NCBI GenBank assembly: GCA_900475325.1
Contig: LS483371.1
Span: 2,356,001 to 2,420,000, forward strand
DNA: 64,000 bases
Source: Paucimonas lemoignei
Lineage (GTDB): Bacteria; Pseudomonadota; Gammaproteobacteria; Pseudomonadales; Pseudomonadaceae
Reading direction: 5' to 3'
The notes under the pieces were generated by a model. That model searched no databases, had not been told where the DNA came from, and worked only from the letters and a program-made list of their open reading frames with translations. Below are positions 1-64,000 of this stretch, piece by piece. The translations under genes and the position numbers were made by a program. Every line of letters begins with the position of its first letter. Within the stretch, counting starts at the first letter, position 1.

Positions 1-729
1 AGCATTGCTCAACAGACGGACACCACCGGGATCTCGGTCGGTCGTTTTCTGCGTTCGTTGGGTTACCGCAATATTGATGACGTGAAGAAAAGCCTGCGTG
101 ACGATGAAGACAGCGCGTGGGTCATCACCGACCGATTGGGCGCCTATCGCGAAGAAAAGATCCACGGCGATACACTTGAGCGGTCGATGAAGCGTGAAGT
201 TGAAGCCATCCAGCGTGTGTATGAGCTGGCGCGCGGGGCGACGTTTTCGCGGATTGTCGAAAGACTGTGCGCCGCAGATGCTGTGTTCATTGTGGGTATT
301 CAATCGACGCGGGGCATCTTGAATGCGTTCTTCAGCCACCTGGAGTACATCCGGCCCAAGGTTTATTACGTCGATGGTTTGTCTGGCACTTATGCAGAGT
401 CATTGAACTCCCAATTCGAAAATCCCTACGCGCTTATCGCGGACTTTCGCATGTACTCGGCAGTGGCTCGCACCTTCTGCGAGGTGGCCCACCAACAGCA
501 GTTGCCGTTGGCCTTCATTACTGACTTTCAATGCCCATGGGCGCGTGATTATCCCCATGATCTGCTGCAACTGGATTCCGATGTGGGGCAGTTCTGGGAC
601 TCCCTGGCGCCACTTTCCTGTTTGCTCAACCTGATTGTTTCTGCGGTAGCAGAAAACATTGGGGGCAGTCTTGATGAACGCCTGGCCAAGAACCGTGAGC
701 TACAAAAACTGTTTGGTCAGTTTGATTAG
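1..729 (+). CDS. MurR/RpiR-family transcriptional regulator with SIS domain (5' partial)
   Basis: The reading frame is open from base 1, so the start and the first part of the N-terminal helix-turn-helix lie outside the window. The first visible residues (GISVGRFLRSLGY) match the recognition-helix end of the RpiR-type HTH_6 domain. The C-terminal part is a SIS sugar-isomerase-like domain, with the core near DAVFIVGIQSTRGILNAFF followed by YVDGL. In this family the SIS domain binds a phosphosugar or related small effector and controls DNA binding. The dipeptidase and peptide importer genes follow on the same strand about 40 bases later, so it probably regulates them, perhaps in response to a cell-wall-derived or amino-acid-related metabolite. 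The effector cannot be inferred from sequence. Confidence 0.85.
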   Translation, partial: SIAQQTDTTGISVGRFLRSLGYRNIDDVKKSLRDDEDSAWVITDRLGAYREEKIHGDTLERSMKREVEAIQRVYELARGATFSRIVERLCAADAVFIVGIQSTRGILNAFFSHLEYIRPKVYYVDGLSGTYAESLNSQFENPYALIADFRMYSAVARTFCEVAHQQQLPLAFITDFQCPWARDYPHDLLQLDSDVGQFWDSLAPLSCLLNLIVSAVAENIGGSLDERLAKNRELQKLFGQFD

Positions 730-772
730 TGCAGGGCAGTGAGAAATTTAACGCTTGTGTTGGAGTTTTGAA

Positions 773-1330
773 TTGAATAACAACCCCCTCATCGAAGTTG
801 ATGCCCGGGCATTGAGAGTCGAGATCGACCTGATATACGCAGGTCCAGACAACCTGGCAGGCAAGCAGATCTATCAGGATCCGCGGTGCCTGTTGCATCC
901 CGACGCCGAAGCCTGTCTGCGCAAGGCCAGCCAACTGGCTCAACAAGCGGGTCTGACCCTCCGTATCCTTGACGCCTATCGGCCACCCTACGCCCAGCAT
1001 CTGCTGTGGGCCGCATTACCTGACTCCGAATATGTTCGCGACCCTGCCTTGGGTTCGCATCACAGTCGCGGCGTAGCCGTTGATCTCACGCTGATCGACG
1101 CCCATGGCAACGCCCTGGACATGGGGACGGGGTTTGATGACATGAGAGAGAAGTCTCACCAGTTCCATGAAGACCTCCCACCACCGGTGCAGCAAAACAG
1201 ATTAATCCTGTTAGGCATCATGCTCGCCTCGGGATTTACCTATATAGACAGCGAGTGGTGGCACTACGAGTTGCCGGGTGCTGAGCAATACCCACTGATT
1301 GATGATCAGTCAATCGCACCTGCACATTGA
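773..1330 (+). CDS. ddpX: D-alanyl-D-alanine dipeptidase (VanX/DdpX family)
   Basis: This is a zinc-dependent dipeptidase of about 185 residues, the usual size of the family, that hydrolyses D-Ala-D-Ala released from peptidoglycan. It carries the two diagnostic zinc and catalytic motifs: SxHxxGxAxD, seen as SHHSRGVAVD, and ExWHxE, seen as EWWHYE near the C-terminus. The chosen start is the TTG at 773, because GGAG at 762-765 sits seven bases upstream; an alternative in-frame TTG at 755 has no such site. No signal peptide is visible, so it acts in the cytoplasm on imported dipeptide. Peptide ABC transporter genes follow, in the same order as E. coli ddpXABCDF. Confidence 0.9.
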   Translation: MNNNPLIEVDARALRVEIDLIYAGPDNLAGKQIYQDPRCLLHPDAEACLRKASQLAQQAGLTLRILDAYRPPYAQHLLWAALPDSEYVRDPALGSHHSRGVAVDLTLIDAHGNALDMGTGFDDMREKSHQFHEDLPPPVQQNRLILLGIMLASGFTYIDSEWWHYELPGAEQYPLIDDQSIAPAH

Positions 1331-1509
1331 TTCAATCACCGTGACACCGACCGGGACATTAATGAATTCCGGCTTAAGACAGGCTGCCAGTTCGTGGATC
1401 AATACGAATGGCGCTACATGGATGCCCTGATGCATCCCGTTTAACTGCCCGGTATAGCACCAATAAAAAACCTGAAAAATTCCATACATCGAACGATAAA
1501 GGAACCGGC

Positions 1510-3066
1510 ATGAAATCAATCGTTGAACCACGTCATCTGGCGATGGCTGTTTTCGTCACCGCAATGGGCCTGGGTACATGGCAGTCAGCAAGTGCGGCCG
1601 TGCCTCAGGATACCTTGATGATCGGCAAACCTTCCGATCCTCAAACCCTTGATCCGGCAGTCACCATCGATAACAACGACTGGGCAATTACTTATCCGGC
1701 TTATCAGCGCCTGGTGACTTACAAGGTCGAGGACGGCAAGGGCAGCACCGAAGTTCAGGGCGAACTCGCCAGCAGTTGGTCGACTTCTGCCGATAATCTG
1801 ACCTGGGAATTCAAGCTCAAGGCCGGCAATAAGTTTGATGACGGCTCGGAAGTGAATGCCGACGCGGTCAAGTATTCCTTTGATCGGGTGATGAAGCTTA
1901 AACAAGGGCCGTCCGGTGCTTTCCCGGAGGATATGGTGGTCAGCACGGTTGACCCCATGACTGTGCGGTTCACCCTCAAAGCGCCGTATGCGCCGTTTCT
2001 GTCAACGCTCGCACACAATGGCGCTGCCATCGTAAACCCGGCGGTCGCCAAAAAGCCCGAAGGCGCCGAAACCTATCTGTCGACACACACTGCCGGTTCT
2101 GGTGCTTTCAAACTGGTCAACTGGCAGAAAGGCCAGACGCTGACCATGGAGCAGAACAGCTACTACGCCGGTCCCAAACCGGTCCTGAACAAGGTCGTGG
2201 TGAAGATCATTGGCGAGGCCTCGGTACGCCGTCTGCAACTGGAACACGGTGACCTGGACATCATCGAAGACATGCCTGAGGACCAGCTCAAGGCACTGGC
2301 GAAGAAATCCGGCATTGTGGTCGGCGATTATCCGTCGCTGCGTGTGACGATGCTGTACTTGAACACTCAGAAAGCCCCCATGAGCAATCCGGATGCCCGT
2401 CGCGCAATCATCGAGTCCCTTGATTACAACGGGATTATCCAGGGCATCCTGGGCGGCAAGGCCAAGCCGCTGAACGGCCCGATCCCTCAAGGGATGTGGG
2501 CGTACGACGAGAAACTTCCTGCGCTGAAACAGGACCTGGCCAAGGCCAAGGCCGACATGGCCAAGGTCTCGCCGAAAGTCAGCAACCTGACCTTCATGTA
2601 TTCGGATAAAGACCCGAACTGGGAACCCATCGGCTTGACCTTGCAAGCGGGTCTGCAGTCGATCGGCGTCAACCTGAAGATGGAGAAACTGGCCAACGCC
2701 AGTATGCGCGAACGGCTGGGTACCGGTGACTTCGACGTCGCCATCGGTTCATGGAGCCCGGACTTTGCCGACCCCTACATGTTCATGAACTTCTTTTTCG
2801 ACTCCAAGCTCAAGGGCCTGGCGGGCAACCGCTCCATGTACGAAAACCCGGCGGTGGACAAACTGATTCGTGAGTCGGCCACCACCAACGACATGGCCAA
2901 GCGGGTTGAGCTGTATCAACAGGCGCAGAAGATCGTGCTGAACGACAGCGTGTACGCCTACCTTTATCAGAAGGCGTACACCTTGCCGATGAGCGATAAG
3001 GTCAAAGGCTATGTGTTCAACCCGATGCTTGAGCAAGTCTTCAACATCGGCACCATTACCAAGTAA
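1510..3066 (+). CDS. ddpA: Periplasmic peptide-binding protein of ABC importer (DdpA/DppA type, SBP family 5)
   Basis: This protein of 518 residues belongs to the SBP_bac_5 family of dipeptide and oligopeptide receptors. The N-terminus is a typical Sec signal peptide ending ...QSASA before AVPQD, and the family-5 hallmark around SDPQTLDPAVTIDNND follows directly. The start ATG at 1510 is preceded by an AAAGGA ribosome-binding site; the frame extends upstream to 1408, but that extension would bury the signal peptide. It delivers substrate to the permeases encoded next. The gene order (dipeptidase, receptor, two permeases, two ATPases) points to D-Ala-D-Ala or similar short peptides, but related family-5 receptors also bind glutathione, opines and other ligands. 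Confidence 0.88.
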   Translation: MKSIVEPRHLAMAVFVTAMGLGTWQSASAAVPQDTLMIGKPSDPQTLDPAVTIDNNDWAITYPAYQRLVTYKVEDGKGSTEVQGELASSWSTSADNLTWEFKLKAGNKFDDGSEVNADAVKYSFDRVMKLKQGPSGAFPEDMVVSTVDPMTVRFTLKAPYAPFLSTLAHNGAAIVNPAVAKKPEGAETYLSTHTAGSGAFKLVNWQKGQTLTMEQNSYYAGPKPVLNKVVVKIIGEASVRRLQLEHGDLDIIEDMPEDQLKALAKKSGIVVGDYPSLRVTMLYLNTQKAPMSNPDARRAIIESLDYNGIIQGILGGKAKPLNGPIPQGMWAYDEKLPALKQDLAKAKADMAKVSPKVSNLTFMYSDKDPNWEPIGLTLQAGLQSIGVNLKMEKLANASMRERLGTGDFDVAIGSWSPDFADPYMFMNFFFDSKLKGLAGNRSMYENPAVDKLIRESATTNDMAKRVELYQQAQKIVLNDSVYAYLYQKAYTLPMSDKVKGYVFNPMLEQVFNIGTITK

Positions 3067-3086
3067 GGCACAGGCAATGCCAGCGG

Positions 3087-3105
3087 CCCCGCAGCGAAGG
3101 CGGGG
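3087..3105 (+). promoter_or_regulatory. GC-rich intercistronic hairpin between receptor and permease genes
   Basis: A perfect 6-bp stem (CCCCGC / GCGGGG) with a 7-base loop lies in the 104-base gap between the receptor and first permease genes. It lacks a following T run. Such intercistronic hairpins often stabilise the upstream mRNA or partly terminate transcription, so that the receptor is made in excess of the membrane parts. That role is inference here. Confidence 0.4.
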
Positions 3106-3170
3106 TCGCGGCTACGCCATGCCCGCAAGAAGCTTTGTGCTGCCCATTTATAGAGTGACCGAGGTGCCCA

Positions 3171-4187
3171 ATGGCCTTCCTGAATATATTGCGAAAACGC
3201 CTTGGAGGCCTCCTTCTGGTGGTGTTCGGTGTTTCGGTGATTACCTTTTCGATATCGCACCTGATCCCCGGTGATCCGGCGCGCCTGATTGCCGGTGATC
3301 GGGCCACCGATGCGATTGTCGAGCACATTCGACATCAGTTGGGCCTGGACCTGCCGCTGTATCAGCAGTACGGGCGTTACATGCTTGATCTGTTTCATGG
3401 CGACCTGGGCACCTCCATCAGAACCAGCCGACCTGTGCTCGAAGACTTGCAGGCATTCTTTCCCGCGACCCTGGAACTGGCTTTCGCCGCACTGACGTTA
3501 TCTATCCTGGTGGGCGTGCCTCTAGGAGTGCTGTCGGCGGTCTACCACAACCGGCTGATTGACCAGATCGCCCGAACCCTGGCGGTGACTGGCATTTCCA
3601 CTCCCGCATTCTGGCTGGGCCTGGGTTTGATCGTGGTGTTCTACGGCCACTTGAACTGGCTACCCGGCAGCGGTCGCCTCGATGAAGGATTGACCCCGCC
3701 GCCGACATTCACAGGCTTCTACCTGATCGATTCGTTGATTGCCGGGGACATGGCGCTTTTTTCCAACGCGCTCAAACACCTGATCCTGCCAGCAATCACC
3801 CTCGGCTTCGTCAACCTGGGGGTGATCGCGCGGCAGATCCGCTCGGCGATGCTTGATCAACTCGGCGAAGACTACATACGCACAGCACGCGCCTACGGCC
3901 TGTCGAAGTGGACCGTGATTCTGCGCCACGCGCTGCCCAATGCACTGATCCCATCGATCACCGTGCTGGGGCTGACGCTTGGCGATTTGCTGTATGGCGC
4001 CGTGCTGACTGAAACCGTGTTCGCCTGGCCGGGCATGGGTGCCTACGTCGTCAAATCGATCCAGTCGCTGGATTTCCCTGCCGTTATGGGGTTCGCCATC
4101 CTGGTGTCGTTCATTTACGTGCTGCTCAACATGACTATCGATCTGCTTTATCGCTTGATCGACCCACGCATCGGCGAGGTCAACTGA
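3171..4187 (+). CDS. ddpB: Peptide ABC transporter permease (DdpB/DppB type)
   Basis: This integral inner-membrane protein of 338 residues has the DppB/OppB architecture: an N-terminal helix (LLLVVFGVSVITFSISHLIP), then a BPD_transp_1 permease core with about six helices. The cytoplasmic EAA-like loop that contacts the ATPases is visible as DYIRTARAYGLSKWTVILRH, followed by the typical LPNALIPSITVLGL. The ATG at 3171 is preceded by GAGG with correct spacing. Its stop is two bases before the start of the next permease, so the two are translationally close. It forms the translocation pore with the next gene product. Confidence 0.93.
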   Translation: MAFLNILRKRLGGLLLVVFGVSVITFSISHLIPGDPARLIAGDRATDAIVEHIRHQLGLDLPLYQQYGRYMLDLFHGDLGTSIRTSRPVLEDLQAFFPATLELAFAALTLSILVGVPLGVLSAVYHNRLIDQIARTLAVTGISTPAFWLGLGLIVVFYGHLNWLPGSGRLDEGLTPPPTFTGFYLIDSLIAGDMALFSNALKHLILPAITLGFVNLGVIARQIRSAMLDQLGEDYIRTARAYGLSKWTVILRHALPNALIPSITVLGLTLGDLLYGAVLTETVFAWPGMGAYVVKSIQSLDFPAVMGFAILVSFIYVLLNMTIDLLYRLIDPRIGEVN

Positions 4188-4189
4188 AC

Positions 4190-5089
4190 ATGTCTGATTC
4201 CATGATCGCACCAGCCGTTACGCCGTTGCCCAAGGTTAACGGCTGGCGGAACAAACTGGCGTACCTGGCCCACCAACTCAGGCGCAGCCCGCTGACCATG
4301 GCAGGGCTGCTGATCACGATCGCGGTGCTGCTGGTGATGGCTTTTGCCCCGTGGCTGGCGCCCCATGACCCCAACGCTCTGAACCTGACCCAGCGGCTGG
4401 CCGCGCCTTCCGCAGAGCACTGGTTCGGCACTGATGAAGTCGGCCGTGATCTGTTCAGCCGGGTTTTGTATGGCAGTCAGCAATCGGTGGGCGTCGGCCT
4501 GTTCGTGGCCTTTACGTCGTGCCTGGCCGGTGGCCTGCTGGGCTGTATGTCCGGGATCATTGGCGGTCGTTTTGACAGCCTGGTGATGCGCCTGATGGAC
4601 ATCATGCTGTCGGTGCCTTCACTGGTGCTGATCATGGCGCTTGCCGCAGCGTTAGGCCCCAGCCTGTTCAACGCCATGCTGGCGATTACCCTGGTACGCA
4701 TTCCTTTTTATGTGCGGCTGGCGCGCGGCCAGGCCCTGAGCATCAGGCAGATGGGCTATGTCAAAGCCGCTGAGACTTTCGGTGCCGGTCGTTGGCATAT
4801 GGTGAGCTGGCACGTGGCTCGCAACGCCATGCCGCCCTTGCTGGTGCAACTGAGTCTGGACATCGGCAGCGCGATCCTGATGGCCTCCGCACTGGGTTTC
4901 ATCGGGCTGGGCGCTCAGCAACCGACCGCCGAATGGGGAGCGATGGTCGCGACCGGCCGCAACTACATTCTTGACCAGTGGTGGTATTCCACCTTCCCGG
5001 GGGTCGCGATATTGATTACCGCCACCGGATTCAATCTATTGGGCGACGGTGTACGTGACCTGCTCGACCCTCGTCAGCAGGGGAGGTGA
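4190..5089 (+). CDS. ddpC: Peptide ABC transporter permease (DdpC/DppC type)
   Basis: This is the second permease, with 299 residues and the OppC/DppC N-terminal pattern: a first helix followed by FAPWLAPHDPNALNLTQRLAAP and then the conserved HWFGTDEVGRDLFSRVLYGS. The EAA loop appears as GYVKAAETFGAGRWHMVSWHV, followed by NAMPPLLVQ. The start lies two bases after the ddpB stop. The C-terminus overlaps the ribosome-binding site of the downstream ATPase gene, consistent with one polycistronic message. It pairs with the preceding permease. Confidence 0.93.
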   Translation: MSDSMIAPAVTPLPKVNGWRNKLAYLAHQLRRSPLTMAGLLITIAVLLVMAFAPWLAPHDPNALNLTQRLAAPSAEHWFGTDEVGRDLFSRVLYGSQQSVGVGLFVAFTSCLAGGLLGCMSGIIGGRFDSLVMRLMDIMLSVPSLVLIMALAAALGPSLFNAMLAITLVRIPFYVRLARGQALSIRQMGYVKAAETFGAGRWHMVSWHVARNAMPPLLVQLSLDIGSAILMASALGFIGLGAQQPTAEWGAMVATGRNYILDQWWYSTFPGVAILITATGFNLLGDGVRDLLDPRQQGR

Positions 5090-5091
5090 GC

Positions 5092-6126
5092 ATGAAGACT
5101 CAAGCGCAAAAAGTGCCATTTTCCAGTGATTCCGTCCTGGCCATCGAAAACCTGCGGATTGAATTTCCGGCCTACCGCAGCACCGTCAAGGCGCTCAATG
5201 GGGTCTCTATCGAGGTCAAGTCCGGCGAGATCGTCGGGGTGATCGGTGAGTCCGGTTCGGGCAAGTCGGTGACCGCCATGCTCAGCATGCGTCTGCTGCC
5301 TGAGCACGCGTATGAAGTCAAAAGTGGATCGCTCAGCATTCTGGGCCGCGACATGCTGGCTGCCCCGGAAAAGGACCTGCTCAAGGTCCGCGGCAAAGAC
5401 GTCGCGATGATTTTCCAGGAGCCCATGACGGCGCTCAACCCGACCCGGCGTATTGGCCGACAGATGCTCGACGTCATCATTCACCACCAGAAACTGAGCA
5501 AGCCCGAGGCCCGCGTCAAAGCCATCGCCTTGCTTCGGGACATGCACATTGCCGACCCCGAGCAGGTCATGAACAGCTATCCATTCGAGCTGTCCGGGGG
5601 CATGCGCCAGCGGGTCATGATCGCCCTGGCGTTCTCCTGTGACCCGCAGCTGTTGATTGCCGACGAGCCGACCACGGCGCTCGACGTGACCGTGCAGCGC
5701 CAGGTCCTGCTGCTTCTGCGAGAAAAGGCTCGGGAGCGGGGGACGGCGATTCTGCTGATCACCCACGACATGGCGCTGGTTTCGCAGTTTTGTGATCGGG
5801 TGTACGTCATGTACACCGGCGCGGTGGTTGAGCAGGGCATTACTGCGCAGGTGATGGCGGACCCGCGTCACCCTTATACCCAAGGTTTGCTCAGTGGTTT
5901 GCCGGAGCAGGTGGAGCCAGGCCAGGACCTGAAAACCATTCCCGGCCAGGTCCCCAATCTTTCCGCACTGCCTGAGGGCTGCACCTTTCGCGACCGTTGT
6001 GATCGTGCAATGGCACGATGTGCCGAGCGTCCGCCCATGCTGACCATCGATGCCGGGGCTGGCCGCAAAAGCGCTTGCTGGCTGGTCCAGACATCCCTTA
6101 CATCATCCCTGGAGTCGCATTCATGA
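5092..6126 (+). CDS. ddpD: Peptide ABC transporter ATP-binding protein (DdpD/DppD type)
   Basis: This cytoplasmic ATPase of 344 residues drives import. It shows Walker A (GESGSGKSV), the Q-loop (IFQEPMTALNP), the signature LSGGMRQR, Walker B (LLIADEPTTALD) and a switch His (LLITHD). The C-terminal oligopeptide/dipeptide-transporter extension carries the Cys-containing motif GCTFRDRCDRAMARC, typical of DppD/OppD. I chose ATG 5092 because GGGAGG at 5081-5086 sits five bases upstream; a GTG at 5086 overlaps that site. Its last codon overlaps the next ATG in an ATGA arrangement, so translation is probably coupled. Confidence 0.93.
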   Translation: MKTQAQKVPFSSDSVLAIENLRIEFPAYRSTVKALNGVSIEVKSGEIVGVIGESGSGKSVTAMLSMRLLPEHAYEVKSGSLSILGRDMLAAPEKDLLKVRGKDVAMIFQEPMTALNPTRRIGRQMLDVIIHHQKLSKPEARVKAIALLRDMHIADPEQVMNSYPFELSGGMRQRVMIALAFSCDPQLLIADEPTTALDVTVQRQVLLLLREKARERGTAILLITHDMALVSQFCDRVYVMYTGAVVEQGITAQVMADPRHPYTQGLLSGLPEQVEPGQDLKTIPGQVPNLSALPEGCTFRDRCDRAMARCAERPPMLTIDAGAGRKSACWLVQTSLTSSLESHS

Positions 6127-7103
6127 ACGACGCGCCTTATCTCGCGACCAGCCCGGCCATCCTGGGGTTGCAGGATGTCAGGGTTCACTACCCAATGGGC
6201 ACTGACTGGCTGGGTAGACCCAAAGCGGTTGCCCACGCACTCAATGGCATTGACCTTGATGTCCACGCAGGTGAAACCCTGGGCATCGTTGGCGAATCGG
6301 GGTGCGGAAAGAGCACCCTGGCGCAGCTGCTCATGGGCCTGATCAAACCCACCTTCGGCAGGCTGGACTGGGTCTACAACACTGACAGCGAGCGCAGCAG
6401 CAATGTCCAGATCGTCTTCCAGGACCCGCAGTCCTCGCTGGACCCACGCCTGCCGATCTGGAAGATCATCACCGAACCCCTCTTCGTGCAGCGCGTTGCG
6501 CCCCGTCGCGAGATGCGCGATATCGCTGCGAAAGTGGCTGAACAAGTGGGTATCCGCACCGAGTACCTTGACCGCTATCCGCACCAGTTTTCCGGTGGGC
6601 AGCGGCAGCGCATTGCGATTGCCCGCGCGCTGTCTTCGAACCCGGACATCATCGTTCTGGATGAGCCGACCTCTGCGCTGGACATTTCAGTGCAGGCGCA
6701 AATCCTCAACCTGTTGAGTGAGCTGCAGCGGACTCGAGAGCTGACCTACATCCTCATTTCCCATAACGTGTCCGTGGTACGTCATATGGCTGACCGGGTT
6801 GCGGTGATGTACCTGGGGCAGATCGTCGAGCTGGGTTCGGCGGCCCAAGTGCTGGAGCATCCGCGTCACCCGTATACCCGCTTGCTGCTGGAGGCCGTTC
6901 CTCGATTGGGGGTCAGTGTCGATGATGCGCATGCCTCGGCCCCGACCGAGTTACCCGGCAATCGTGACCTGCCCAAAGGCTGCTTTTTCCGGGATCGCTG
7001 CCCCCAGGCAACCGTGGGTTGCGATCGGCCTCAGGTGCTATTACCGGCCAAAGCGAGCGCTGGCAGTGAACAGGTCAGGTGCCATCTGGAGTCAGTCGCG
7101 TAA
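6123..7103 (+). CDS. ddpF: Peptide ABC transporter ATP-binding protein (DdpF/DppF type)
   Basis: This second ATPase of 326 residues shows Walker A (GESGCGKST), Q-loop (VFQDPQSSLDP), signature FSGGQRQR and Walker B (IIVLDEPTSALD). It ends with the oligopeptide-transporter C-terminal region GCFFRDRCPQATVGC. The start ATG at 6123 overlaps the ddpD stop by four bases (ATGA), whereas the longer open frame from 6018 would overlap ddpD coding by more than 100 bases. It heterodimerises with the preceding ATPase. It is the last gene of the operon; a hairpin follows about 20 bases downstream, and the next gene is convergent. Confidence 0.92.
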   Translation: MNDAPYLATSPAILGLQDVRVHYPMGTDWLGRPKAVAHALNGIDLDVHAGETLGIVGESGCGKSTLAQLLMGLIKPTFGRLDWVYNTDSERSSNVQIVFQDPQSSLDPRLPIWKIITEPLFVQRVAPRREMRDIAAKVAEQVGIRTEYLDRYPHQFSGGQRQRIAIARALSSNPDIIVLDEPTSALDISVQAQILNLLSELQRTRELTYILISHNVSVVRHMADRVAVMYLGQIVELGSAAQVLEHPRHPYTRLLLEAVPRLGVSVDDAHASAPTELPGNRDLPKGCFFRDRCPQATVGCDRPQVLLPAKASAGSEQVRCHLESVA

Positions 7104-7124
7104 TCGGGCAGTGCAAGGGAGCAG

Positions 7125-7152
7125 GGGCCGTTCACTTTCAGGAGGACGGCCC
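7125..7152. terminator. Inverted repeat between convergent operons, possible terminator
   Basis: A 7-bp stem (GGGCCGT / ACGGCCC) with a 14-base loop lies in the 68-base space between the converging ddpF and EamA genes. The position suits a bidirectional terminator, but no T run follows on either side, so the call is weak. Confidence 0.35.
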
Positions 7153-7171
7153 ACTGAAGCGATTGCCAGCC

Positions 7172-8065
7172 CTATGGCTTGGCCACAATCGCATACAGCC
7201 CGCCGACAATAACCAGTAACGCTCCCGCCACGGTCCACACATCCGGCACCTCGCCGAAGATGATCACGCCGATCAGCGTGGCGAACACCAGAAGGGTGTA
7301 GTTGAAGGGCTGCAAGGTGCTGGCGGTGGCGTAGTTGAGGGCCTGGATGAGCAGGAGTTGGGCGGCGATGCCGGTCAGGGACAGCACGCCCATCAGCAGC
7401 CACTGAGATGCGGTAGGTTCCACCCAGCCGGGCAGGCCGACCACCGTGGCGGCGACAGCACCGACCAGCGCCATGTACAGCATGTTGGTCGCGAAGCTGT
7501 CGTGCTGGCTGATGAGCCGTGTCAGGACGTTAAACAGCGCGAACCCCAACGCCGCGACCAATGGAATCAGCGCGGCGATTTCGAACACGCTGGCGCCGGG
7601 GCGCAGGATGATCAGCGTGCCCGCAAACCCGATGACGGCCGCTATCCAGCGCCGCACGCCAATGACTTCTCTGAGCATGAACCCGGCCAGCGCCAGGGTC
7701 ATCAAGGGGAATACGGCGTACAGGGCATGCATTTCGGCCAGGCCCAGAAAACGCAGACCGACTGCGAACAGTGCGATGTCGGCAACGCCCACCAGGGCAC
7801 GAATGATTTGCAGCCAGGGGTGTTGGCTGCCAATGGCCGCCTTCACGCCTCCCTGACAGGCCGCGTACACCAGGGCAAACCCAACGAACACCCAGAAACG
7901 CACCATCACCAGTTGCGCCACGGGGAGGTCTTTGACCAGGACCTTGGTGACGCCATCCTGGCTTGCAAAAATCAGCATGGACAGCAGGCAGAGCATAATC
8001 CCCAGCTGGGGGCGGGGCAGGGTTTTACCCTGCAGGCTGCCAGTCAATGGCCGTTGCTTGATCAT
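7172..8065 (-). CDS. EamA/DMT-family transporter (RhaT-like)
   Basis: This integral membrane protein of 297 residues has about ten predicted helices arranged as two EamA repeats, the standard drug/metabolite transporter layout. The second repeat starts near ALIPLVAALGFALFNVLTRLIS. Members export amino acids, drugs or metabolites, and the substrate cannot be told from sequence. Its ATG directly follows the stop codon of the oxidoreductase gene (TAAATG), and a GAGG-like site lies inside the end of that gene. It is therefore the last gene of a four-gene minus-strand operon with the aldolase, aldehyde dehydrogenase and FAD oxidase, and may export or import an intermediate or by-product of that pathway. 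Confidence 0.88.
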   Translation of the reverse strand: MIKQRPLTGSLQGKTLPRPQLGIMLCLLSMLIFASQDGVTKVLVKDLPVAQLVMVRFWVFVGFALVYAACQGGVKAAIGSQHPWLQIIRALVGVADIALFAVGLRFLGLAEMHALYAVFPLMTLALAGFMLREVIGVRRWIAAVIGFAGTLIILRPGASVFEIAALIPLVAALGFALFNVLTRLISQHDSFATNMLYMALVGAVAATVVGLPGWVEPTASQWLLMGVLSLTGIAAQLLLIQALNYATASTLQPFNYTLLVFATLIGVIIFGEVPDVWTVAGALLVIVGGLYAIVAKP

Positions 8066-9412
8066 TTATCCCTCGCGCCCAGCCCTTAAAGCTTGCCAAC
8101 CTATCACGGAGCTGACTCCCAGGCGCGTCAACAATTTGGGTGGCAGTTTGCTGGGGCCAGGGGTATTGCTGAAATCATCCAGGAATGTCGACCGGGTGCC
8201 CGTTGCCAGTTCTGCCGCCATCACACCCGCCAAGGTGCTTTTGACCGTTCCCAGCCCGTTCTCGCAGCAGGCGGCGTACAGGTTCTCTTCGATTTCGCCA
8301 AAGGCCGGGGCGCTGTTGCGGCTCAGGCACAGGCGCCCGGCCCAGCTGAACTCCAGCGGCGTGGACTTCAATTCCGGGAAGCGCGCGTCCAGCGAATGGC
8401 GTTGTTCCCTGGCCACGTCCGCCACCCGCTGCGGGGTGACCTGAATGCTGGGGTCATAGGTAAACTTGGTGCGGATGACGATCCTGGACCGCCCGTCCAC
8501 GGTGATTTTCCGAACCGTGGCCCCCATGGGGTCAGCCGGTAGCAGGGCCCATCGTTCCTGGCCTGTCACCGGCCTTTTGAACGCCTCGTGGCTGAAACCT
8601 GCCGTCATGGAGGCGTAGGTGAACACATGCAGCAGTCGACCCTGGAAGTGGCCGAAGTCCTCAATGTGGCCGTTGACCGCCAGGATCACTTTGGGCGCTG
8701 TGACCGCGCCCTGGTGGGAGCGCGCCGTCCAGTCGTTCCCCGTGCGCGATAATTCGATGATTGGTGACCGCTCGTACAGGCTGATCTTCGTCTCCAGCCC
8801 GGCCGCCAGATCGCGGATGTATTGCGCGGGCTGGATCATCACCGCGCCGGGCGTATAGAGCCCGCCCTGGTAATAATCCGAGCCGGTGATGTCACGCATC
8901 TGCGCGGCATCAAACAACTCGTAGCGCTCACCAATGCCCTTGAGCGACTGCGCGTAGTTGGCATTCAGTCGCCCACCGCGCTCAGTGGCCGCGGCATTGA
9001 TCTTCCCCGAAGGGTCAAAGGTGCCCGCCGACATCCCGTAATCACGGGCTGCCTGGGCGGCGAATTCAATTGCGAAGCGGTTCTGCGCGATCTCCCTGGC
9101 CGTGGCTGACTCCCCGGCGACCGAGTATTCCCCCGATGACAGGCTGTGGGGAACGTCGATCATGAAACCGGAATTTCTGCCTGCCGGGCCGGTGGCGATT
9201 TCATGGGCGTCCACGACCACAATGCGATCCTGCGGGCGCAGCTGAGACAGCCTGCGTGCCGCAGAGAGGCCGGCAAAACCGGCCCCGATAATCAGCCAGT
9301 CCGCCGTCACGTTCCCATCAAGCGTACGCACAGGAGTAGAACGTGTGGAAATCGCCTCCCAACCCGAAACACCGGTGTCTACCGGCAGGCGCTTGATGGA
9401 ATGTGTGTTCAT
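8066..9412 (-). CDS. FAD-dependent amine/amino-acid oxidoreductase (DAO family)
   Basis: This 448-residue flavoprotein of the DAO/glycine oxidase/PuuB family has the FAD-binding dinucleotide fold (DWLIIGAGFAGLSAARRL) starting near residue 39. The conserved GPAGRNSGFM segment that follows is typical of the PuuB/ordL-like branch. A C-terminal region (YAACCENGLGTVKSTLAG) matches the second FAD-contacting motif. Members oxidise C-N bonds of secondary or primary amines, giving an aldehyde or imine. The start overlaps the stop of the aldehyde dehydrogenase gene by four bases (ATGA), which fits sequential steps: oxidative deamination or demethylation here, aldehyde oxidation by the neighbour. The exact substrate is unknown; a betaine-derived amine is an inference from context. 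Confidence 0.88.
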   Translation of the reverse strand: MNTHSIKRLPVDTGVSGWEAISTRSTPVRTLDGNVTADWLIIGAGFAGLSAARRLSQLRPQDRIVVVDAHEIATGPAGRNSGFMIDVPHSLSSGEYSVAGESATAREIAQNRFAIEFAAQAARDYGMSAGTFDPSGKINAAATERGGRLNANYAQSLKGIGERYELFDAAQMRDITGSDYYQGGLYTPGAVMIQPAQYIRDLAAGLETKISLYERSPIIELSRTGNDWTARSHQGAVTAPKVILAVNGHIEDFGHFQGRLLHVFTYASMTAGFSHEAFKRPVTGQERWALLPADPMGATVRKITVDGRSRIVIRTKFTYDPSIQVTPQRVADVAREQRHSLDARFPELKSTPLEFSWAGRLCLSRNSAPAFGEIEENLYAACCENGLGTVKSTLAGVMAAELATGTRSTFLDDFSNTPGPSKLPPKLLTRLGVSSVIGWQALRAGREG

Positions 9413-10926
9413 TTTACGGTCTCATCAACCGACCGATCAGAAACGTCGATCCAGATGGTTTTGATTTCGGTGTACTGGTCGTGGGCAAATACGGATTTGT
9501 CCCGACCACCGAAGCCCGACTCTTTGTAGCCACCAAAAGGCGTCGATGCATCGCCCTCGCCGAAGCAATTGACGGTCACGATTCCGGCGCGGATTTCCCG
9601 CGACAACCTGATCGCCTTGCGCAGGCTGCCGGTGTAGACGGACGCCGCCAGGCCATACACCGTGTCGTTGGCCAGGGCGACGGCCTCGTTGATTGAGGTG
9701 AAGGTGGTCACTGACAATACCGGTCCGAAGATTTCTTCCTGGAACAGTCGGCTGTCAGGCGTGACGCCATCGACCACGGTCAGCTGGATAAACGCATCGT
9801 CCTGCGTGTCGCCGCCATAGACGATGTCCAGCTTGGCGGCATTGGCGTAGTCCAGGTAGGACTTCACCTTGGCGAAATGATCGCTGCTGACCAACGCCCC
9901 GACACGGTTTTGCGGGTCCAGTGGATCGCCCATTTTCCACTCGCGGATATAGGCGCCCATGCGCTCCAGCAACTCGTCCTTGACCGACGCATGAACCAAC
10001 AGCCGGGATGTCGCCGAGCAGTTTTCGCCCATGTTCCAGAACGCCCCGTTGACCACTTGTTCGGCCACCAGGTCCAGGTCTTCGGCGTCGTCCATCACCA
10101 CGGCCGGGTTCTTGCCGCCGCATTCCAGCACCACACGCTTGAGGTTCGAATCGGCGGAGTAGTGCAGGAAGCGCCGCCCGGTGGCCGTAGAGCCGGTGAA
10201 GCTCACCATGTCGACGTCTTTGTGCAGGCCGATGGGTTCGCCGACGTCCTTGCCGGTACCGGTGACGATATTCAACACGCCAGCAGGCACACCGGCTTCG
10301 AATGCCAGCTCGGCGACGCGCAGGGTGGTCAGGCTGGTTTGTTCTGCGGGCTTGACGATCACCGAGCAACCGGCAGCGAGCGCCGGGCCAATCTTCCAGG
10401 CCAGCATCAGCAGCGGGAAATTCCACGGCAGCACGCAGCCCACCACGCCGATGGGTTCGCGAACCACCATGGTCAACGCGTCGTTGCCAACCGGAGCGGT
10501 GTGGTCGTACAGCTTGTCGATCAGCTCGGCATGCCAGCGCAACGTGTGGATGGTGTCAGGCACGTCCACCAGTTGGCATTCGCGTACCGGTTTGCCGCTG
10601 TCCAGGCTCTCCAGCACAGCCAGCTCGTGGCGATTGTTCTCAAGCAGTTTTGCAAACTTGAGCAGCACTTCCTTGCGCTCCCCAGGGGGCAGCAGGCGCC
10701 AGCGGCCGTCTTCAAAAGCCTCTTTGGCCTTGCTGACCGCGAAGTCCACATCCTCGGCGCTGCAGGCTGCCAGGTCAGTCAGAAACGCGCCGGTCGCCGG
10801 GTTGGTGGTGACCAGCGTGTGACCTGACAACGCTGGCTTGAAGGCGCCGTTGATGAAGGCATTGGAGGGGAACGATATCGATTCGGCGATAGCGGCGTAT
10901 TCGTGTGCAGTAAGAAGATCACGCAT
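9409..10926 (-). CDS. NAD(P)-dependent aldehyde dehydrogenase
   Basis: This 505-residue protein is a full-length aldehyde dehydrogenase, which oxidises an aldehyde to the carboxylic acid. Visible motifs are the cofactor-site segment PWNFPLLMLAWKIGPALAAG, the NAD-binding FTGSTATGR, the catalytic glutamate in LECGGKNP and the catalytic cysteine in GENCSATSR. The C-terminal PFGGYKESGFG is also standard. It is most like the PuuC/betaine-aldehyde group in overall pattern. The gene overlaps the upstream DapA-like gene by eight bases and the downstream FAD oxidase by four, so the three are co-translated. The substrate is probably an amino-aldehyde or semialdehyde produced in the same pathway. Confidence 0.93.
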   Translation of the reverse strand: MRDLLTAHEYAAIAESISFPSNAFINGAFKPALSGHTLVTTNPATGAFLTDLAACSAEDVDFAVSKAKEAFEDGRWRLLPPGERKEVLLKFAKLLENNRHELAVLESLDSGKPVRECQLVDVPDTIHTLRWHAELIDKLYDHTAPVGNDALTMVVREPIGVVGCVLPWNFPLLMLAWKIGPALAAGCSVIVKPAEQTSLTTLRVAELAFEAGVPAGVLNIVTGTGKDVGEPIGLHKDVDMVSFTGSTATGRRFLHYSADSNLKRVVLECGGKNPAVVMDDAEDLDLVAEQVVNGAFWNMGENCSATSRLLVHASVKDELLERMGAYIREWKMGDPLDPQNRVGALVSSDHFAKVKSYLDYANAAKLDIVYGGDTQDDAFIQLTVVDGVTPDSRLFQEEIFGPVLSVTTFTSINEAVALANDTVYGLAASVYTGSLRKAIRLSREIRAGIVTVNCFGEGDASTPFGGYKESGFGGRDKSVFAHDQYTEIKTIWIDVSDRSVDETVK

Positions 10927-11830
10927 GAGCGGCTCCCGAGGTGATGTGTGCGACGGTGCGCTTCACGTTGGTGATGACGGTTTGAAGGCTGCGTTTATCG
11001 CCCGAGTTGAGCGGGCGCAGCGGGGCGCGTACGTCGCCGACTTTCAACCCGTTCAACTCGCAACCGAACTTGATGCACTGCACAAACTTGCCGCCATCCA
11101 GGGCGTTCATCAGCGGCATCATCGCGGACATGATCTGCCGGCCTTTGTCGAAGTTCTTCTCCACCACGCAGGCTTCATACAGCGCGACGTGCTCTCTGGG
11201 CAGGAAGTTGGAGCCGGCGCACACCCAGCTTCGGGCGCCCCAGGCAAAGAACTCCAGAGCCTGGTCATCCCAGCCGCAGGACAGCGCAATGTGCGGAAAC
11301 TCCCGGGCGAGCAGGTGCACCCGGCCCATGTCGCCGGAGCTCTCTTTGATAGCGATGACGTTTTTCGATTTGCCCACCCGCGCCAGATACTCCTCGTTCA
11401 TCTGCACGCACATCCGGCCCGGGTAGTTGTAAAGCATGATCGGCATGTTGGCGGCGCGATCGATGGTCAACGCGTGGATGGCGTTTTCCTGATCCGTGGG
11501 CAGGGCGTAAGGGGGCGTTGTGACCAGAATGGCGTCGGCCTTTATTGCTTTGGCGTCCTTGGCGAACAGCACGGCGTCTTCGGTGCGGATCGCCCCGGTG
11601 CCGATAATCAACTGCACGCGGGAGCCGATCACGTCTTTAGCATAGGCGGCCAGCTTGAGGCGCTCTTCGGCGGTCTGCGCGTAATATTCGCCGGTTGAAC
11701 CGCCAATGATAATGCCATGTACCTTGGCCTCTATCAGAGACTCCAGAACGTCTGAAAATACCTTGAAGTCAATATCGCCGTCAGGCGTATGCGGTGTCAC
11801 CGCCGGGGTATAGATGCCTTCGAATCTCAA
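10919..11830 (-). CDS. Dihydrodipicolinate synthase (DapA)-family aldolase/dehydratase
   Basis: This class I aldolase-type TIM barrel of about 303 residues has the Schiff-base lysine in NVIAIKESSGD, the conserved tyrosine in MLYNYPGR and the carboxylate-binding GGSTGEYY. It is not the housekeeping dapA by context: it leads an operon with an aldehyde dehydrogenase and FAD oxidase. Family members include 4-hydroxy-2-oxoglutarate-type aldolases and 5-dehydro-4-deoxyglucarate dehydratases. The start chosen is TTG at 11830, preceded by GGAG eight bases upstream, which gives the usual family length beginning LRFEGIYTPAVTP. The longer frame from 11887 has no similar support. The reaction is not assignable from sequence. 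Confidence 0.85.
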   Translation of the reverse strand: MRFEGIYTPAVTPHTPDGDIDFKVFSDVLESLIEAKVHGIIIGGSTGEYYAQTAEERLKLAAYAKDVIGSRVQLIIGTGAIRTEDAVLFAKDAKAIKADAILVTTPPYALPTDQENAIHALTIDRAANMPIMLYNYPGRMCVQMNEEYLARVGKSKNVIAIKESSGDMGRVHLLAREFPHIALSCGWDDQALEFFAWGARSWVCAGSNFLPREHVALYEACVVEKNFDKGRQIMSAMMPLMNALDGGKFVQCIKFGCELNGLKVGDVRAPLRPLNSGDKRSLQTVITNVKRTVAHITSGAAHA

Positions 11831-11940
11831 GAGATAGTCTCCGAATATGAATGACCGGTAAAACAATAGGCGTGACGGTCGTGACAACCTGTCCGCGCTA
11901 TGAAGTTCTAAGGTGTTTTAATAAAGCAGTTAATTCATTA

Positions 11941-11956
11941 GTCATTTAAAAATGAC
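11941..11956. promoter_or_regulatory. Palindromic candidate operator upstream of the aldolase operon
   Basis: GTCATTT-AA-AAATGAC is a perfect 16-bp palindrome in the 227-base space between the Rieske gene end and the aldolase-operon start. It is AT-rich and sits about 110 bases upstream of the predicted TTG start. It could be the operator of the LysR or GlxA regulator, but no second copy was confirmed. Confidence 0.35.
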
Positions 11957-12016
11957 CTCCGGGCGGCGGGCATTTTCAAGTTGTTATGAGTGGGGTGACG
12001 TTAAGTGGGCCCTTTC

Positions 12017-12043
12017 GTGCGGCGACTGATTACGTCGCCGCAC
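12017..12043 (-). terminator. Strong hairpin downstream of the Rieske oxygenase gene
   Basis: A perfect 10-bp stem (GTGCGGCGAC / GTCGCCGCAC) with a 7-base loop lies 15 bases past the Rieske gene stop. There is no clear T run on the minus strand, but the position and stability fit a terminator or 3'-end protecting hairpin for that gene. Confidence 0.55.
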
Positions 12044-12057
12044 GCGTTGATAAATAA

Positions 12058-13314
12058 TTAGCCGACCGATTTAAGTTTGATTGTTCCGCCAGTACTGTCA
12101 TCACCCAATCGATTGAGCATGATGTCGCAATACCAGTCATCAAACTGGCACACTCCGTTTTCGGCATTGGAAGAGAAGGGCCCCGGTTCATACGCAGGGG
12201 AATTGACGCCCACTTGTGCGCCTTCAACCAGCGTGCGGTCCTGATCGTTGGTGGCCAGCCAGACTTTGGTCAAGCGTTCGATGTCGTAATCCACGCCTTC
12301 CTGAGCGGTCTTTTTCACGATCCATTTGGTGGTGACCAGCGTCTCATTCGGCCCGATGGGCAGGACGCGGAAACTCAAGGCGTGGTCGCCAAGGAAATGA
12401 TTCCAGGTCGAGGGGTAGTTGAAATACAGCAGGGCGCCAATATCGGGCTCGCCGCTGGTGTCCAGCCTGCCCGCTACTGCAGGCTTGCCATCCATGGTGT
12501 AACTGACAGCCCCGGATGACAGCGGGATGCGCGTGATGCGAAAACGCCCGTCCTTATCCATGACCAGTTCGCTGGGCATACCGGCGGCCTCGCAGCGATC
12601 CCAGTGGGCTTTGAGTTCCGGATCTTCCGCGCCGCCGACACCGGCCACGGACAGGTTCTCCACAAACGAATTCATCAATTCGGGGTGAGTTCCGTCGCAG
12701 TGATAGCACTCGCGGTTGTTTTCGAAGACCAGCTTCCAGTTGCCTTTTTCGATCAGGTTTGATTCGAAAGCCACTTTGCAGTCATCCAGCAAGTGCGGCG
12801 CCAGGAAGGGCGTGACTGCTTCTCTGAATACATTGAAGTTCGGGGCAATATCCGCCACGCACACATAGATATAACTCTGGACGATTTCGCAATGAACCGG
12901 CTTCAAGCCATAGTGGGATTTGTCGAAATCATCGCCCATGTTGCCGGCAAACAGCAGACGGCCATCCAGTTCAAATGTCCATTTGTGATACGGGCAGACC
13001 AGCTTGGCAACTTTGCCTTTGGCTTCGGGGCAGACCTTGGAGCCCCTGTGCCGACACGAATTATGGAAAGCCCGGATCTGCCCATCGGCACCGCGCACCA
13101 CGGCCACAGGGTATTGGCCAATCTGCAGGGAAAGGTATTGCCCGGGCTTTTCCAGTTCAAATGTATGACCGGCGAAAATCCAGTCCTTGTGCCAGAGTTG
13201 GTCCAGGTCCTGCTGGTAGACATCAGGGTCGCTGTACAGCTCGCGGGGGAGTGCATGGCGCGGTTTACGTTTGGCAATAAGCTTCGAAACGGCTGATTTG
13301 GTATTCACGTCCAA
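12058..13314 (-). CDS. Rieske [2Fe-2S] oxygenase alpha subunit, GbcA-like betaine demethylase type
   Basis: This 418-residue non-haem iron oxygenase has an N-terminal Rieske cluster, with CRH...CPYH as the CxH-x(n)-CxxH ligands near residues 88-111. The mononuclear iron site lies in ENNRECYHCDGTHPEL. It resembles glycine betaine catabolism protein GbcA in pattern and length (NNRECYHC, TTKWIVKK, EGVDYDIERL, ATNDQDR), a family that N-demethylates or hydroxylates quaternary amines such as glycine betaine, stachydrine and carnitine. The start is TTG at 13314 with GGAG four bases upstream; GTG at 13308 is an alternative. No ferredoxin reductase (GbcB-like) lies nearby, so electrons must come from a reductase encoded elsewhere. 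The actual betaine substrate is unknown. Confidence 0.9.
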   Translation of the reverse strand: MDVNTKSAVSKLIAKRKPRHALPRELYSDPDVYQQDLDQLWHKDWIFAGHTFELEKPGQYLSLQIGQYPVAVVRGADGQIRAFHNSCRHRGSKVCPEAKGKVAKLVCPYHKWTFELDGRLLFAGNMGDDFDKSHYGLKPVHCEIVQSYIYVCVADIAPNFNVFREAVTPFLAPHLLDDCKVAFESNLIEKGNWKLVFENNRECYHCDGTHPELMNSFVENLSVAGVGGAEDPELKAHWDRCEAAGMPSELVMDKDGRFRITRIPLSSGAVSYTMDGKPAVAGRLDTSGEPDIGALLYFNYPSTWNHFLGDHALSFRVLPIGPNETLVTTKWIVKKTAQEGVDYDIERLTKVWLATNDQDRTLVEGAQVGVNSPAYEPGPFSSNAENGVCQFDDWYCDIMLNRLGDDSTGGTIKLKSVG

Positions 13315-13339
13315 CGCACTCCATAGCTATCAGGCGGCG

Positions 13340-13357
13340 CTTGCCGAATCAGGCAAG
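13340..13357. promoter_or_regulatory. Inverted repeat upstream of the Rieske gene, candidate operator
   Basis: CTTGCC-GAATCA-GGCAAG is a perfect 6-bp inverted repeat 26 bases upstream of the Rieske gene start. Its spacing would suit a dimeric activator or repressor. The 382-base space 13315-13696 holds no convincing gene, and its right part is the downstream flank of the LysR gene. Confidence 0.35.
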
Positions 13358-13696
13358 TGGCGGCCACACATCATTGGTTGAAAGCCTTCTACCTCTAGAC
13401 GGCTTTTGTGAAGGTTACGTGTAGAAATCGATGACCAACAAGAAACATTTAGGTCAGGCAATGCATAAACAAATGTTATCAATCGAAGGTTTATTGCGAC
13501 GCAAACGGGCGCTGGAAAGGTGAAAGTCCGGCAGGTCCAGTTAAATCAGGCAGCACAAAACCGCCGGTCCCCCGAAGAAGATTCCCCGTCGTCCAGACGC
13601 CGCGCTGTCGCGCAGCAAACACAGAAAATCATTTCAATTCAGATAATTATTTTATTTGATGAGGGTGGGGGTGAAACAAGGCGCCCGTCAATGGGC

Positions 13697-14611
13697 TCAG
13701 GCGAAGTAACCCAGTACCCAGTCCCTGAGTTTGCAGCAGGCCCGGTCACTTTCCCGGTCTTCTTTAAAGGCCAGGTAATGTTGCGAATCCTTGTGAACCA
13801 CTTCCTGGGCAATGGGGCGGACCAATGCGCCGCTTTCAAGGGACTCGGCCACCAGTTGGCTCCAGCCCAGGGCGACACCCTGGTGCGCCAGAGCCATGTT
13901 GATGACTACGTTGTAGTCATTGGCGCTGAATACATGGGGGCGATCATGGGTGCGTTTTTCAATGTCGGTGTCATGAAAAGCCAGCCACACGCCCCAGTCG
14001 ATGTGTTCGGCAACCTGGGACCTGCCGTAAGGGCTGAGGTTGAGCAACGCGCTGTCACGCAGCCCTTCCAGGGTCGCAAGTTCAGGGTGGGCATCGCGGT
14101 ATTGGGGCGTACAAACCGGATAGATGACGTCGTGAAACAACGGATAACTGCGGTAACCGCTTTGCAGGCTGGGAAACTTGGTAATGAAGATGTCCGGTGT
14201 TGCACCCGCTTCCATGGACAGAAAGTTCTGAGTGCTGATGAGGCTCAGGTCAATGTCCTGGTTCTGGCTGAAAAAGCCCGGAAGCTTGGGTGACAGCCAC
14301 AGCGACGCAAACGCCGGTGAGCAGCACAAGGTCACTTCCGACTTGCCGGTGCGATGCGCCCGGACCCGCTTGGCCGCTTGCGAGATGTTCACGAAGGACA
14401 ACTGCGCGGCATCGAAAAACGCCGAGCCCGCTTCGGTCAGTTCTACCGCCCGACCCACGCGCCTGAAGAGCTCAACGCCCAGATAGGTCTCAAGCTCACG
14501 AATCTGTCGGCTGATCGCGGCCTGGGTCACACACAGTGCTTCGGCAGCCCGTGTGAAGCTCTGGTACTTGGCGGCCGCCACGAACGATTTCACCGCTTTC
14601 AGCGATGGCAT
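13697..14611 (-). CDS. LysR-family transcriptional regulator (GcvA-like)
   Basis: This LysR regulator of about 304 residues, from the preferred start MPSLKAVKSFVAAAKY, has the winged helix-turn-helix SFTRAAEALCVTQAAISRQIRELE at its N-terminus. A GcvA-type effector-binding domain follows. In-frame starts at 14650 and 14701 would add 13 or 30 residues; I prefer 14611 because it gives the normal family length and places the HTH at the usual distance from the N-terminus, though its ribosome-binding site is weak. It is divergent from the ProVWX-type transporter and lies between it and the Rieske gene, so it probably controls one or both. The inducer is unknown. Confidence 0.88.
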   Translation of the reverse strand: MPSLKAVKSFVAAAKYQSFTRAAEALCVTQAAISRQIRELETYLGVELFRRVGRAVELTEAGSAFFDAAQLSFVNISQAAKRVRAHRTGKSEVTLCCSPAFASLWLSPKLPGFFSQNQDIDLSLISTQNFLSMEAGATPDIFITKFPSLQSGYRSYPLFHDVIYPVCTPQYRDAHPELATLEGLRDSALLNLSPYGRSQVAEHIDWGVWLAFHDTDIEKRTHDRPHVFSANDYNVVINMALAHQGVALGWSQLVAESLESGALVRPIAQEVVHKDSQHYLAFKEDRESDRACCKLRDWVLGYFA

Positions 14612-15081
14612 CTTCAGCAACGTGTTGTCGGGGTCGATGTGCTTAACCATAACGTGGGGTATCCAGTCCTTGTGAAAAACAAGCAATCGCGACAGGGGCA
14701 TCAGAAGGGGCGCGTGTCTGTTTATATAACTGCAATGTCACAGAAGCGTTGCTGGCTAGCGTTATGACAGGCCTGCGCTGACCCTGTCCATATCGCGTCG
14801 GCAAAGAGGTCGTTTTTAGGCATGCGACGATCGATAACGTGACGTTATTGATTGTGTGGAGGAAATGTTGTTAGACGTTGCAGGGCTAAGGTAATAACTT
14901 TGTCATCACGGCTGTTGTACAGAACGCCGATAAATAACAAACGAATAATAAGAAGAGGTTTTACCCATGTCTCATGTGCGCCCTTCATTAAAGCTCGTCT
15001 GCCGCGATAATCATTTTTTATTCTGATGGGATATAGCGCTGCTATTTCCGTCTTCTATAGCATTCGCAGAAGGAAGGGATT
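14612..15081. promoter_or_regulatory. Divergent promoter region between LysR and proV genes
   Basis: This 470-base space (about 380 if LysR starts at 14701) must hold the divergent promoters of the LysR gene and the betaine importer. It is distinctly more AT-rich than its neighbours, around AATAACAAACGAATAATAAG at 14933-14952. Apart from the short leader-like frame at 14967-15026, I see no gene in it. I could not fix a -35/-10 pair with confidence. Confidence 0.5.
14967..15026 (+). CDS. Possible 19-residue leader peptide upstream of proV
   Basis: An ATG at 14967 is preceded by AGAGG eight bases upstream and opens a 20-codon frame ending in TGA at 15024-15026, 55 bases before the proV start. 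The peptide, MSHVRPSLKLVCRDNHFLF, is basic and resembles no family I know. Its ribosome-binding site and spacing are as good as those of real genes nearby. It could be a regulatory leader or a chance frame. Confidence 0.3.
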   Translation: MSHVRPSLKLVCRDNHFLF

Positions 15082-16119
15082 ATGAGTCTTGGTGACGAAA
15101 TACTCTCCGTCAACAATATCTACAAGGTCTTTGGCCCGCAGCCGAAAGTCGCCATGGATATGCTGAGGCGCGGTGCGGACAAGAACGAGATCTTCAGCAA
15201 GACCGGTCAGGTCGTGGGTGTATTCGACGCGACGTTCTCCGTCATGCGCGGTGAGATTTTCGTCATCATGGGGTTGTCGGGGTCTGGCAAGTCCACCATG
15301 GTGCGGTTGTTTAACCGACTCATTGAACCCACTTCCGGCACCATCCACCTCAATGGCAAGGAAATAACCGGCTTGTCCGACGATGCACTGCTGGATGTGC
15401 GTCGCAAGGAAATGAGCATGGTGTTCCAGTCATTCGCGCTCATGCCGCACATGAGCGTCATTGATAACGCCGCCTTTGGCCTGGAGATTTCAGGCGTTGA
15501 CGAGAAAGAACGTCACGGCCGTGCCAGGGAAGCACTCAAGCAAGTGGGCCTCATGGGCCACGAATACAGCTATCCCCATCAGTTATCAGGCGGCATGCAG
15601 CAGCGTGTCGGGCTGGCCCGCGCCTTGGCCAATGACCCTTCGATCCTGTTGATGGACGAAGCCTTTTCCGCACTGGATCCGCTGATACGCCATGAAATGC
15701 AGGGCGAACTGATCCGCCTGCAGGCCGAGCAACACCGCACGATCATTTTTATCTCCCATGACATTGAGGAAGCGATCCGCATCGGCCATCGCATCGCAAT
15801 CATGGAGGGCGGGCGCATTGTGCAGATCGGCTCCCCGCAGGAGTTGTTGTGCAACCCGGCCAATGATTACGTCAGAGCGTTCTTCAAGGGCTTTGACGCC
15901 TCCAAGATCCTGCGCGCCGGTGACGTCGCGACCATCAGCGCCGAGCATCCCTTTGATGGGGATACGTCCCGCCCGACGCTGCAGGCTGACGTGCCCCTGC
16001 AGGACATTTTCCACATCGTCGCCAATGCCGTGCAGCCTGTTGCCGTTCTGGATGGGCAGGGAGTCTTCAAAGGCACCATTTCCAAAAGTCTGTTGCTGCA
16101 GACAATGAGTCGTCATTGA
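15082..16119 (+). CDS. proV: Betaine/proline ABC transporter ATP-binding protein (ProV-like)
   Basis: This 345-residue ATPase of the glycine betaine/L-proline (OTCN) family has Walker [11 protein letters not shown]-loop [11 protein letters not shown], signature LSGGMQQR, Walker [14 protein letters not shown] and switch HDIEEAIR. The N-terminal segment [17 protein letters not shown] is typical of ProV. The C-terminal part from about residue 270 ([28 protein letters not shown]) looks like a single CBS-type domain; the protein is shorter than E. coli ProV (400 residues). Related CBS domains sense ionic strength, but in catabolic paralogues this control may be lost. AAGGAAGGGA precedes the ATG. 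It energises uptake of a betaine or similar compatible solute together with the two downstream gene products. Confidence 0.92.
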
Positions 16120-16167
16120 CAGCGTCAACCGCGCGATTCAGCTGGCTCAGTCACTCAGGTAGCTATC

Positions 16168-17133
16168 ATGTCCGATTTCAGTTTTCTTGATCCGTTCCAG
16201 ACCTTCACGATTCCCCTCGGCCAATGGGTTGAAGTCATTCTCAACTACCTGGTGCATAACTTCCGAGAGGTCTTTCGCTCCATCAGATGGCCCGTGGACC
16301 AGATCCTCAACGGCATCCAGAGCGGTCTGTTATCCATCCCGCCCACCGTGTTCATCATTTTTGCCACGCTCCTGGGCTGGCAAGTGGGCGGAAAAAAGGT
16401 CGGAGCCCTGTGCTTCGTCACCCTCACGCTGCTGGGCCTGATCGGCGTCTGGAGTGATGCCATGACCACGCTCTCGCTGGTCCTGACGTCACTGGTGTTC
16501 TGCGTGGTGATCGGTGTGCCGCTGGGCGTGCTCTGTGCCCGCAGTGATCAGCTGGAGCGGATGCTCCGACCAGGCCTTGACGCCATGCAGACATTGCCCG
16601 CGTTCGTTTATCTGGTACCGGTGGTGATGTTGTTCGGCATCGGTAACGTCCCCGGCGTCCTGGTCACCATCATCTTTTCGGTGGCGCCGCTGGTGCGCCT
16701 GACCAACCTGGGCATCCGGCAAGTCCCCGAAGACAAGGTCGAAGCGGCGCGTGCGTTCGGCTGTACCCGTCGGCAGATGCTGCTCAAGGTGCAACTGCCC
16801 CTGGCGGCACCGACGATCATGGCCGGGTTGAACCAGGCCTTGATGCTGTCGCTGTCGATGGTGGTGATTGCTTCGATGATTTCCGTGGGTGGGCTGGGCC
16901 TGATGGTGCTTCGCGGCATTGGTCGCCTGGACATGGGGCTGGCCACTGTGGGTGGCGTGGGGCTGGTGCTGTTGGCGATCTTCCTCGACCGCTTGACCCA
17001 GGCCATGGGCGAGCGCAGCAACAAAGCCATGAAGGGCGAGCATTGGTATCAGACCGGACCGGTTGGAATACTGTTCAAACTTGTAAAAAGAACCGAAACC
17101 AAACAAACCGGTGCACCCGTAAAAGAACATTAA
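16168..17133 (+). CDS. proW: Betaine/proline ABC transporter permease (ProW-like)
   Basis: This 321-residue inner-membrane permease starts with an amphipathic stretch (PLGQWVEVILNYLVHNFREVF) like ProW, then has several hydrophobic helices. The EAA loop with the ATPase-contact sequence is EAARAFGCTRRQMLLKVQLPLAAP. The motif MQTLPAFVYLVPVVMLFGIGNVPG is strongly conserved in ProW/OpuAB proteins. It forms the pore, probably as a homodimer, for the substrate delivered by the ProX-like receptor. It lies 48 bases after proV and 62 bases before proX on the same strand, consistent with one operon. Confidence 0.93.
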   Translation: MSDFSFLDPFQTFTIPLGQWVEVILNYLVHNFREVFRSIRWPVDQILNGIQSGLLSIPPTVFIIFATLLGWQVGGKKVGALCFVTLTLLGLIGVWSDAMTTLSLVLTSLVFCVVIGVPLGVLCARSDQLERMLRPGLDAMQTLPAFVYLVPVVMLFGIGNVPGVLVTIIFSVAPLVRLTNLGIRQVPEDKVEAARAFGCTRRQMLLKVQLPLAAPTIMAGLNQALMLSLSMVVIASMISVGGLGLMVLRGIGRLDMGLATVGGVGLVLLAIFLDRLTQAMGERSNKAMKGEHWYQTGPVGILFKLVKRTETKQTGAPVKEH

Positions 17134-17195
17134 GCACCGGACGTTAACTTGATCGCTGTACGCCTGCCCCTTATCTCAATGCAAGGTAGATGCCG

Positions 17196-18221
17196 ATGAA
17201 CGCCGAAAACTGCAGTGTTAAGACCAAACTTATTCGTTGTATGGCCGCTCTGGCGATTGCAATAACACCAGCGTTTGCATCAGCAGCCAGTCAGGCGCCC
17301 GGCAAGGGTGTGTCCGTCACGCCTATCTTTCCGACCATTGCCGAAGAGCGGTTCCGGGGTGAAATCGCCATGGCCGGTCTCAAGGACCTGGGTTACAACG
17401 TGCAGCAGCCCAAAGAGACCGACTATCCGGCCATGATGCTCGCGTTGTCTTACGGCGATGCAGACTTCACCGTACATGCCTGGGAGCAACTGCACGCAGC
17501 GTTCTATGCCAAGGCCGGTGGCGACGACACGATGGTCAAAGTGGGCTCTATCTTGCCGGGTGTCTTACAGGGCTACATGATCGACAAGAAAACCGCGGAT
17601 CAATACAACATCACCTCCATCGAAGATCTTAAAAAGCCGGAAATTGCCAAGTTGTTCGACAGCGATGGCGACGGTAAAGCCGACATGACCGGTTGTAACC
17701 CGGGCTGGGGCTGTGAAGTCACGGTTGAGCACCATATGAAAGCCTATGGTCTGGAAAAGACTGTGACGGATAACCGGGGTTCTTACTTCGCGCTGATGGC
17801 TGACACCATTACCCGTTTCAAAGAGGGCAAGCCGATTCTGTACTTCACCTGGGTGCCGCAGTGGATTTCCAGCGTATTGGTGGAAGGCAGGGATGTGGTG
17901 TGGTTGAGCGTTGCCAGAACTGATCTGCCAGGCGGCAAGAACGACGTCGATACGATGTACAAAGGCAAAAACCTCGGCTTCGCGGTGGACACTATTCGTG
18001 CTGTGCTGAACAAAGAGTTTGCTGAAAAGAATCCAGCGGCCGTGAAGTTTCTCTCCGAGATGCAAATCTCCACTGACGACGAAAGTGCGCAGAACCTGAA
18101 AATGCACAATGGCGAAAACTCCGCCGCCGATATCAAGCGCCATGCTGCCGAGTGGATTGCCGCTCACCGCGCCGCTTACGATGGCTGGCTGGCCGATGCA
18201 CGGGCCGCCGCCAAGCAGTAA
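17196..18221 (+). CDS. proX: Betaine/proline-binding periplasmic protein (ProX-like)
   Basis: This secreted receptor of about 341 residues starts at ATG 17196, nine bases after an AAGG site; an ATG at 17190 is too close to it. The signal peptide ends around ITPAFASA. It is clearly ProX-like: GKGVSVTPIFPTIAEE, the GYMIDKKTADQYNI stretch, LFDSDGDGKADMTGCNPGWGCE and ADTITRFKEGKPILYFTWVPQW all have close counterparts in E. coli ProX. The tryptophans that form the cation-binding box, for example in the W-P-Q-W region, are present. It binds a quaternary ammonium compound. A terminator follows 21 bases downstream. Confidence 0.93.
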   Translation: MNAENCSVKTKLIRCMAALAIAITPAFASAASQAPGKGVSVTPIFPTIAEERFRGEIAMAGLKDLGYNVQQPKETDYPAMMLALSYGDADFTVHAWEQLHAAFYAKAGGDDTMVKVGSILPGVLQGYMIDKKTADQYNITSIEDLKKPEIAKLFDSDGDGKADMTGCNPGWGCEVTVEHHMKAYGLEKTVTDNRGSYFALMADTITRFKEGKPILYFTWVPQWISSVLVEGRDVVWLSVARTDLPGGKNDVDTMYKGKNLGFAVDTIRAVLNKEFAEKNPAAVKFLSEMQISTDDESAQNLKMHNGENSAADIKRHAAEWIAAHRAAYDGWLADARAAAKQ

Positions 18222-18242
18222 ATCACCGTCATAGCGCCGACA

Positions 18243-18270
18243 GGCTGCCCGGTTCCGGGTGGCCTTTTTT
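18243..18270 (+). terminator. Rho-independent terminator after proX
   Basis: The stem GGCTGCCCGG / CCGGGTGGCC (8 G-C pairs around a TG/TG internal mismatch) with a 2-base loop is followed by six T residues. It ends the ProVWX message or reduces read-through to the MmgE/PrpD gene. Confidence 0.85.
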
Positions 18271-18298
18271 ATAGCTGACTTATGTGTGGAAGGTGCTC

Positions 18299-19636
18299 AT
18301 GTCTCTGCATGCCTTCATCCAGAACTTCACGTTGACTGACCTGCCCCTCGACACTCGCCAGCGAATAGAGACCTGTCTGCTGGACATCATCGGTGTTGCA
18401 GCCGGCGCGCGGGAGAACGACACCAGCCAGATCCTCAAAGGGTTTGCTGCAGCCCATTACCCGGCGACCACGCTGTCCAGTCGCCTGTGGTTCGACGGCC
18501 GTTCCGTCCACCCATTGGGCGCGGGTTACGCCGGTGGCTTCAATATCGACAGCCTGGATGCTCACGAAGGGCACTTCACCTCCAAAGGCCACGCGGGCGC
18601 AACGGTAGTGCCCGCCATCATCGCCCTGATCGATGCGTTTTGTGCTGGCGGCAAAAGCATCAGCGGCGAAGAGATGCTCTGTGTCCTGGCCCTGGGCTAC
18701 GAAACGGCACTCAGGGCCGGGCGAGCATTGATGGCGACCGCGCCGGAATACCACGCATCCGGGACGTTTTCCGGGATCGGCGTAGTCTGTGCCGGGGTCA
18801 GGCTGCTGAAGCTGGACGAACCCACCTTTCACCACGCACTGGGGATCACCGAATACTTTGGTCCTCGCTGCCCGATGATGCGCGTCGTGGATTACCCCAC
18901 CATGCTCCGGGATGCACACGGTGCAGGCGCTTACGCCGGGATCAACGCGCTGCTCATGGCGCAGGCGGGGGTAACGGGGGCTCCGGCAGCAACGGTGGAG
19001 TCGTCGGCGGTGGCTCGTCACTGGCAAGGGTTGGGTGAGCTCTGGGAAATTGACGAGCAGTACTTCAAGCCCTGGCCCGTCTGCCGTTGGGCGCAACCGG
19101 CGTTGACCGCCATGGCGCAGTTGATGAGCCAGCATCCGCTGATTCGCCCGGACAACATCGAGTCCATCCAGATCCAGACCTTTCATGAGTCGGTGCGTTT
19201 GCAGGGCCACTTCCCGAAGAACGCCGACGAGGCGCAGTACGCGCTGGCATTCCCGGTCGCCGCGCTGATTGCACGCGGGCAAGTCGGGCCTGCGGAAGTC
19301 ACCGGGGCCTCCATCCAGGCGCCAGACATTCTCGCGATCAGCCGCAAGATCAGCATCGCCGAAGCAGCGGATCTGTCGGCGCGTTTCCCGGATGAAATCC
19401 TGTCCCGGGTCACGGTTGTCCTCAAAGACGGGACCACGCTGTGCAGCCCGACCACGCCTGCCAAGGGCGACCCGGCCAACCCCATGTCCAGTGACGAATT
19501 CATCGAGAAGTACCGACTGTTTTCCGAGGCCAGTCTGGGCGTTTCTCGTAGCCGGTTGCTGGAGCAGAGCGTCGCGAGCCTGGCCGCCAAAGCGGATTGC
19601 GAAGGTTTCTTCAATCTACTGCTGTCGCCGGTGTGA
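18299..19636 (+). CDS. MmgE/PrpD-family protein
   Basis: This 445-residue protein belongs to the MmgE/PrpD family, which includes 2-methylcitrate dehydratase, cis-aconitate decarboxylase and many uncharacterised catabolic proteins. The family core around DAHEGHFTSKGHAGATVVPAIIALIDA is present, as are the C-terminal YALAFPVAALI and DEFIEKYRLFSE. The start is ATG 18299, preceded by GGAAGG; an upstream in-frame GTG at 18284 overlaps that site. It lies after the proX terminator and 43 bases before the regulator gene. There is no prpB/prpC nearby, so propionate metabolism is unlikely. A dehydratase or decarboxylase step in the local betaine pathway is a guess. Confidence 0.85.
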   Translation: MSLHAFIQNFTLTDLPLDTRQRIETCLLDIIGVAAGARENDTSQILKGFAAAHYPATTLSSRLWFDGRSVHPLGAGYAGGFNIDSLDAHEGHFTSKGHAGATVVPAIIALIDAFCAGGKSISGEEMLCVLALGYETALRAGRALMATAPEYHASGTFSGIGVVCAGVRLLKLDEPTFHHALGITEYFGPRCPMMRVVDYPTMLRDAHGAGAYAGINALLMAQAGVTGAPAATVESSAVARHWQGLGELWEIDEQYFKPWPVCRWAQPALTAMAQLMSQHPLIRPDNIESIQIQTFHESVRLQGHFPKNADEAQYALAFPVAALIARGQVGPAEVTGASIQAPDILAISRKISIAEAADLSARFPDEILSRVTVVLKDGTTLCSPTTPAKGDPANPMSSDEFIEKYRLFSEASLGVSRSRLLEQSVASLAAKADCEGFFNLLLSPV

Positions 19637-19679
19637 ACCCGGCTTTCGGGATCATTAACCTGCAACCAGGCCGACTGTC

Positions 19680-20714
19680 ATGACCTACGCATTTGAAAGT
19701 GTCCTCAAGCATCAGAACATGCGCTATTCGTCCTCGGGCAAAGACGCGCTGAACCCCAGGGCGGTGGTGCGGGTTGCGTTCATCCTGATGGATAACTTTT
19801 CCTTGATGTCGTTGACCGCCGCCATGGACGCGCTGGTGACCGCCAACCTGATGAGCGACGCGCCTGTTTACGAAATACTGAAAATCGGTTTGAAGGGCAG
19901 GGTGGCGATGAGTGATCTGGGGATCGCCATCCCCGTGGATCTGGAACTTGCCGAGCTGCGCGCGCGGCATGACTTGTTGTTGGTGGTAGGCGGGCTGCGG
20001 GTCGAACTCAAGAGCAATCTCTGCCTGCGTCGCAAACTGTCCGCCGCTGCGGCTGCAGGCACCGGTATGGGAGGCCTGTGGAATGGCGCTTACTTTCTGG
20101 CCGATGCCCGGGTGATGGACGGCTTTCAATGCGCTTTTCATCCTGACGCGAGGGCGATGATGGCCGACGCTTTTCCCAGCCTGGGCATTTCACCGCGCAG
20201 TTATGTCATCGACCGCGATCGGGTGACCTGCGCAGGCGCCAGCAGCTCGTTGCGGATGATGCTGGAGTACATCCGCTGCACCAAAGGCAACGTGCTGACC
20301 CGTGCGGTTGAGGAAATCCTGGGGTGTGATGAATATGAAAAAGTATCCGGTGTTTCGACGGTGGCGGTGGACTCGGACCCGACCCTGCCGCAGTCCTTGA
20401 AAGTGGCTCTGGAGTTGATGCAGAAAAACATCGAGGAGCCGTTGAGTCTTGACGACCTGGCCGCGTGTGCCGGTGTGTCGAAACGTCAACTGGAGCGCCG
20501 TTTCTTTCGTTTCGTGGGCGCAGCGCCTGGCCGTTACTACCTGGAGCTGCGCCTGACTCGGGCTCGGCAATTGGTGTTGCAGACCAACCGATCCATCACC
20601 GATATCGCCGTGGCCACCGGTTTCGTCAGCCTGCCGCATTTTCACAAGCGGTTTCGGGACTTCTTTGACGCGGCGCCGGGCAGCTATCGCGCCACCTATG
20701 AAAGGCGCAAATAA
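19680..20714 (+). CDS. GlxA-family transcriptional regulator (DJ-1/PfpI-like domain plus AraC HTH)
   Basis: This 344-residue protein has an N-terminal glutamine-amidotransferase-like (DJ-1/PfpI) domain at about residues 20-190 and a C-terminal AraC-type double helix-turn-helix. The second part is visible as PLSLDDLAACAGVSKRQLERRFFRFVGAAPGRYYLELRL and SITDIAVATGFVSLPHFHKRFRDFF, split here by a linker. This architecture is that of GbdR, CdhR and ArgR, activators of glycine betaine, carnitine and arginine catabolism in pseudomonads. Its position after the importer and PrpD-like gene suggests it activates this cluster in response to the betaine or a breakdown product. It is not GbdR itself as far as context shows. 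Confidence 0.9.
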   Translation: MTYAFESVLKHQNMRYSSSGKDALNPRAVVRVAFILMDNFSLMSLTAAMDALVTANLMSDAPVYEILKIGLKGRVAMSDLGIAIPVDLELAELRARHDLLLVVGGLRVELKSNLCLRRKLSAAAAAGTGMGGLWNGAYFLADARVMDGFQCAFHPDARAMMADAFPSLGISPRSYVIDRDRVTCAGASSSLRMMLEYIRCTKGNVLTRAVEEILGCDEYEKVSGVSTVAVDSDPTLPQSLKVALELMQKNIEEPLSLDDLAACAGVSKRQLERRFFRFVGAAPGRYYLELRLTRARQLVLQTNRSITDIAVATGFVSLPHFHKRFRDFFDAAPGSYRATYERRK

Positions 20715-20949
20715 CAGGTCAATGAGCCCCCATTGAAAACCCAAGTCAGGCTCGATCATGCACTCCCGCAGTGACCGATTCTCGAGGGGCACAGTTCACT
20801 CCAGGCCGTCTCCAAAACTGGCCAGCATAGCCAAGCCACCCGCCACTGTTGCAAAGCCTTAACACTTTTTAACATCTTTCCAACACTTGTTTACAGGCAC
20901 GACGACGACTCTTCATTAGCATGGCGCGATCTTTTGGGGGAACGCCGTC

Positions 20950-22113
20950 ATGCTGTCTTTTTTTCGTCTCGATCCACGCCGTTTGCTGCTGTGTGGTGGT
21001 TTTCTTGCGTTGAGTGCCTGCGGTGAGCCGCCGGTTCAAGAGCAGATGCCGCCTCCGACAGTCAGTGTGGAAACGGTCAAGACCCAGCCCCTGACCATTA
21101 CTACCGAACTCAATGGCCGCCTGGTGTCGCCGCGCACTGCCGAGGTTCGGGCGCGGGTGGCTGGTATCGTGCTGCAGCGGGTGTATCGCGAAGGCACTGA
21201 CGTCAAACAGGGTGATGTGCTGTTCCGCATTGATCCCGCGCCGTTTCAGGCCGACGTCGAAAGCGCCGAAGCCGCCTTGCGCAAGGCCGAAGCCACCCAG
21301 TACCAGACCCGCTTGCAGGCCGAGCGCTATGCCGAACTGGTGCAGATCAATGCCGTGAGTCGCCAGGAGTCCGAAAACGCCCGCGCCGGTTTTCTGCAAG
21401 CCCAGGCTGACGTGGCCTCGACCCGCGCGGCTCTGAAACGCGCACGCCTGAACCTGGGCTATGCCACCGTGACTGCGCCCATCTCCGGGCGCATCAGCAA
21501 GGCCATGGTCACTGAAGGCGCGCTGGTCGGGCAGGGCGACGCTACGGCGTTGGCGACCATTCAGCAATTGCAGCCGATCTATGCCGATATCAACCAGTCC
21601 ACCCGGCAGATCAGCGAGTTGCGCAGCGCCTTGCGCCAGGGCCAATTGCAGCAGCTTGATCGCGGGCAAATCACCGCAACGCTGATTCAGGAAGACGGCA
21701 GCGCGTATCCCTTGAAAGGCAAGCTGCTGTTTTCCGACCTGACGGTGGATCAGAGCACCGGCCAGATCGTGCTGCGCAGTGAATTCCCCAACCCGCAGAA
21801 CGAACTGCTGCCTGGCAGTTTCATCCGCGTGACCCTTGATCAGGCGCACACCGCCGAAGGAATCACCATTGCCCAGCGTGCGGTACAACGCGACGCCGCA
21901 GGCAAGGCACTGGTCATGGTCGTGGATGCCGAAGGCAAGACCCAGGAACGCGCCGTTGAACTGGGCGCCGTGCAGAACAATCGCTGGGTCGTGAAAAAAG
22001 GCCTGGGTGCCGGTGACCGTGTGGTGGTGGCAGGCTTGCAACATGTGCAGCCGGGTATGGCGGTGAGTGCAGAAGAAGAGAGCGCGCAAGCGCCTGCTCA
22101 GGAGCAACACTGA
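20950..22113 (+). CDS. RND efflux periplasmic adaptor lipoprotein (MexA/AcrA type)
   Basis: This 387-residue membrane-fusion protein has a lipoprotein signal with lipobox LSAC followed by GEPP. After the anchor come a beta-barrel/lipoyl half-motif (VRARVAGIVLQRVYREGTDVKQGDVLFRID), an alpha-helical hairpin at about residues 95-145 and the second lipoyl half (NLGYATVTAPISGRISKAM). The ATG is preceded by GGGGGAA. It bridges the inner-membrane pump, whose gene overlaps its stop by one base, to an outer-membrane channel that must be encoded elsewhere, because no TolC/OprM gene lies next to it. Substrates are probably drugs or other amphipathic toxic compounds. Confidence 0.92.
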   Translation: MLSFFRLDPRRLLLCGGFLALSACGEPPVQEQMPPPTVSVETVKTQPLTITTELNGRLVSPRTAEVRARVAGIVLQRVYREGTDVKQGDVLFRIDPAPFQADVESAEAALRKAEATQYQTRLQAERYAELVQINAVSRQESENARAGFLQAQADVASTRAALKRARLNLGYATVTAPISGRISKAMVTEGALVGQGDATALATIQQLQPIYADINQSTRQISELRSALRQGQLQQLDRGQITATLIQEDGSAYPLKGKLLFSDLTVDQSTGQIVLRSEFPNPQNELLPGSFIRVTLDQAHTAEGITIAQRAVQRDAAGKALVMVVDAEGKTQERAVELGAVQNNRWVVKKGLGAGDRVVVAGLQHVQPGMAVSAEEESAQAPAQEQH

Positions 22114-25100
22114 TGCCGCAGTTTTTTATCGACCGGCCGGTATTCGCCTGGGTCATTGCCTTGTTCATCGTGCTCGCGGGCCTGTTGGCGATACCCAACT
22201 TGCCTGTCGCTCAGTACCCCAGCGTTGCGCCGCCACAGATCGAGTTGACCGCCACCTATCCCGGTGCGTCTGCGCAGACCATCGACGAAAGCGTGGTGAG
22301 TCTCATCGAGCAGGAGCTGAACGGGGTCAATCACCTGCTGTATTTCAGTTCCAGCAGCAGCCAGGGCCAGGCCACCATGACCGTGACCTTTCAGCCGGGC
22401 ACCGATCCCGAGCTGGCCAAGGTCGACGTGCAGAACCGCCTGAAAGTGGTGGAGCCGCGCCTGCCTCGGGCGGTCAGCCAACAGGGCCTGCAGATCGAGG
22501 AGACTTCTGCCGGGTTCCTGATGATTGCGACCCTGACCTCCACTGACGGGCGCCTGGATGAAATCGCCTTGAGCGATTACCTGGCCCGCAATGTGGTCAA
22601 CGAGCTCAAGCGGCTTGATGGCGTGGGTAAAGCGCAGCTGTTCGGGTCCGAGCGCGCCATGCGCGTCTGGCTTGATCCGCAGAAGCTGGTGTCATTTAAC
22701 CTGACCCCCGCCGATGTCAGCCAGGCCATTGCCGAACAGAACGTCCAGGTCTCGGCGGGCAGCATCGGCGACTTGCCGTCCTCCACCGATCAGGAGCTGA
22801 CCGCAACGGTCATGGTCAAAGGGCAGCTGAGCACGCCTGAAGAGTTTGCCGCGATTGTCCTCAAGGCCAACCCCAACGGCTCCAACGTGACGGTCGGGGA
22901 CGTGGCCAGGGTTGAAGTCGGTAGCCAGAACTACAACTTCGCGACGCGCCTGGATGGCAAGCAATCGGTGGCGCTGGGCGTGCAGCTGGCGCCTGCCGGT
23001 AATGCCATGAGCACGGCGACCGGTGTGCGGAACAAGCTCGATGAGCTGTCCAGGTACTTCCCGGCCGGCGTGAAATACGACATCCCCTACGACACGTCGC
23101 CGTTCGTGAAGGTCTCGATCACCAAGGTCATTTACACCTTGCTGGAGGCCATGGTGCTGGTGTTCATCGTGATGTTCCTGTTCCTGCAGAACATCCGCTA
23201 CACCTTGATCCCGGCGCTGGTGGTGCCCGTGGCCTTGATGGGGACGTTTGCCGTGATGTACGTGCTCGGCTTTTCCATCAACGTCCTGACCCTGTTCGGC
23301 ATGGTGCTGGCCATCGGCATTCTGGTGGATGACGCCATTGTCGTGGTGGAAAACGTCGAGCGCCTGATGGTCAAGGAGGGGCTGTCGCCCAAAGAAGCCA
23401 CGCGCAAGGCCATGACGGAAATCAGCAGCGCGATCATCGGCATTACCCTGGTCCTGACGGCGGTGTTTATCCCGATGGCCTTCATGTCCGGCTCCGTCGG
23501 GGTGATCTATCAGCAGTTCTCGATTTCCATGGCGGTGTCCATCGTGTTCTCGGCGTTCCTGGCCCTGAGCCTGACGCCTGCCCTGTGCGCCACCTTGCTC
23601 AAGCCGATCCCGGCGAACTCGCATCATGAGAAGACGGGGTTCTTCGGGTGGTTCAATCGTCGTTTCGATCGCATGAGTGACGGCTATGAAAGCTGGGTAA
23701 GCAAGGCCGTGGGTCAATTGGGCCGCTACATGCTGGTGTTCGTGGTGCTGGTAGGGATCATGGGGCTGTTGTTCAGCCGTCTACCGTCTTCGTTCCTGCC
23801 GGTTGAAGACCAGGGCTACACCATCACGGACATTCAGTTGCCGCCGGGCGCCAGTCAGAACCGCACCATTGAGATTGCCAAACAGATCGAAGCGCACAAC
23901 GCTCAGGAAGCGGGTATCACCAATACCGTAATGATTCTGGGGTTCAGCTTTTCCGGGAGCGGGCAAAACGCGGCGCTGGCGTTCACGACGCTCAAGGACT
24001 GGTCTGAGCGTGAAGCACAGGATTCGGCGCAATCCATTGCGGACCGCGCCAGCGCAGTGTTCTCCGGATTTCGGGACGCTGTCGTGTTCAGCCTGCTGCC
24101 GCCACCGGTGGAAGGGCTGGGCACTTCGGGCGGTTTTGAAGTGCGCTTGCAGGACCGCAGCGCACAAGGCTACGACGCCTTGCGCCAGGCCCGTGACGAA
24201 CTGCTGAGTAAAGTCAGCCAAAGCAAGATCCTGCAAAACGTGCGCGAGGCCGCCTTGGCTGAAACCCCTCAAGTGAACATCGAGGTGGACCGTCAGCAAG
24301 CCAACGCCATGGGTATTTCGTTTTCCGACATCGCCAATGTGCTGTCCACGTCCCTGGGCTCGGCCTACGTCAACGACTTCCCCAATCTGGGCCGTATGCA
24401 GCAGGTGATTGTGCAAGGCGAGGGCGATCGTCGTCAGCAGGTCGATGACATCATGAAATTGGAAGTCAAAAACAACCAGGGCCGTATGGTGCCGGTGTCA
24501 GCCTTCTCCAAGGTTAATTGGCAACGGGGCCCCGCGCAGCTCAATCGCTACAACGGTTATCCCGCCGTAAGCCTGTCGGGCGAACCGTCGCCGGGCCACA
24601 GCACCGGTGAGGCCATGGATGAGATGGAGCGCCTGGCTTCGGGCCTGCCATCGGGTTTCACCCTGCAGTGGACCGGGTTGTCGCTGCAGGAAAGTATTTC
24701 CGGCGGGCAGGCGCCGTTGCTGCTCGGCTTGTCGATGCTGGTGGTGTTCCTGTGTCTCGCGGCGCTCTATGAAAGCTGGGCGATTCCGGTGGCCGTGTTG
24801 TTGGTGGTGCCCTTGGGCGTCATTGGCGCGGTGCTGGCGGTGACGTTGCGCGGCATGCCGAACGATGTGTTCTTCAAGGTGGGGCTGATCACCATCATTG
24901 GCCTGTCGGCCAAGAACGCGATCCTGATCATCGAGTTCGCCAAGAGCCTGCACGACCAGGGCATGGGCCGTGTCGAGGCAAGCATTCAGGCTGCACGCCT
25001 GCGCCTGCGGCCGATCATCATGACCTCGCTGGCGTTCATTCTGGGCGTGGTCCCCCTGGTCTTTGCCTCCGGCGCCAGTTCGGCCAGCCAGCAAGCCATC

Positions 25101-25232
25101 GGCACCGGGGTGATCGGCGGCATGCTGACCGCGACTCTGGCAGTGGTGTTTGTCCCGGTGTTCTTCGTGATGGTCATGGGCGCCGTGGAAAAGCTGCGGC
25201 CTGCCCAAGCATCAACACCCAAGGTTGAATAG
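22113..25232 (+). CDS. RND multidrug efflux pump, inner-membrane subunit (HAE1 family)
   Basis: This 1039-residue protein is the proton-driven pump of an AcrB/MexB-type tripartite system. It starts with the typical MPQFFIDRPVFAWVIALFIVLAG and has two blocks of six helices flanking large periplasmic loops. The proton-relay aspartate pair in helix 4 is visible in GILVDDAIVVVENVER. The second-half conserved sequences GLITIIGLSAKNAILIIEFAKSL and RPIIMTSLAFILGVVPL are intact. Its start overlaps the adaptor stop (TGATG). I cannot assign it to a named Pseudomonas pump from sequence alone; the overall pattern is that of broad-specificity hydrophobe/amphiphile pumps. Confidence 0.95.
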   Translation: MPQFFIDRPVFAWVIALFIVLAGLLAIPNLPVAQYPSVAPPQIELTATYPGASAQTIDESVVSLIEQELNGVNHLLYFSSSSSQGQATMTVTFQPGTDPELAKVDVQNRLKVVEPRLPRAVSQQGLQIEETSAGFLMIATLTSTDGRLDEIALSDYLARNVVNELKRLDGVGKAQLFGSERAMRVWLDPQKLVSFNLTPADVSQAIAEQNVQVSAGSIGDLPSSTDQELTATVMVKGQLSTPEEFAAIVLKANPNGSNVTVGDVARVEVGSQNYNFATRLDGKQSVALGVQLAPAGNAMSTATGVRNKLDELSRYFPAGVKYDIPYDTSPFVKVSITKVIYTLLEAMVLVFIVMFLFLQNIRYTLIPALVVPVALMGTFAVMYVLGFSINVLTLFGMVLAIGILVDDAIVVVENVERLMVKEGLSPKEATRKAMTEISSAIIGITLVLTAVFIPMAFMSGSVGVIYQQFSISMAVSIVFSAFLALSLTPALCATLLKPIPANSHHEKTGFFGWFNRRFDRMSDGYESWVSKAVGQLGRYMLVFVVLVGIMGLLFSRLPSSFLPVEDQGYTITDIQLPPGASQNRTIEIAKQIEAHNAQEAGITNTVMILGFSFSGSGQNAALAFTTLKDWSEREAQDSAQSIADRASAVFSGFRDAVVFSLLPPPVEGLGTSGGFEVRLQDRSAQGYDALRQARDELLSKVSQSKILQNVREAALAETPQVNIEVDRQQANAMGISFSDIANVLSTSLGSAYVNDFPNLGRMQQVIVQGEGDRRQQVDDIMKLEVKNNQGRMVPVSAFSKVNWQRGPAQLNRYNGYPAVSLSGEPSPGHSTGEAMDEMERLASGLPSGFTLQWTGLSLQESISGGQAPLLLGLSMLVVFLCLAALYESWAIPVAVLLVVPLGVIGAVLAVTLRGMPNDVFFKVGLITIIGLSAKNAILIIEFAKSLHDQGMGRVEASIQAARLRLRPIIMTSLAFILGVVPLVFASGASSASQQAIGTGVIGGMLTATLAVVFVPVFFVMVMGAVEKLRPAQASTPKVE

Positions 25233-25235
25233 AGG

Positions 25236-26759
25236 ATGACCGGTTTGTCTGCCAACCCTTCAAACCGCTGGCTGGTATTGCTGGCGGTGATGATGGCTTT
25301 TCTGCCTATCGTCCTGGACATGACTATTCTTCACGTGGCCGTCCCGTCGCTGACCCTTGCGTTGCAGGCCTCCGGCACCGAAGTGCTGTGGATCATCGAC
25401 ATCTACCCGTTGCTGATGGCCAGCCTGCTCATCCCCATGGGCACGCTGGCGGACAAGGTCGGGCATCGCCGCATGCTGATGCTGGGGCTGGTGATCTTTT
25501 GCGTAGGCTCGGTGCTGGCGGCCTACTCGACCAGCGCCTTGATGTTGATCGGCGCGCGGGCGTTCATGGCCTTCGGGGCAGCGATGGTCATGCCTTGCAC
25601 GCTGGCCATCGTGCGCCAGACCTTCGAGGATGAAACCGAGCGCGCCACGGCGTTGGGCCTGTGGGGTGCGGTGGCTTCGGCGGGCGCTGCCGTCGGTCCG
25701 CTGGTTGGGGGCGTGCTGCTGGAGCACTTCTGGTGGGGCGCGGTGTTCCTGGTCAATGTGCCCGTGATGCTGGTCGTGCTGCCGCTGGTGTACGCCTACC
25801 TTCCACGCAGGCCTGCAATGCCCGGCGCTGCCTGGCCAGTCGGTCAGGTGCTGTTGCTGATCATGGGCATCATGGCCACGGTGTACGCCCTCAAGTCCGG
25901 CTTCAAGACGGGCAGTTCGGTGCTGGTCAGTGGCGGGTGTTTCATCTTCGGTATGTGCATGCTGGTCTGGTTCGTACACAAACAACTGCGCGCGGCCGAT
26001 CCCATGCTCGACCTGAGCCTGTTTTCGATCCCCGCCATCAGCGCGGGCGTTGCCATGGCGTTCGTGGTGATGGGCGCGTTGTCGGGGGTTGAGTTGATGC
26101 TCGCTCAGGAGCTGCAGTTCGTGCTCGGTCGCACGCCACTGGAGGCGGGGCTGTTCATGCTGCCGTTGATGGTTGGCTCAGCCATCGGCGGGCCACTGGC
26201 GGGGCGGATCCTTCGCGCGATTGGCCTGCGCTGGATCGCGGTGCTGTCGTTGTTGATCTCGGGCGCAAGCCTCGCCGGTCTGGCGCTCAGCAGTCTGGGC
26301 GGCGGCGGGGTAATGGTGATTGTGCTGCTGACGGCCCTGGGGGTTGCACTGGGCATCGGCATGACAGCCGCTTCGGTGGCAATCATGAGTAACACGCCGG
26401 TGCACAAGGCTGGTTCCGCCGGGGCACTTGAGGCGACCAGTTACGACCTTGGCTCGGGGCTTGGCATTACCGCCTTCGGCATTGTCATGGCAACGAGTTA
26501 CGAAAAATCCATACAGCTACCCGCAGGCATCCGTGCATCCATTGCTGAAACCGCCGCGCGATCCATCGGCGAAACAATGATTGCGGCCAAAGCGCTGGCA
26601 GGCGATCAGGCTCAGCAATTGGTGGCCGCAGGTCAGGCGGCGTTCAGCGCCTCCCATAGCATTGTGTTGCTCTCGGCTGCGGCGCTGATCGGGGTACTGA
26701 GTCTGGTGATCGGACTCGTGTTGCGCGGTCGTCCGGCAGCGCAGGCAGTGTCTGGCTAA
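25236..26759 (+). CDS. MFS drug transporter, DHA2 (14-helix) family, SmvA/QacA-like
   Basis: This 507-residue membrane protein has about 14 helices and the DHA2 signature motifs. Motif D1 is at the first helix (LPIVLDMTILHVAVPSL), motif A lies in the loop between helices 2 and 3 (GTLADKVGHRRMLMLG), and motif C (GAAVGPLVGGVLLEHF) identifies a drug antiporter. It resembles SmvA/QacA proteins that export quaternary ammonium biocides and methyl viologen. It starts three bases after the RND gene, so adaptor, RND pump and MFS exporter are probably one operon; the MFS protein could load the periplasm from which the RND pump then extrudes. Confidence 0.9.
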   Translation: MTGLSANPSNRWLVLLAVMMAFLPIVLDMTILHVAVPSLTLALQASGTEVLWIIDIYPLLMASLLIPMGTLADKVGHRRMLMLGLVIFCVGSVLAAYSTSALMLIGARAFMAFGAAMVMPCTLAIVRQTFEDETERATALGLWGAVASAGAAVGPLVGGVLLEHFWWGAVFLVNVPVMLVVLPLVYAYLPRRPAMPGAAWPVGQVLLLIMGIMATVYALKSGFKTGSSVLVSGGCFIFGMCMLVWFVHKQLRAADPMLDLSLFSIPAISAGVAMAFVVMGALSGVELMLAQELQFVLGRTPLEAGLFMLPLMVGSAIGGPLAGRILRAIGLRWIAVLSLLISGASLAGLALSSLGGGGVMVIVLLTALGVALGIGMTAASVAIMSNTPVHKAGSAGALEATSYDLGSGLGITAFGIVMATSYEKSIQLPAGIRASIAETAARSIGETMIAAKALAGDQAQQLVAAGQAAFSASHSIVLLSAAALIGVLSLVIGLVLRGRPAAQAVSG

Positions 26760-26764
26760 TCTCG

Positions 26765-26794
26765 AAGGTTTGGCGCGGGTCGCAGCAACCTTTT
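26765..26794 (+). terminator. Possible terminator after the efflux operon
   Basis: AAGGTT and AACCTT form a 6-bp stem around a 16-base loop, followed by a T-rich TTTT. It lies six bases past the MFS stop. The stem is short, so the call is modest. Confidence 0.4.
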
Positions 26795-26834
26795 ACTGGC
26801 GCTGCACCTGAGCCTTTGATCGATCCGGCGCTCA

Positions 26835-27611
26835 ATGATTGCAATACGCCATTGTTTTTTTTCGGGCCACACCGCACCATCGCCGCACATCGGTCTCCCG
26901 AACGGGCTCATCACTTTGGCGACATGTTTTATCCCGCTTCGGTTGCCGCGCGGGCTCGTCTACACGCTGCTGCTGATCAGTGCCTTGCTGATTGGAACGC
27001 TTCAGGCTGACTGGGATTTCTCGCTGATAAGCCGTCGCGCCGTAGCGCTTTACGGGCCCTTGGGCGAAGGCGCCCAGCGGATCGACGCCTGGCAGAATCT
27101 GCTCGCCAGCCAGAAGCAGGTCAGCGAGCTGGAGAAACTGAACGTCGTTAACCAGTTTTTCAATCGCCAGCTGCGCTACACCGAAGACATAGACCTCTGG
27201 CACCAGGTCGATTATTGGGCAACCCCTATCGAAGCCTTGTGGAAGGGCGCGGGCGACTGTGAAGACTACGCCATCGCCAAGTACTTCAGCCTGCGGCGCC
27301 TGGGCGTGCCCAGCGAAAAATTGCTGATTACTTACGTCAAGGCCCTGCGCCTGAACCGTGCTCATATGGTCCTGACCTACTACTCGACGCCTGAGGCCAT
27401 GCCTCTGGTGCTCGATAGCCTGGTCAATGAGATCAAACCTGCCAATCAGCGCCCCGACCTGTTACCCGTTTATGCCTTCAACGGCGAAGGCTTGTGGTTG
27501 CCCGGTGCGCAAGGCAACAAGAAAGTCAGCGACAGCAAAAAGCTGTCCCGTTGGCAGGACCTGTTGAAGAAGATGAACGCTGAAGGCTTTCCGGCCGAGC
27601 CTGAGTACTAG
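26835..27611 (+). CDS. lapG: LapG, periplasmic calcium-dependent cysteine protease that releases LapA
   Basis: This bacterial transglutaminase-like cysteine protease has a hydrophobic N-terminal segment (about residues 40-57, VYTLLLISALLIGTLQA) for export. The catalytic triad is Cys142 in AGDCEDY, His177 in RAHMV and Asp194 in LVLDSL, with spacings of 35 and 17 as in known LapG proteins; the residues flanking the Cys contribute to calcium binding in the family. It cuts the N-terminal retention domain of LapA when not held by LapD, and so releases the adhesin and disperses the biofilm. The start is uncertain: ATG 26835 has a weak ribosome-binding site, and the true start could lie nearer the hydrophobic segment. 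lapD begins eight bases later. Confidence 0.93.
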   Translation: MIAIRHCFFSGHTAPSPHIGLPNGLITLATCFIPLRLPRGLVYTLLLISALLIGTLQADWDFSLISRRAVALYGPLGEGAQRIDAWQNLLASQKQVSELEKLNVVNQFFNRQLRYTEDIDLWHQVDYWATPIEALWKGAGDCEDYAIAKYFSLRRLGVPSEKLLITYVKALRLNRAHMVLTYYSTPEAMPLVLDSLVNEIKPANQRPDLLPVYAFNGEGLWLPGAQGNKKVSDSKKLSRWQDLLKKMNAEGFPAEPEY

Positions 27612-27619
27612 GAGTTTCG

Positions 27620-29566
27620 ATGTCTCTGTTCAAACAACTGTTAATTGCGATCTGCCTGTTCCTGGTCGTGGCCTTCAGCGGCAGCTTCCTGGTCAGCCTT
27701 GAAAGCTCGCGCAGTCAGTACGTCAATCAGTTGCGCTCCCATGCTCAAGACGCTGCGACTTCGCTGGCATTATCGCTGACCGCCAATGTCGATGATCCTG
27801 CAATGGTCGAGCTGATGGTCAGCTCGATTTTCGACAGCGGCTATTACGCGAGCATTCGGGTCATTGACCTGGCGACTGATCAGGTGATTGTCGAGCGCAG
27901 TGCAACACCGGGCAACCAAGGAGTGCCGGCCTGGTTTGTCGGCTTGATCGGGCTTGAGCCCGCCGGTGGCAGCGCGATGGTCAGCCGCGGCTGGCAGCAG
28001 GCGGCCCGGGTTGAAGTGGTCAGCCACCCGATGTTTGCGCTGGCCAAACTGTGGCAGAGCGCATTGGGCAGCCTGGTTTGGCTGATGGTGTGCGGGATCA
28101 TCAGCACCGTGCTCGGCGCCTGGTTACTCAAGCGGCGCCTCAAGCCGCTGGATTACATGGTCAAGCAATCCCAGGCCATCGCCCGCCGCGAATTCCTCAG
28201 CGCCGCCAGATTGCCTCGCACGCCGGAGCTGCGCCGGGTGGTGCAGGCGATGAACCAGATGGTCGAGAAACTTCAGGCCCTGTTTCAGGAGCAATCGGAG
28301 CGCACCGAGAAATTACGCGTCGAGTCCTACCAGGACAGCCTTACCGGGTTGGCCAACCGTCGTTATTTCGAGATGCAGCTCAACGCCCATGTCAGCCGCC
28401 TTGAGGATGCGCGGGCAGGGTATCTGCTGCTGTTGCGCGTCAACGACCTTGCCGGTTTGAACCAGCGCCTGGGTGGGCTGCGTACCGACGAGTTGCTCAT
28501 CGCCGTGGGGCAGCAACTGGTGCGCCAGTGCGCCCGTTATCCAAAGACTCAGAACCTCATCTCGCGCAGCCGGGGCGGAGAATTCGCGGTGCTGGCGCCG
28601 GGCCTCGTGCATGAGGAGGCTGTGCAGTTGGCACAAAGCCTCGAAGGCGTGCTGCTCAGCCTCCATGCTACCGGGGCATCGGATGTCTCGCCGGTGGCCC
28701 ATATCGGCCTGGCCCCTTACACCCCGGGGGATTCTCCGCAGGCCTTGCTCAGCCTCGCAGATCAGGCCTTGTCCCAGGCGCAAAGCCAAGGCGACACCAC
28801 CTGGAGCTGCATGGAGCAGGGTGTGGCCACAACGGTTGCCGACGACCACCATGCCTGGCACACCTTGCTGGACCAGGCGTTGATACAGCGGCGTTTCGAG
28901 CTGTTTTTCCAGCCGGTGGTCGACACGAGTGAGCCCGCGCGCGTCCTGCACTACAAAGTGCTCTCGCGTCTGCATGATGATCAGGGCGAGGTGATTGCTG
29001 CCGGGCGTTTTCTGCCCTGGCTGGAGCGTTTCGGTTGGTCGGTGCGTCTTGACCAACTGATGCTTGAAGCGGTCTTGCAGCACATGACGGCGCACGCTCA
29101 GTCATTCGCGCTGAACCTGTCGGCCGCCACACTGGCTGACCCCCAGGCCCTTGACCGGGTATTTGAGATCCTCCGCCATTACGCCCGCCCGGCGGCGCGG
29201 CTGACCCTGGAAATCGGCGAGGAGCAGTTGCCGGAACAGGCGGTGCTGGAGCAATTGACCAGCCGCTTGCACGCCTTGGGTGTGTCCCTGGCCCTGCAGC
29301 GCTTCGGTGGCCGCTTCAGCATCATCGGCAACCTGTCCCATCTGGGGCTTGCGTACCTCAAGATCGATGGCAGCTACATCCGTTCCATCGATGAAGAAAG
29401 CCACAAGCGGCTGTTCATCGAAGCCATCCAGCAGGCGGCCCACAGCATCGACCTGCCTTTGATTGCCGAGCGGGTCGAGACCGAAGGGGAGTTGCGGGTC
29501 ATTCGGGAGATGGGCATTCAGGGCGTTCAGGGCCAGCTGTTTGGCGAGCCAGCACGCTGGGGTTGA
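27620..29566 (+). CDS. lapD: LapD, inner-membrane c-di-GMP receptor controlling LapG
   Basis: This 648-residue protein has the LapD order: a first transmembrane helix (residues 6-26), a periplasmic output domain with Trp125 in the GWQQ loop that contacts LapG, a second helix near 150-170, HAMP and signalling helix, then GGDEF and EAL domains. Both catalytic motifs are degenerate, RGGEF at 318-322 and KVL at 446-448, so it binds c-di-GMP through the EAL domain but neither makes nor breaks it. When loaded it sequesters LapG and the adhesin stays on the cell surface. GGAG precedes the ATG, eight bases after lapG, so the two are one operon. Confidence 0.96.
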   Translation: MSLFKQLLIAICLFLVVAFSGSFLVSLESSRSQYVNQLRSHAQDAATSLALSLTANVDDPAMVELMVSSIFDSGYYASIRVIDLATDQVIVERSATPGNQGVPAWFVGLIGLEPAGGSAMVSRGWQQAARVEVVSHPMFALAKLWQSALGSLVWLMVCGIISTVLGAWLLKRRLKPLDYMVKQSQAIARREFLSAARLPRTPELRRVVQAMNQMVEKLQALFQEQSERTEKLRVESYQDSLTGLANRRYFEMQLNAHVSRLEDARAGYLLLLRVNDLAGLNQRLGGLRTDELLIAVGQQLVRQCARYPKTQNLISRSRGGEFAVLAPGLVHEEAVQLAQSLEGVLLSLHATGASDVSPVAHIGLAPYTPGDSPQALLSLADQALSQAQSQGDTTWSCMEQGVATTVADDHHAWHTLLDQALIQRRFELFFQPVVDTSEPARVLHYKVLSRLHDDQGEVIAAGRFLPWLERFGWSVRLDQLMLEAVLQHMTAHAQSFALNLSAATLADPQALDRVFEILRHYARPAARLTLEIGEEQLPEQAVLEQLTSRLHALGVSLALQRFGGRFSIIGNLSHLGLAYLKIDGSYIRSIDEESHKRLFIEAIQQAAHSIDLPLIAERVETEGELRVIREMGIQGVQGQLFGEPARWG

Positions 29567-29609
29567 AACTGCCTGATGCATTGATGGCGGTGTGGCTGAA
29601 CCACCGCCG

Positions 29610-29725
29610 TGCGCAGCCTTCGGCAGCTCCTGCAAGCCCGCGTTTCTCCAGACAAACCTTGGCCCTGGAGCTGACCGAGGTTACGAGGGCTGCCAAAGCG
29701 GAGTGTCTGACCCACCGCATCCCTG
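29610..29725. repeat. REP-like intergenic sequence downstream of lapD
   Basis: The segment CGCAGCCTTCGGCAGCTCC at about 29612-29630 is a Pseudomonas REP-type core, and CGGAGTGTCTG near 29699-29709 repeats the lead-in seen in the 284-bp array at 49.6-50.2 kb. The two parts are separated and inverted in order relative to that array. This lies in the 164-base space between lapD and the convergent small gene. Confidence 0.6.
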
Positions 29726-29730
29726 TGAAC

Positions 29731-30069
29731 TCAGATCAGCCCGGTTTCATCATCATTGATCAACTGGCTCAGCCCACCCAATGCGGCGCGTGCCTGGGTC
29801 CTGTCCATCAATTTGGCCTGGGCGGCGGCCGGTAGATCGGTCACTCGCAACACGCCTTTGACGGTCAAGACCTGGATCAAGTCGTCCAGCACCCGAATCA
29901 TCTCGATATCGCTGTGCCGGAGCTGCTTGAGGCTGTGCTCGACCGCTTCATTGGTGAACCACGCCTGAACCTCATGATCGTCCGCAGGCAAGGTTCCCGT
30001 GGCTTCGGCGTAAGCGGCCGCCTCCACACGAACCAGTCGCCCCTGTGCATCACGCTGAACGTAAAACAT
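29731..30069 (-). CDS. Conserved hypothetical protein in the lap locus (112 residues)
   Basis: This soluble acidic protein of 112 residues starts MFYVQRDAQGRLVRVE and shows no signal peptide or membrane segment. Similar short Pseudomonas proteins have been labelled tryptophan synthase subunit beta, but it is far too short and has no PLP-binding motif, so that name should not be used. I prefer ATG 30069, preceded by AGAGG eight bases upstream, over the frame opening at 30102. It lies on the same strand as lapA, 62 bases past its stop, and converges with lapD. A small gene at this position also occurs in the P. fluorescens Pf0-1 lap locus as I recall it. The function is unknown. Confidence 0.8.
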   Translation of the reverse strand: MFYVQRDAQGRLVRVEAAAYAEATGTLPADDHEVQAWFTNEAVEHSLKQLRHSDIEMIRVLDDLIQVLTVKGVLRVTDLPAAAQAKLMDRTQARAALGGLSQLINDDETGLI

Positions 30070-30131
30070 GCCATATACCTCTGTGAATGAACCATCCGGC
30101 AACCGAGTGGGCGGCTGCCGGAAGCGCTGCT

Positions 30132-33100
30132 TCAGCCTGTTGGGTTATCGATCTTGATGGTCGGGTCACCACCGGCGATCAACGAGTTGATGGTGGTGCT
30201 GCTGGAGAACTGCACCCCTTCAAGCTTGATGGTCAGGTCGGCATTGCTGCCCGTGTTATTGAGGCTGCCGGTGGAGCTGACCAGCAACTGCGAAGAGCCG
30301 TCTGTCGCGGTGCCGATCTTCAGGAAGCTATCGATGGTGCTGCCTTTCTCGCCTTGCAGCAGATCGCGCAGGTCGATGGTGTCGTGAGTCGAACTGCCAG
30401 CCGACGCGGGCAGGGTGAAGTCCTTGATGACATCGGTGCCAGTGTCCCCGGCTTTCCACACAAACGTGTCATTACCGGCCCCGCCGATCAGCGTGTCGTT
30501 ACCCTGGCCACCGATCAGCGTGTCGTCGCCGGTGCCGCCATACAGCAGGTCATTGCCCGCACCGCCGTCGAGGCTGTCTTTGCCACCCTGGCCAAACAGA
30601 ATGTCGTCGCCATCACCGCCCAACAGGGTGTCTCGGCCATCCGTCTCGCGGGAAACATCAAAGTCCGCGCTATGGCCCGCAATGTACTGATGCACGCTTT
30701 CGGCCGAAACGTTGGTGGCAATCGACACATTGGTTTTGGACGCCACAAACGCCTGCAGTGCCGAGTAGCCTTCGCTGGTTACGCCGCCGCTGGTGTAGGC
30801 GAATACATCCCCGAACAGGATGTCGTTGCCTTCGTTACCCACCAGGTTGTCGTTGCCAGCGGCGATGTTTTCGCTGAAGTTCTTGATCGCCGCGCCCAGG
30901 TTGTCAGCGCTGATGTTGGTCAACGCCTGGCCATTGCTGTCGTAGACGTTGAGGTTGCTGACATTGCTATTGATGCCAATCGCTTCCACGTTGGACAGCG
31001 CGCTGAGAATGGCAAACGCCGACTTGGAGTCCGGAGCCGTGGCTGTCAGGTTGTTGGAGTTGAGGGTGCCATTGCCGGACAGCGACGACACTTCGTACGT
31101 GCCGTCGCCTTGGGCTCGAACCATGCCCAGGATCGTGTCGCTATAACTTGTCGTGCCCGTCTGGGTGAACAGATGCACCTGCCCATTTGAATCAACGATG
31201 GTCCTGGCCACACCACCAATGTTCACGGCCAGGCTTTGGCCCAGTTGGTAGTTGTTGGCGGTCAACAGCGCGTCCATCGTGACATCCGGCGCCGTGTTGG
31301 ACTGGTAATCAACGACCACCGGGTTGGCGTTTTTGCCGGTTGTGGTCTGGTAGAACGTAGGCTCACCGTCAGTCAGGAAGTACGTCAGGTTGATGGCACC
31401 GGTGTTGCTGGTGGCCGTACTGCTGGTGAAGAAGTTCGCCGCCGTCTTGAACGCATCTTCATAGTTGGTGCCGGTGGCGTTGTTGCCGGTTTCGGAAGTC
31501 ACCGAAGCCGCCCAGTCCTCCAGGTATTTGTAGGCCGATGAATCGTCCAGATTGATCGTCACGGTTTTCTTGACCTGGGTATCGAAATCGACCACCAGGA
31601 CGTTCACGGTGCCGGTTGCGTGGGTGTTGATCAGGTTCTTGAGCACCGCCAGCACTTGGTTCGCTGCCGCAGTGGCGGAGCTGCCCATGCTGGTCGAGCT
31701 GTCGAGAATGAACGCCAGGTTGAAGCTCTGCCCGCTGATGTACTTAACGGTCCCGACATCGCCCACGATGATTTCGTTGGTCGCACCACCCACCACGGTA
31801 TCGGTGCCCGCCAGCCCTGTGATCGCCCCGTATGAACCTGGGTGCACCGTCACGTTGATGACCTGCGACGTGCTGGCCTCGGCATCTGCGGTGCCTGTGG
31901 CCAGCATGTTTTCCTTGGACGTCGCGGTGATGGTCAACGCAAGGTTAGTGGTTGAGTAATAGGCCGGTGGCGTAAGGCTGACGGCCGTCAGGTGCCAGCC
32001 GGTCACGTCCACTGTTCCGGTGTCCGTTGCCGTCGCGCTGTGCCCCTGGTCATCACTCAGGAACGAACCTTTGGGCAAGCCACTGATTTTCACGCTGGAA
32101 ATCTTTTCCGAACCGTCGGTATCGACCAGTGCAGGGACGATGCTGATCAGCTTGATCGCCGAATTTTCCACCCCTTCGTTCAGCGCATAACCGGTGTAGT
32201 AACCCTCGGTGGTGCTGCCCGTTTTGGAATAGATAGACGAGAGGTTGACCCCCGCTTTGACCAGATCATTGGCAGAGCTGTAGGTCGGGATCCCGCTGGC
32301 GCTCAGGCTGGTGGCGGTCCCACCCGACACTGACACCAGCATGTTGTAGTTGCCAGGGCCGTCGACGTTGTAGTGGTAGATCTCCAGGGTGTAGTAACCG
32401 CTGACCCCGGGGGTAAAGCTGCCGGTGAATACGCCGCCATTCGCTCCCCAGGTCGCGCTGGCGACGTTGATGCCGCCCACGTTGATCAACAGGCTGTCAT
32501 CACTGGTGCCACTGAAGGTGTAAGTCTTGTTTGCGGTCAGGTACACCAGGCCACTGGTCAGCGAACCCGTTCCAGCAGTGACGGTATCGGTCTGGGCATT
32601 GCTGGTGCTGCTCGTAGTGTGGGCCAGGTTGCTGGTTACCGCGTTATCGATGGTCGCCTTCAACGTGTCAGCTGCAACGCCGTTGCCGTTGGCACCCTTG
32701 AACGTCAGGGCGCCGACCCAGGTGGTTTTGCTCAACCCGGTGGAGGCCAGGGTCGGCGTTGCGGTGACGATACCTCCGACCGGCGTGGTCGAGCCGAGGG
32801 TCAGGGTCGGGGCATCCGCCACCGGCGTGACTTCGATGTTCAGGGTTTGCTGCTGGGTGCCGCCCGTGGCGCCGGAGATGGTGTAGGTCACGGTCGGTAC
32901 CGGGCCGCTCCAGTTGTCAGCCGGTTTGAAGGTGTAGGCGCCGTTGCTGGACAGCGTCAGCGTACCGACAGTTGTGGTTGTCGTGGCCCCGCTGGTGCCA
33001 GTGCTGGTGACGGTTACCGGCACGCCCGCAGTGCCCGCTGCAAACGAACCGGCCATCCCCGCAATGGTAAAGCTGGCAACGCTCAACCCCGAGCCGTCGT

Positions 33101-36100
33101 TGCTCAACACGTCACCGGTCGCCGAGGTGTCTTCCCTGACCGAGTTGGTATCGGCGACCAGTGCTGTGTAGACATGCACCACCAGCTCCACAGGCGTGGT
33201 GCTGGTGCCCACTGCAGTGCCATCGGTCGACGTCGCCGTGACGTACAGCGCGATGTCGCCGGTGAAGTTGGTCGGCGGCGTGAATTTCAGCGTCGACAGA
33301 TCCCAGCCGGTGACATCCGCAGACGTAGCGCCCGCACTCGCGCTGAAGCTGTTACTGCCGCTGCTGATTTTGGAGCCCGCGGGCAGGCCGCTCAGTGTCA
33401 CGGTCAGCTTTTCCGAGCCGTCGGTATCGCTGGACGGCTGCGCGATGACTTTCGACAGCAGAATCGGGGTATTCGCGGCACCGCTGTTACGGCCTTCGGA
33501 CAGGGTGATGTTGTCCAGCAAACCACCGAGGGAGTTATTGCTGGTCCCGTCCCCGGCCACAAACTTGAGGGTGCTGGTGCCGTCGACATTGACCGGCAGG
33601 TTCACGGTGTAGGTTGCCAGGCCAACGGTGGTGGTGTTCAACGTCTTGACCAGCACGCCACCCCAGTACACATCGATCACAGAGTTGCTGACCGAGCCTG
33701 CGCGCGGCGAGTAATCGAAGCTGAGGGTATAGGAGGCTCCGGCCAGGACTTTGACGTCGGTGTAGAAGTCGGAAGGGTCGCCTGCCAGGCGCTCCAGCTC
33801 CATGACGTGGTTGCCTGCGGGCAGGCCATAGGCATTGCCCACGCCGATTTCAATCACACTGTTTGAAGACGAGCTGGTGTTGTGGGTTTTCCATTCACCG
33901 TTGTTGATGGAGCTGACCAGCACGTCGGTATTCGCACCGCTGGTGATTTCAGGGTGCTCTTCAAAGTTCGTGTAGGCCAACACGGTGCTGTTGGTCAGCG
34001 TCAGCGTCGGCATATCCGAGACCGGCTTGATGGTGATATCCAGCGTCTGCGTCAGACCTTCGGCAACTTTATACGTCACCGTCGGCACGTTGCCGCTCCA
34101 GTTGGCAGTTGGGGTGAACACATAGGCGCCGGTGCTGCTCAGGGTCAGGGTGCCGATGGTGCTGGCGGTACTGCCGCTGCCAGTCGTAACCGGAACTGCC
34201 GTGGTGCCCGCATTGAATGTGCCCGTCATCCCATCGACGCTGAATGTCGAAATGCTCAGGCCGTTGGTGCCTGCTTTATCGTTGGTCAGGACATTGCCTA
34301 TGGCGGCATTGTCTTCGAGGGTGGTCAGGTTGCTGTCTGCGGTGAGTTCGCTGGCCCGGTCGTTATCACCGATGGCGGTGGTGACCGTGGCGGTGCCCAA
34401 AATCAGGCTTTCGAACTTGCCGCCTGCTGGATTGCTCAGCGTGACAACCAGATCCGCATTGCTACCAACAACGGTGTTTTCCGGCACGTCCACGGTGTAC
34501 GTCGCACTGGTGCTGCCCGAGGCGATGGTGACGTCTTTCGTACCAGTGACGCTGCCATAGCTGTAGCTGACCGTGACGGTTACATCGGCCTCAGCTTTGT
34601 TGCTCAGGTTCAGTTGGAAGTGCGCGGTGCTGCCCTCAACCACTGGGGCTGTGTCGGTGCTGACGATGCTGATCGACGTGGCATCGATTGCGTCAGTCAC
34701 GGTGGTGACTGCAGCCGTCGGGGTGATCGACAGATTGGCCGCTGCGGAACCGCCGCTGTAGCTGCTGATGGAAACGCTCAGCTCTGGCGCACCGGTCCAC
34801 ACGTCGTTGCCGACGGCGAAGGGCAGGCTTGTTCCGCTGATTGCGTCTTTAGCGATGTTGATGGTCTGCCCATTGCTGAGCTGCACGACCAAGGCTGTAT
34901 CAGTGGCGCGGTCCAAGGTGACGGTGTAGGTCACTGAACCTTTTTCGGCGACGGTTGCGACTTCGGCGCTCAAGGTCAGGTGGTTCACGGCTGTGACGTT
35001 GACGACCGAATTAGCGGTGCTGATTGCGGTGTCGGAACCGCTGCCATCGTCAGCCGTGACACTGATAGTGCGAGGTGCCCCAGCACTGGTGGTGCTGAAG
35101 TTAACGGCTGCGATGGCTGCTTCAAACTGGGCAATGGTCGCTGGGCTAGCTGTACTCGTGCTGGTCAGCACAACTGACGAACCGTCGCTGCTCAATACCG
35201 CTTTAACCGCAGCAGGTACGCCGCTGCCGATCACCAGGGTGTCGCCTGTAATGTGCGTGCCCTGGATGGCGATGGTGACTGACTTTGCCGAGTTACTGTC
35301 GATGTCCGAGAGGCTAACTGCCGGAGCAATCGCTACAGCCGCGCCGCCCTGGCTGACGCTGATAGCGTTGCCGGTAGTAGTGATGCCATCGGCGCTGTTC
35401 AGGTCCAGCACCGGCGCATCGTTGACCGCCTGGATGCTGATATTCAGCGTCTGGCTGGCGCCTTCGGCGGTGGTGTAGGTGATGGTCGGAACCGAGCCGT
35501 TCCAGTTGGCGACCGGGGTAAAGACATAGGCGCCTGTGCTGGTAATGCTCAGCGTACCAATGTTGCTGGCCCCAACATTCACGGGTACAGCAGCGCTGCC
35601 CGCGTTGAAGGTGCCCGTCATCCCATCGACGCTGAATGTCGAAACACTCAAGCCACTGGTGCCGACCTTGTCGTTGCTCAGCACATTGCCAGTGGCGGCA
35701 TTGTCTTCGAGGGTGGTCAGGTTGCTGTCTGCGGTGAGTTCGCTGGCTCGGTCGTTATCACCGATAGCGGTAGTGACCGAAGCAGTGCCCAAAATCAGGC
35801 TTTCGAACTTGCCGCCTGCTGGATTGCTCAAGGTGACGACGAGGCTTGGGTTGGCGCCGAGTGTGGTGTTTTCCGGCACGTCCACGGTGTACATCGCGTT
35901 GCTGCTGCCGGACGCGATGGTGACGTTTTTCGAACCGGTAAACGTGCCATAGCTGTAGCTGACCGTGACGGTTACATCGGCTTCGGCTTTGTTGCTCAGG
36001 TTTAGTTGGAAGTGGGCAGTGCTGCCTTCGGTAACTGGAGCAGTATCGGTACTGATGATGCTGATCGAAGTGGCATCGATTGCGTCAGTCACCTTGGTGA

Positions 36101-39100
36101 CTGCAGGCGTCGGGGTGATCGACAGATTGGCCGCTGCGGAACCGCCGCTGTAGCTGCTGATGGAAACGCTCAGTTCTGGCGCGCCAGTCCAGACATCGTT
36201 GCCAACGGTGAAGGGCAGGCTGGTCCCGCTGGTTGCGTCTTTTGCAATGTTGATGGTCTGCCCGTTGCTGAGCTGCACGACCAAGGCTGTATCGGTGGCG
36301 CGGTCCAGCGTCACGGTGTAAGTCACTGCACCTTTTTCGGCGACGGTTGCGACGTCGGCGCTCAAGGTCAGGTGGTTAACCGCTGTGACGTTAACGACTG
36401 TGCTGGCCGTGCTTGTAGAAGTCCCCGAGTTGCTGCCGTCATCGACGCTAACGTTGATGGTCCGAGGGGCCCCAGCACTGGTGGTGCTGAAGTTAACGGC
36501 TGCAATCGCTGCTTCAAACTGGGCGAGGGTGGCCGGAGTGGTGGCGTTAGTGCTGGTCAAGACGACCGACGACCCGTCGCTGCTCAACTCCGCTTTGACT
36601 GCGGCAGGTACGCCGCTGCCGATCACCAGGGTGTCGCCCGCAATGTGCGTGCCCTGGATGGCGATGGTCACCGATTTTGCGCTTGTGCTGTCGATGTCCG
36701 ACAGGCTAACTGCCGGAGCAATCGCTACAGCCGCGCCGCCCTGGCTGACGCTGATGGCGTTGCCCGTGGTTGCGCTGCCATCGGCGCTGTTCAAGTCCAG
36801 CACTGGCGCATCGTTGACGGCCTGGATGCTGATGTTCAGCGTCTGGCTGGCGCCTTCGGCGGTGGTGTAGGTAATGGTCGGAACCGTGCCGTTCCAGTTG
36901 GCAGTTGGGGTAAAGACATAGGCGCCGGTGCTGCTCAAGGTCAGGGTGCCGATGGTGCTGGCGGTACTGCCGCTGCCCGTCGTAACCGGAACTGCCGTGG
37001 TGCCCGCATTGAACGTGCCGGTCATGCCATCAATGCTGAACGTGGAAACGCTCAGGCCGTTGGTGCCTGCTTTATCGTTGCTCAGCACATTGCCTATGGC
37101 GGCATTGTCTTCGAGGGTGGTCAGGTTGCTGTCTGCGGTGAGTTCGCTGGCCCGGTCGTTATCACCGATGGCGGTGGTGACCGTGGCGGTGCCCAGAGTC
37201 AGGCTTTCAAACTTGCCGCCCGCTGGATTGCTCAAGGTGACGACGAGGCTTGGGTTGGCGCCGACTGTGGTGTTTTCCGGAACGTCCACGGTGTATTGAG
37301 CGGTACTGCTGCCGGACGAAATGGTGACGTCTTTCGTACCAGTGACGTTGCCATAGGAATAGCTGACTGTGACGGTTACATCGGCTTCGGCCTTGTTGCT
37401 CAGGTTGAGTTGGAAGTGGGCGGTGCTGCCTTCGATGATTGGAGCAGTGTCGGTACTGATGATGCTGATCGAAGTGGCATCGATTGCGTCAGTCACGGTG
37501 GTGACTGCAGCCGTTGGGGTGATCGCCAGATTGGCCGCTGCCGAGCCGCCGCTGTAGCTGCTGATGGAAACGCTCAGCTCTGGCGCGCCGGTCCACACGT
37601 CGTTGCCGACGGTGAACGGCAAGCTGCTGGCACTGATTGCGCCTTTAACCAAGGTAACGGTCTGGTTGTTACTGAGCAGGACGGTCAAATCGCTGTCTGC
37701 CGCACGGTCCAGTTTCACCGTGTAAATCACGCTGCCTTTTTCGGCGACGGTTGCGACGTCGGCGCTCAAGGTCAGGTGGTTAACAGCCGTGACGGTGACG
37801 ACCGAATTAGCGGTGCTGATTGCGGTGTCGGAACCGCTGCCATCGTCAGCCGTGACACTGATCGTGCGAGGTGCCCCAGCGCTGGTGGTGCTGAAGTTAA
37901 CGGCCGCAATGGCCGCTTCAAACTGGGCGAGGGTGGCCGGAGTGGTAGCGTTGGTGCTGGTCAAGACGACCGACGAACCGTCACTGCTCAATACCGCTTT
38001 AACCGCAGCAGGTACGCCGCTGCCGATCACCAGGGTGTCGCCTGTAATGTGCGTGCCCTGGATGGCGATGGTCACCGATTTTGCCGAGCTGTTGTCGATG
38101 TCCGACAGACTAACTGCCGGAGCAATCGCTACAGCCGCGCCGCCCTGGCTGACGCTGATGGCGTTACCAGTGGTTGCGCTGCCATCGGCGCTGTTCAAGT
38201 CCAGTACCGGCGCATCGTTGACGGCCTGGATGCTGATATTCAGCGTCTGGCTGGCGCCTTCGGCGGTGGTGTAGGTGATGGTCGGAACGCTGCCGTTCCA
38301 GTTGGCGGTAGGCGTGAAAACATAGGCGCCGGTGCTGCTTAAAGTCAGGGTGCCGATGTTAGTCGTAGTGCTGCCGCTGCCGGTAGTAACCGGAACTGCC
38401 GTGGTGCCCGCATTGAATGTGCCGGTCATTCCATCAATGCTGAACGTCGAAACGCTCAGGCCAATGGTGCCCGCTTTATCGTTGGTCAGGACATTGCCTA
38501 TGGCGGCATTGTCTTCGAGGGTCGTGAGGTTGCTGTCTGCGGTGAGTTCGCTGGCCCGGTCGTTATCACCGATGGCGGTGGTGACCGTGGCGGTGCCCAG
38601 AGTCAGGCTTTCGAACTTCCCGCCCGCTGGATTGCTCAGCGTGACGATCAGGCTTGGGTTAACACCGACTGTGGTGTTTTCCGGAACGTCCACGGTGTAT
38701 TGAGCGGTACTGCTGCCGGACAAAATGGTGACGTCTTTCGTACCAGTGACGTTGCCATAGGAATAGCTGACCGTGACGGTTACATCGGCTTCGGCCTTGT
38801 TACTCAGGTTCAGTTGGAAGTGAGCAGTGCTGCCTTCGATGACTGGAGCAGTATCGGTACTGATGATGCTGATCGAAGTGGCATCGATTGCGTCAGTCAC
38901 GGTGGTGACTGCAGCCGTCGGGGTGATCGACAGATTGGCCGCTGCGGAACCGCCGCTGTAGCTGCTGATCGTGACGCTTAGTCCTGGAGCGCCGGTCCAG
39001 ACGTCGTTGCTGACCGCGAACGGGAGGCTGGTCCCACTGATTGCGTCTTTTGCGATGTTGATGGTTTGCCCATTGCTGAGCCGCACGACCAAGGCTGTAT

Positions 39101-42100
39101 CGGTGGCGCGGTCCAAGGTGACGGTGTAGGTCACAGCACCTTTTTCGGCGACGGTTGCGACGTCGGCGCTCAAGGTCAGGTGGTTAACCGCTGTGACGTT
39201 AACGACTGTGCTGGCGGTGCTCGTCGCAGTCCCCGAGTTGCTGCCGTCATCGACGCTAACGTTGATGGTGCGAGGGGCCCCAGCACTGGTAGTGCTGAAG
39301 TTAACGGCTGCAATCGCTGCTTCAAACTGGGCGAGGGTGGCCGGAGTTGTAGCGTTAGTGCTGGTCAAGACGACCGACGACCCGTCGCTGCTCAACTCCG
39401 CTTTGACCGCAGCAGGTACGCCGCTGCCGATCACCAGGGTATCGCCCGCGATGTGCGTGCCCTGAATCGCGATGGTCACCGATTTTGCCGAGTTGCTGTC
39501 GATATCGCTGAGGCTGACTGCCGGAGCAATGGCCACAGCGGCGCCGCCCTGGCTGACGCTGATAGCGTTGCCGGTAGTAGTGATGCCATCGGCGCTGTTC
39601 AAGTCCAGCACTGGCGCATCGTTGACGGCCTGGATGCTGATATTAAGCGTCTGGCTGGCGCCTTCGGCGGTGGTATAGGTAATGGTCGGAACCGAGCCGT
39701 TCCAGTTGGCAGTTGGGGTAAAGACATAGGCGCCTGTGCTGGTAATGCTCAGCGTACCAATGTTGCTGGCCCCAACATTCACGGGTACAGCAGCGCTGCC
39801 CGCGTTGAAGGTGCCCGTCATCCCATCGACGCTGAACGTCGAAACACTCAAGCCATTGGTGCCTGCTTTATCGTTGGTCAGGACATTGCCTATGGCGGCA
39901 TTGTCTTCGAGGGTGGTCAGGTTGCTGTCTGCGGTGAGTTCGCTGGCTCGGTCGTTATCACCGATAGCGGTAGTGACCGAAGCAGTGCCCAAAATCAGGC
40001 TTTCAAACTTGCCGCCTGCTGGATTGCTCAAGGTGACGATCAGGCTTGGGTTAACACCGACGGTAGTGTTTTCCGGAACGTCCACGGTGTACGTCGCACT
40101 GGTGCTGCCCGAGGCGATGGTGACGTCTTTCGTACCAGTGACGCTGCCATAGCTGTAGCTGACCGTGACGGTTACATCGGCCTCAGCTTTGTTGCTCAGG
40201 TTTAGTTGGAAGTGCGCGGTGCTGCCTTCGATGACTGGAGCAGTATCGGTGCTGATGATGCTGATCGAAGTGGTATCGATTGCGTCAGTCACCGTGGTGA
40301 CTGCAGGCGTCGGGGTGATCGACAGATTGGCCGCTGCGGAACCGCCGCTGTAGCTGCTGATCGTGACGCTTAGTTCTGGAGCGCCGGTCCAGGCATCGTT
40401 GCCAACGGCGAATGGGAGGCTTGTTCCGCTGATTGCGTCTTTAGCGATGTTGATGGTCTGCCCATTGCTGAGCTGCACGACCAAGGCTGTATCGGTCGCG
40501 CGGTCCAAGGTGACGGTGTAGGTCACAGCGCCTTTTTCGGCGACGGTTGCGACGTCGGCGCTCAAGGTCAGGTGGTTCACGGCTGTGACGTTAACGACCG
40601 TGCTGGCCGTGCTTGTAGAAGTCCCCGAGTTGCTGCCGTCATCGACGCTAACGTTGATGGTGCGAGGGACCCCAACACTGGTGGTGCTGAAGTTAACGGC
40701 CGCAATGGCCGCTTCAAACTGGGCGAGGGTGGCCGGAGTTGTAGCGTCAGTGCTGGTCAAGACGACCGACGACCCGTCGCTGCTCAACTCCGCTTTGACT
40801 GCAGCAGGTACGCCGCTGCCGATCACCAGGGTGTCGCCCGCAATGTGCGTGCCCTGGATGGCGATGGTGACTGACTTTGCCGAGTTGCTGTCGATGTCCG
40901 ATAGGCTAACTGCCGGAGCAATCGCTACAGCCGCGCCGCCTTGGCTGACGCTGATGGCGTTACCAGTGGTTGCGCTGCCATCGGCGCTGTTCAGGTCCAG
41001 CACTGGCGCATCGTTGACGGCCTGGATGCTGATGTTCAGCGTCTGGCTGGCGCCTTCGGCAGTGGTGTAAGTGATTGTTGGAACCGTGCCGTTCCAGTTG
41101 GCGATAGGCGTGAACACATAGGCGCCAGTGCTGCTCAGGGTCAGGGTGCCGATGGTGCTGGCGGTACTGCCGCTGCCCGTCGTGATCGGAACTGCCGTGG
41201 TGCCCGCATTGAATGTGCCAGTCATCCCATCGACGCTGAACGTCGAAACGCTCAGGCCAATGGTGCCCGCTTTATCGTTGCTCAAGACATTGCCTATAGC
41301 GGCATTGTCTTCGGGGGTCGTGAGGTTGGTGTCTGCGGTGAGTTCGCTGGCTCGGTCGTTATCACCGATGGCGGTGGTGACCGTGGCGGTGCCCAAAATC
41401 AGGCTTTCGAACTTGCCGCCTGCTGGATTGCTCAGCGTGACAACCAGATCCGCATTGCTACCAATACCGGTGTTGTCCGGCACGTCCACGGTGTACATCG
41501 CGTTGCTGCTGCCGGACGCGATGGTGACGTTTTTCGAACCTGTCACGGAGCCATAGCTGTAGCTGACTGTGACGGTTACATCGGCCTCAGCTTTGTTGCT
41601 CAGGTTCAACTGGAAGTGAGCCGTGCCGCCTTCGATGACTGGAGCGCTGTCGGTGCTGACGATGCTGATGGTGGTCGTATCAGTGATGTCGGTGACCGTT
41701 GTAGTGACCGCGGTCTGACTTATCTGCAGGTTATCGAAGATGCCGCCGCCAGTGGCCGCGTCCGTGCCGGTGATGGTTACAGACAGCGGAGCGGTCTGGT
41801 ACGGATCGCCGGTCACAGTGAAGCCGACACTGCCCGAGGTTGCATCTTTGGGGATGATGATCGACTGGCCATTGCTCAGCGTCACGGTCAGCGCGGCGCT
41901 GGCAGGTTGGCCGAGAGTGGCGGTGTAGGTCACGGTGCCGTTTTCCGCAACGGCGGCGACATCGGCGCTGAGGGTCAGACTATTAATAGGTGCGACAGTG
42001 ACGACAGAGTTTGCCGTGGTCGTTGCGCTGCCGTCATCGGCTGTCACGCTAATAGTGCGCGGTGTTCCGGCGCTGGTGGTGCTGAAGGTGATTGCGGCAA

Positions 42101-44201
42101 TCGCAGCCTGGAACTCTGCCACGGTCGCTGGGTTGGCCGCGTCGCTGCTGATCAACACAACGTGGGTGGCAGTGCTGCTGACGTCGTCGACTTTGACTGC
42201 GCCGCTGATCGCCGAGGTATCCAGCTTGTCGCCTGTCTGGTGAGAGGTGACATCAAGGGTCACATTTTTCAGAGTGGTGCCGTCGTCTGACAGGCTCACT
42301 GACGGCGCAATCGCAACGCCGGATGCTCCCTGATTGACGCTGAAGGCGTTGCCGGTAGTGGTTGCGCCGTCGGTGCTGTTGAGGTCCAGCAGCGGGGCTT
42401 TGTTGGCTGGAGTGGTGGTACCACCGCCTGGGGTCGTCGTGCCCGGAGTAGTGGTTCCGCCTGGAGTCGTGGTCCCTGGGCTGGTGGTGCCGCCAGGCGT
42501 TGTCGTACCCGGCGTAGTGGTTCCGCCTGGAGTCGTGGTTCCTGGCGTCGTGGTATCACCCGGTGTCGTGGTCCCTGGGCTGGTGGTGCCGCCCGGCGTG
42601 GTAGTGCCCGGAGTGGTGGTTCCGCCTGGAGTCGTGGTTCCTGGCGTCGTGGTATCACCCGGTGTCGTGGTCCCTGGGCTGGTGGTGCCGCCCGGCGTGG
42701 TAGTGCCCGGAGTGGTGGTTCCGCCTGGAGTCGTGGTTCCTGGCGTCGTGGTATCACCCGGTGTCGTGGTCCCTGGGCTGGTGGTGCCGCCCGGCGTGGT
42801 AGTGCCCGGAGTGGTGGTTCCGCCTGGAGTGGTCGTCCCCGGCGTCGTAGTATCACCCGGTGTAGTGGTGCCTGGGCTGGTGGTGCCGCCCGGCGTGGTA
42901 GTGCCCGGAGTGGTGGTCCCGCCTGGAGTGGTGGTCCCCGGCGTAGTGGTATCACCCGGTGTTGTGGTGCCTGGGTTGGTGGTGCCGCCCGGCGTGGTAG
43001 TGCCCGGAGTGGTGGTGCCGCCTGGAGTCGTGGTCCCTGGCGTCGTGTTGTCACCCGGTGTTGTGGTGCCTGGGTTGGTGGTGCCGCCCGGCGTGGTAGT
43101 GCCCGGAGTGGTGGTTCCGCCTGGAGTGGTGGTCCCCGGCGTAGTGGTATCACCCGGTGTCGTGGTCCCTGGGCTGGTGGTGCCGCCCGGCGTGGTAGTG
43201 CCTGGGCTGGTGGTTCCGCCTGGGGTGGTAGTCCCCGGAGTTGTGCTTCCGCCTGGAGTCGTGGTCCCTGGGGTAGTGGTGCCACCCGGCGTCGTGGTGC
43301 CTGGGTTGGTGGTGCCGCCAGGCGTGGTAGTGCCTGGGTTGGTGGTGCCGCCAGGCGTGGTAGTGCCCGGATTAGTGGTCCCGCCTGGAGTCGTCGTCCC
43401 TGGCGTGGTGGTATCAACCGGCGTTGTGGTGCCTGGGTTGGTGGTGCCGCCAGGCGTGGGAGTGCCCGGATTAGTGGTCCCACCTGGCGTTGTAGTACCC
43501 GGAGTCGTGGTGTCTCCAGGCGTCGTGGTCCCTGGCGTAGTGGTATCACCCGGCGTTGCAGTGCCTGGAGTGGTAGTCCCCGCGTTACTGGTATCTCCCG
43601 ACGCCGGTGGATCCACCGGCGCAGTGGAGGTGTCCGAACTCGCTGTATCAACAGCGGCGGCAGGCGTCGCCGCGGTGTTGGTCGGAACCTGAGCCGGTTG
43701 AGTGTTCCGGTCTGGCGCCCCGAGAAACTCGCTGTTGTTCGAGCGCGCGCCATCAAATGTCCCGGTCGGCATGCCCACAGCGGGATCGACTACACCGGCT
43801 GTCTCTTGCAGCACGACTGGGGTGGTCACAGAGTGGCTGTCGCCCGCATCGCTGGTATCGCCGGAGATCTGTTCGCCGGCCGCCGTTGCTTCCAGCGACT
43901 GAGTCGGGTCGGCACCGGCGATGATGGTTTGCTGGAGTTCGGCAATCGAGGGCGCGCCGTCGACTGCATCGTCGGAGGGTTGGGCGATATCGGGCGCAGC
44001 GCTGCTCCATTGGCTGTCGCGCCCCAGGTCGATAGTGCGTCCATCTTCAAGCGCAAGGCTCACCGAGCCTGCTGCCCCGGTGAGGATCTGCTCGCCGGTA
44101 AAGATCCGGTCGCCTTCTATGAGCACTCGACGGATACCATCAGGCGATATCGCGAATACTTGGCCAACAATGCTTTTAACGATGGCAACAACACTGCTCA
44201 T
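30132..44201 (-). CDS. lapA: LapA-type giant type I-secreted, cell-surface-retained biofilm adhesin
   Basis: This protein of about 4,689 residues is the largest gene product here. The N-terminal retention module begins MSSVVAIVKSIVGQVFAIS, and the LapG site TAAG is at residues 106-109. A Thr-Pro-Gly linker (about 204-597) and six beta-rich repeats of 464-468 residues (about 610-3400) follow. After these come a CBM/lectin-like module (about 3410-3570), a PA14-like module (about 3830-3970), a von Willebrand A domain with MIDAS DSSTS (about 4155-4320), RTX nonapeptides (GGxGxDxLxG, about 4450-4580) and a C-terminal type I secretion signal. I chose ATG 44201, with GGAG eight bases upstream, because the frame from 44261 puts 20 unrelated residues before the conserved N-terminus. 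LapEBC export it, LapG and LapD control its release. Confidence 0.96.
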   Translation of the reverse strand: MSSVVAIVKSIVGQVFAISPDGIRRVLIEGDRIFTGEQILTGAAGSVSLALEDGRTIDLGRDSQWSSAAPDIAQPSDDAVDGAPSIAELQQTIIAGADPTQSLEATAAGEQISGDTSDAGDSHSVTTPVVLQETAGVVDPAVGMPTGTFDGARSNNSEFLGAPDRNTQPAQVPTNTAATPAAAVDTASSDTSTAPVDPPASGDTSNAGTTTPGTATPGDTTTPGTTTPGDTTTPGTTTPGGTTNPGTPTPGGTTNPGTTTPVDTTTPGTTTPGGTTNPGTTTPGGTTNPGTTTPGGTTNPGTTTPGGTTTPGTTTPGGSTTPGTTTPGGTTSPGTTTPGGTTSPGTTTPGDTTTPGTTTPGGTTTPGTTTPGGTTNPGTTTPGDNTTPGTTTPGGTTTPGTTTPGGTTNPGTTTPGDTTTPGTTTPGGTTTPGTTTPGGTTSPGTTTPGDTTTPGTTTPGGTTTPGTTTPGGTTSPGTTTPGDTTTPGTTTPGGTTTPGTTTPGGTTSPGTTTPGDTTTPGTTTPGGTTTPGTTTPGGTTSPGTTTPGDTTTPGTTTPGGTTTPGTTTPGGTTSPGTTTPGGTTTPGTTTPGGGTTTPANKAPLLDLNSTDGATTTGNAFSVNQGASGVAIAPSVSLSDDGTTLKNVTLDVTSHQTGDKLDTSAISGAVKVDDVSSTATHVVLISSDAANPATVAEFQAAIAAITFSTTSAGTPRTISVTADDGSATTTANSVVTVAPINSLTLSADVAAVAENGTVTYTATLGQPASAALTVTLSNGQSIIIPKDATSGSVGFTVTGDPYQTAPLSVTITGTDAATGGGIFDNLQISQTAVTTTVTDITDTTTISIVSTDSAPVIEGGTAHFQLNLSNKAEADVTVTVSYSYGSVTGSKNVTIASGSSNAMYTVDVPDNTGIGSNADLVVTLSNPAGGKFESLILGTATVTTAIGDNDRASELTADTNLTTPEDNAAIGNVLSNDKAGTIGLSVSTFSVDGMTGTFNAGTTAVPITTGSGSTASTIGTLTLSSTGAYVFTPIANWNGTVPTITYTTAEGASQTLNISIQAVNDAPVLDLNSADGSATTGNAISVSQGGAAVAIAPAVSLSDIDSNSAKSVTIAIQGTHIAGDTLVIGSGVPAAVKAELSSDGSSVVLTSTDATTPATLAQFEAAIAAVNFSTTSVGVPRTINVSVDDGSNSGTSTSTASTVVNVTAVNHLTLSADVATVAEKGAVTYTVTLDRATDTALVVQLSNGQTINIAKDAISGTSLPFAVGNDAWTGAPELSVTISSYSGGSAAANLSITPTPAVTTVTDAIDTTSISIISTDTAPVIEGSTAHFQLNLSNKAEADVTVTVSYSYGSVTGTKDVTIASGSTSATYTVDVPENTTVGVNPSLIVTLSNPAGGKFESLILGTASVTTAIGDNDRASELTADSNLTTLEDNAAIGNVLTNDKAGTNGLSVSTFSVDGMTGTFNAGSAAVPVNVGASNIGTLSITSTGAYVFTPTANWNGSVPTITYTTAEGASQTLNISIQAVNDAPVLDLNSADGITTTGNAISVSQGGAAVAIAPAVSLSDIDSNSAKSVTIAIQGTHIAGDTLVIGSGVPAAVKAELSSDGSSVVLTSTNATTPATLAQFEAAIAAVNFSTTSAGAPRTINVSVDDGSNSGTATSTASTVVNVTAVNHLTLSADVATVAEKGAVTYTVTLDRATDTALVVRLSNGQTINIAKDAISGTSLPFAVSNDVWTGAPGLSVTISSYSGGSAAANLSITPTAAVTTVTDAIDATSISIISTDTAPVIEGSTAHFQLNLSNKAEADVTVTVSYSYGNVTGTKDVTILSGSSTAQYTVDVPENTTVGVNPSLIVTLSNPAGGKFESLTLGTATVTTAIGDNDRASELTADSNLTTLEDNAAIGNVLTNDKAGTIGLSVSTFSIDGMTGTFNAGTTAVPVTTGSGSTTTNIGTLTLSSTGAYVFTPTANWNGSVPTITYTTAEGASQTLNISIQAVNDAPVLDLNSADGSATTGNAISVSQGGAAVAIAPAVSLSDIDNSSAKSVTIAIQGTHITGDTLVIGSGVPAAVKAVLSSDGSSVVLTSTNATTPATLAQFEAAIAAVNFSTTSAGAPRTISVTADDGSGSDTAISTANSVVTVTAVNHLTLSADVATVAEKGSVIYTVKLDRAADSDLTVLLSNNQTVTLVKGAISASSLPFTVGNDVWTGAPELSVSISSYSGGSAAANLAITPTAAVTTVTDAIDATSISIISTDTAPIIEGSTAHFQLNLSNKAEADVTVTVSYSYGNVTGTKDVTISSGSSTAQYTVDVPENTTVGANPSLVVTLSNPAGGKFESLTLGTATVTTAIGDNDRASELTADSNLTTLEDNAAIGNVLSNDKAGTNGLSVSTFSIDGMTGTFNAGTTAVPVTTGSGSTASTIGTLTLSSTGAYVFTPTANWNGTVPTITYTTAEGASQTLNISIQAVNDAPVLDLNSADGSATTGNAISVSQGGAAVAIAPAVSLSDIDSTSAKSVTIAIQGTHIAGDTLVIGSGVPAAVKAELSSDGSSVVLTSTNATTPATLAQFEAAIAAVNFSTTSAGAPRTINVSVDDGSNSGTSTSTASTVVNVTAVNHLTLSADVATVAEKGAVTYTVTLDRATDTALVVQLSNGQTINIAKDATSGTSLPFTVGNDVWTGAPELSVSISSYSGGSAAANLSITPTPAVTKVTDAIDATSISIISTDTAPVTEGSTAHFQLNLSNKAEADVTVTVSYSYGTFTGSKNVTIASGSSNAMYTVDVPENTTLGANPSLVVTLSNPAGGKFESLILGTASVTTAIGDNDRASELTADSNLTTLEDNAATGNVLSNDKVGTSGLSVSTFSVDGMTGTFNAGSAAVPVNVGASNIGTLSITSTGAYVFTPVANWNGSVPTITYTTAEGASQTLNISIQAVNDAPVLDLNSADGITTTGNAISVSQGGAAVAIAPAVSLSDIDSNSAKSVTIAIQGTHITGDTLVIGSGVPAAVKAVLSSDGSSVVLTSTSTASPATIAQFEAAIAAVNFSTTSAGAPRTISVTADDGSGSDTAISTANSVVNVTAVNHLTLSAEVATVAEKGSVTYTVTLDRATDTALVVQLSNGQTINIAKDAISGTSLPFAVGNDVWTGAPELSVSISSYSGGSAAANLSITPTAAVTTVTDAIDATSISIVSTDTAPVVEGSTAHFQLNLSNKAEADVTVTVSYSYGSVTGTKDVTIASGSTSATYTVDVPENTVVGSNADLVVTLSNPAGGKFESLILGTATVTTAIGDNDRASELTADSNLTTLEDNAAIGNVLTNDKAGTNGLSISTFSVDGMTGTFNAGTTAVPVTTGSGSTASTIGTLTLSSTGAYVFTPTANWSGNVPTVTYKVAEGLTQTLDITIKPVSDMPTLTLTNSTVLAYTNFEEHPEITSGANTDVLVSSINNGEWKTHNTSSSSNSVIEIGVGNAYGLPAGNHVMELERLAGDPSDFYTDVKVLAGASYTLSFDYSPRAGSVSNSVIDVYWGGVLVKTLNTTTVGLATYTVNLPVNVDGTSTLKFVAGDGTSNNSLGGLLDNITLSEGRNSGAANTPILLSKVIAQPSSDTDGSEKLTVTLSGLPAGSKISSGSNSFSASAGATSADVTGWDLSTLKFTPPTNFTGDIALYVTATSTDGTAVGTSTTPVELVVHVYTALVADTNSVREDTSATGDVLSNDGSGLSVASFTIAGMAGSFAAGTAGVPVTVTSTGTSGATTTTTVGTLTLSSNGAYTFKPADNWSGPVPTVTYTISGATGGTQQQTLNIEVTPVADAPTLTLGSTTPVGGIVTATPTLASTGLSKTTWVGALTFKGANGNGVAADTLKATIDNAVTSNLAHTTSSTSNAQTDTVTAGTGSLTSGLVYLTANKTYTFSGTSDDSLLINVGGINVASATWGANGGVFTGSFTPGVSGYYTLEIYHYNVDGPGNYNMLVSVSGGTATSLSASGIPTYSSANDLVKAGVNLSSIYSKTGSTTEGYYTGYALNEGVENSAIKLISIVPALVDTDGSEKISSVKISGLPKGSFLSDDQGHSATATDTGTVDVTGWHLTAVSLTPPAYYSTTNLALTITATSKENMLATGTADAEASTSQVINVTVHPGSYGAITGLAGTDTVVGGATNEIIVGDVGTVKYISGQSFNLAFILDSSTSMGSSATAAANQVLAVLKNLINTHATGTVNVLVVDFDTQVKKTVTINLDDSSAYKYLEDWAASVTSETGNNATGTNYEDAFKTAANFFTSSTATSNTGAINLTYFLTDGEPTFYQTTTGKNANPVVVDYQSNTAPDVTMDALLTANNYQLGQSLAVNIGGVARTIVDSNGQVHLFTQTGTTSYSDTILGMVRAQGDGTYEVSSLSGNGTLNSNNLTATAPDSKSAFAILSALSNVEAIGINSNVSNLNVYDSNGQALTNISADNLGAAIKNFSENIAAGNDNLVGNEGNDILFGDVFAYTSGGVTSEGYSALQAFVASKTNVSIATNVSAESVHQYIAGHSADFDVSRETDGRDTLLGGDGDDILFGQGGKDSLDGGAGNDLLYGGTGDDTLIGGQGNDTLIGGAGNDTFVWKAGDTGTDVIKDFTLPASAGSSTHDTIDLRDLLQGEKGSTIDSFLKIGTATDGSSQLLVSSTGSLNNTGSNADLTIKLEGVQFSSSTTINSLIAGGDPTIKIDNPTG
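33990..42370 (-). repeat. Six tandem 1.39-1.40 kb repeats inside lapA
   Basis: Six copies of a 464-468-residue unit are visible. Using the DNA for APVLDLNSADG as a phase marker, copies recur at about 42370, 40981, 39589, 38185, 36781 and 35389, a period of 1389-1404 bp, and the last copy ends near 34.0 kb. Each unit contains GDNDRASELTAD and VNHLTLSADVATVAE-type segments and looks like several Ig/cadherin-like beta-sandwich subdomains. Copies are nearly identical over long stretches, the outermost N-terminal copy being most divergent. Such tracts form the extended stalk of LapA-type adhesins and can change copy number by recombination. Confidence 0.93.
42409..43590 (-). repeat. 33-bp minisatellite coding a Thr-Pro-Gly linker in lapA
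   Basis: About 1.18 kb is built of an 11-codon unit, GTTTPGGTTTP with D, S or N variants, roughly 36 copies. Over about 42.5-43.2 kb the units are organised in a higher-order 99-bp block (variants D-T, G-T, G-S in turn); identical junctions recur at 42574 and 42673. The coded region is low in charge, rich in Thr and Pro, and probably an extended flexible linker just outside the outer membrane, between the retention domain and the repeat stalk. Confidence 0.93.
43875..43886 (-). other. LapG cleavage motif (TAAG) in LapA
   Basis: The codons for Thr106-Ala107-Ala108-Gly109 lie here. In P. fluorescens LapA the protease LapG cuts within the Ala-Ala pair of a TAAG motif at the same distance from the N-terminus, so this is the predicted release site. 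Confidence 0.88.
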
Positions 44202-44530
44202 ATAAAACGCTCCGGTACCACTATCAGTTGTTCCATGTCGCGAGCGGGATACCGCCATCAAGACTGGACGTGTCTACGAAATATTGACGCCATTAAATTG
44301 TCATTAAATTGACTATAACTTTCTTGAATTATGTTAATGCCAAAGTATTGACCTATTGCTCGGCATCCTAAACAATTGCCACCGTAATGTCACTTTGATA
44401 TTTCAACCTCTGAGACGTCCTGTTTACAGCGTGTTCAGCCGTGATGGCTTTTCAGCATGTATCAATCGGGGTGCCTCATTTTTGCTATTCAGCACCCCTT
44501 GAAAAACACCGTTGTGAAGGATGTGGTTAC
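44202..44530. promoter_or_regulatory. Divergent lapA / lapEBC promoter region
   Basis: This 329-base AT-rich space separates the divergent lapA and lapE genes and must hold both promoters. On the plus strand TTGACT at 44309-44314 with GTTAAT at 44333-44338 (18-base spacing) is a weak sigma-70 candidate for lapE. Two direct ATTAAATTG repeats lie at 44292-44310. No gene is seen here; the longer frame of lapE starting at 44441 lacks a ribosome-binding site. Confidence 0.4.
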
Positions 44531-45880
44531 ATGCGCGCACAGATTTTTATGGTTCTGCCTTTTGTTGTGGTTGCTACTTGTGTGCAGGCGCAAACGCTTC
44601 CTGAAGCCATGCAGCAGGCCATGGATATACATCCGGAAGTTCAAGCCGGAGTTAACGCGCGCATGTCTGCCGATTACCAACTAAAGGCAGCGCAAGGCGG
44701 TTACTTGCCGCGTGTGGATGTCGCGGCGGGCTATGGCCGTGAAGGCACCGACAGCGTCACCACCCGAGGCAGCAGCGGTGATCACTTCCAGACCTTGAAC
44801 CGCGGCGAGTCGAGTGTGCGCGTGCAGCAAATGCTGTTTGACGGTTTCGCCACCTCAAGTGAAGTGGGACGTCAGCGGGCCAATGTCAGCTCCCGTGCCT
44901 ACGCCTTGATGGGTACGGCAGAGCGCACGGCTCTGGATGTGGCCAAGGTTTATCTGGATGTACTGACTCGTCGGGACATGCTGCTGCTTGCCGAAGAAAA
45001 CCTGAAAAGCCACGAGCGCATTTACGATCAGATCCAGTTGCGCACTTCGCGCGGCGTGGGTCGCCTGGCCGATATGGATCAGGCCGAGGCGCGCCTGGCT
45101 CAGGCCCAGAACAACAGACTGACCGAGATGACCAACCTGGCTGACGCCGAAACGGGTTACCTGAGCGTGGTCGGTCAGGCACCTGATCAACTGTCTGCGC
45201 CCCAGCCGTTTATCGACATGCTGCCCGCGACCCTCGATGAGGCGCGTCGTCAGATGATCGAGAACAGCCCGCTGCTGCGCTCGGCAGAAGCCGATATTGC
45301 TGCCACGGAAAAACAGTACGACGCCGCAAAATCGACGTTCTACCCGCGCTTCGATGCCGAGTTGGGCCGCACTGCGGACAACGACGTAGACGGCCTCAAC
45401 GGCCACAACAACGAATGGCAGGCCATGGTGCGCATGCGCATGAACCTGTTTGCCGGGGGCAGCAATAAGGCTGACCTGCAGTCCAAGTCCTATCTGGCCA
45501 ATCAGGCGCTGGATATCCGCAATAACGGCCTGCGCCAGTTGAACGAAGAACTGGGCCTGGCGTGGAACGCTTACAACAATGCCGCCGCGCAATTGCCGAT
45601 TGCCCAGAAGTACGTTGACCACGCCACCAGCGTGCGCCTGGCGTACCAGAAGCAATTCAGCATCGGCGAGCGGACCTTGCTCGATCTGCTCGACAGCGAG
45701 AACGAATTGTTCACCGCCCGTCGTCGTCTGGCCGAGGTCAAATCCCTGCAACTGTATACCCAATACCGCATCAAGGCGGACATGGGCCAGTTGCTCAGAA
45801 GCCAGGGCGTGGTCGCGCCGATGGCCACCGTTGTGCAAAACGACGTGAAGCCGCGCATCCAGCTGCCGGGCATGAACTGA
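44531..45880 (+). CDS. lapE: LapE, TolC-like outer-membrane channel of the LapA secretion system
   Basis: This 449-residue outer-membrane efflux protein starts at ATG 44531, following GAAGGA, with a signal peptide MRAQIFMVLPFVVVATCVQA ahead of QTLPEAMQQAM. The mature protein has the two OEP repeats, for example TALDVAKVYLDVLTRRDML and LGLAWNAYNNAAAQLPIAQKYV, and the long helical tunnel pattern. It ends with a short tail ...NDVKPRIQLPGMN. It forms the channel through which LapA is exported and in which its N-terminal plug is thought to remain lodged. It is the first gene of the lapEBC operon, divergent from lapA. Confidence 0.95.
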   Translation: MRAQIFMVLPFVVVATCVQAQTLPEAMQQAMDIHPEVQAGVNARMSADYQLKAAQGGYLPRVDVAAGYGREGTDSVTTRGSSGDHFQTLNRGESSVRVQQMLFDGFATSSEVGRQRANVSSRAYALMGTAERTALDVAKVYLDVLTRRDMLLLAEENLKSHERIYDQIQLRTSRGVGRLADMDQAEARLAQAQNNRLTEMTNLADAETGYLSVVGQAPDQLSAPQPFIDMLPATLDEARRQMIENSPLLRSAEADIAATEKQYDAAKSTFYPRFDAELGRTADNDVDGLNGHNNEWQAMVRMRMNLFAGGSNKADLQSKSYLANQALDIRNNGLRQLNEELGLAWNAYNNAAAQLPIAQKYVDHATSVRLAYQKQFSIGERTLLDLLDSENELFTARRRLAEVKSLQLYTQYRIKADMGQLLRSQGVVAPMATVVQNDVKPRIQLPGMN

Positions 45881-45926
45881 TTCACCGGATTTTTTCGTTT
45901 AACCGCCTTATTCAAGAGTGACCCGC

Positions 45927-48083
45927 GTGGAATCAGAAGCTAGTCGAGTTCATCTCAGTCATGATCCTCGCAGTCAGCATGACGATCCGTTACTGGATGG
46001 TCTGCTGACGCTGTGCCAATTGCATCAGAAGCCCGCCAGTCGAGCCATGCTGACCACCGGCCTGCCGTTGCCTGCGCAGCGCTTGACGCCTGAGCTGTTG
46101 CCGCGTGCTGCGGCCCGGGCTGGCTTGCAAGGGCGTCTGCTGGTACGCCAGCTGCGGCAGATTCCCGATATCGCCATGCCCGCACTGTTGCTGCTCAAAG
46201 ACGAACGCAGTGCCGTGCTGGTGGGCTGGAAAGCCGACGGCTGCGCACGGGTGCTGCTCAGTGAAAGCGACGGCGGGGAAGTTCATGTCAGTCGCGAACG
46301 GTTGGAGGCCGATTACACCGGCCGGGTGTTCTTCGCCCAGCCGCAACACAAGTTCGACGTTAACCGTGGCAACCTGATCCCCCGTGCGCGCTCCTGGTTC
46401 CGCGACACCCTCAAGCGCTCGCGCTGGCTTTACGCCGACGCCATTGCGGCCAGCCTCCTGATCAACATCATCGCCATGGCCGCGCCCTTGTTCGTGATGA
46501 ATGTCTACGACCGAGTGGTGCCGAACCAGGCCACCTCGACGCTGTGGGTATTGGCGATCGGCATCACTGGCGCCTACCTGTTCGACCTGATCCTCAAAAG
46601 CATGCGCAGCCTGTGCCTGGATCTGGCCGGGAAGAAAACCGACCTGATCATTTCCGCGACACTGTTCGAGCGGATCGTGGGCATGGCCATGCGTCATCGC
46701 CCGGCACGGGTTGGCAGTTTTGCGCAGAACATTCACGAGTTTCAGTCGCTGCGCGATTTTCTCGCCTCGCTGACCCTCACCAGCCTCATCGACCTGCCGT
46801 TCACGTTGCTGATCCTGTTGGTGATCGGGATTCTGGGTGGGCATCTGGTGTGGATTCCGGTGGTGGCGTTCCCTCTGGCCCTTGTCATTGGCTACGCCCT
46901 GCAAAAGCCGCTGATGGCAACCATGGAGCGCACCATGGTGCTGGCCTCCGAGCGCCAGTCGAGCCTGATCGAAACCCTGGCGGGCCTGGACGCCATCAAG
47001 GTCAATAACGCTGAGAGCGAGCGCCAGTATCAATGGGAGCAGACTATCGGCACCCTGAGCCGCCTTGAGCTGCGGGTGAAAATGCTCTCCGGGCTGGCGA
47101 TGAACATCACCATGCTGATCCAGCTGCTGGCGGGCGTAGCAATGATCGTGTTCGGCGTGTATCAGATCATCGATGGCAACCTGAGCATGGGCGGGCTGAT
47201 CGCGTGCTACATGCTCAGCGGTCGCGCCCTCGCGCCCCTGGGGCAACTGTCCGGTTTGCTGACGCGTTACCAGCAGGCCAAGGTCACCATGGTCTCGGTC
47301 GACCAGATGATGGAGTTGCCTCAAGAGCGCAACTTCGACGAGCGCCCGCTATCGCGCCAGACCCTGCAGGGCGCCATTGAATGTCGCCAGGTGGATTTCA
47401 CCTATCCCCAGCAGCAGAACCCGGCGTTGAAGGGCCTCAACCTGAACATCCGCCCCGGCGAGAAAGTCGGCATCATCGGCCGCAGCGGCTCGGGCAAAAG
47501 CTCCCTTGCCAAACTGCTGGTCGGCTTGTACCAGGCTGATTCGGGCGCGTTGCTGGTCGATGCCGTGGACACTCGCCAGATTGATGTCAGCGAACTTCGC
47601 CACAACATCGGCTATGTACCGCAGGACATCCAGCTGCTCAGCGGCACCTTGCGCGATAACCTGGTTTCGGGCGCGCGTTACGTTGAGGACGAAATGGTCC
47701 TGCAGGCCGCCGAACTGGCGGGCGTGCATGAGTTCGCCCGGCTGCATCCCAAGGGTTACGAACTGCAGGTCGGCGAGCGCGGGCAGAACCTGTCCGGCGG
47801 CCAGCGGCAGAACGTGGCGCTGGCCCGGGCCCTGTTGCTCAACCCGCCGATCCTGCTGCTGGACGAACCCACCAGCGCCATGGACAACACCGGGGAAGAG
47901 CGCCTTAAACAGCGTCTGGTTGCCGTGATTGAAAGTAAAACCGTGATACTTGTGACGCACCGCGCTTCGCTGCTCTCGCTGGTGGACAGATTGATCGTGA
48001 TCGACAGAGGGCAGATCCTTGCCGATGGCCCGAAAGCCGCCGTCATGGAAGCGTTGAAGAAGGGGCAGATCAGTGTCGCTTGA
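45927..48083 (+). CDS. lapB: LapB, type I secretion ABC transporter/ATPase for LapA
   Basis: This 718-residue protein has an N-terminal C39-peptidase-like domain (PLLDGLLTLCQLH...) that appears degenerate and probably only docks the substrate. An ABC transmembrane domain with about six helices (from about residue 165, DAIAASLLINIIAMAAPLFV) follows, then a C-terminal ATPase: Walker A GRSGSGKSS, signature LSGGQRQ, Walker B LLLDEPTSAMD. It drives export of LapA across both membranes with LapC and LapE. The start is GTG 45927 (residue sequence VESEASRVHLSHDP), preceded by AAGAG; GTG 45918 is in frame but overlaps that site. Its end overlaps lapC by 11 bases. Confidence 0.95.
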   Translation: MESEASRVHLSHDPRSQHDDPLLDGLLTLCQLHQKPASRAMLTTGLPLPAQRLTPELLPRAAARAGLQGRLLVRQLRQIPDIAMPALLLLKDERSAVLVGWKADGCARVLLSESDGGEVHVSRERLEADYTGRVFFAQPQHKFDVNRGNLIPRARSWFRDTLKRSRWLYADAIAASLLINIIAMAAPLFVMNVYDRVVPNQATSTLWVLAIGITGAYLFDLILKSMRSLCLDLAGKKTDLIISATLFERIVGMAMRHRPARVGSFAQNIHEFQSLRDFLASLTLTSLIDLPFTLLILLVIGILGGHLVWIPVVAFPLALVIGYALQKPLMATMERTMVLASERQSSLIETLAGLDAIKVNNAESERQYQWEQTIGTLSRLELRVKMLSGLAMNITMLIQLLAGVAMIVFGVYQIIDGNLSMGGLIACYMLSGRALAPLGQLSGLLTRYQQAKVTMVSVDQMMELPQERNFDERPLSRQTLQGAIECRQVDFTYPQQQNPALKGLNLNIRPGEKVGIIGRSGSGKSSLAKLLVGLYQADSGALLVDAVDTRQIDVSELRHNIGYVPQDIQLLSGTLRDNLVSGARYVEDEMVLQAAELAGVHEFARLHPKGYELQVGERGQNLSGGQRQNVALARALLLNPPILLLDEPTSAMDNTGEERLKQRLVAVIESKTVILVTHRASLLSLVDRLIVIDRGQILADGPKAAVMEALKKGQISVA

Positions 48084-49440
48084 TATCCGTAGCTGGAAAA
48101 GCTCGCTGGGCAGGTACTTCAAGGGCTCCGACTCCCTGCACGGCCAACCGCTGCCTGAGGTCAACAAGGCGCTGTTTGAAGATGCGCCGCGTGTGGTGCG
48201 CCTGACCATCTGGTGCTTGATCGGTTTTTTCGTGTTTTTGCTGGCCTGGGCACACTTCGCGGAAATCGACGAAGTGACGCGTGGTGACGGCAAGGCCATT
48301 CCGTCTTCCAAACTGCAGAAGATCCAGAACCTGGAGGGCGGTATCGTCGCCGAGCTGTACGTGCACGAAGGCGAAATTGTCGACGCCGGTGCGCCATTGG
48401 TGCGTCTGGATGATACGCGCTTTCTGTCCAACGCTGGCGAGACTGAAGCCGACCGTCTGGCCCTGTCGATGCGCGTCGATCGCCTGAGTGCCGAGGTCGA
48501 AGACCGGCCACTGGTCATCGCCCCGGATGCGCTCAAGGCCGTGCCCAAGCAAGCAGCCAACGAACAGGCGCTGTACACCAGCCGTCGCCAACAGCTCACC
48601 GATGAAGTGGCAGGTCTGCAGCAACAGGTGATTCAACGCCAGCAGGAGTTGCGTGAGTTCACCTCCAAGCAGGAGCAATACCGCAACAGTCTGCAATTGC
48701 TGCGTCAGGAAATTTCCATGTCTGAGCCGCTGGTGGCGCAGGGTGCGATTTCCCAGGTTGAAGTCTTGCGCCTCAAGCGCGCCGAAGTCGAAACCCGCGG
48801 GCAGATGGATTCCACCACGCTGGCGATCCCTCGCGCCCAGGCCGCGATCAGCGAAGTGTCGCGCAAAATCGACGAAACCCGTGGCAAGTTCCGCAGCGAT
48901 GCCCTGACCCAGCTCAACGAAGCCCGTACCGAACTGAGCAAAGCCCAGGCCACGGGCAAGGCCCTGACCGACCGCGTCAGCAGAACCCTGGTCACCTCGC
49001 CGGTGCGGGGTGTGGTCAAGCAGATGCTGGTCAACACCATCGGTGGTGTGGTGCAGCCGGGCAGTGATCTGGTTGAAGTGGTGCCGCTGGACGATACCTT
49101 GCTGGTCGAAGCCAAGGTTCGCCCGCAAGACATCGCCTTCCTGCGTCCCGGCCAGGAAGCGGTGGTCAAGTTCACTGCCTATGACTACACCATTTATGGC
49201 GGGTTGAAGGCCAAACTGGTGCAGATCGGTGCCGATACCATCACCGACGACAAAGGCAATACCTTCTACATGATCACGCTGCGCACTGACCGCAGCCATC
49301 TGGGGACCGATGAGCACCCGCTGCTGATCATCCCCGGCATGGTCGCATCGGTGGACATCATCACCGGCAAGAAAAGTATCCTCAGCTACCTGCTCAAGCC
49401 CGTACTGCGGGCCAGGGCCGAGGCCTTGAGAGAGCGTTGA
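48073..49440 (+). CDS. lapC: LapC, HlyD-type membrane fusion protein of the LapA secretion system
   Basis: This 455-residue adaptor starts at GTG 48073 inside the end of lapB. It has a short cytoplasmic N-terminus, a single membrane helix (about residues 38-58, TIWCLIGFFVFLLAWAHF) and a long periplasmic part. The first lipoyl half-motif is LEGGIVAELYVHEGEIVDAGAPLVRLDD and the second lies near TLVTSPVRGVVKQMLVNTIGG. Long coiled-coil helices lie between about residues 150 and 310. The C-terminal GMVASVDIITGKKSILSYLLKPV is the standard HlyD ending. It links LapB in the inner membrane to LapE in the outer membrane. Confidence 0.95.
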   Translation: MSLDIRSWKSSLGRYFKGSDSLHGQPLPEVNKALFEDAPRVVRLTIWCLIGFFVFLLAWAHFAEIDEVTRGDGKAIPSSKLQKIQNLEGGIVAELYVHEGEIVDAGAPLVRLDDTRFLSNAGETEADRLALSMRVDRLSAEVEDRPLVIAPDALKAVPKQAANEQALYTSRRQQLTDEVAGLQQQVIQRQQELREFTSKQEQYRNSLQLLRQEISMSEPLVAQGAISQVEVLRLKRAEVETRGQMDSTTLAIPRAQAAISEVSRKIDETRGKFRSDALTQLNEARTELSKAQATGKALTDRVSRTLVTSPVRGVVKQMLVNTIGGVVQPGSDLVEVVPLDDTLLVEAKVRPQDIAFLRPGQEAVVKFTAYDYTIYGGLKAKLVQIGADTITDDKGNTFYMITLRTDRSHLGTDEHPLLIIPGMVASVDIITGKKSILSYLLKPVLRARAEALRER

Positions 49441-49460
49441 TTGTCTTGAACGGGTGAAGT

Positions 49461-49506
49461 GGGGCCGTGTTTGCTGCAGGACAGCGCGGCAGCCTCGACC
49501 GGCCCC
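49461..49506 (+). terminator. Weak inverted repeat after lapC
   Basis: GGGGCCG and CGGCCCC form a 7-bp stem around a 32-base loop beginning 21 bases past lapC. There is no T run. It may mark the end of the lapEBC message. Confidence 0.3.
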
Positions 49507-49735
49507 GCGCTCGTTCAGATGACAGATGAATCCACGATTGACCTGAACATACGCAACCTCTGTGGGAGCAATCGCAGGTTACGACGGTCGCGGAGTGTCT
49601 GGCACACCGCGATTCGCAGCCTTCGGCAGCGCCTGCAAGACCTCGTTCTATCCGAAAAAACGCAGGGCCATGACAGGGACGAAATCTCGGCCGCGATCTA
49701 CCGGAACGGACGCAAAACCAACGGAATCCCCGAAC

Positions 49736-49833
49736 CCTGTGGGAGTGAATTCATTCGCAAAGGGGTCGGGTACATTCGATGCAAATTCGTCGTTCATACC
49801 ACCGGCTTCGCGAATAAATTCGCTCCCACAGGG
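49736..49833. repeat. REPIN-like inverted repeat, copy 1
   Basis: CTGTGGGAGTGAATTCATTCGC is mirrored about 60 bases later by GCGAATAAATTCGCTCCCACAG, so the roughly 98-base element can fold into a long imperfect hairpin. This is the structure of REP doublets mobilised by RAYT transposases in pseudomonads; no RAYT gene lies in the window. The first flank given here is written 22 bases only as two joined halves: CTGTGGGAG and TGAATTCATTCGC. Confidence 0.75.
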
Positions 49834-50018
49834 GCTGTGTTTGCTGTGCGACAGCACTACGACAGTCGCGGTCGCGGAGTGTCTGGCGCACCGCGATTCG
49901 CAGCCTTCGGCAGCTCCTGCAAGACCTCGTTCTATCCGAAAAAACGCAGGGCCATGACAGGGACGAAATCTCGGCCGCGATCTACCGGAACGGACGCGAA
50001 ACCAACGGAATCCCCGAA

Positions 50019-50117
50019 CCCTGAGGGAGTGAATTCATTCGCAAAGGGGGCGGGTACATTCGATGCAAATTGGTCGTCCGTACCACCGCCTTCGCGAATA
50101 AATTCGCTCCCACAGGG
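50019..50117. repeat. REPIN-like inverted repeat, copy 2
   Basis: This is the second copy of the same hairpin-forming element, 284 bases after the first. Its left arm starts CTGAGGGAG instead of CTGTGGGAG, a change that weakens pairing with the CTCCCACAG right arm. Confidence 0.72.
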
Positions 50118-50221
50118 GCTGTGTTTACTGTGCGACAGCACTACGGCAGTCGCGAAAACGGAGTGTCTGGCACACCGCGATTCGCAGCCTTCGGCAGCGC
50201 CTGCAAGGACCGCTCCCGCCA

Positions 50222-52354
50222 TCAGAACGTATAGGCAATTCCCGCCTGCACCGTCCGTGGCGCACCCGGATAGACGTAGGTGTTCCACCCGGCTTCGTCA
50301 TATTCCTTGTTGAACAGGTTCTTCAGGTCCAGGTTCAGGCGCACGTGCTCGTTGACCTTGTAGAAGCTCAACAGATCCACCACGGTGTACTGCTCCATGT
50401 TGTAGGTGCTGGCAGCGGTCTGTCCGACACGGTCGTCAACGTATTTGAGGCCCATGCCCAGCCCGAGCCCACGGGCAAAGCCGTTCTGGAACTCGTACAC
50501 ATTGAGCAGGCTGAACGTGTTGCGCGGTATGTTCGCCAGGCGCGTGCCGGAGCGCAGGGTGTTGTCCTTGGTGACTTCGGCATCGACAAACGCGTAGCCG
50601 CCGATCACACGCCATTCGGGGGTCAGGTTACCGGCGACGTTCAGGTCAAAGCCACGGCTGCGCACTTCGCCCGCTGCGACGCTGAACGCTGAGTCCACAG
50701 GGTCCAGGGTCAAGACGTTTTTCTTGTCGATCTGATAGACCGCCGCATCCACGCTCAACTGACGATCCAGGGCTTCCCACTTGAGGCCCATTTCGACCGA
50801 CTTGCCTTTTTCCGGGTCGAAGCCGCCGCCCTGACGGCTGGCGCCGGTGTTGGGTTTGAACGATCGCGCCGTGTTGGCATAGATCGCCAGCGTATCGGTC
50901 AGGTCGTAGATCAGGCCGACGCGCGGGGTGACCGCGTTATCGGCAGCCTGCCAGTCGACGCTGTTGGGCAACTGGTTGTCGTAGTCATGCTCGAACCGTT
51001 CCAGGCGTACACCGGCCAACACCTTGAGGCGTTCGGTGAGGGCGACCTGATCCTGAATGAACGCGGCCGAGGTCTTGAGCTTTTCGTGGTCCTGGGTCGT
51101 GGTGCGTGTCAGGGCCGGGCGAGCCTGGTTGTAGACAGGGTCGAACAGGTTGATCGGGTACGCCGTTGCGCCGTTGGCGGAGCGATGGATCACGGACTGG
51201 TAGTCGTAATCCTCGTACTCGACGCCGGTCAGCAGCGTGTGCGCGAAGCCGCCGGTCTCGAAGTGCCCGGTGAGGTTCAGCTGCACGTCCCGGTCGGTCC
51301 ATTCCAGTTTTCGGTAGTTGAAGTTGCGGCCCAGGGTCGCGCCGTCCGCTTGCAGGCTGTTGGCCTCGATGGCATTGCCCTTGAGGCTGCCATCAAGCAG
51401 TTGCAGGCCGCCGCCCAGGGTCCAGTCATCGTTCAGCAGGTGCTCGAAGCGCAGTTGAGCCATGTTGTTGTCGTTGTGCAGCAGGTTGTCGCTGCCTTTG
51501 CCCCAGACATTGGTGTCCCGTGAAGCCGTCCCCGCCTGATTGGGGTAACGGGTCAGGCCACGGTCAAGCGCGTGATTGTTGCGCATGAAGTCACCCTCGA
51601 AAATGATCCGGGTGCTGTCATTGACCTGCCAGCTCAAGACCGGCGCGACGTCGTAACGCTCGCTGTCGACATGGTCACGAAAGCTGTCACCGCCTTCGCC
51701 CAATACGTTCAAGCGATAGGCCAGCGCGCCGTCCTCGCTCAGCGGCCCAGTAGCGTCCAGGGTCGCGCGCTGCATGCCTTGATCATTGAGCTGGCTGCCT
51801 AGCGTGACCTTGTTTTCGGTCAGTGGCTGTTTACTGACGATGTTGAACGTGCCGCCCGGATCGCCACGGCCGTACAGGCTGGTGGCCGGCCCGCGAATGA
51901 CTTCCAGGCGCTCCACGGTGTTGGCATCGGGTGCGTTGGGGTAGCCGCGGTTGATGGGGAAACCGTTGCGATAGAACTCACCGGTGGTGAAGCCTCTCAC
52001 CGTGAACGTGGTCAGGCCCTGGCCACCAAAGTTGTTGGCCCGGCCGACGCCACCGGCGTAGTCCAATGCGTCTTGCAGCCGAGTAGCGGAGCTGTCTTCG
52101 ACCACATCGCGGGGCACGACGCTGACCGATTGCGGCGTTTCATGCAGCGACGTGTCGGTGCGCGTGGCACTGGCCGAACGGGTGGCGCGGTAGCCCTCTA
52201 CAGGGCCATCCGCGCGTTCGCTATCGGTCCTGGCATCAATGCTCAGGGCTTGCAACTCAACCGAGGGCGACCCGGCTTCGGTTGACGTGGCTGCCCACGA
52301 GGCAGATGGGATGATGGCTTGCAGCAGGCAGAGAGAAACGAACGTGCGACGCAT
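50222..52354 (-). CDS. TonB-dependent siderophore receptor
   Basis: This 710-residue outer-membrane receptor starts with a signal peptide MRRTFVSLCLLQAIIPSASWA. A TonB-box-like stretch follows, then the plug domain (TPQSVSVVPRDVVEDSSATRLQDAL, VERLEVIRGPATSLYGRGDPGG) and a 22-strand barrel ending in ...VQAGIAYTF with the terminal aromatic residue. It lacks an N-terminal STN signalling domain, so it is a plain transducer and not part of a sigma/anti-sigma cascade. The FhuA/FiuA-like pattern suggests a hydroxamate ferric siderophore such as ferrichrome, but the ligand is not proven. A Fur-like box lies upstream. It stands alone, convergent with lapC across the repeat array. Confidence 0.93.
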   Translation of the reverse strand: MRRTFVSLCLLQAIIPSASWAATSTEAGSPSVELQALSIDARTDSERADGPVEGYRATRSASATRTDTSLHETPQSVSVVPRDVVEDSSATRLQDALDYAGGVGRANNFGGQGLTTFTVRGFTTGEFYRNGFPINRGYPNAPDANTVERLEVIRGPATSLYGRGDPGGTFNIVSKQPLTENKVTLGSQLNDQGMQRATLDATGPLSEDGALAYRLNVLGEGGDSFRDHVDSERYDVAPVLSWQVNDSTRIIFEGDFMRNNHALDRGLTRYPNQAGTASRDTNVWGKGSDNLLHNDNNMAQLRFEHLLNDDWTLGGGLQLLDGSLKGNAIEANSLQADGATLGRNFNYRKLEWTDRDVQLNLTGHFETGGFAHTLLTGVEYEDYDYQSVIHRSANGATAYPINLFDPVYNQARPALTRTTTQDHEKLKTSAAFIQDQVALTERLKVLAGVRLERFEHDYDNQLPNSVDWQAADNAVTPRVGLIYDLTDTLAIYANTARSFKPNTGASRQGGGFDPEKGKSVEMGLKWEALDRQLSVDAAVYQIDKKNVLTLDPVDSAFSVAAGEVRSRGFDLNVAGNLTPEWRVIGGYAFVDAEVTKDNTLRSGTRLANIPRNTFSLLNVYEFQNGFARGLGLGMGLKYVDDRVGQTAASTYNMEQYTVVDLLSFYKVNEHVRLNLDLKNLFNKEYDEAGWNTYVYPGAPRTVQAGIAYTF

Positions 52355-52405
52355 CGACGGGACGATCCTGAACAGAGGGCAGTAGGGAAACAGAGAAAAA
52401 GCGCG

Positions 52406-52430
52406 CGAATAGTACTTGGAATCATTCGCA
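52406..52430 (-). promoter_or_regulatory. Fur-box-like site upstream of the TonB receptor
   Basis: On the minus strand GCGAATGATTCC with its mirrored ATTCGC at the other end forms an inverted repeat 52 bases upstream of the receptor start. GCGAATGATT is the common left half of Pseudomonas Fur sites. Iron-repressed expression is expected. Confidence 0.6.
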
Positions 52431-52516
52431 AATGCGTCTTTCTTGTAGAAATTATTTCCTGACTGTGTCGGACTCGGTACGAAGCCGGAATCTGCCTGGG
52501 CACCCGCGCATCATCA

Positions 52517-52735
52517 TTACTGTTGGCGAACTTCAAACTTGAACGTGTCAGAAGGCCATAACGACCAGGAGGGGCGGGGTTGGTAACAGCCGGGCTGATT
52601 GGGTGGGGAGGCATCGCAGCGAACCGTGTAACCTCTTTCGCCTATTTCCCTGCTGCCTTCGTCCACGCCTCTTTCGCTGTAGGCCGAGCAACCGCATAAC
52701 AGGGTGAAACCGAGTAGCGTCAGTATCCGCTTCAT
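52517..52735 (-). CDS. Small predicted lipoprotein (72 residues)
   Basis: The product starts MKRILTLLGFTLLCGCSAYSERG, a short lipoprotein signal with the lipid-acceptor Cys in CGC. The start ATG at 52735 is preceded by AGGAGG four bases upstream; the open frame extends further to 52834 but the extension is not needed. The mature part has two cysteines (RCDASPPNQPGC) and ends FKFEVRQQ. I do not recognise a family. It lies between the TonB receptor and the response-regulator operon, on the same strand as both. Confidence 0.72.
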   Translation of the reverse strand: MKRILTLLGFTLLCGCSAYSERGVDEGSREIGERGYTVRCDASPPNQPGCYQPRPSWSLWPSDTFKFEVRQQ

Positions 52736-52796
52736 AAAGCCTCCTGGCTGAAAAGGGACCAGCTTAGCAAACGATGCGGTTGTGATGCCCCAATCC

Positions 52797-53288
52797 TCAG
52801 CAATTGGCATCCCCAGCCAACAACGAATCGACACTATTTACCCCATGCTGGCGCAGCAATTCGATCTGCTCGGCGGGCACCAGGGTGCGCAGCGTTTTGT
52901 ACAACGCGCGGGTTTCCAGCAGGTTCCACACCCTGAGCATGGTTTCCAGCGCATCCAGTGGTTTGCTGATGAAGTCCTTGGCCCCCAGTGCCAGTGCGCG
53001 CAGGCGGGTGTCGCGGGTTGCGTCGGCGGTCAGCACCAGGATCGGCAAGTATTCGAAGGCCGGGATGCGTCGGTTGAGTTGCTCCAGCACTGCGAATCCG
53101 TCGAACTCAGGCATATGCAGGTCAAGGATCACCAGGTCCGGCTCGAAGCTGTTGAACAGGTCCAGCGTCTTGAGCGGCTGGGTGCTGCTCAAGACATTGG
53201 TCAGCCCCTCACGGACCAGCAATTGCTCCACCAGATCGATATTGGGTCGTTGGTCGTCGATGATCAGAATGCGCAGGTCGATGTTCAC
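52797..53288 (-). CDS. Stand-alone response-regulator receiver protein
   Basis: This 163-residue CheY-like protein has acidic residues in ILIIDDQ, the phospho-acceptor Asp in DLVILDLHMPEFDG, the Thr in LVLTAD and the Lys in DFISKPL, so it should be phosphorylatable. The C-terminal 40 residues (ALYKTLRTLVPAEQIELLRQHG) form a short helical extension and not a known output domain. It starts by a four-base overlap with the hybrid kinase gene, whose own C-terminal receiver is distinct. It is the last gene of the four-gene signalling operon, and probably acts by protein-protein contact or as a phosphate sink. Confidence 0.9.
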   Translation of the reverse strand: MNIDLRILIIDDQRPNIDLVEQLLVREGLTNVLSSTQPLKTLDLFNSFEPDLVILDLHMPEFDGFAVLEQLNRRIPAFEYLPILVLTADATRDTRLRALALGAKDFISKPLDALETMLRVWNLLETRALYKTLRTLVPAEQIELLRQHGVNSVDSLLAGDANC

Positions 53289-55612
53289 ACGTGCTCCGGG
53301 AAGTAACGGTCCAGATGGGCCAGGAACGAAGGAATATGCATCGGTTTGATCAATACGTCCGTCGCGCCCGCGTCACGCAGGGCGGCTTGGGTACGGTCGT
53401 CGGTGTCGGCGGTCATGATCAGCAGCGGCGTCATGCGGGTACTCGGTGACTGGCGCAAGCGTTGCACCACCGTCAGGCCATCAATGTCCGGCAGGGAAAG
53501 GTCCAGCAGGATCAATTGCGGCGCGTGACGCTCGGCCAGCTCCAGGCCCAGTTTGCCCTGCATGCTGGACAGCAGTTTTATGCCGGGGCGCCGCTCCAGC
53601 AAGGTTTCAATCAGCGCCAGGCTGGACAGGTTCTCCTCAATGCACAACAGCTTGCCCTGAACGCGGGGGTTGACGGGTGTCGGGATTGACGTTCGGATGT
53701 CGCTGTCGTCCATGGCGGGGTTGGCGCTGGGCTTCAACACCACAGCGGGCAACTCGAAAGTAAATCGCGATCCGCTGCCGGGCTGGCTCTGTACGCTCAG
53801 GTTGCCGCCCATCATTTCCAGCAGGCTTTTGCTCAAGGCCAGGCCCAGTCCGCTGCCTTCGACGTCCGGGTCGGTCTCCAGCCGTTCGAAGGGTTTGAAC
53901 AGCTGGTCGAGACGATCAGGCGCAATCCCTTTGCCGGTGTCGCAGACCGATACGGCAATTCGCTGCTGATCGACCGCCACTTCAATACTCACCTGGCCAT
54001 GGTCACGGTTGTACTTGATGGCGTTGGAGAGCAGGTTCAGCAGCACTTGGGTCAGGCGTTGCCGGTCGGCAATCACGCCCTGGCCGTTGGGCAGGGCGGG
54101 CAAGGGCAGCAGGTGAATGTGGCCATCGGCGGCCATGGGCGAGACCAGGGTCATGGCTTCCTGCAGTGCAGCGGCCAGCGGCACCGATTCGATGTTCAGC
54201 GGCATGCGACCGGCTTCGATCCTGGCGATGTCCAGCACTTCGTTGATCAGTCTGAGCAGGTGCTGACCGGCGCGAAGGATATGGCCGACCTGGGCTTTTT
54301 GCCCGGCGTGCGCGTCCATGTCCAACAGCTGGGCAAAACCCAGGATCGAGTTGAGCGGGGTGCGCAACTCATGGCTCATCCGCGAAAGGAATTCGCTCTT
54401 GGCCCGGCTGGCCCGCTCGGACTCTTCCTGGGCGGCACGCAGGGCAATCTCGGCGGTGCGCCGGTCGGTGATATCCCGGGTGATCTTGGAAAACCCTCGC
54501 AACGCGCCGGTGCTGTCGTATTGCGCGGTGATGACCACGCTGGCCCAGAAACGACTGCCGTCCTTGCGGCTGCGCCAGGCTTCCTCCATGTAATGCCCGT
54601 CGCGGGTGGCGTTGCCCAGCGCCACTTCGGGATGCTGTGGACGTTCCTCGGGCGGGTAAAACACCGAGAAGTGCTGGCCGACGATTTCCTGTTCCGTGTA
54701 GCCCTTGATGCGCTCGGCCCCGGCATTCCAGCTGGTGACATAACCCTGGGTGTCGAGGGCGAAAATCCCGTAGTCCTTGACCCCGTCGATGATCAGCCGC
54801 AAACGCTCTTCATTCTCACGCAGCGCGCGTCCGCGTTCGGCCAGCAGCAGGCTGGCTTCCACCAGGCGGGTGCCCAGTTGCCCGATTTCGTCGTGGGCCG
54901 GAGGCTGTGGCACCAGCGGCTGACCCAGCGCCAGGCGTTGGGCGTTACGCTGCACCCGCTGGACACGTTCGACGATGCCCTTGGACAGGAAGAGCACTGC
55001 CACAATCGCCCCGAACATGCCGCAGATCGCCGCCAGCCAGGTGGAGAGCAGCAGCTGTTGGCGGTTGGTGACGGCAGCGGCGGTGCGCTCGGCCAGCAGG
55101 GTTTCTTCCAGGGTGAGCATGGTGCTGATGTGCTCACGCAATTGATCAAGGGTCTGCTTGTTATTGATCAGGATCTCGCTGATCGACAAGGGGCTGGTCT
55201 CACTGCCGTTGAGCATCTGTTCCAGGCCATCGATTTTGCTGTCGATCAACGGCTTGATGGCGTCCAGTTGCGCTCGCACTCGCTCATCGCGCACGTTGTT
55301 GTCGAGCCGTAGCAGGGCGGCGTCGATCAAAGGGCGAGACTTGAGGTAGGCGGGCAGGAAGTCTTCCCGGTGTGTCAGCAAATAGCCGCGCACGCTGGCG
55401 GCAGATTCAGCCAGCAGCGAGTGCACGGTCTGGATGTCGCCCTGCACCCGCAGGACCCGACGCACATCTTCTTCGGCGCGAGCGGTCTGGCGTTCGGTGG
55501 TGTAGATCAGTACCAGGGACAGCAGCAACACCACCAGCGGCAGGGCGATGACCAACAGCGCCTTGCCCTTGAGGGGCAGGTCGGCCCAGTGCCGGGCGTA
55601 CAGCTTTTTCAT
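53285..55612 (-). CDS. Hybrid sensor histidine kinase (CHASE3-HAMP-PAS-HisKA-HATPase-REC)
   Basis: This 775-residue membrane kinase has a first helix at about 17-37, a CHASE3-like periplasmic domain (VHSLLAESAASVRGYLLTHREDFL), a second helix near 185-205, HAMP and a PAS domain (IIDGVKDYGIFALDTQGYVTSWNAGAERIKGY) with PAC. The HisKA phospho-His lies in SHELRTPLNSILGFAQLL. The ATPase boxes are NAIKYN, DTGKGI and GSGLGLALS, and the C-terminal receiver carries Asp in LILLDLSLPDIDG. It overlaps the LuxR-type regulator gene by four bases upstream and the stand-alone receiver by four bases downstream. The signal is unknown; CHASE3 and PAS suggest combined outside and cytoplasmic sensing. Confidence 0.93.
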   Translation of the reverse strand: MKKLYARHWADLPLKGKALLVIALPLVVLLLSLVLIYTTERQTARAEEDVRRVLRVQGDIQTVHSLLAESAASVRGYLLTHREDFLPAYLKSRPLIDAALLRLDNNVRDERVRAQLDAIKPLIDSKIDGLEQMLNGSETSPLSISEILINNKQTLDQLREHISTMLTLEETLLAERTAAAVTNRQQLLLSTWLAAICGMFGAIVAVLFLSKGIVERVQRVQRNAQRLALGQPLVPQPPAHDEIGQLGTRLVEASLLLAERGRALRENEERLRLIIDGVKDYGIFALDTQGYVTSWNAGAERIKGYTEQEIVGQHFSVFYPPEERPQHPEVALGNATRDGHYMEEAWRSRKDGSRFWASVVITAQYDSTGALRGFSKITRDITDRRTAEIALRAAQEESERASRAKSEFLSRMSHELRTPLNSILGFAQLLDMDAHAGQKAQVGHILRAGQHLLRLINEVLDIARIEAGRMPLNIESVPLAAALQEAMTLVSPMAADGHIHLLPLPALPNGQGVIADRQRLTQVLLNLLSNAIKYNRDHGQVSIEVAVDQQRIAVSVCDTGKGIAPDRLDQLFKPFERLETDPDVEGSGLGLALSKSLLEMMGGNLSVQSQPGSGSRFTFELPAVVLKPSANPAMDDSDIRTSIPTPVNPRVQGKLLCIEENLSSLALIETLLERRPGIKLLSSMQGKLGLELAERHAPQLILLDLSLPDIDGLTVVQRLRQSPSTRMTPLLIMTADTDDRTQAALRDAGATDVLIKPMHIPSFLAHLDRYFPEHV

Positions 55613-56262
55613 GGCTGGACCACCAGGCCAAGGGCGATACCTCGCACTGCCGCCTGGGTGCGGTCGGCCACGCCGAGCTTGCCGATCACCCGTTCAACGT
55701 GGGCTTTGGCGGTGCCGGTGGTGATGCCCAGCGTCTCGCCAATCAGCCGGTTACTCATGCCAGTGGCCACCAGATTCAGCACCTGACGCTCCCGTGGCGT
55801 GAGGTTTTCGGCCGGCGGGCTGCCGCTGGCACTGCGCTCGGTCATGCGTCGCAGCAGTCGGCCGCTGACCGAGCTGTCCAGGGCTTCTTCCCCGGCGGCG
55901 ACCCGCTGCAGGGCGTCGATGACTTCGGCGCGGCTGGCGTCTTTGAGCAGGTAACCCACCGCGCCGGCGTTCATGGCCGCTTCCAGGTGATCGACGCTGT
56001 CGTCCATGGTGAAAATCACTACTTTGACCGCAGGCAGGCGTTGTTGCAGCAGACGCGCCGCGCCCAGGCCATTGAGCACCGGCATACGAATGTCGAGGAT
56101 GACGATGTCGGGCAGCAGCTGTTCACACAGCTCCACCGCTTCCTGGCCGTTGCTGGCCTGACCGACCACCTCGAAGTTTGGATGCCCGGCGAGCAGTGCG
56201 ACAAAACCGGTGCGCGTCACTTCATGATCGTCGGCCAGCACCAGACGCAATTGCTGAGTCAT
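55609..56262 (-). CDS. NarL/LuxR-family response regulator
   Basis: This 217-residue regulator has an N-terminal receiver (VLADDHEVTRTG, phospho-Asp in IVILDIRMPVLNG, Lys in YLLKDASRAEV) and a C-terminal LuxR-type helix-turn-helix (LTPRERQVLNLVATGMSNRLIGETLG, then KAHVERVIGKLGV). It is the only DNA-binding output protein of the four-gene signalling operon. Its gene overlaps both neighbours by four bases (ATGA). The natural partner is the HisKA_3 kinase encoded just upstream; cross-talk with the hybrid kinase is possible. Confidence 0.94.
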   Translation of the reverse strand: MTQQLRLVLADDHEVTRTGFVALLAGHPNFEVVGQASNGQEAVELCEQLLPDIVILDIRMPVLNGLGAARLLQQRLPAVKVVIFTMDDSVDHLEAAMNAGAVGYLLKDASRAEVIDALQRVAAGEEALDSSVSGRLLRRMTERSASGSPPAENLTPRERQVLNLVATGMSNRLIGETLGITTGTAKAHVERVIGKLGVADRTQAAVRGIALGLVVQP

Positions 56263-57440
56263 TGGGAGTGTCCATCAAAGTGGGCAGGGACTTGGGCGCG
56301 CAGGCGGGTGCCGCTGCCGTTGGCGCTGGTGCAGGTGAAACGGCCGCCCAGCAGGCTGGCACGTTCCTGCATGGTGGCCAGGCCCAGGTGCTGGACGTTG
56401 TCGTTGTCGCCTCGCGGTTCGTTGGCAAAGCCGGCCCCGTCATCCATCACCGTCAGCACCACCTGACGGTCGCTGAGCTCCACGCCCAGCGTTACCTGGC
56501 GAGCGCGGGCATGTTTGAGGATGTTATTGATGGCTTCCTGAGCGATCCGGAACAAGGCGATTTCCACCTGACTGGCAAAGCGCGCTTCGCAGCGTTTGCT
56601 CCACTGCACGTTGATCCCGGCTTCACGCAGGCGGTCGGCCTCTTTATCCACGGCCTTGATCAGCCCGAAGTCATCCAGCACGGTGGGGCGCAAGCCACTG
56701 ATCAGCTGCCGACCTTCGCCAACGCAGTGCTGGGCCAGTTGCAGAATCGCCTGCAGGTCGGCGTCCAGTGTGTCCGGCAAAGGCGGGCACCTGCCGGCAA
56801 AACCCTGCATACGCTGATGCAGCCCGGCGAGGGTCTGCGCCAGCCCGTCATGCAGGTCGTAGGCGACGCGTTTGCGCTCGTCTTCCTGCGCGCTGAGCAA
56901 CCGGTCCACCAGATCCGACAGCGTCCGGTCGCGCCCCTTGAGGGTGGTCAACAGCCGGTCGTTTTCCAGGTGCGCAGCCAACAACGTAGCGAGCAGTTGC
57001 AAGGACTCGCTGTCTTCGTTATCCGGTGCCTGCAGGCCGACACTGTTGGCCAGCACCAGCGCGCCAAACGCCTGTCCGTCACCCCCGCGCAAGGGTACCC
57101 GCAGCAAGCAGGCCAAGGTCTGGCCCGGTGTTTCATGCCAGCACGGGGTATGCATGTCGGGGGCCGCGACGGCTTCCAGGCTGTTCACGCCGTCACGGCT
57201 GCCATGCTGCGCGGTCAGGCAGACCTGACCGTCGCTGTCCCATTCCAGCAACGCGCCATGGTCCATCGCCAGGAAAGCACACGCGCGCTCCAACACCCGA
57301 TGCCGCATGGCCTCAGCCGATAGGCCGCTCAATTCCTGGCCGGTATCCACCAACAGGCGCAAGCGTGCCGCACGGCTCTGGGCCTGCCGATATTGCGTAC
57401 GAATAATCAGGGCGTTGCCAGGGTCGTAAGGCGAGGACAT
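56259..57440 (-). CDS. Cytoplasmic GAF-domain sensor histidine kinase (NarX/NreB type)
   Basis: This 393-residue kinase shows no membrane helix. The N-terminal half is a GAF-like sensor (HRVLERACAFLAMDHGALLEW ... LACLLRVPLRGGDGQAFGALVLAN). The HisKA_3 dimerisation/phospho-acceptor box is ERKRVAYDLHDGLAQTLAGL, and the ATPase end has NILKHARARQVTLGVELSD, MDDGAGF and HLGLATMQERASLLGG. It is the first gene of the operon, overlapping the LuxR-type regulator gene by four bases, and should phosphorylate that regulator. The ligand of the GAF domain is unknown. Confidence 0.92.
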   Translation of the reverse strand: MSSPYDPGNALIIRTQYRQAQSRAARLRLLVDTGQELSGLSAEAMRHRVLERACAFLAMDHGALLEWDSDGQVCLTAQHGSRDGVNSLEAVAAPDMHTPCWHETPGQTLACLLRVPLRGGDGQAFGALVLANSVGLQAPDNEDSESLQLLATLLAAHLENDRLLTTLKGRDRTLSDLVDRLLSAQEDERKRVAYDLHDGLAQTLAGLHQRMQGFAGRCPPLPDTLDADLQAILQLAQHCVGEGRQLISGLRPTVLDDFGLIKAVDKEADRLREAGINVQWSKRCEARFASQVEIALFRIAQEAINNILKHARARQVTLGVELSDRQVVLTVMDDGAGFANEPRGDNDNVQHLGLATMQERASLLGGRFTCTSANGSGTRLRAQVPAHFDGHSQ

Positions 57441-57611
57441 CGGGTTTGGGCTCCGGACGGCGTGCCAGCGGGCGCAGGCGTGCCATTAAAACCTGTTATC
57501 GCAGGAGGCGCTATCTGCCAGATGGCATAGGCAGATAGCTCCAGTTGGCCGATGTTCACGGGCGGTTCGATGGGCAAAGTGTGCTCAACGACCACAAGAG
57601 GAAACATCGCC

Positions 57612-58130
57612 ATGAAGCTCAACATCACCGCTATCGCTCTCGTCTGTGCTTTCAGTGCCTCGATGGTGCACGCCGCAGAAACCGCGCCGCAGCTCTACGG
57701 CTCCCTTGCTGAACAGCCGACCGACGTGAAAGATCGCGAAATTGCCGGGCTGTTTGACCGCTGGAACACCGCGCTGCAAACCGGAAACGCCCAGGCGGTG
57801 GTTGACCTCTACGCGCAGAACGCGGTGCTGCAACCGACTGTGTCGAACCAGGTGCGCTCCACGCCTGCGCAGATCAAGAACTACTTTGAGCACTTCCTGC
57901 CGATGAAGCCGGTCGGGCAGATCAACTACCGGGAGATCCGCCAGTTGGGCAGCAACGTGGCCATGGACAGCGGTGTCTATACCTTTACGTTGACCGAGGC
58001 GCCAGGCAAGACCCGTGAGGTCAAGGCACGCTACACCTTCGTCTATGAACAGGTGGGCGGCCAGTGGAAGATCCTCAACCACCACTCGTCTGCGATGCCT
58101 GAAACACAGGCCAAACATGCCAAGCAATAA
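57612..58130 (+). CDS. Exported SnoaL/CaMKII-association-like protein (SgcJ/EcaC family)
   Basis: This 172-residue protein has a signal peptide (MKLNITAIALVCAFSASMVHA ahead of AETAPQ) and a mature NTF2-like/cystatin fold of the SgcJ/EcaC or CaMKII_AD type (REIAGLFDRWNTALQTGNAQAVVDLYAQNAVLQPTVSN ... YTFVYEQVGGQWKILNHHSS). ATG 57612 is preceded by AGAGG; the frame from 57552 would hide the signal peptide. Members are small periplasmic proteins of unclear role, sometimes named oxidoreductase without proof. It is divergent from the kinase operon and followed by a strong terminator shared with the convergent HTH gene. Confidence 0.85.
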   Translation: MKLNITAIALVCAFSASMVHAAETAPQLYGSLAEQPTDVKDREIAGLFDRWNTALQTGNAQAVVDLYAQNAVLQPTVSNQVRSTPAQIKNYFEHFLPMKPVGQINYREIRQLGSNVAMDSGVYTFTLTEAPGKTREVKARYTFVYEQVGGQWKILNHHSSAMPETQAKHAKQ

Positions 58131-58154
58131 GCCCGGCGTGGATCCACTTGACGA

Positions 58155-58179
58155 AAAACCCGGCCTTGCGCCGGGTTTT
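58155..58179. terminator. Bidirectional Rho-independent terminator
   Basis: AAAACCCGGC and GCCGGGTTTT form a perfect 10-bp stem with a 5-base loop, giving a T run in both directions. It lies between two convergent genes, 25 bases after one stop and 18 before the other. Confidence 0.92.
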
Positions 58180-58196
58180 GCTGTTCTGAGCGCGGG

Positions 58197-58436
58197 TCAG
58201 CTCTTCTTCGCGCCGGCCTCTGCCGCGAGGCACTCCAGGGCAAACTGCTCGGTGTAGGTCATCTGAATCGGCGTGGTTTCGCCCTTGACGGTGCGCTCGC
58301 CCTCAAGGATGTAGCGGATGCGCTTGTCAGTGACGCCGATGCGCTTGGCGATCCAGGACGGTGTCTGGCCAATGCGCGAAATCAACTTGTCGGCGTATTC
58401 GGTGGAAGGGTTGTAGCGTTCTGCGTTGGGTGTCAT
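58197..58436 (-). CDS. Small HTH-domain protein (79 residues)
   Basis: This basic-to-neutral protein starts MTPNAERYNPSTEYADKLIS. Residues about 20-50 (GQTPSWIAKRIGVTDKRIRYILEGERT) form an XRE-like helix-turn-helix with the pattern of small Pseudomonas regulators. The ATG at 58436 has a GGA-type site; the frame from 58487 adds a His/Ser/Pro-rich stretch that is unlikely to be real. It is convergent with the SnoaL-like gene and divergent from the DUF4440-like gene. A role as a small DNA-binding regulator is likely, but targets are unknown. Confidence 0.82.
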   Translation of the reverse strand: MTPNAERYNPSTEYADKLISRIGQTPSWIAKRIGVTDKRIRYILEGERTVKGETTPIQMTYTEQFALECLAAEAGAKKS

Positions 58437-58534
58437 GTGACGTCCGGGTAGAGTAGGGCTGTGGTGCGATGGCGAAGTATGCCGCACGTGGCGTGAAATA
58501 GTGCGGTTCAGTGGCGATGTGAGGGAGGTTTCTT

Positions 58535-58903
58535 GTGGTTGAGGTCATGCCATTAGCGCTCTTGCGCGAGCTGGAAGAGCGTTTGCTCCGGCAGGCCGTG
58601 CGGCTGGATGAGTCCGTACTCACCCTGCTGCTGGCGGACGATTTCGTGGAGTACGGCGCCAGTGGGCAGGTATGGACCAAAGCCGACGTCATCGTCGGGC
58701 TCTTGAGCGAAGCATTCGTGACCAGGCGCATTTATGACTTCGACGTTCGCTGGCTGAGTGTCGACATTGCACTGGCGACTTATCGCTGTGGCACCGCATC
58801 GGTTGACGGTGTCGAGTTCTTCTCTCTGCGCAGTTCGATATGGCGCAAGCGGCCTGATGGCTGGCAGATGGTCTTCCATCAAGGCACGAAGATTCCTGCG
58901 TGA
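58535..58903 (+). CDS. DUF4440/NTF2-like protein (122 residues)
   Basis: This cytoplasmic protein of 122 residues starts at GTG 58535, six bases after a GGGAGG site. It has an NTF2-like pattern: LRELEERLLRQAVRLDESVLTLLLADDFVEYGASGQVWTK near the N-terminus, and FFSLRSSIWRKRPDGWQMVFHQGT at the end. Such proteins often bind small hydrophobic molecules, but no active-site residues are diagnostic here. It is divergent from the small HTH gene, so that protein may control it. The right flank (about 40 bases) is convergent with the DUF3649 gene. Confidence 0.82.
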   Translation: MVEVMPLALLRELEERLLRQAVRLDESVLTLLLADDFVEYGASGQVWTKADVIVGLLSEAFVTRRIYDFDVRWLSVDIALATYRCGTASVDGVEFFSLRSSIWRKRPDGWQMVFHQGTKIPA

Positions 58904-58942
58904 ACCTTTCCGGTGTCTGACCTTTACTCAGTCATGCGCGCT

Positions 58943-59266
58943 TCAAGCGCCCGCCATGGAAACCACCGTAATGGAGGCGCCCAGCAGCAGCGCAATCACC
59001 CCCAGACCCAGCCAGGCGCTCAGGGCGCTGCGAACGCTGAACACAACGATGACGATCACCGGGTAGAGCACGAAACTCAGCATCGTGGCGAACAGCACAC
59101 TGTTTGCGGACTGGCGGTCGGGGCCGCTCGATAACAGCAACGCCAGTAACGCCATGGCCAGCGCCGATACGCCGTAGCCGCCGAGGGTTGCTGCCAGCAC
59201 GCGGCTGAGCACTGCCCAGCGATAGAGCGCATCTTTGGGTTGCGCCTCAGGTCTGGCGGCTTTCAT
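58943..59266 (-). CDS. DUF3649-family small membrane protein
   Basis: This 107-residue protein has three hydrophobic segments (VLAATLGGYGVSALAMALLALLLS, LFATMLSFVLYPVIVIVVFSV, LSAWLGLGVIALLLGASITVV) and fits the DUF3649 family found beside PepSY proteins and TonB receptors in iron-uptake clusters. Its ATG directly follows the PepSY stop (TGAATG), so translation is coupled. A role as accessory subunit of the PepSY protein in periplasmic iron-siderophore reduction is inferred from genetic context only. Confidence 0.82.
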   Translation of the reverse strand: MKAARPEAQPKDALYRWAVLSRVLAATLGGYGVSALAMALLALLLSSGPDRQSANSVLFATMLSFVLYPVIVIVVFSVRSALSAWLGLGVIALLLGASITVVSMAGA

Positions 59267-60874
59267 TCAGGCCACCTCTGGCGTTGGCGATGGGGGTTTT
59301 CGGGCTGTCCGTTGCCGACGGCCCAGCGTGAGCCATACGCCGATCAGCATCAGCCCCACCGTGACGGACACCGCCTCGACGCTCGCTCGTTGCCAGTCCC
59401 CGACTGCAAGGTAACGGGTGATGTCCTGGCCGGTGGTCAACCGATTGATCAGCGGCAGGCCCAGACACAGCAGCGCCGCCAAGGTCAGCTGCTCGGTCCA
59501 GGCGTTGTTGATTGGCCTGAACAGGGCATGCAGTAATGTGGCCAGCCAGATCAGCAGGAAGCTGCGGATTTCCCATTGCGCTCGCCCGTGCAGCTCAACC
59601 GGCAAGAAGCGATTGGCGTAGAAGTAAGCAATGCAGGCGATGCCGATGCCAACGATGCACGCCACGTTCAACGCCTCGACAAAACGATAGATCCTGGCAG
59701 TTGCCGCCTCGAATTCGCCCTGGCTCTTGATCCGGCGCTTGATGGAAAACAGCAAGGTGCCTGCCGCCATCATCAGCATGCCCAGCAGTCCGCTGATGAA
59801 GTACAGCCACTTCATGCTCCAGCCGCCGAAGTCGACAACGTGCAGTGATTTGATCACGCCGTACACCTGATCGCCCGTCGACAAGGTCTCGGGATCGGGA
59901 CGCTGCACCTGCATCAGCACGCCGCTTGCGTCAAACACTACGCTGGCTTGGGGCGTGAAAAGGTTCGGGGAGGCGGGTGAAACCTGCGCTTGACCCATGA
60001 CCCGCAGCGTCATGCGTGGCGTGCCGGGGTTTTGAATCAACAGCATCTGCGCGTGTTGTCCGGTGAGCGTCTGCGTCTGATTCAGCAATTGTGACCATGA
60101 TGGGGGAGCGTGGACGTCGCTCACCGGTTTGAGCGGCGCGGTTGATGCCGGTTTATTGGACAGCTCGGTTTCGAATCGGCTGTAGGCCTTGGGATCCACG
60201 CCGTAAACCGCCTGCAAAGGCCAGGGCATATAACTGGTGTAGAAAATGGCCAGGCCGGTGAACGCGATCATCAGCAGAAAAGGCAGGGTCATCACCGCTG
60301 TCGCATTGTGCGCATCCAGCCAGGCACGTGGGCCGCTGCCGGGGCGGAACGTGAAGAAGTCGAGGAAGATCCTGCGGTGGATGATCACACCGGAAATCAA
60401 CGCCACCAGCAAGCCGATGGTCAGCCAGCCCACCAGCCAGAAACCCAGTACCGGCAGGTGCAGCATGTAGTGGAATGACATGAAATGCCGCCCACCTTCG
60501 GTGTCGCGTGTCAGCCCTTTTGCGATCGGCAAGCCGTGGTCGGGGGAGAGGGCAACCTGGTGTATGGAGGCTGCGTCACGCCAGAGCAGGCCGACCGGCT
60601 CACCGGCATGCTGCGGCAGTTGCACCCGCCACAAGCGCGCACCGCTCGCATGCGCTTGCAGGTAGCGCTCAGCCTGGTCGGCCATGCGCTGGCCGTCGCT
60701 GGCGACAGTCGCTTGCGCGACTTCTGCCAGTGGCTGAGCCTGCATCCAGCGGGTGATCGGCTCGCGAAAGACGCTCAATGACCCGGTCAGGAAAATCGCA
60801 CACAGCAGCCAACCACAGACCAGCCCGCACCAAGTGTGCAGCCAGGCCATTGATTGGCGCAGATTGCTTTTCAA
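59267..60874 (-). CDS. PepSY-associated membrane protein, putative periplasmic ferrisiderophore reductase
   Basis: This 535-residue inner-membrane protein carries the PepSY_TM family pattern: a first helix after QSMAWLHTWCGLVCGWLLCAIF, histidine-containing helices (HFMSFHYMLHLP, LDAHNATAVMTLPF) and a third helix pair around WSMKWLYFISGLLGMLMMAAG. A C-terminal block of further helices extends it. Such proteins (FoxB/PiuB-like) are implicated in haem-based reduction of ferric siderophores. The start is TTG at 60874, giving MKSNLRQSMAWLHTW; a purine-rich GAGAG precedes it. ATG 60850 is the alternative. It follows the TonB receptor by 28 bases. Confidence 0.85.
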   Translation of the reverse strand: MKSNLRQSMAWLHTWCGLVCGWLLCAIFLTGSLSVFREPITRWMQAQPLAEVAQATVASDGQRMADQAERYLQAHASGARLWRVQLPQHAGEPVGLLWRDAASIHQVALSPDHGLPIAKGLTRDTEGGRHFMSFHYMLHLPVLGFWLVGWLTIGLLVALISGVIIHRRIFLDFFTFRPGSGPRAWLDAHNATAVMTLPFLLMIAFTGLAIFYTSYMPWPLQAVYGVDPKAYSRFETELSNKPASTAPLKPVSDVHAPPSWSQLLNQTQTLTGQHAQMLLIQNPGTPRMTLRVMGQAQVSPASPNLFTPQASVVFDASGVLMQVQRPDPETLSTGDQVYGVIKSLHVVDFGGWSMKWLYFISGLLGMLMMAAGTLLFSIKRRIKSQGEFEAATARIYRFVEALNVACIVGIGIACIAYFYANRFLPVELHGRAQWEIRSFLLIWLATLLHALFRPINNAWTEQLTLAALLCLGLPLINRLTTGQDITRYLAVGDWQRASVEAVSVTVGLMLIGVWLTLGRRQRTARKPPSPTPEVA

Positions 60875-60902
60875 CTCCGCTCTCTTTCAATGAGTTCAGC
60901 GA

Positions 60903-63362
60903 TCAGAAATCACCGCGCAACGTCAGCATGAAGTTGCGTGGCTCGCCGAACAGGTTCGAGCGGTCTGTCGCCACGGCGGTGGTGTAGTAGCGGCGGTCGA
61001 ACAGGTTCTCGGCATTGACCGAGACCTTCCAGTGTTCATCCAGTTGCCAGCTGGCGCGGGCATCCCAGATGGCATAACCCTGGCTGCCGAAATCCAGCCC
61101 CGTGGTGGACGACGCTTCATAGCTCGATTGTGCCGACACGCCACCGCCCACGGTCAGGCGATTCCAGGCGCCCGGCAGGTTGTAACTGGTTTGCAGGCGC
61201 AGCATGTGCTTGGGCGTTTCGTAAGCCACTTCAACGTCTTTGGTGTTATTGCGCAGCAGGTTGAAGGTGTAACCGCCAAACACTTGCCAGCCTGGGGCCA
61301 GTTCTCCGCTGGCTTCGAGGTCGACGCCTTTGCTGCGTTTGATGGTGCCGTTGGTGTAGCACGTGCCTTCGGAATCGTTGGTGGTGCAGTTGGTGTTGGC
61401 CAGGTCGACCAGAGCAACGTTGGTCTGCTTGATATAAAACAGCGCCGCGGACAGGTTCAGGCGGTTGTTGAACAGGGCGCCCTTGATGCCGGTCTCGTAG
61501 TTGTCACCCGAAGACGGCGACAGCGGCGAGCCGCTGGTGTCGACGTAGTTGCCCTGGGCGTTGAAGATTTCTGCGTAGCTGGTGTACCAGGACCAATTGT
61601 CGTTGATGTCGTAGATCAGGCCTGCATAAGGGGTGACTTTGCGGGTCACTTTGGACTCATAGGGCAGGGCTGCGCCACGGTTGATGTCGTAGCTGTAGTC
61701 ATACCAGCTGGCGCGGCCGCCAAGCACCAGGCTCAATGGCTCGGTCAGGCGCAGGCGTGAGTTGGCGTACAGGCCGGAACGTTCCTCGGTCATGTCGATG
61801 TCGGTCGCCCAGGCCGGTCTTGCCGGTTTCGCGAAGGCATGGTGGTTGACGTCGAAAATATTCACCGGCAGGTTGCCCGCCGAGACCTGCACCTGTTTGG
61901 TGTTGGCTTCCTGGCGGGACCAGGTCGCGCCGACGGTGACTTCATGGGTCAGGCCAAACGCATCGAAGTTGCCATTGACGTGACTGTCCAGCCCGGTGCT
62001 TGCCACTTCGTCACGGCGGAACAGGGTGTTCTGGAACACCGAGCCGCTGTTGGTGACCGGGCTGATCGCACGCCGTGCATAAGCGATCTGCTGGTCAAAC
62101 CCGCCTTCGGAGTAGGTCGCCGACGTGGTGCTGACCCAGTTGTCATTGAAGCGGTGCTCGACTTCGGCGAAGACTTCGCTGCTGTCGCTCTCATGGCGGT
62201 TCCAGTCCTGCACCAGGGAGGTGGAGCGGGAAATATCCAGCGCGTTGCCGTTGCTGTAACGCGGCAGCCCGTAAATCGAATAGCCGTTGATGACGTTTTC
62301 CTGGTGGCGCAGGCTCAGGCTTACCGTGGTGTCTTCGTTGAGGTCGGCTTCGACGATGCCGTACACCAGCGGTGTGCGGGTATTGCGTTCATCCAGGTAG
62401 GAGCCGCTGTCTTCGTAGGCGGTGACCATGCGCCCGCGCACGCTGCCCGAATCATTGAGCTTGCCGCTGGCGTCCAGGTCCATGCGGTAACGGTCCCAGG
62501 AACCTGCACTGGCCTGGACTGACAGTTTGTTTTCCAGGGTCGGCCGTTTGCGCACCAGGTTGACGGCGCCGCCAGGCTCGCCGGCACCCACCAGCAAACC
62601 GGACGCGCCGCGCAGTACTTCGACGCGGTCGTAAATCGCGGTATCGGGTTTCATCCAGCCGGTGATCTGGTAACCCTGGCCCGGTACGCCGTCAATCAGA
62701 AAGCTTTCAGCCAGCAGCGAGAAACCGCGCGAGGTGTACACGTGGCCGCCGAAGTTGCGGTACTGGAAGGTGATCCCCGGCGTTTGCTCCAACACTTTGT
62801 CGAGGCTGGTGAGCTTTTTGTCGTCCATCAACTGGCGGGTCACGACGCTGACGGTCTGCGGCGTTTCCCGAAGGCTGAGGTTGAGCTTTGAGGCAGTCGC
62901 GCTGATCCCGGTGGTATATGACCCGGTGCCGTCGGTGGTGGTGCCCAGTGTGTTGCTGGCGGCGTTGACGTTGGTAGCGCCCAGGACCATGGCCGAATCG
63001 CCGGAGACCGGGAGTTTTTCCAGCACGACGGTGCGCTCGTCGAGCATTCGCCAGGTAAAGCCACTGCCTTTGAGCAGCATGTCCATGGCCTGGCGCAGGG
63101 TGTATTGACCTTGCAGGGCAGGGGCGCGCATGGCGCCGACATCGGCGGAATTGAAGATCAGCCGCACGTTGGCCTGATCAGCCAGTTGGGTCAGGGCCTG
63201 GTCCAGCGACTGTTCGGCCAGTTGCAGATTCACCTGGGTCGCGACCCCTGCGGCATGCGCCATGAATGACGCCAGAGGCAGGCCACTGCCCACCGTCAGC
63301 ATCAAGGCCAGGGTCAGGGTCTGACCTTTTACAGGAGTGAAAAACGTGGAAGGTGCCTGCAT
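60903..63362 (-). CDS. TonB-dependent siderophore receptor with N-terminal STN domain
   Basis: This 819-residue receptor has a signal peptide and then a secretin/TonB short N-terminal (STN) domain at about residues 45-120 (LAEQSLDQALTQLADQANVRLIFNSADVG ... LRQAMDMLLKGSGFTWRML). The plug (TPQTVSVVTRQLMDDKKLTSLDKVLEQTPGI, VEVLRGASGLLVGAGEPGGAVNLVRK) and barrel follow, ending FMLTLRGDF. STN domains signal to a FecR-type anti-sigma factor, but no FecI/FecR pair lies in the window. The FpvA/FoxA-like pattern and the PepSY and DUF3649 partners point to a hydroxamate or pyoverdine-type ferric siderophore. A Fur-like box lies about 40 bases upstream. Confidence 0.94.
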   Translation of the reverse strand: MQAPSTFFTPVKGQTLTLALMLTVGSGLPLASFMAHAAGVATQVNLQLAEQSLDQALTQLADQANVRLIFNSADVGAMRAPALQGQYTLRQAMDMLLKGSGFTWRMLDERTVVLEKLPVSGDSAMVLGATNVNAASNTLGTTTDGTGSYTTGISATASKLNLSLRETPQTVSVVTRQLMDDKKLTSLDKVLEQTPGITFQYRNFGGHVYTSRGFSLLAESFLIDGVPGQGYQITGWMKPDTAIYDRVEVLRGASGLLVGAGEPGGAVNLVRKRPTLENKLSVQASAGSWDRYRMDLDASGKLNDSGSVRGRMVTAYEDSGSYLDERNTRTPLVYGIVEADLNEDTTVSLSLRHQENVINGYSIYGLPRYSNGNALDISRSTSLVQDWNRHESDSSEVFAEVEHRFNDNWVSTTSATYSEGGFDQQIAYARRAISPVTNSGSVFQNTLFRRDEVASTGLDSHVNGNFDAFGLTHEVTVGATWSRQEANTKQVQVSAGNLPVNIFDVNHHAFAKPARPAWATDIDMTEERSGLYANSRLRLTEPLSLVLGGRASWYDYSYDINRGAALPYESKVTRKVTPYAGLIYDINDNWSWYTSYAEIFNAQGNYVDTSGSPLSPSSGDNYETGIKGALFNNRLNLSAALFYIKQTNVALVDLANTNCTTNDSEGTCYTNGTIKRSKGVDLEASGELAPGWQVFGGYTFNLLRNNTKDVEVAYETPKHMLRLQTSYNLPGAWNRLTVGGGVSAQSSYEASSTTGLDFGSQGYAIWDARASWQLDEHWKVSVNAENLFDRRYYTTAVATDRSNLFGEPRNFMLTLRGDF

Positions 63363-63398
63363 TTAAATCGTCCGTCTTCGAATGTAGGTGGCGAGTCG

Positions 63399-63416
63399 AC
63401 ATGAGAATTATTCGCG
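63399..63416 (-). promoter_or_regulatory. Fur box upstream of the STN receptor operon
   Basis: The minus strand reads CGCGAATAATTCTCATGT, very close to the usual Pseudomonas Fur site with its GCGAATAATTCTCAT core. It lies about 40 bases before the start codon, so it should repress the receptor-PepSY-DUF3649 operon when iron is plentiful. Confidence 0.8.
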
Positions 63417-63539
63417 CTCCCACCAACGACGAATCACCATCGGCAACCTTGCCATCAAAAGTTGAAATATTTTTGAGTGGGTTGGGATTCGGGCTCTACC
63501 GCAATCTGTAGATACTCTGTTGGGGGAGCCTTAAAACCA

Positions 63540-64000
63540 TGCATATCCAGCAGCGGAGTTGACGCTGATTCACCTTTGCGCCCTTACGGCGCGTCACTTT
63601 TGAAAAGCCGGAATGCCGGCCCAGACGAAAGTAACCAAAGCGCTCCCGCTCCTTTGTCCGGGTCTTCGCCAAGGCTCAGACTTCCCTCGCTCCGGCATTG
63701 CTCCGTGGGCCGCCGCAATGGGCCATCCATGGCCCGGTGCGGCTAACCCGGCATCCATGCCGGGTTGCCCACTACGCAATACCTGCGCTCGGCCGGCCAC
63801 AAGTCGCAATGTGTGTCGCCCATACGTTTTGTGAAAGGCTCCAGAATCAAAAGCAGGGTGTTAGTCAGGAAGGAAATCATTCTGGAAAAATCTGCAAAGC
63901 AGATTTGCTTTTGCTTTTCCTGCCGCGATTTCCCAGACGCCGCAAAATGCGCGTCGGGAGGCTGAGTGGAGGTGCCGTGGGGCGGGTCGCTCGGCATGGA
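63540..64000. repeat. Non-coding right end, probable dispersed Pseudomonas repeat
   Basis: From about 63568 the sequence (CACCTTTGCGCCCTTACGGC ... GAAAGTAACCAAAGCGCTC) matches a motif I know as common between genes in many pseudomonads; short frames on both strands here are overlapping and lack ribosome-binding sites and family resemblance. It also holds several short inverted repeats, such as CATCCATGCCGGG and AATCTGCAAAGCAGATT around 63890-63910. I see no supported gene from 63363 to 64000. Confidence 0.55.

Follow-up and report, generated by a model that had tools for sequence, protein, structure and literature searches.

A group of genes at positions 7172-20714 of the window, the whole 64,000-nucleotide stretch of Paucimonas lemoignei DNA analysed here, is proposed to be devoted to the breakdown of 4-hydroxyproline betaine of the betonicine or turicine type, which would be taken up, epimerised and demethylated and then oxidised as far as 2-oxoglutarate; we give this reading a probability of about 0.6. 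The substrates and steps are read from the gene content, protein families, co-conservation and orthologous links. In the proposed route, the ProVWX transporter would import the betaine, the MmgE/PrpD-family protein (hereafter PrpD) is the candidate for its epimerisation at C2, and a Stc2-type Rieske oxygenase, together with a GbcB-like reductase encoded elsewhere, would remove one N-methyl group. Loss of the second methyl group might be the work of the FAD oxidase or of an Old-Yellow-Enzyme-type (OYE-type) demethylase encoded elsewhere. The FAD oxidase would convert cis-4-hydroxy-D-proline to a pyrroline, which the DapA-like enzyme would deaminate to 2-oxoglutarate semialdehyde, and the aldehyde dehydrogenase would oxidise the latter to 2-oxoglutarate. 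A LysR regulator and a GbdR-like AraC protein presumably activate the island. Plants and algae use hydroxyproline betaine as an osmolyte, and the genes of this conserved island could give Pseudomonas and marine Gammaproteobacteria a means of importing and using it.

Gene content and layout

An earlier note on this DNA had described a cluster of a Rieske oxygenase, an FAD oxidase, an aldehyde dehydrogenase, a DapA-like protein, a PrpD protein, a ProVWX importer and an activator, and hmmscan found all seven functions between 7172 and 20714. The LysR regulator (13697-14701, minus strand; PF00126/PF03466) and an EamA/DMT transporter (7172-8065, minus strand; PF00892, 87 bits) are island members absent from that list.

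The island genes are transcribed in two directions. The minus strand carries the genes of the Rieske/Ring_hydroxyl_A oxygenase (12058-13314; start listed as TTG, true start uncertain), the DHDPS/DapA-like protein (10919-11887; PF00701, 177 bits; true start probably later), the aldehyde dehydrogenase (9409-10926; PF00171, 551 bits) and the FAD-dependent DAO-family oxidase (8066-9412; PF01266, 134 bits). The gap between the Rieske gene and dapA is 170 bases, and dapA, aldh, DAO and eamA form a tight run because the first two overlap by 8 bases, the next pair by 4 bases, and the spacing between DAO and eamA is 0. The plus strand carries the ProV-type ATPase (15082-16119; TIGR01186, 391 bits, cut-off 326.6), the ProW-type permease (16168-17133; NF008196, 450 bits, cut-off 439), the ProX-type substrate-binding protein (17190-18221; NF008334, 466 bits, cut-off 215), PrpD (18284-19636) and the AraC-type regulator (19680-20714), which was closest to GbdR at 241 bits on NF052371, below the cut-off of 480. 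The gaps between these five genes were 43-62 bases. The ATG of residue 6 (about position 18299) is the more likely start of PrpD, judging from the conservation of Met6 in alignments.

A hairpin scan gave a terminator-like structure between proX and prpD (18242-18265, plus strand), and it may be that prpD is attenuated there; nine terminator-like sites were found between 7000 and 21000 against 13.5 expected from shuffles, and the hairpin was not significant alone. Across the island, promoter and terminator sites were no commoner than in shuffled sequence.

Predicted substrate and conservation of the gene set

The Rieske protein scored 505 bits to the solved structures 3vca/4qup and 530 bits to 3n0q, and 388 bits (45% identity) to the GbcA of the same genome. 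Its Ala224 and Trp352 align with Ala223 and Trp353 of Stc2, contact residues named in PMC10952381; the genome's GbcA has Thr and Trp there. The motif NNRECYHC (residues 199-206) provides the pair Cys203/Cys206 and places Asn200 at the spacing of CntA Tyr203, in agreement with group Vb, the GbcA/Stc2 clade, for which excerpts of PMC7948474 and PMC10952381 give a Cys pair beside the iron and a non-aromatic residue at the CntA position. By these alignments the protein resembles Stc2, a proline-betaine demethylase, more than GbcA, and it is predicted to be the N-demethylase of (hydroxy)proline betaine.

According to excerpts of PMC4113996, the published 4-hydroxyproline tail consists of a cis-4-hydroxyproline oxidase, a deaminase and a semialdehyde dehydrogenase of the DAAO, DHDPS and ALDH superfamilies, and genes of all three superfamilies occur together in the island. 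In favour of this tail, the orthologous trio (DAO 82-84% identical) was clustered with a proline-racemase-family gene at 7 of 12 loci; the gene of L034, the one scanned of these seven, scored 549 on the 4-hydroxyproline epimerase model, above 376, and the other six were 84-95% identical to it. The aldehyde dehydrogenase bears the motifs LECGGKN and GENCSA and, among the NCBIfam matches listed (25 of 45 matched families), was below every cut-off; the DAO protein had one weak match in the PDB (22.8 bits). The DapA-like protein contains the motif IKESSG, whose Lys we take to be the Schiff-base residue. None of the three passed a curated model for its assigned function among the NCBIfam matches listed, and the specificities predicted for them, including cis-4-hydroxy-D-proline oxidase and 2-oxoglutarate-semialdehyde dehydrogenase, derive from context; the N-methyl form is possibly also a substrate of the oxidase. 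The earlier suggestion that an amine is oxidised to an aldehyde, with an aldol cleavage after it, was unsupported; as in the published tail (PMC4113996, excerpts), the three enzymes fit oxidation of the ring to give an imino acid, then dehydration/deamination by a DapA-like enzyme and semialdehyde oxidation. Among the cyclic betaines then listed, hydroxyproline betaine is the best reading. Nothing found spoke for homarine or trigonelline, both set aside for lack of support and not disproved; no homarine degradation operon was named in the titles and abstract starts of the open-licence PMC papers listed.

It is unlikely that stachydrine (proline betaine), another of the listed compounds, is the main substrate, with the Rieske protein and ProVWX serving its demethylation and dapA-aldh-DAO being an adjoining free-hydroxyproline module. 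The closeness of the Rieske protein to the proline-betaine demethylase among solved structures speaks for it, as do three loci (L034, L036 and L038) with the trio and a 4-hydroxyproline epimerase and without an island-type Rieske protein. However, the island has no PutA-type gene, at 40 of the 44 other places of the Rieske gene the sequence retrieved around it contained a DAO relative (counted down to 33% identity), and the trio is in one run with the Rieske gene in L189 and L191. Moreover, the same genome has an lhp-type cluster elsewhere, at 3.43-3.44 Mb, that would serve free hydroxyproline; it contains an epimerase gene and genes of the DAO and DHDPS families, with no ALDH in the stretch examined. 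The presence of this cluster and of a GbcA in the genome was counted in favour of hydroxyproline betaine.

About equally improbable is a route in which PrpD is a dehydratase and the substrate is some other betaine, unusual or hydroxylated on its ring, such as that of 3-hydroxyproline or of pipecolate. Dehydratases do belong to the MmgE/PrpD family (PMC12290011, excerpts), and other substrates are conceivable since the DAO protein reached only 104.8 bits on an aminophosphonate-oxidase model and 103.6 bits on a pipecolate-oxidase model. In the excerpts of PMC4113996, however, the enzymes given for 3-hydroxyproline are a pyrroline-2-carboxylate reductase and a dehydratase rather than a DHDPS-family deaminase and a semialdehyde dehydrogenase.

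A second glycine-betaine or carnitine route is very improbable. The GbcA model NF058607 gave 510 bits with the Rieske protein and the activator resembles GbdR, but the curated cut-off is 670, which the genome's own GbcA, as a control, passed at 794; residue 200 is Asn and not aromatic as in the carnitine-type group Va, and the island has no dgc/sox genes. Carnitine and glycine betaine were rejected as substrates on the GbcA cut-off and the residues. The earlier view of a betaine catabolic island distinct from the gbc/dgc/sox and carnitine sets is supported.

Orthologues of the Rieske protein (73-86% identity) were found at 44 other places across 249 congeneric genomes, and the conserved co-occurrence among pseudomonads that the earlier note had proposed for comparison was borne out. 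The trio was entirely missing from the fetched stretch at four of these places, three of them near contig ends and one (G024) not. LysR genes at least 55% identical were present at 42 of the 44 places, and EamA relatives of at least 55% identity at 11, with a different EamA type at 7. The PrpD-Rieske pairing recurs in Halomonas, Aromatoleum and marine genera, and in Aromatoleum (L189) and Halomonas (L191) a single cluster holds rieske, proVWX, prpD, dapA, dao, aldh and a reductase gene, with araC in L189. In-frame stops were flagged in seven Rieske matches, of which the three inspected had no internal stop, and in eight PrpD matches, of which five were inspected: four had none in the aligned stretch and one (L109, in G034) had one near the start. 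The gene grouping exceeds chance, as the same genes co-occur in other species. That they are unrelated neighbours is hardly credible: in spite of the two transcription directions and of six genomes in which 10-18 kb separate prpD from the Rieske gene, PrpD (32 of 249 genomes) and Rieske (43) were found together in 31 (Fisher 1.4e-28, kinship ignored), and a Rieske gene was within reach at 67 of 80 PrpD loci and at none of the 5 loci of distant relatives of PrpD.

PrpD and the epimerisation step

Both Pfam domains of the MmgE/PrpD family were above their cut-offs of 32.1 in PrpD (PF03972, 112.3 bits; PF19305, 107.5 bits), no NCBIfam family matched at E<=0.001, the curated 2-methylcitrate dehydratase thus included, and the nearest folds were cis-aconitate decarboxylase and iminodisuccinate epimerase. 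Excerpts of PMC12290011 name six conserved dicarboxylate/catalytic residues in the P. aeruginosa isomerase (His88, Glu91, His102, His152, Lys202 and Lys266), of which PrpD keeps four, as Asp92 (for Glu91), His103, His157 and Lys262. Those retained include the catalytic His of the family and one Lys, and the dicarboxylate-binding positions His88 and Lys202 are Asp89 and Arg209 in 19 of 19 aligned sequences, the island's included. Tyr148 of the two-base isomerase (PMC12290011, excerpts) is without an equivalent at that distance ahead of the second His; an invariant Tyr156 directly precedes His157.

At E<=1e-90, no match to HpbD, the enolase-superfamily betaine epimerase, was found in the island's genome. 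Because of this and of the changed dicarboxylate-binding residues, PrpD may be the missing epimerase; it is the best candidate within the island for C2 epimerisation of hydroxyproline betaine, an assignment we make tentatively and at less than even odds. With similar reserve, the Asp at the dicarboxylate-binding His site could hold the quaternary ammonium, and PrpD could be a non-homologous replacement, at the first step of hydroxyproline-betaine breakdown, of HpbD, which is of the enolase type, and of 4HypE, which is of the proline-racemase type. The argument is weakened because four aligned distant relatives (of five found), none in a Rieske cluster, all have Asp at the Asp89 position, and Asp89 was rejected as a betaine-substrate signature.

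HpbD was found in G101, G134 (two copies) and G243, with a 46% relative in G060. In favour of the hydroxyproline-betaine reading, HpbD-like genes lay 1.4 and 4.2 kb from the Rieske orthologues of G134 and G101; they share 61% and 66% identity with a third copy, likewise in G134, which scored 513-530 bits against 4e8g/2pmq/4h2h. Within 25 kb of 45 Rieske places, PrpD was present at 30, HpbD at 2 and both at none (Fisher p = 0.106), and 10 of the 43 Rieske genomes had neither at the thresholds used. Three of the 80 PrpD loci (L197, L199 and L223) also bore an HpbD-like gene at 44-45% identity (threshold 40%; a copy in L209, at 34%, fell below it), that of L223, the one tested, being closest to 4e8g. 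In G243, PrpD was accompanied by an HpbD that lies about 44 kb away from the Rieske gene, and in G060 by the 46% relative on a different contig. With this p value and with both genes in some loci and genomes, mutual exclusion was rejected as proof of replacement and is suggestive only.

Published hpb clusters reportedly include a Rieske reductase. None was found in 7172-20714; the best candidate (chromosome 572633-573727), 66% identical to that of L189, is about 1 kb from gbcA, and a reductase gene was present in the L189 and L191 clusters and at 7 of the 44 other Rieske places. The island has no dedicated second demethylase gene. An OYE-type gene adjoining HpbD in L149 was within about 10 kb of prpD at 7 of 80 loci; its orthologue in the island's genome is 78% identical.

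If PrpD is indeed an epimerase, equivalent C2 epimerisations in one metabolic corner would be carried out by three unrelated folds, and the large, mostly uncharacterised MmgE/PrpD family, for which excerpts of PMC12290011 give 50,344 hits in GTDB, would gain a new substrate class. Going by the characterised members in those excerpts, PrpD would be the first whose substrate is cationic and not a dicarboxylate. Among the papers listed from open-licence PMC, titles and abstract starts pointed to none on a betaine epimerase, a weak absence within that body of papers.

Comparison with known systems

The hydroxyproline-/proline-betaine (hpb) pathway was reportedly described by Zhao in 2013 and Kumar in 2014. 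The hpb papers are cited in PMC4113996 and PMC5144071, and the former, in its excerpts, cites both the hydroxyproline-betaine route and the trio as already published. The word undescribed in the earlier note therefore holds in part: the pathway is known, and the layout with a MmgE/PrpD gene and without HpbD, not found described, looks new. Open-licence PMC gave nothing on hydroxyproline betaine with an epimerase and a demethylase, nor, in titles and abstract starts, such an island for hydroxyproline betaine and Pseudomonas, both weak absences within open-licence papers.

With the hpb pathway, the island has in common a betaine importer, a Rieske N-demethylase, a DAO, a DapA-family deaminase and a semialdehyde dehydrogenase, and two sister clusters of its Rieske type have HpbD-like genes; it differs in lacking HpbD (E<=1e-90) and a reductase and in having the MmgE/PrpD gene and the GbdR-like activator instead. 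The DAO, DHDPS-family and ALDH trio is shared with trans-4-hydroxy-L-proline (lhp/hyp) catabolism as excerpted from PMC4113996, whereas the island has no hydroxyproline epimerase and adds the Rieske protein and ProVWX. With Stc2 (group Vb), the Rieske protein shares the 505-bit match, the Cys pair, the Asn at the CntA Tyr203 position and the Ala223/Trp353 equivalents, but the predicted demethylase of the island is coupled to a hydroxyproline-type tail. Finally, PrpD is 19% identical to the iminodisuccinate epimerase/methylsuccinate isomerase members of the MmgE/PrpD family (PMC12290011, excerpts), from which it differs in having Asp89 and Arg209 in place of the dicarboxylate-binding His and Lys and in a predicted substrate with no 1,4-dicarboxylate.

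Layout and conservation of the island

The window belongs to a single-contig genome of 5.92 Mb, and its region 7172-20714, which an earlier note had put forward as a possible betaine catabolic island, consists of two divergent gene units whose families were assigned by profile search. Upstream of the minus-strand unit lies a LysR gene (13697-14701, minus strand), and the unit itself contains genes for a Rieske oxygenase (12058-13314), a DapA-like protein (10919-11887), an aldehyde dehydrogenase (ALDH; 9409-10926), a DAO-family FAD oxidase (8066-9412) and an EamA transporter (7172-8065). The plus-strand unit (15082-20714) contains proV, proW, proX, prpD and an araC-type gene, in this order. By family profile, an oligopeptide-type ABC transporter (1408-7103) flanks the island on the left, and an RND efflux adaptor and pump with an SmvA-like exporter (20950-26759) lie directly on its right. 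A terminator-like hairpin was present between proX and prpD (18242-18265), so the amounts of importer and PrpD may differ.

The Rieske protein had 45 matches in 43 of the 249 genomes of the genus, its own included, all at least 73% identical (E≤1e-150). One or two stretches of at most 20 kb were taken for each of the 44 other Rieske places, several clipped by contig ends; since the stretches were short, the counts are lower bounds. They contained LysR (at least 55% identity) in 42/44 cases, a DAO relative (at least 33%) in 40, DapA-like (at least 44%) and ProX (at least 60%) in 32 each, ALDH (at least 53%) in 26, PrpD (at least 58%) in 22, and the complete DAO, DapA-like and ALDH trio in 24; a DAO match at E≤1e-80 was present in only 54 of the 249 genomes. 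By coordinates alone, 30 of the 45 Rieske places had PrpD no further than 25 kb away, and 24 had it no further than 8 kb away. PrpD (E≤1e-100) occurred in 32/249 genomes, 31 of which also had the Rieske protein; the remaining one (G050) showed a partial match.

A scan of named genomes with a PrpD alignment gave 114 relatives. The best 80 of these came from Pseudomonas, Halomonas maura, Aromatoleum, Marinomonas, Amphritea, Marinobacterium, Neptunomonas, Oceanisphaera, Zobellella, Oceanospirillum, Motiliproteus and others, the nearest being Pseudomonas viridiflava p8.G8 (83% identity) and Pseudomonas sp. ICMP 561 (82%). Among these best 80, ProX was found within about 10 kb of prpD in 77 loci, the Rieske protein in 67, and the Rieske protein together with one or more of DapA, ALDH and DAO in 60; prpD adjoined proX in 60, counting nameable genes only. 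For contrast, five loci with more remote relatives of PrpD (37-41% identity) had no match to Rieske, DapA, ALDH or DAO within reach; one of their contigs measures just 5.3 kb, and one locus (L239) has proV/proW-like genes. The island is a conserved unit.

Some related loci carried additional genes. In 7 of the 44 Rieske loci (L047:10411-11304, L048, L050, L088, L089, L100 and L117), all seven in PrpD-free genomes, there was a further member of the DapA family, sharing 27-28% identity with the island's. An M24 protein (L050:651-2015) exceeded the cut-off of the DMSP lyase DddP model (623 bits, cut-off 600) and had relatives 79-86% identical in L117:15642-16979, L104:18796-19899 and L119 (near 10600); these genes adjoined ProX-type genes in four Pseudomonas Rieske genomes, suggesting that related islands take sulfonium as well as ammonium substrates.

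The Rieske protein

In structure searches the island protein scored 530 bits against 3n0q, 505 bits against both 3vca and the demethylase 4qup, and 110 bits against carnitine monooxygenase. We take 3vca to be the stachydrine demethylase Stc2, its database title being only 'ring-hydroxylating dioxygenase'. The genome's own glycine betaine monooxygenase (GbcA), 45% identical to the island protein (388 bits), scored 421-422 bits against 3vca, 4qup and 3n0q and passed the curated GbcA model (794, cut-off 670), which the island protein failed with 510 bits. The chain numbering of 3vca in the alignment agreed with Cys202/Cys205 of Stc2, and the island protein showed Asn200 (by spacing), A224 and W352. 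According to PMC7948474 and PMC10952381, group Va has an aromatic residue at CntA Tyr203, group Vb includes GbcA and Stc2, and Ala223 and Trp353 of Stc2 surround the product. At the Ala223 position the island protein keeps Ala (A224), whereas GbcA has Thr. On this evidence the protein appears to be a group Vb N-demethylase whose pocket is Stc2-like.

The trio and free hydroxyproline

According to PMC4113996, trans-4-hydroxyproline can be degraded by an epimerase (4HypE), a DAAO-superfamily c4Hyp oxidase, a DHDPS-superfamily imino-acid dehydratase/deaminase and 2-oxoglutarate-semialdehyde dehydrogenase, a route tied there to organisms using hydroxyproline betaine; the island has the oxidase, deaminase and dehydrogenase superfamilies, all three. 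Its DAO had 12 orthologues (82-84% identity) among the 249 genomes, with a proline-racemase-family gene in the same cluster in 7 of the 12 loci; the only one scanned, in L034, passed the 4-hydroxyproline epimerase model (549, cut-off 376). Three of these seven loci (L034, L036 and L038) lacked the island-type Rieske protein, L034 having a 38% relative. The trio therefore also occurs as part of free-hydroxyproline modules, and in the island it stands behind a betaine-type front end. A short-chain-dehydrogenase-like gene pair, recognised by start sequence only, followed DAO or lay beside prpD in three distant genomes (L035, L209 and L211).

The genome has a second cluster at 3.43-3.44 Mb with a 4-hydroxyproline epimerase (532, cut-off 442), cis-3- and trans-3-hydroxyproline dehydratases (878, cut-off 700; 654, cut-off 550), a DAO-family gene and a DHDPS-family gene; an aldehyde dehydrogenase did not turn up within the 20 kb covered. 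Because this cluster exists separately, the island trio is probably not the genome's free-hydroxyproline route.

Proposed route and known betaine pathways

An HpbD-like gene (hydroxyproline-betaine epimerase) lay 1.4 kb from the island-type Rieske gene in G134 and 4.2 kb in G101, two congeneric genomes. Another G134 copy, about 14.5 kb from the Rieske gene, scored 513-530 bits against 4e8g, 2pmq and 4h2h, presumably HpbD. The gene order in G134 (L103) was hpbD, rieske, proVWX, araC, without prpD; in Aromatoleum (L189) and Halomonas (L191), rieske, proVWX, prpD, dapA, dao, aldh and a ferredoxin-type reductase formed a single run. The best Rieske-reductase candidate of our genome (572633-573727), about 1 kb from gbcA, was 66% identical to the L189 reductase.

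Old-Yellow-Enzyme (OYE)-type proteins such as Sinorhizobium StcD can demethylate N-methylproline. An OYE-type gene (PF00724) neighbours HpbD in L149, with relatives near prpD in 7 of the best 80 of 114 PrpD loci and, some 57 kb to the left of our window, a 78% orthologue at chromosome 2296684-2298717. L149 (G243) holds a separate cluster (3980-15101) of a VanA-type Rieske gene, the OYE-type gene, HpbD and an ornithine-cyclodeaminase-family gene, possibly a second proline-betaine route of different construction; the PrpD island is present in G243 too. A 2-oxoglutarate/Fe(II) oxygenase lay near HpbD there (10624-11649, Pfam) and, judging from start sequences alone, prpD had one nearby in the marine loci L190:13687-14688, L204:12603-13592 and L223:13628-14617; its role might be the hydroxylation or demethylation of a proline betaine.

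In the route that we propose, ProVWX would import the substrate and PrpD could, tentatively, carry out the trans-to-cis epimerisation at C2, an assignment we hold somewhat doubtful. The Rieske protein would likely remove one N-methyl group, and either the DAO protein or the OYE-type enzyme might take off the second; DAO would likely oxidise cis-4-hydroxy-D-proline, the DapA-like protein would deaminate the product and ALDH would yield 2-oxoglutarate. Alternatively, PrpD would be dispensable if demethylation came first and the epimerase of the 3.43-Mb cluster acted next.

The Pseudomonas/marine layout was not found described in the literature searched, covered through titles and abstract openings of the hits listed, nor in passages from PMC8079746, PMC12093977, PMC4113996, PMC5144071, PMC6321045, PMC7948474, PMC10952381, PMC12290011 and PMC7347537. 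Hydroxyproline-betaine epimerase and proline-betaine racemase are, according to PMC5144071, members of the superfamily that includes HpbD. The hydroxyproline-betaine pathway is already known in other bacteria, and PrpD as its epimerase, if true, would be a new assignment.
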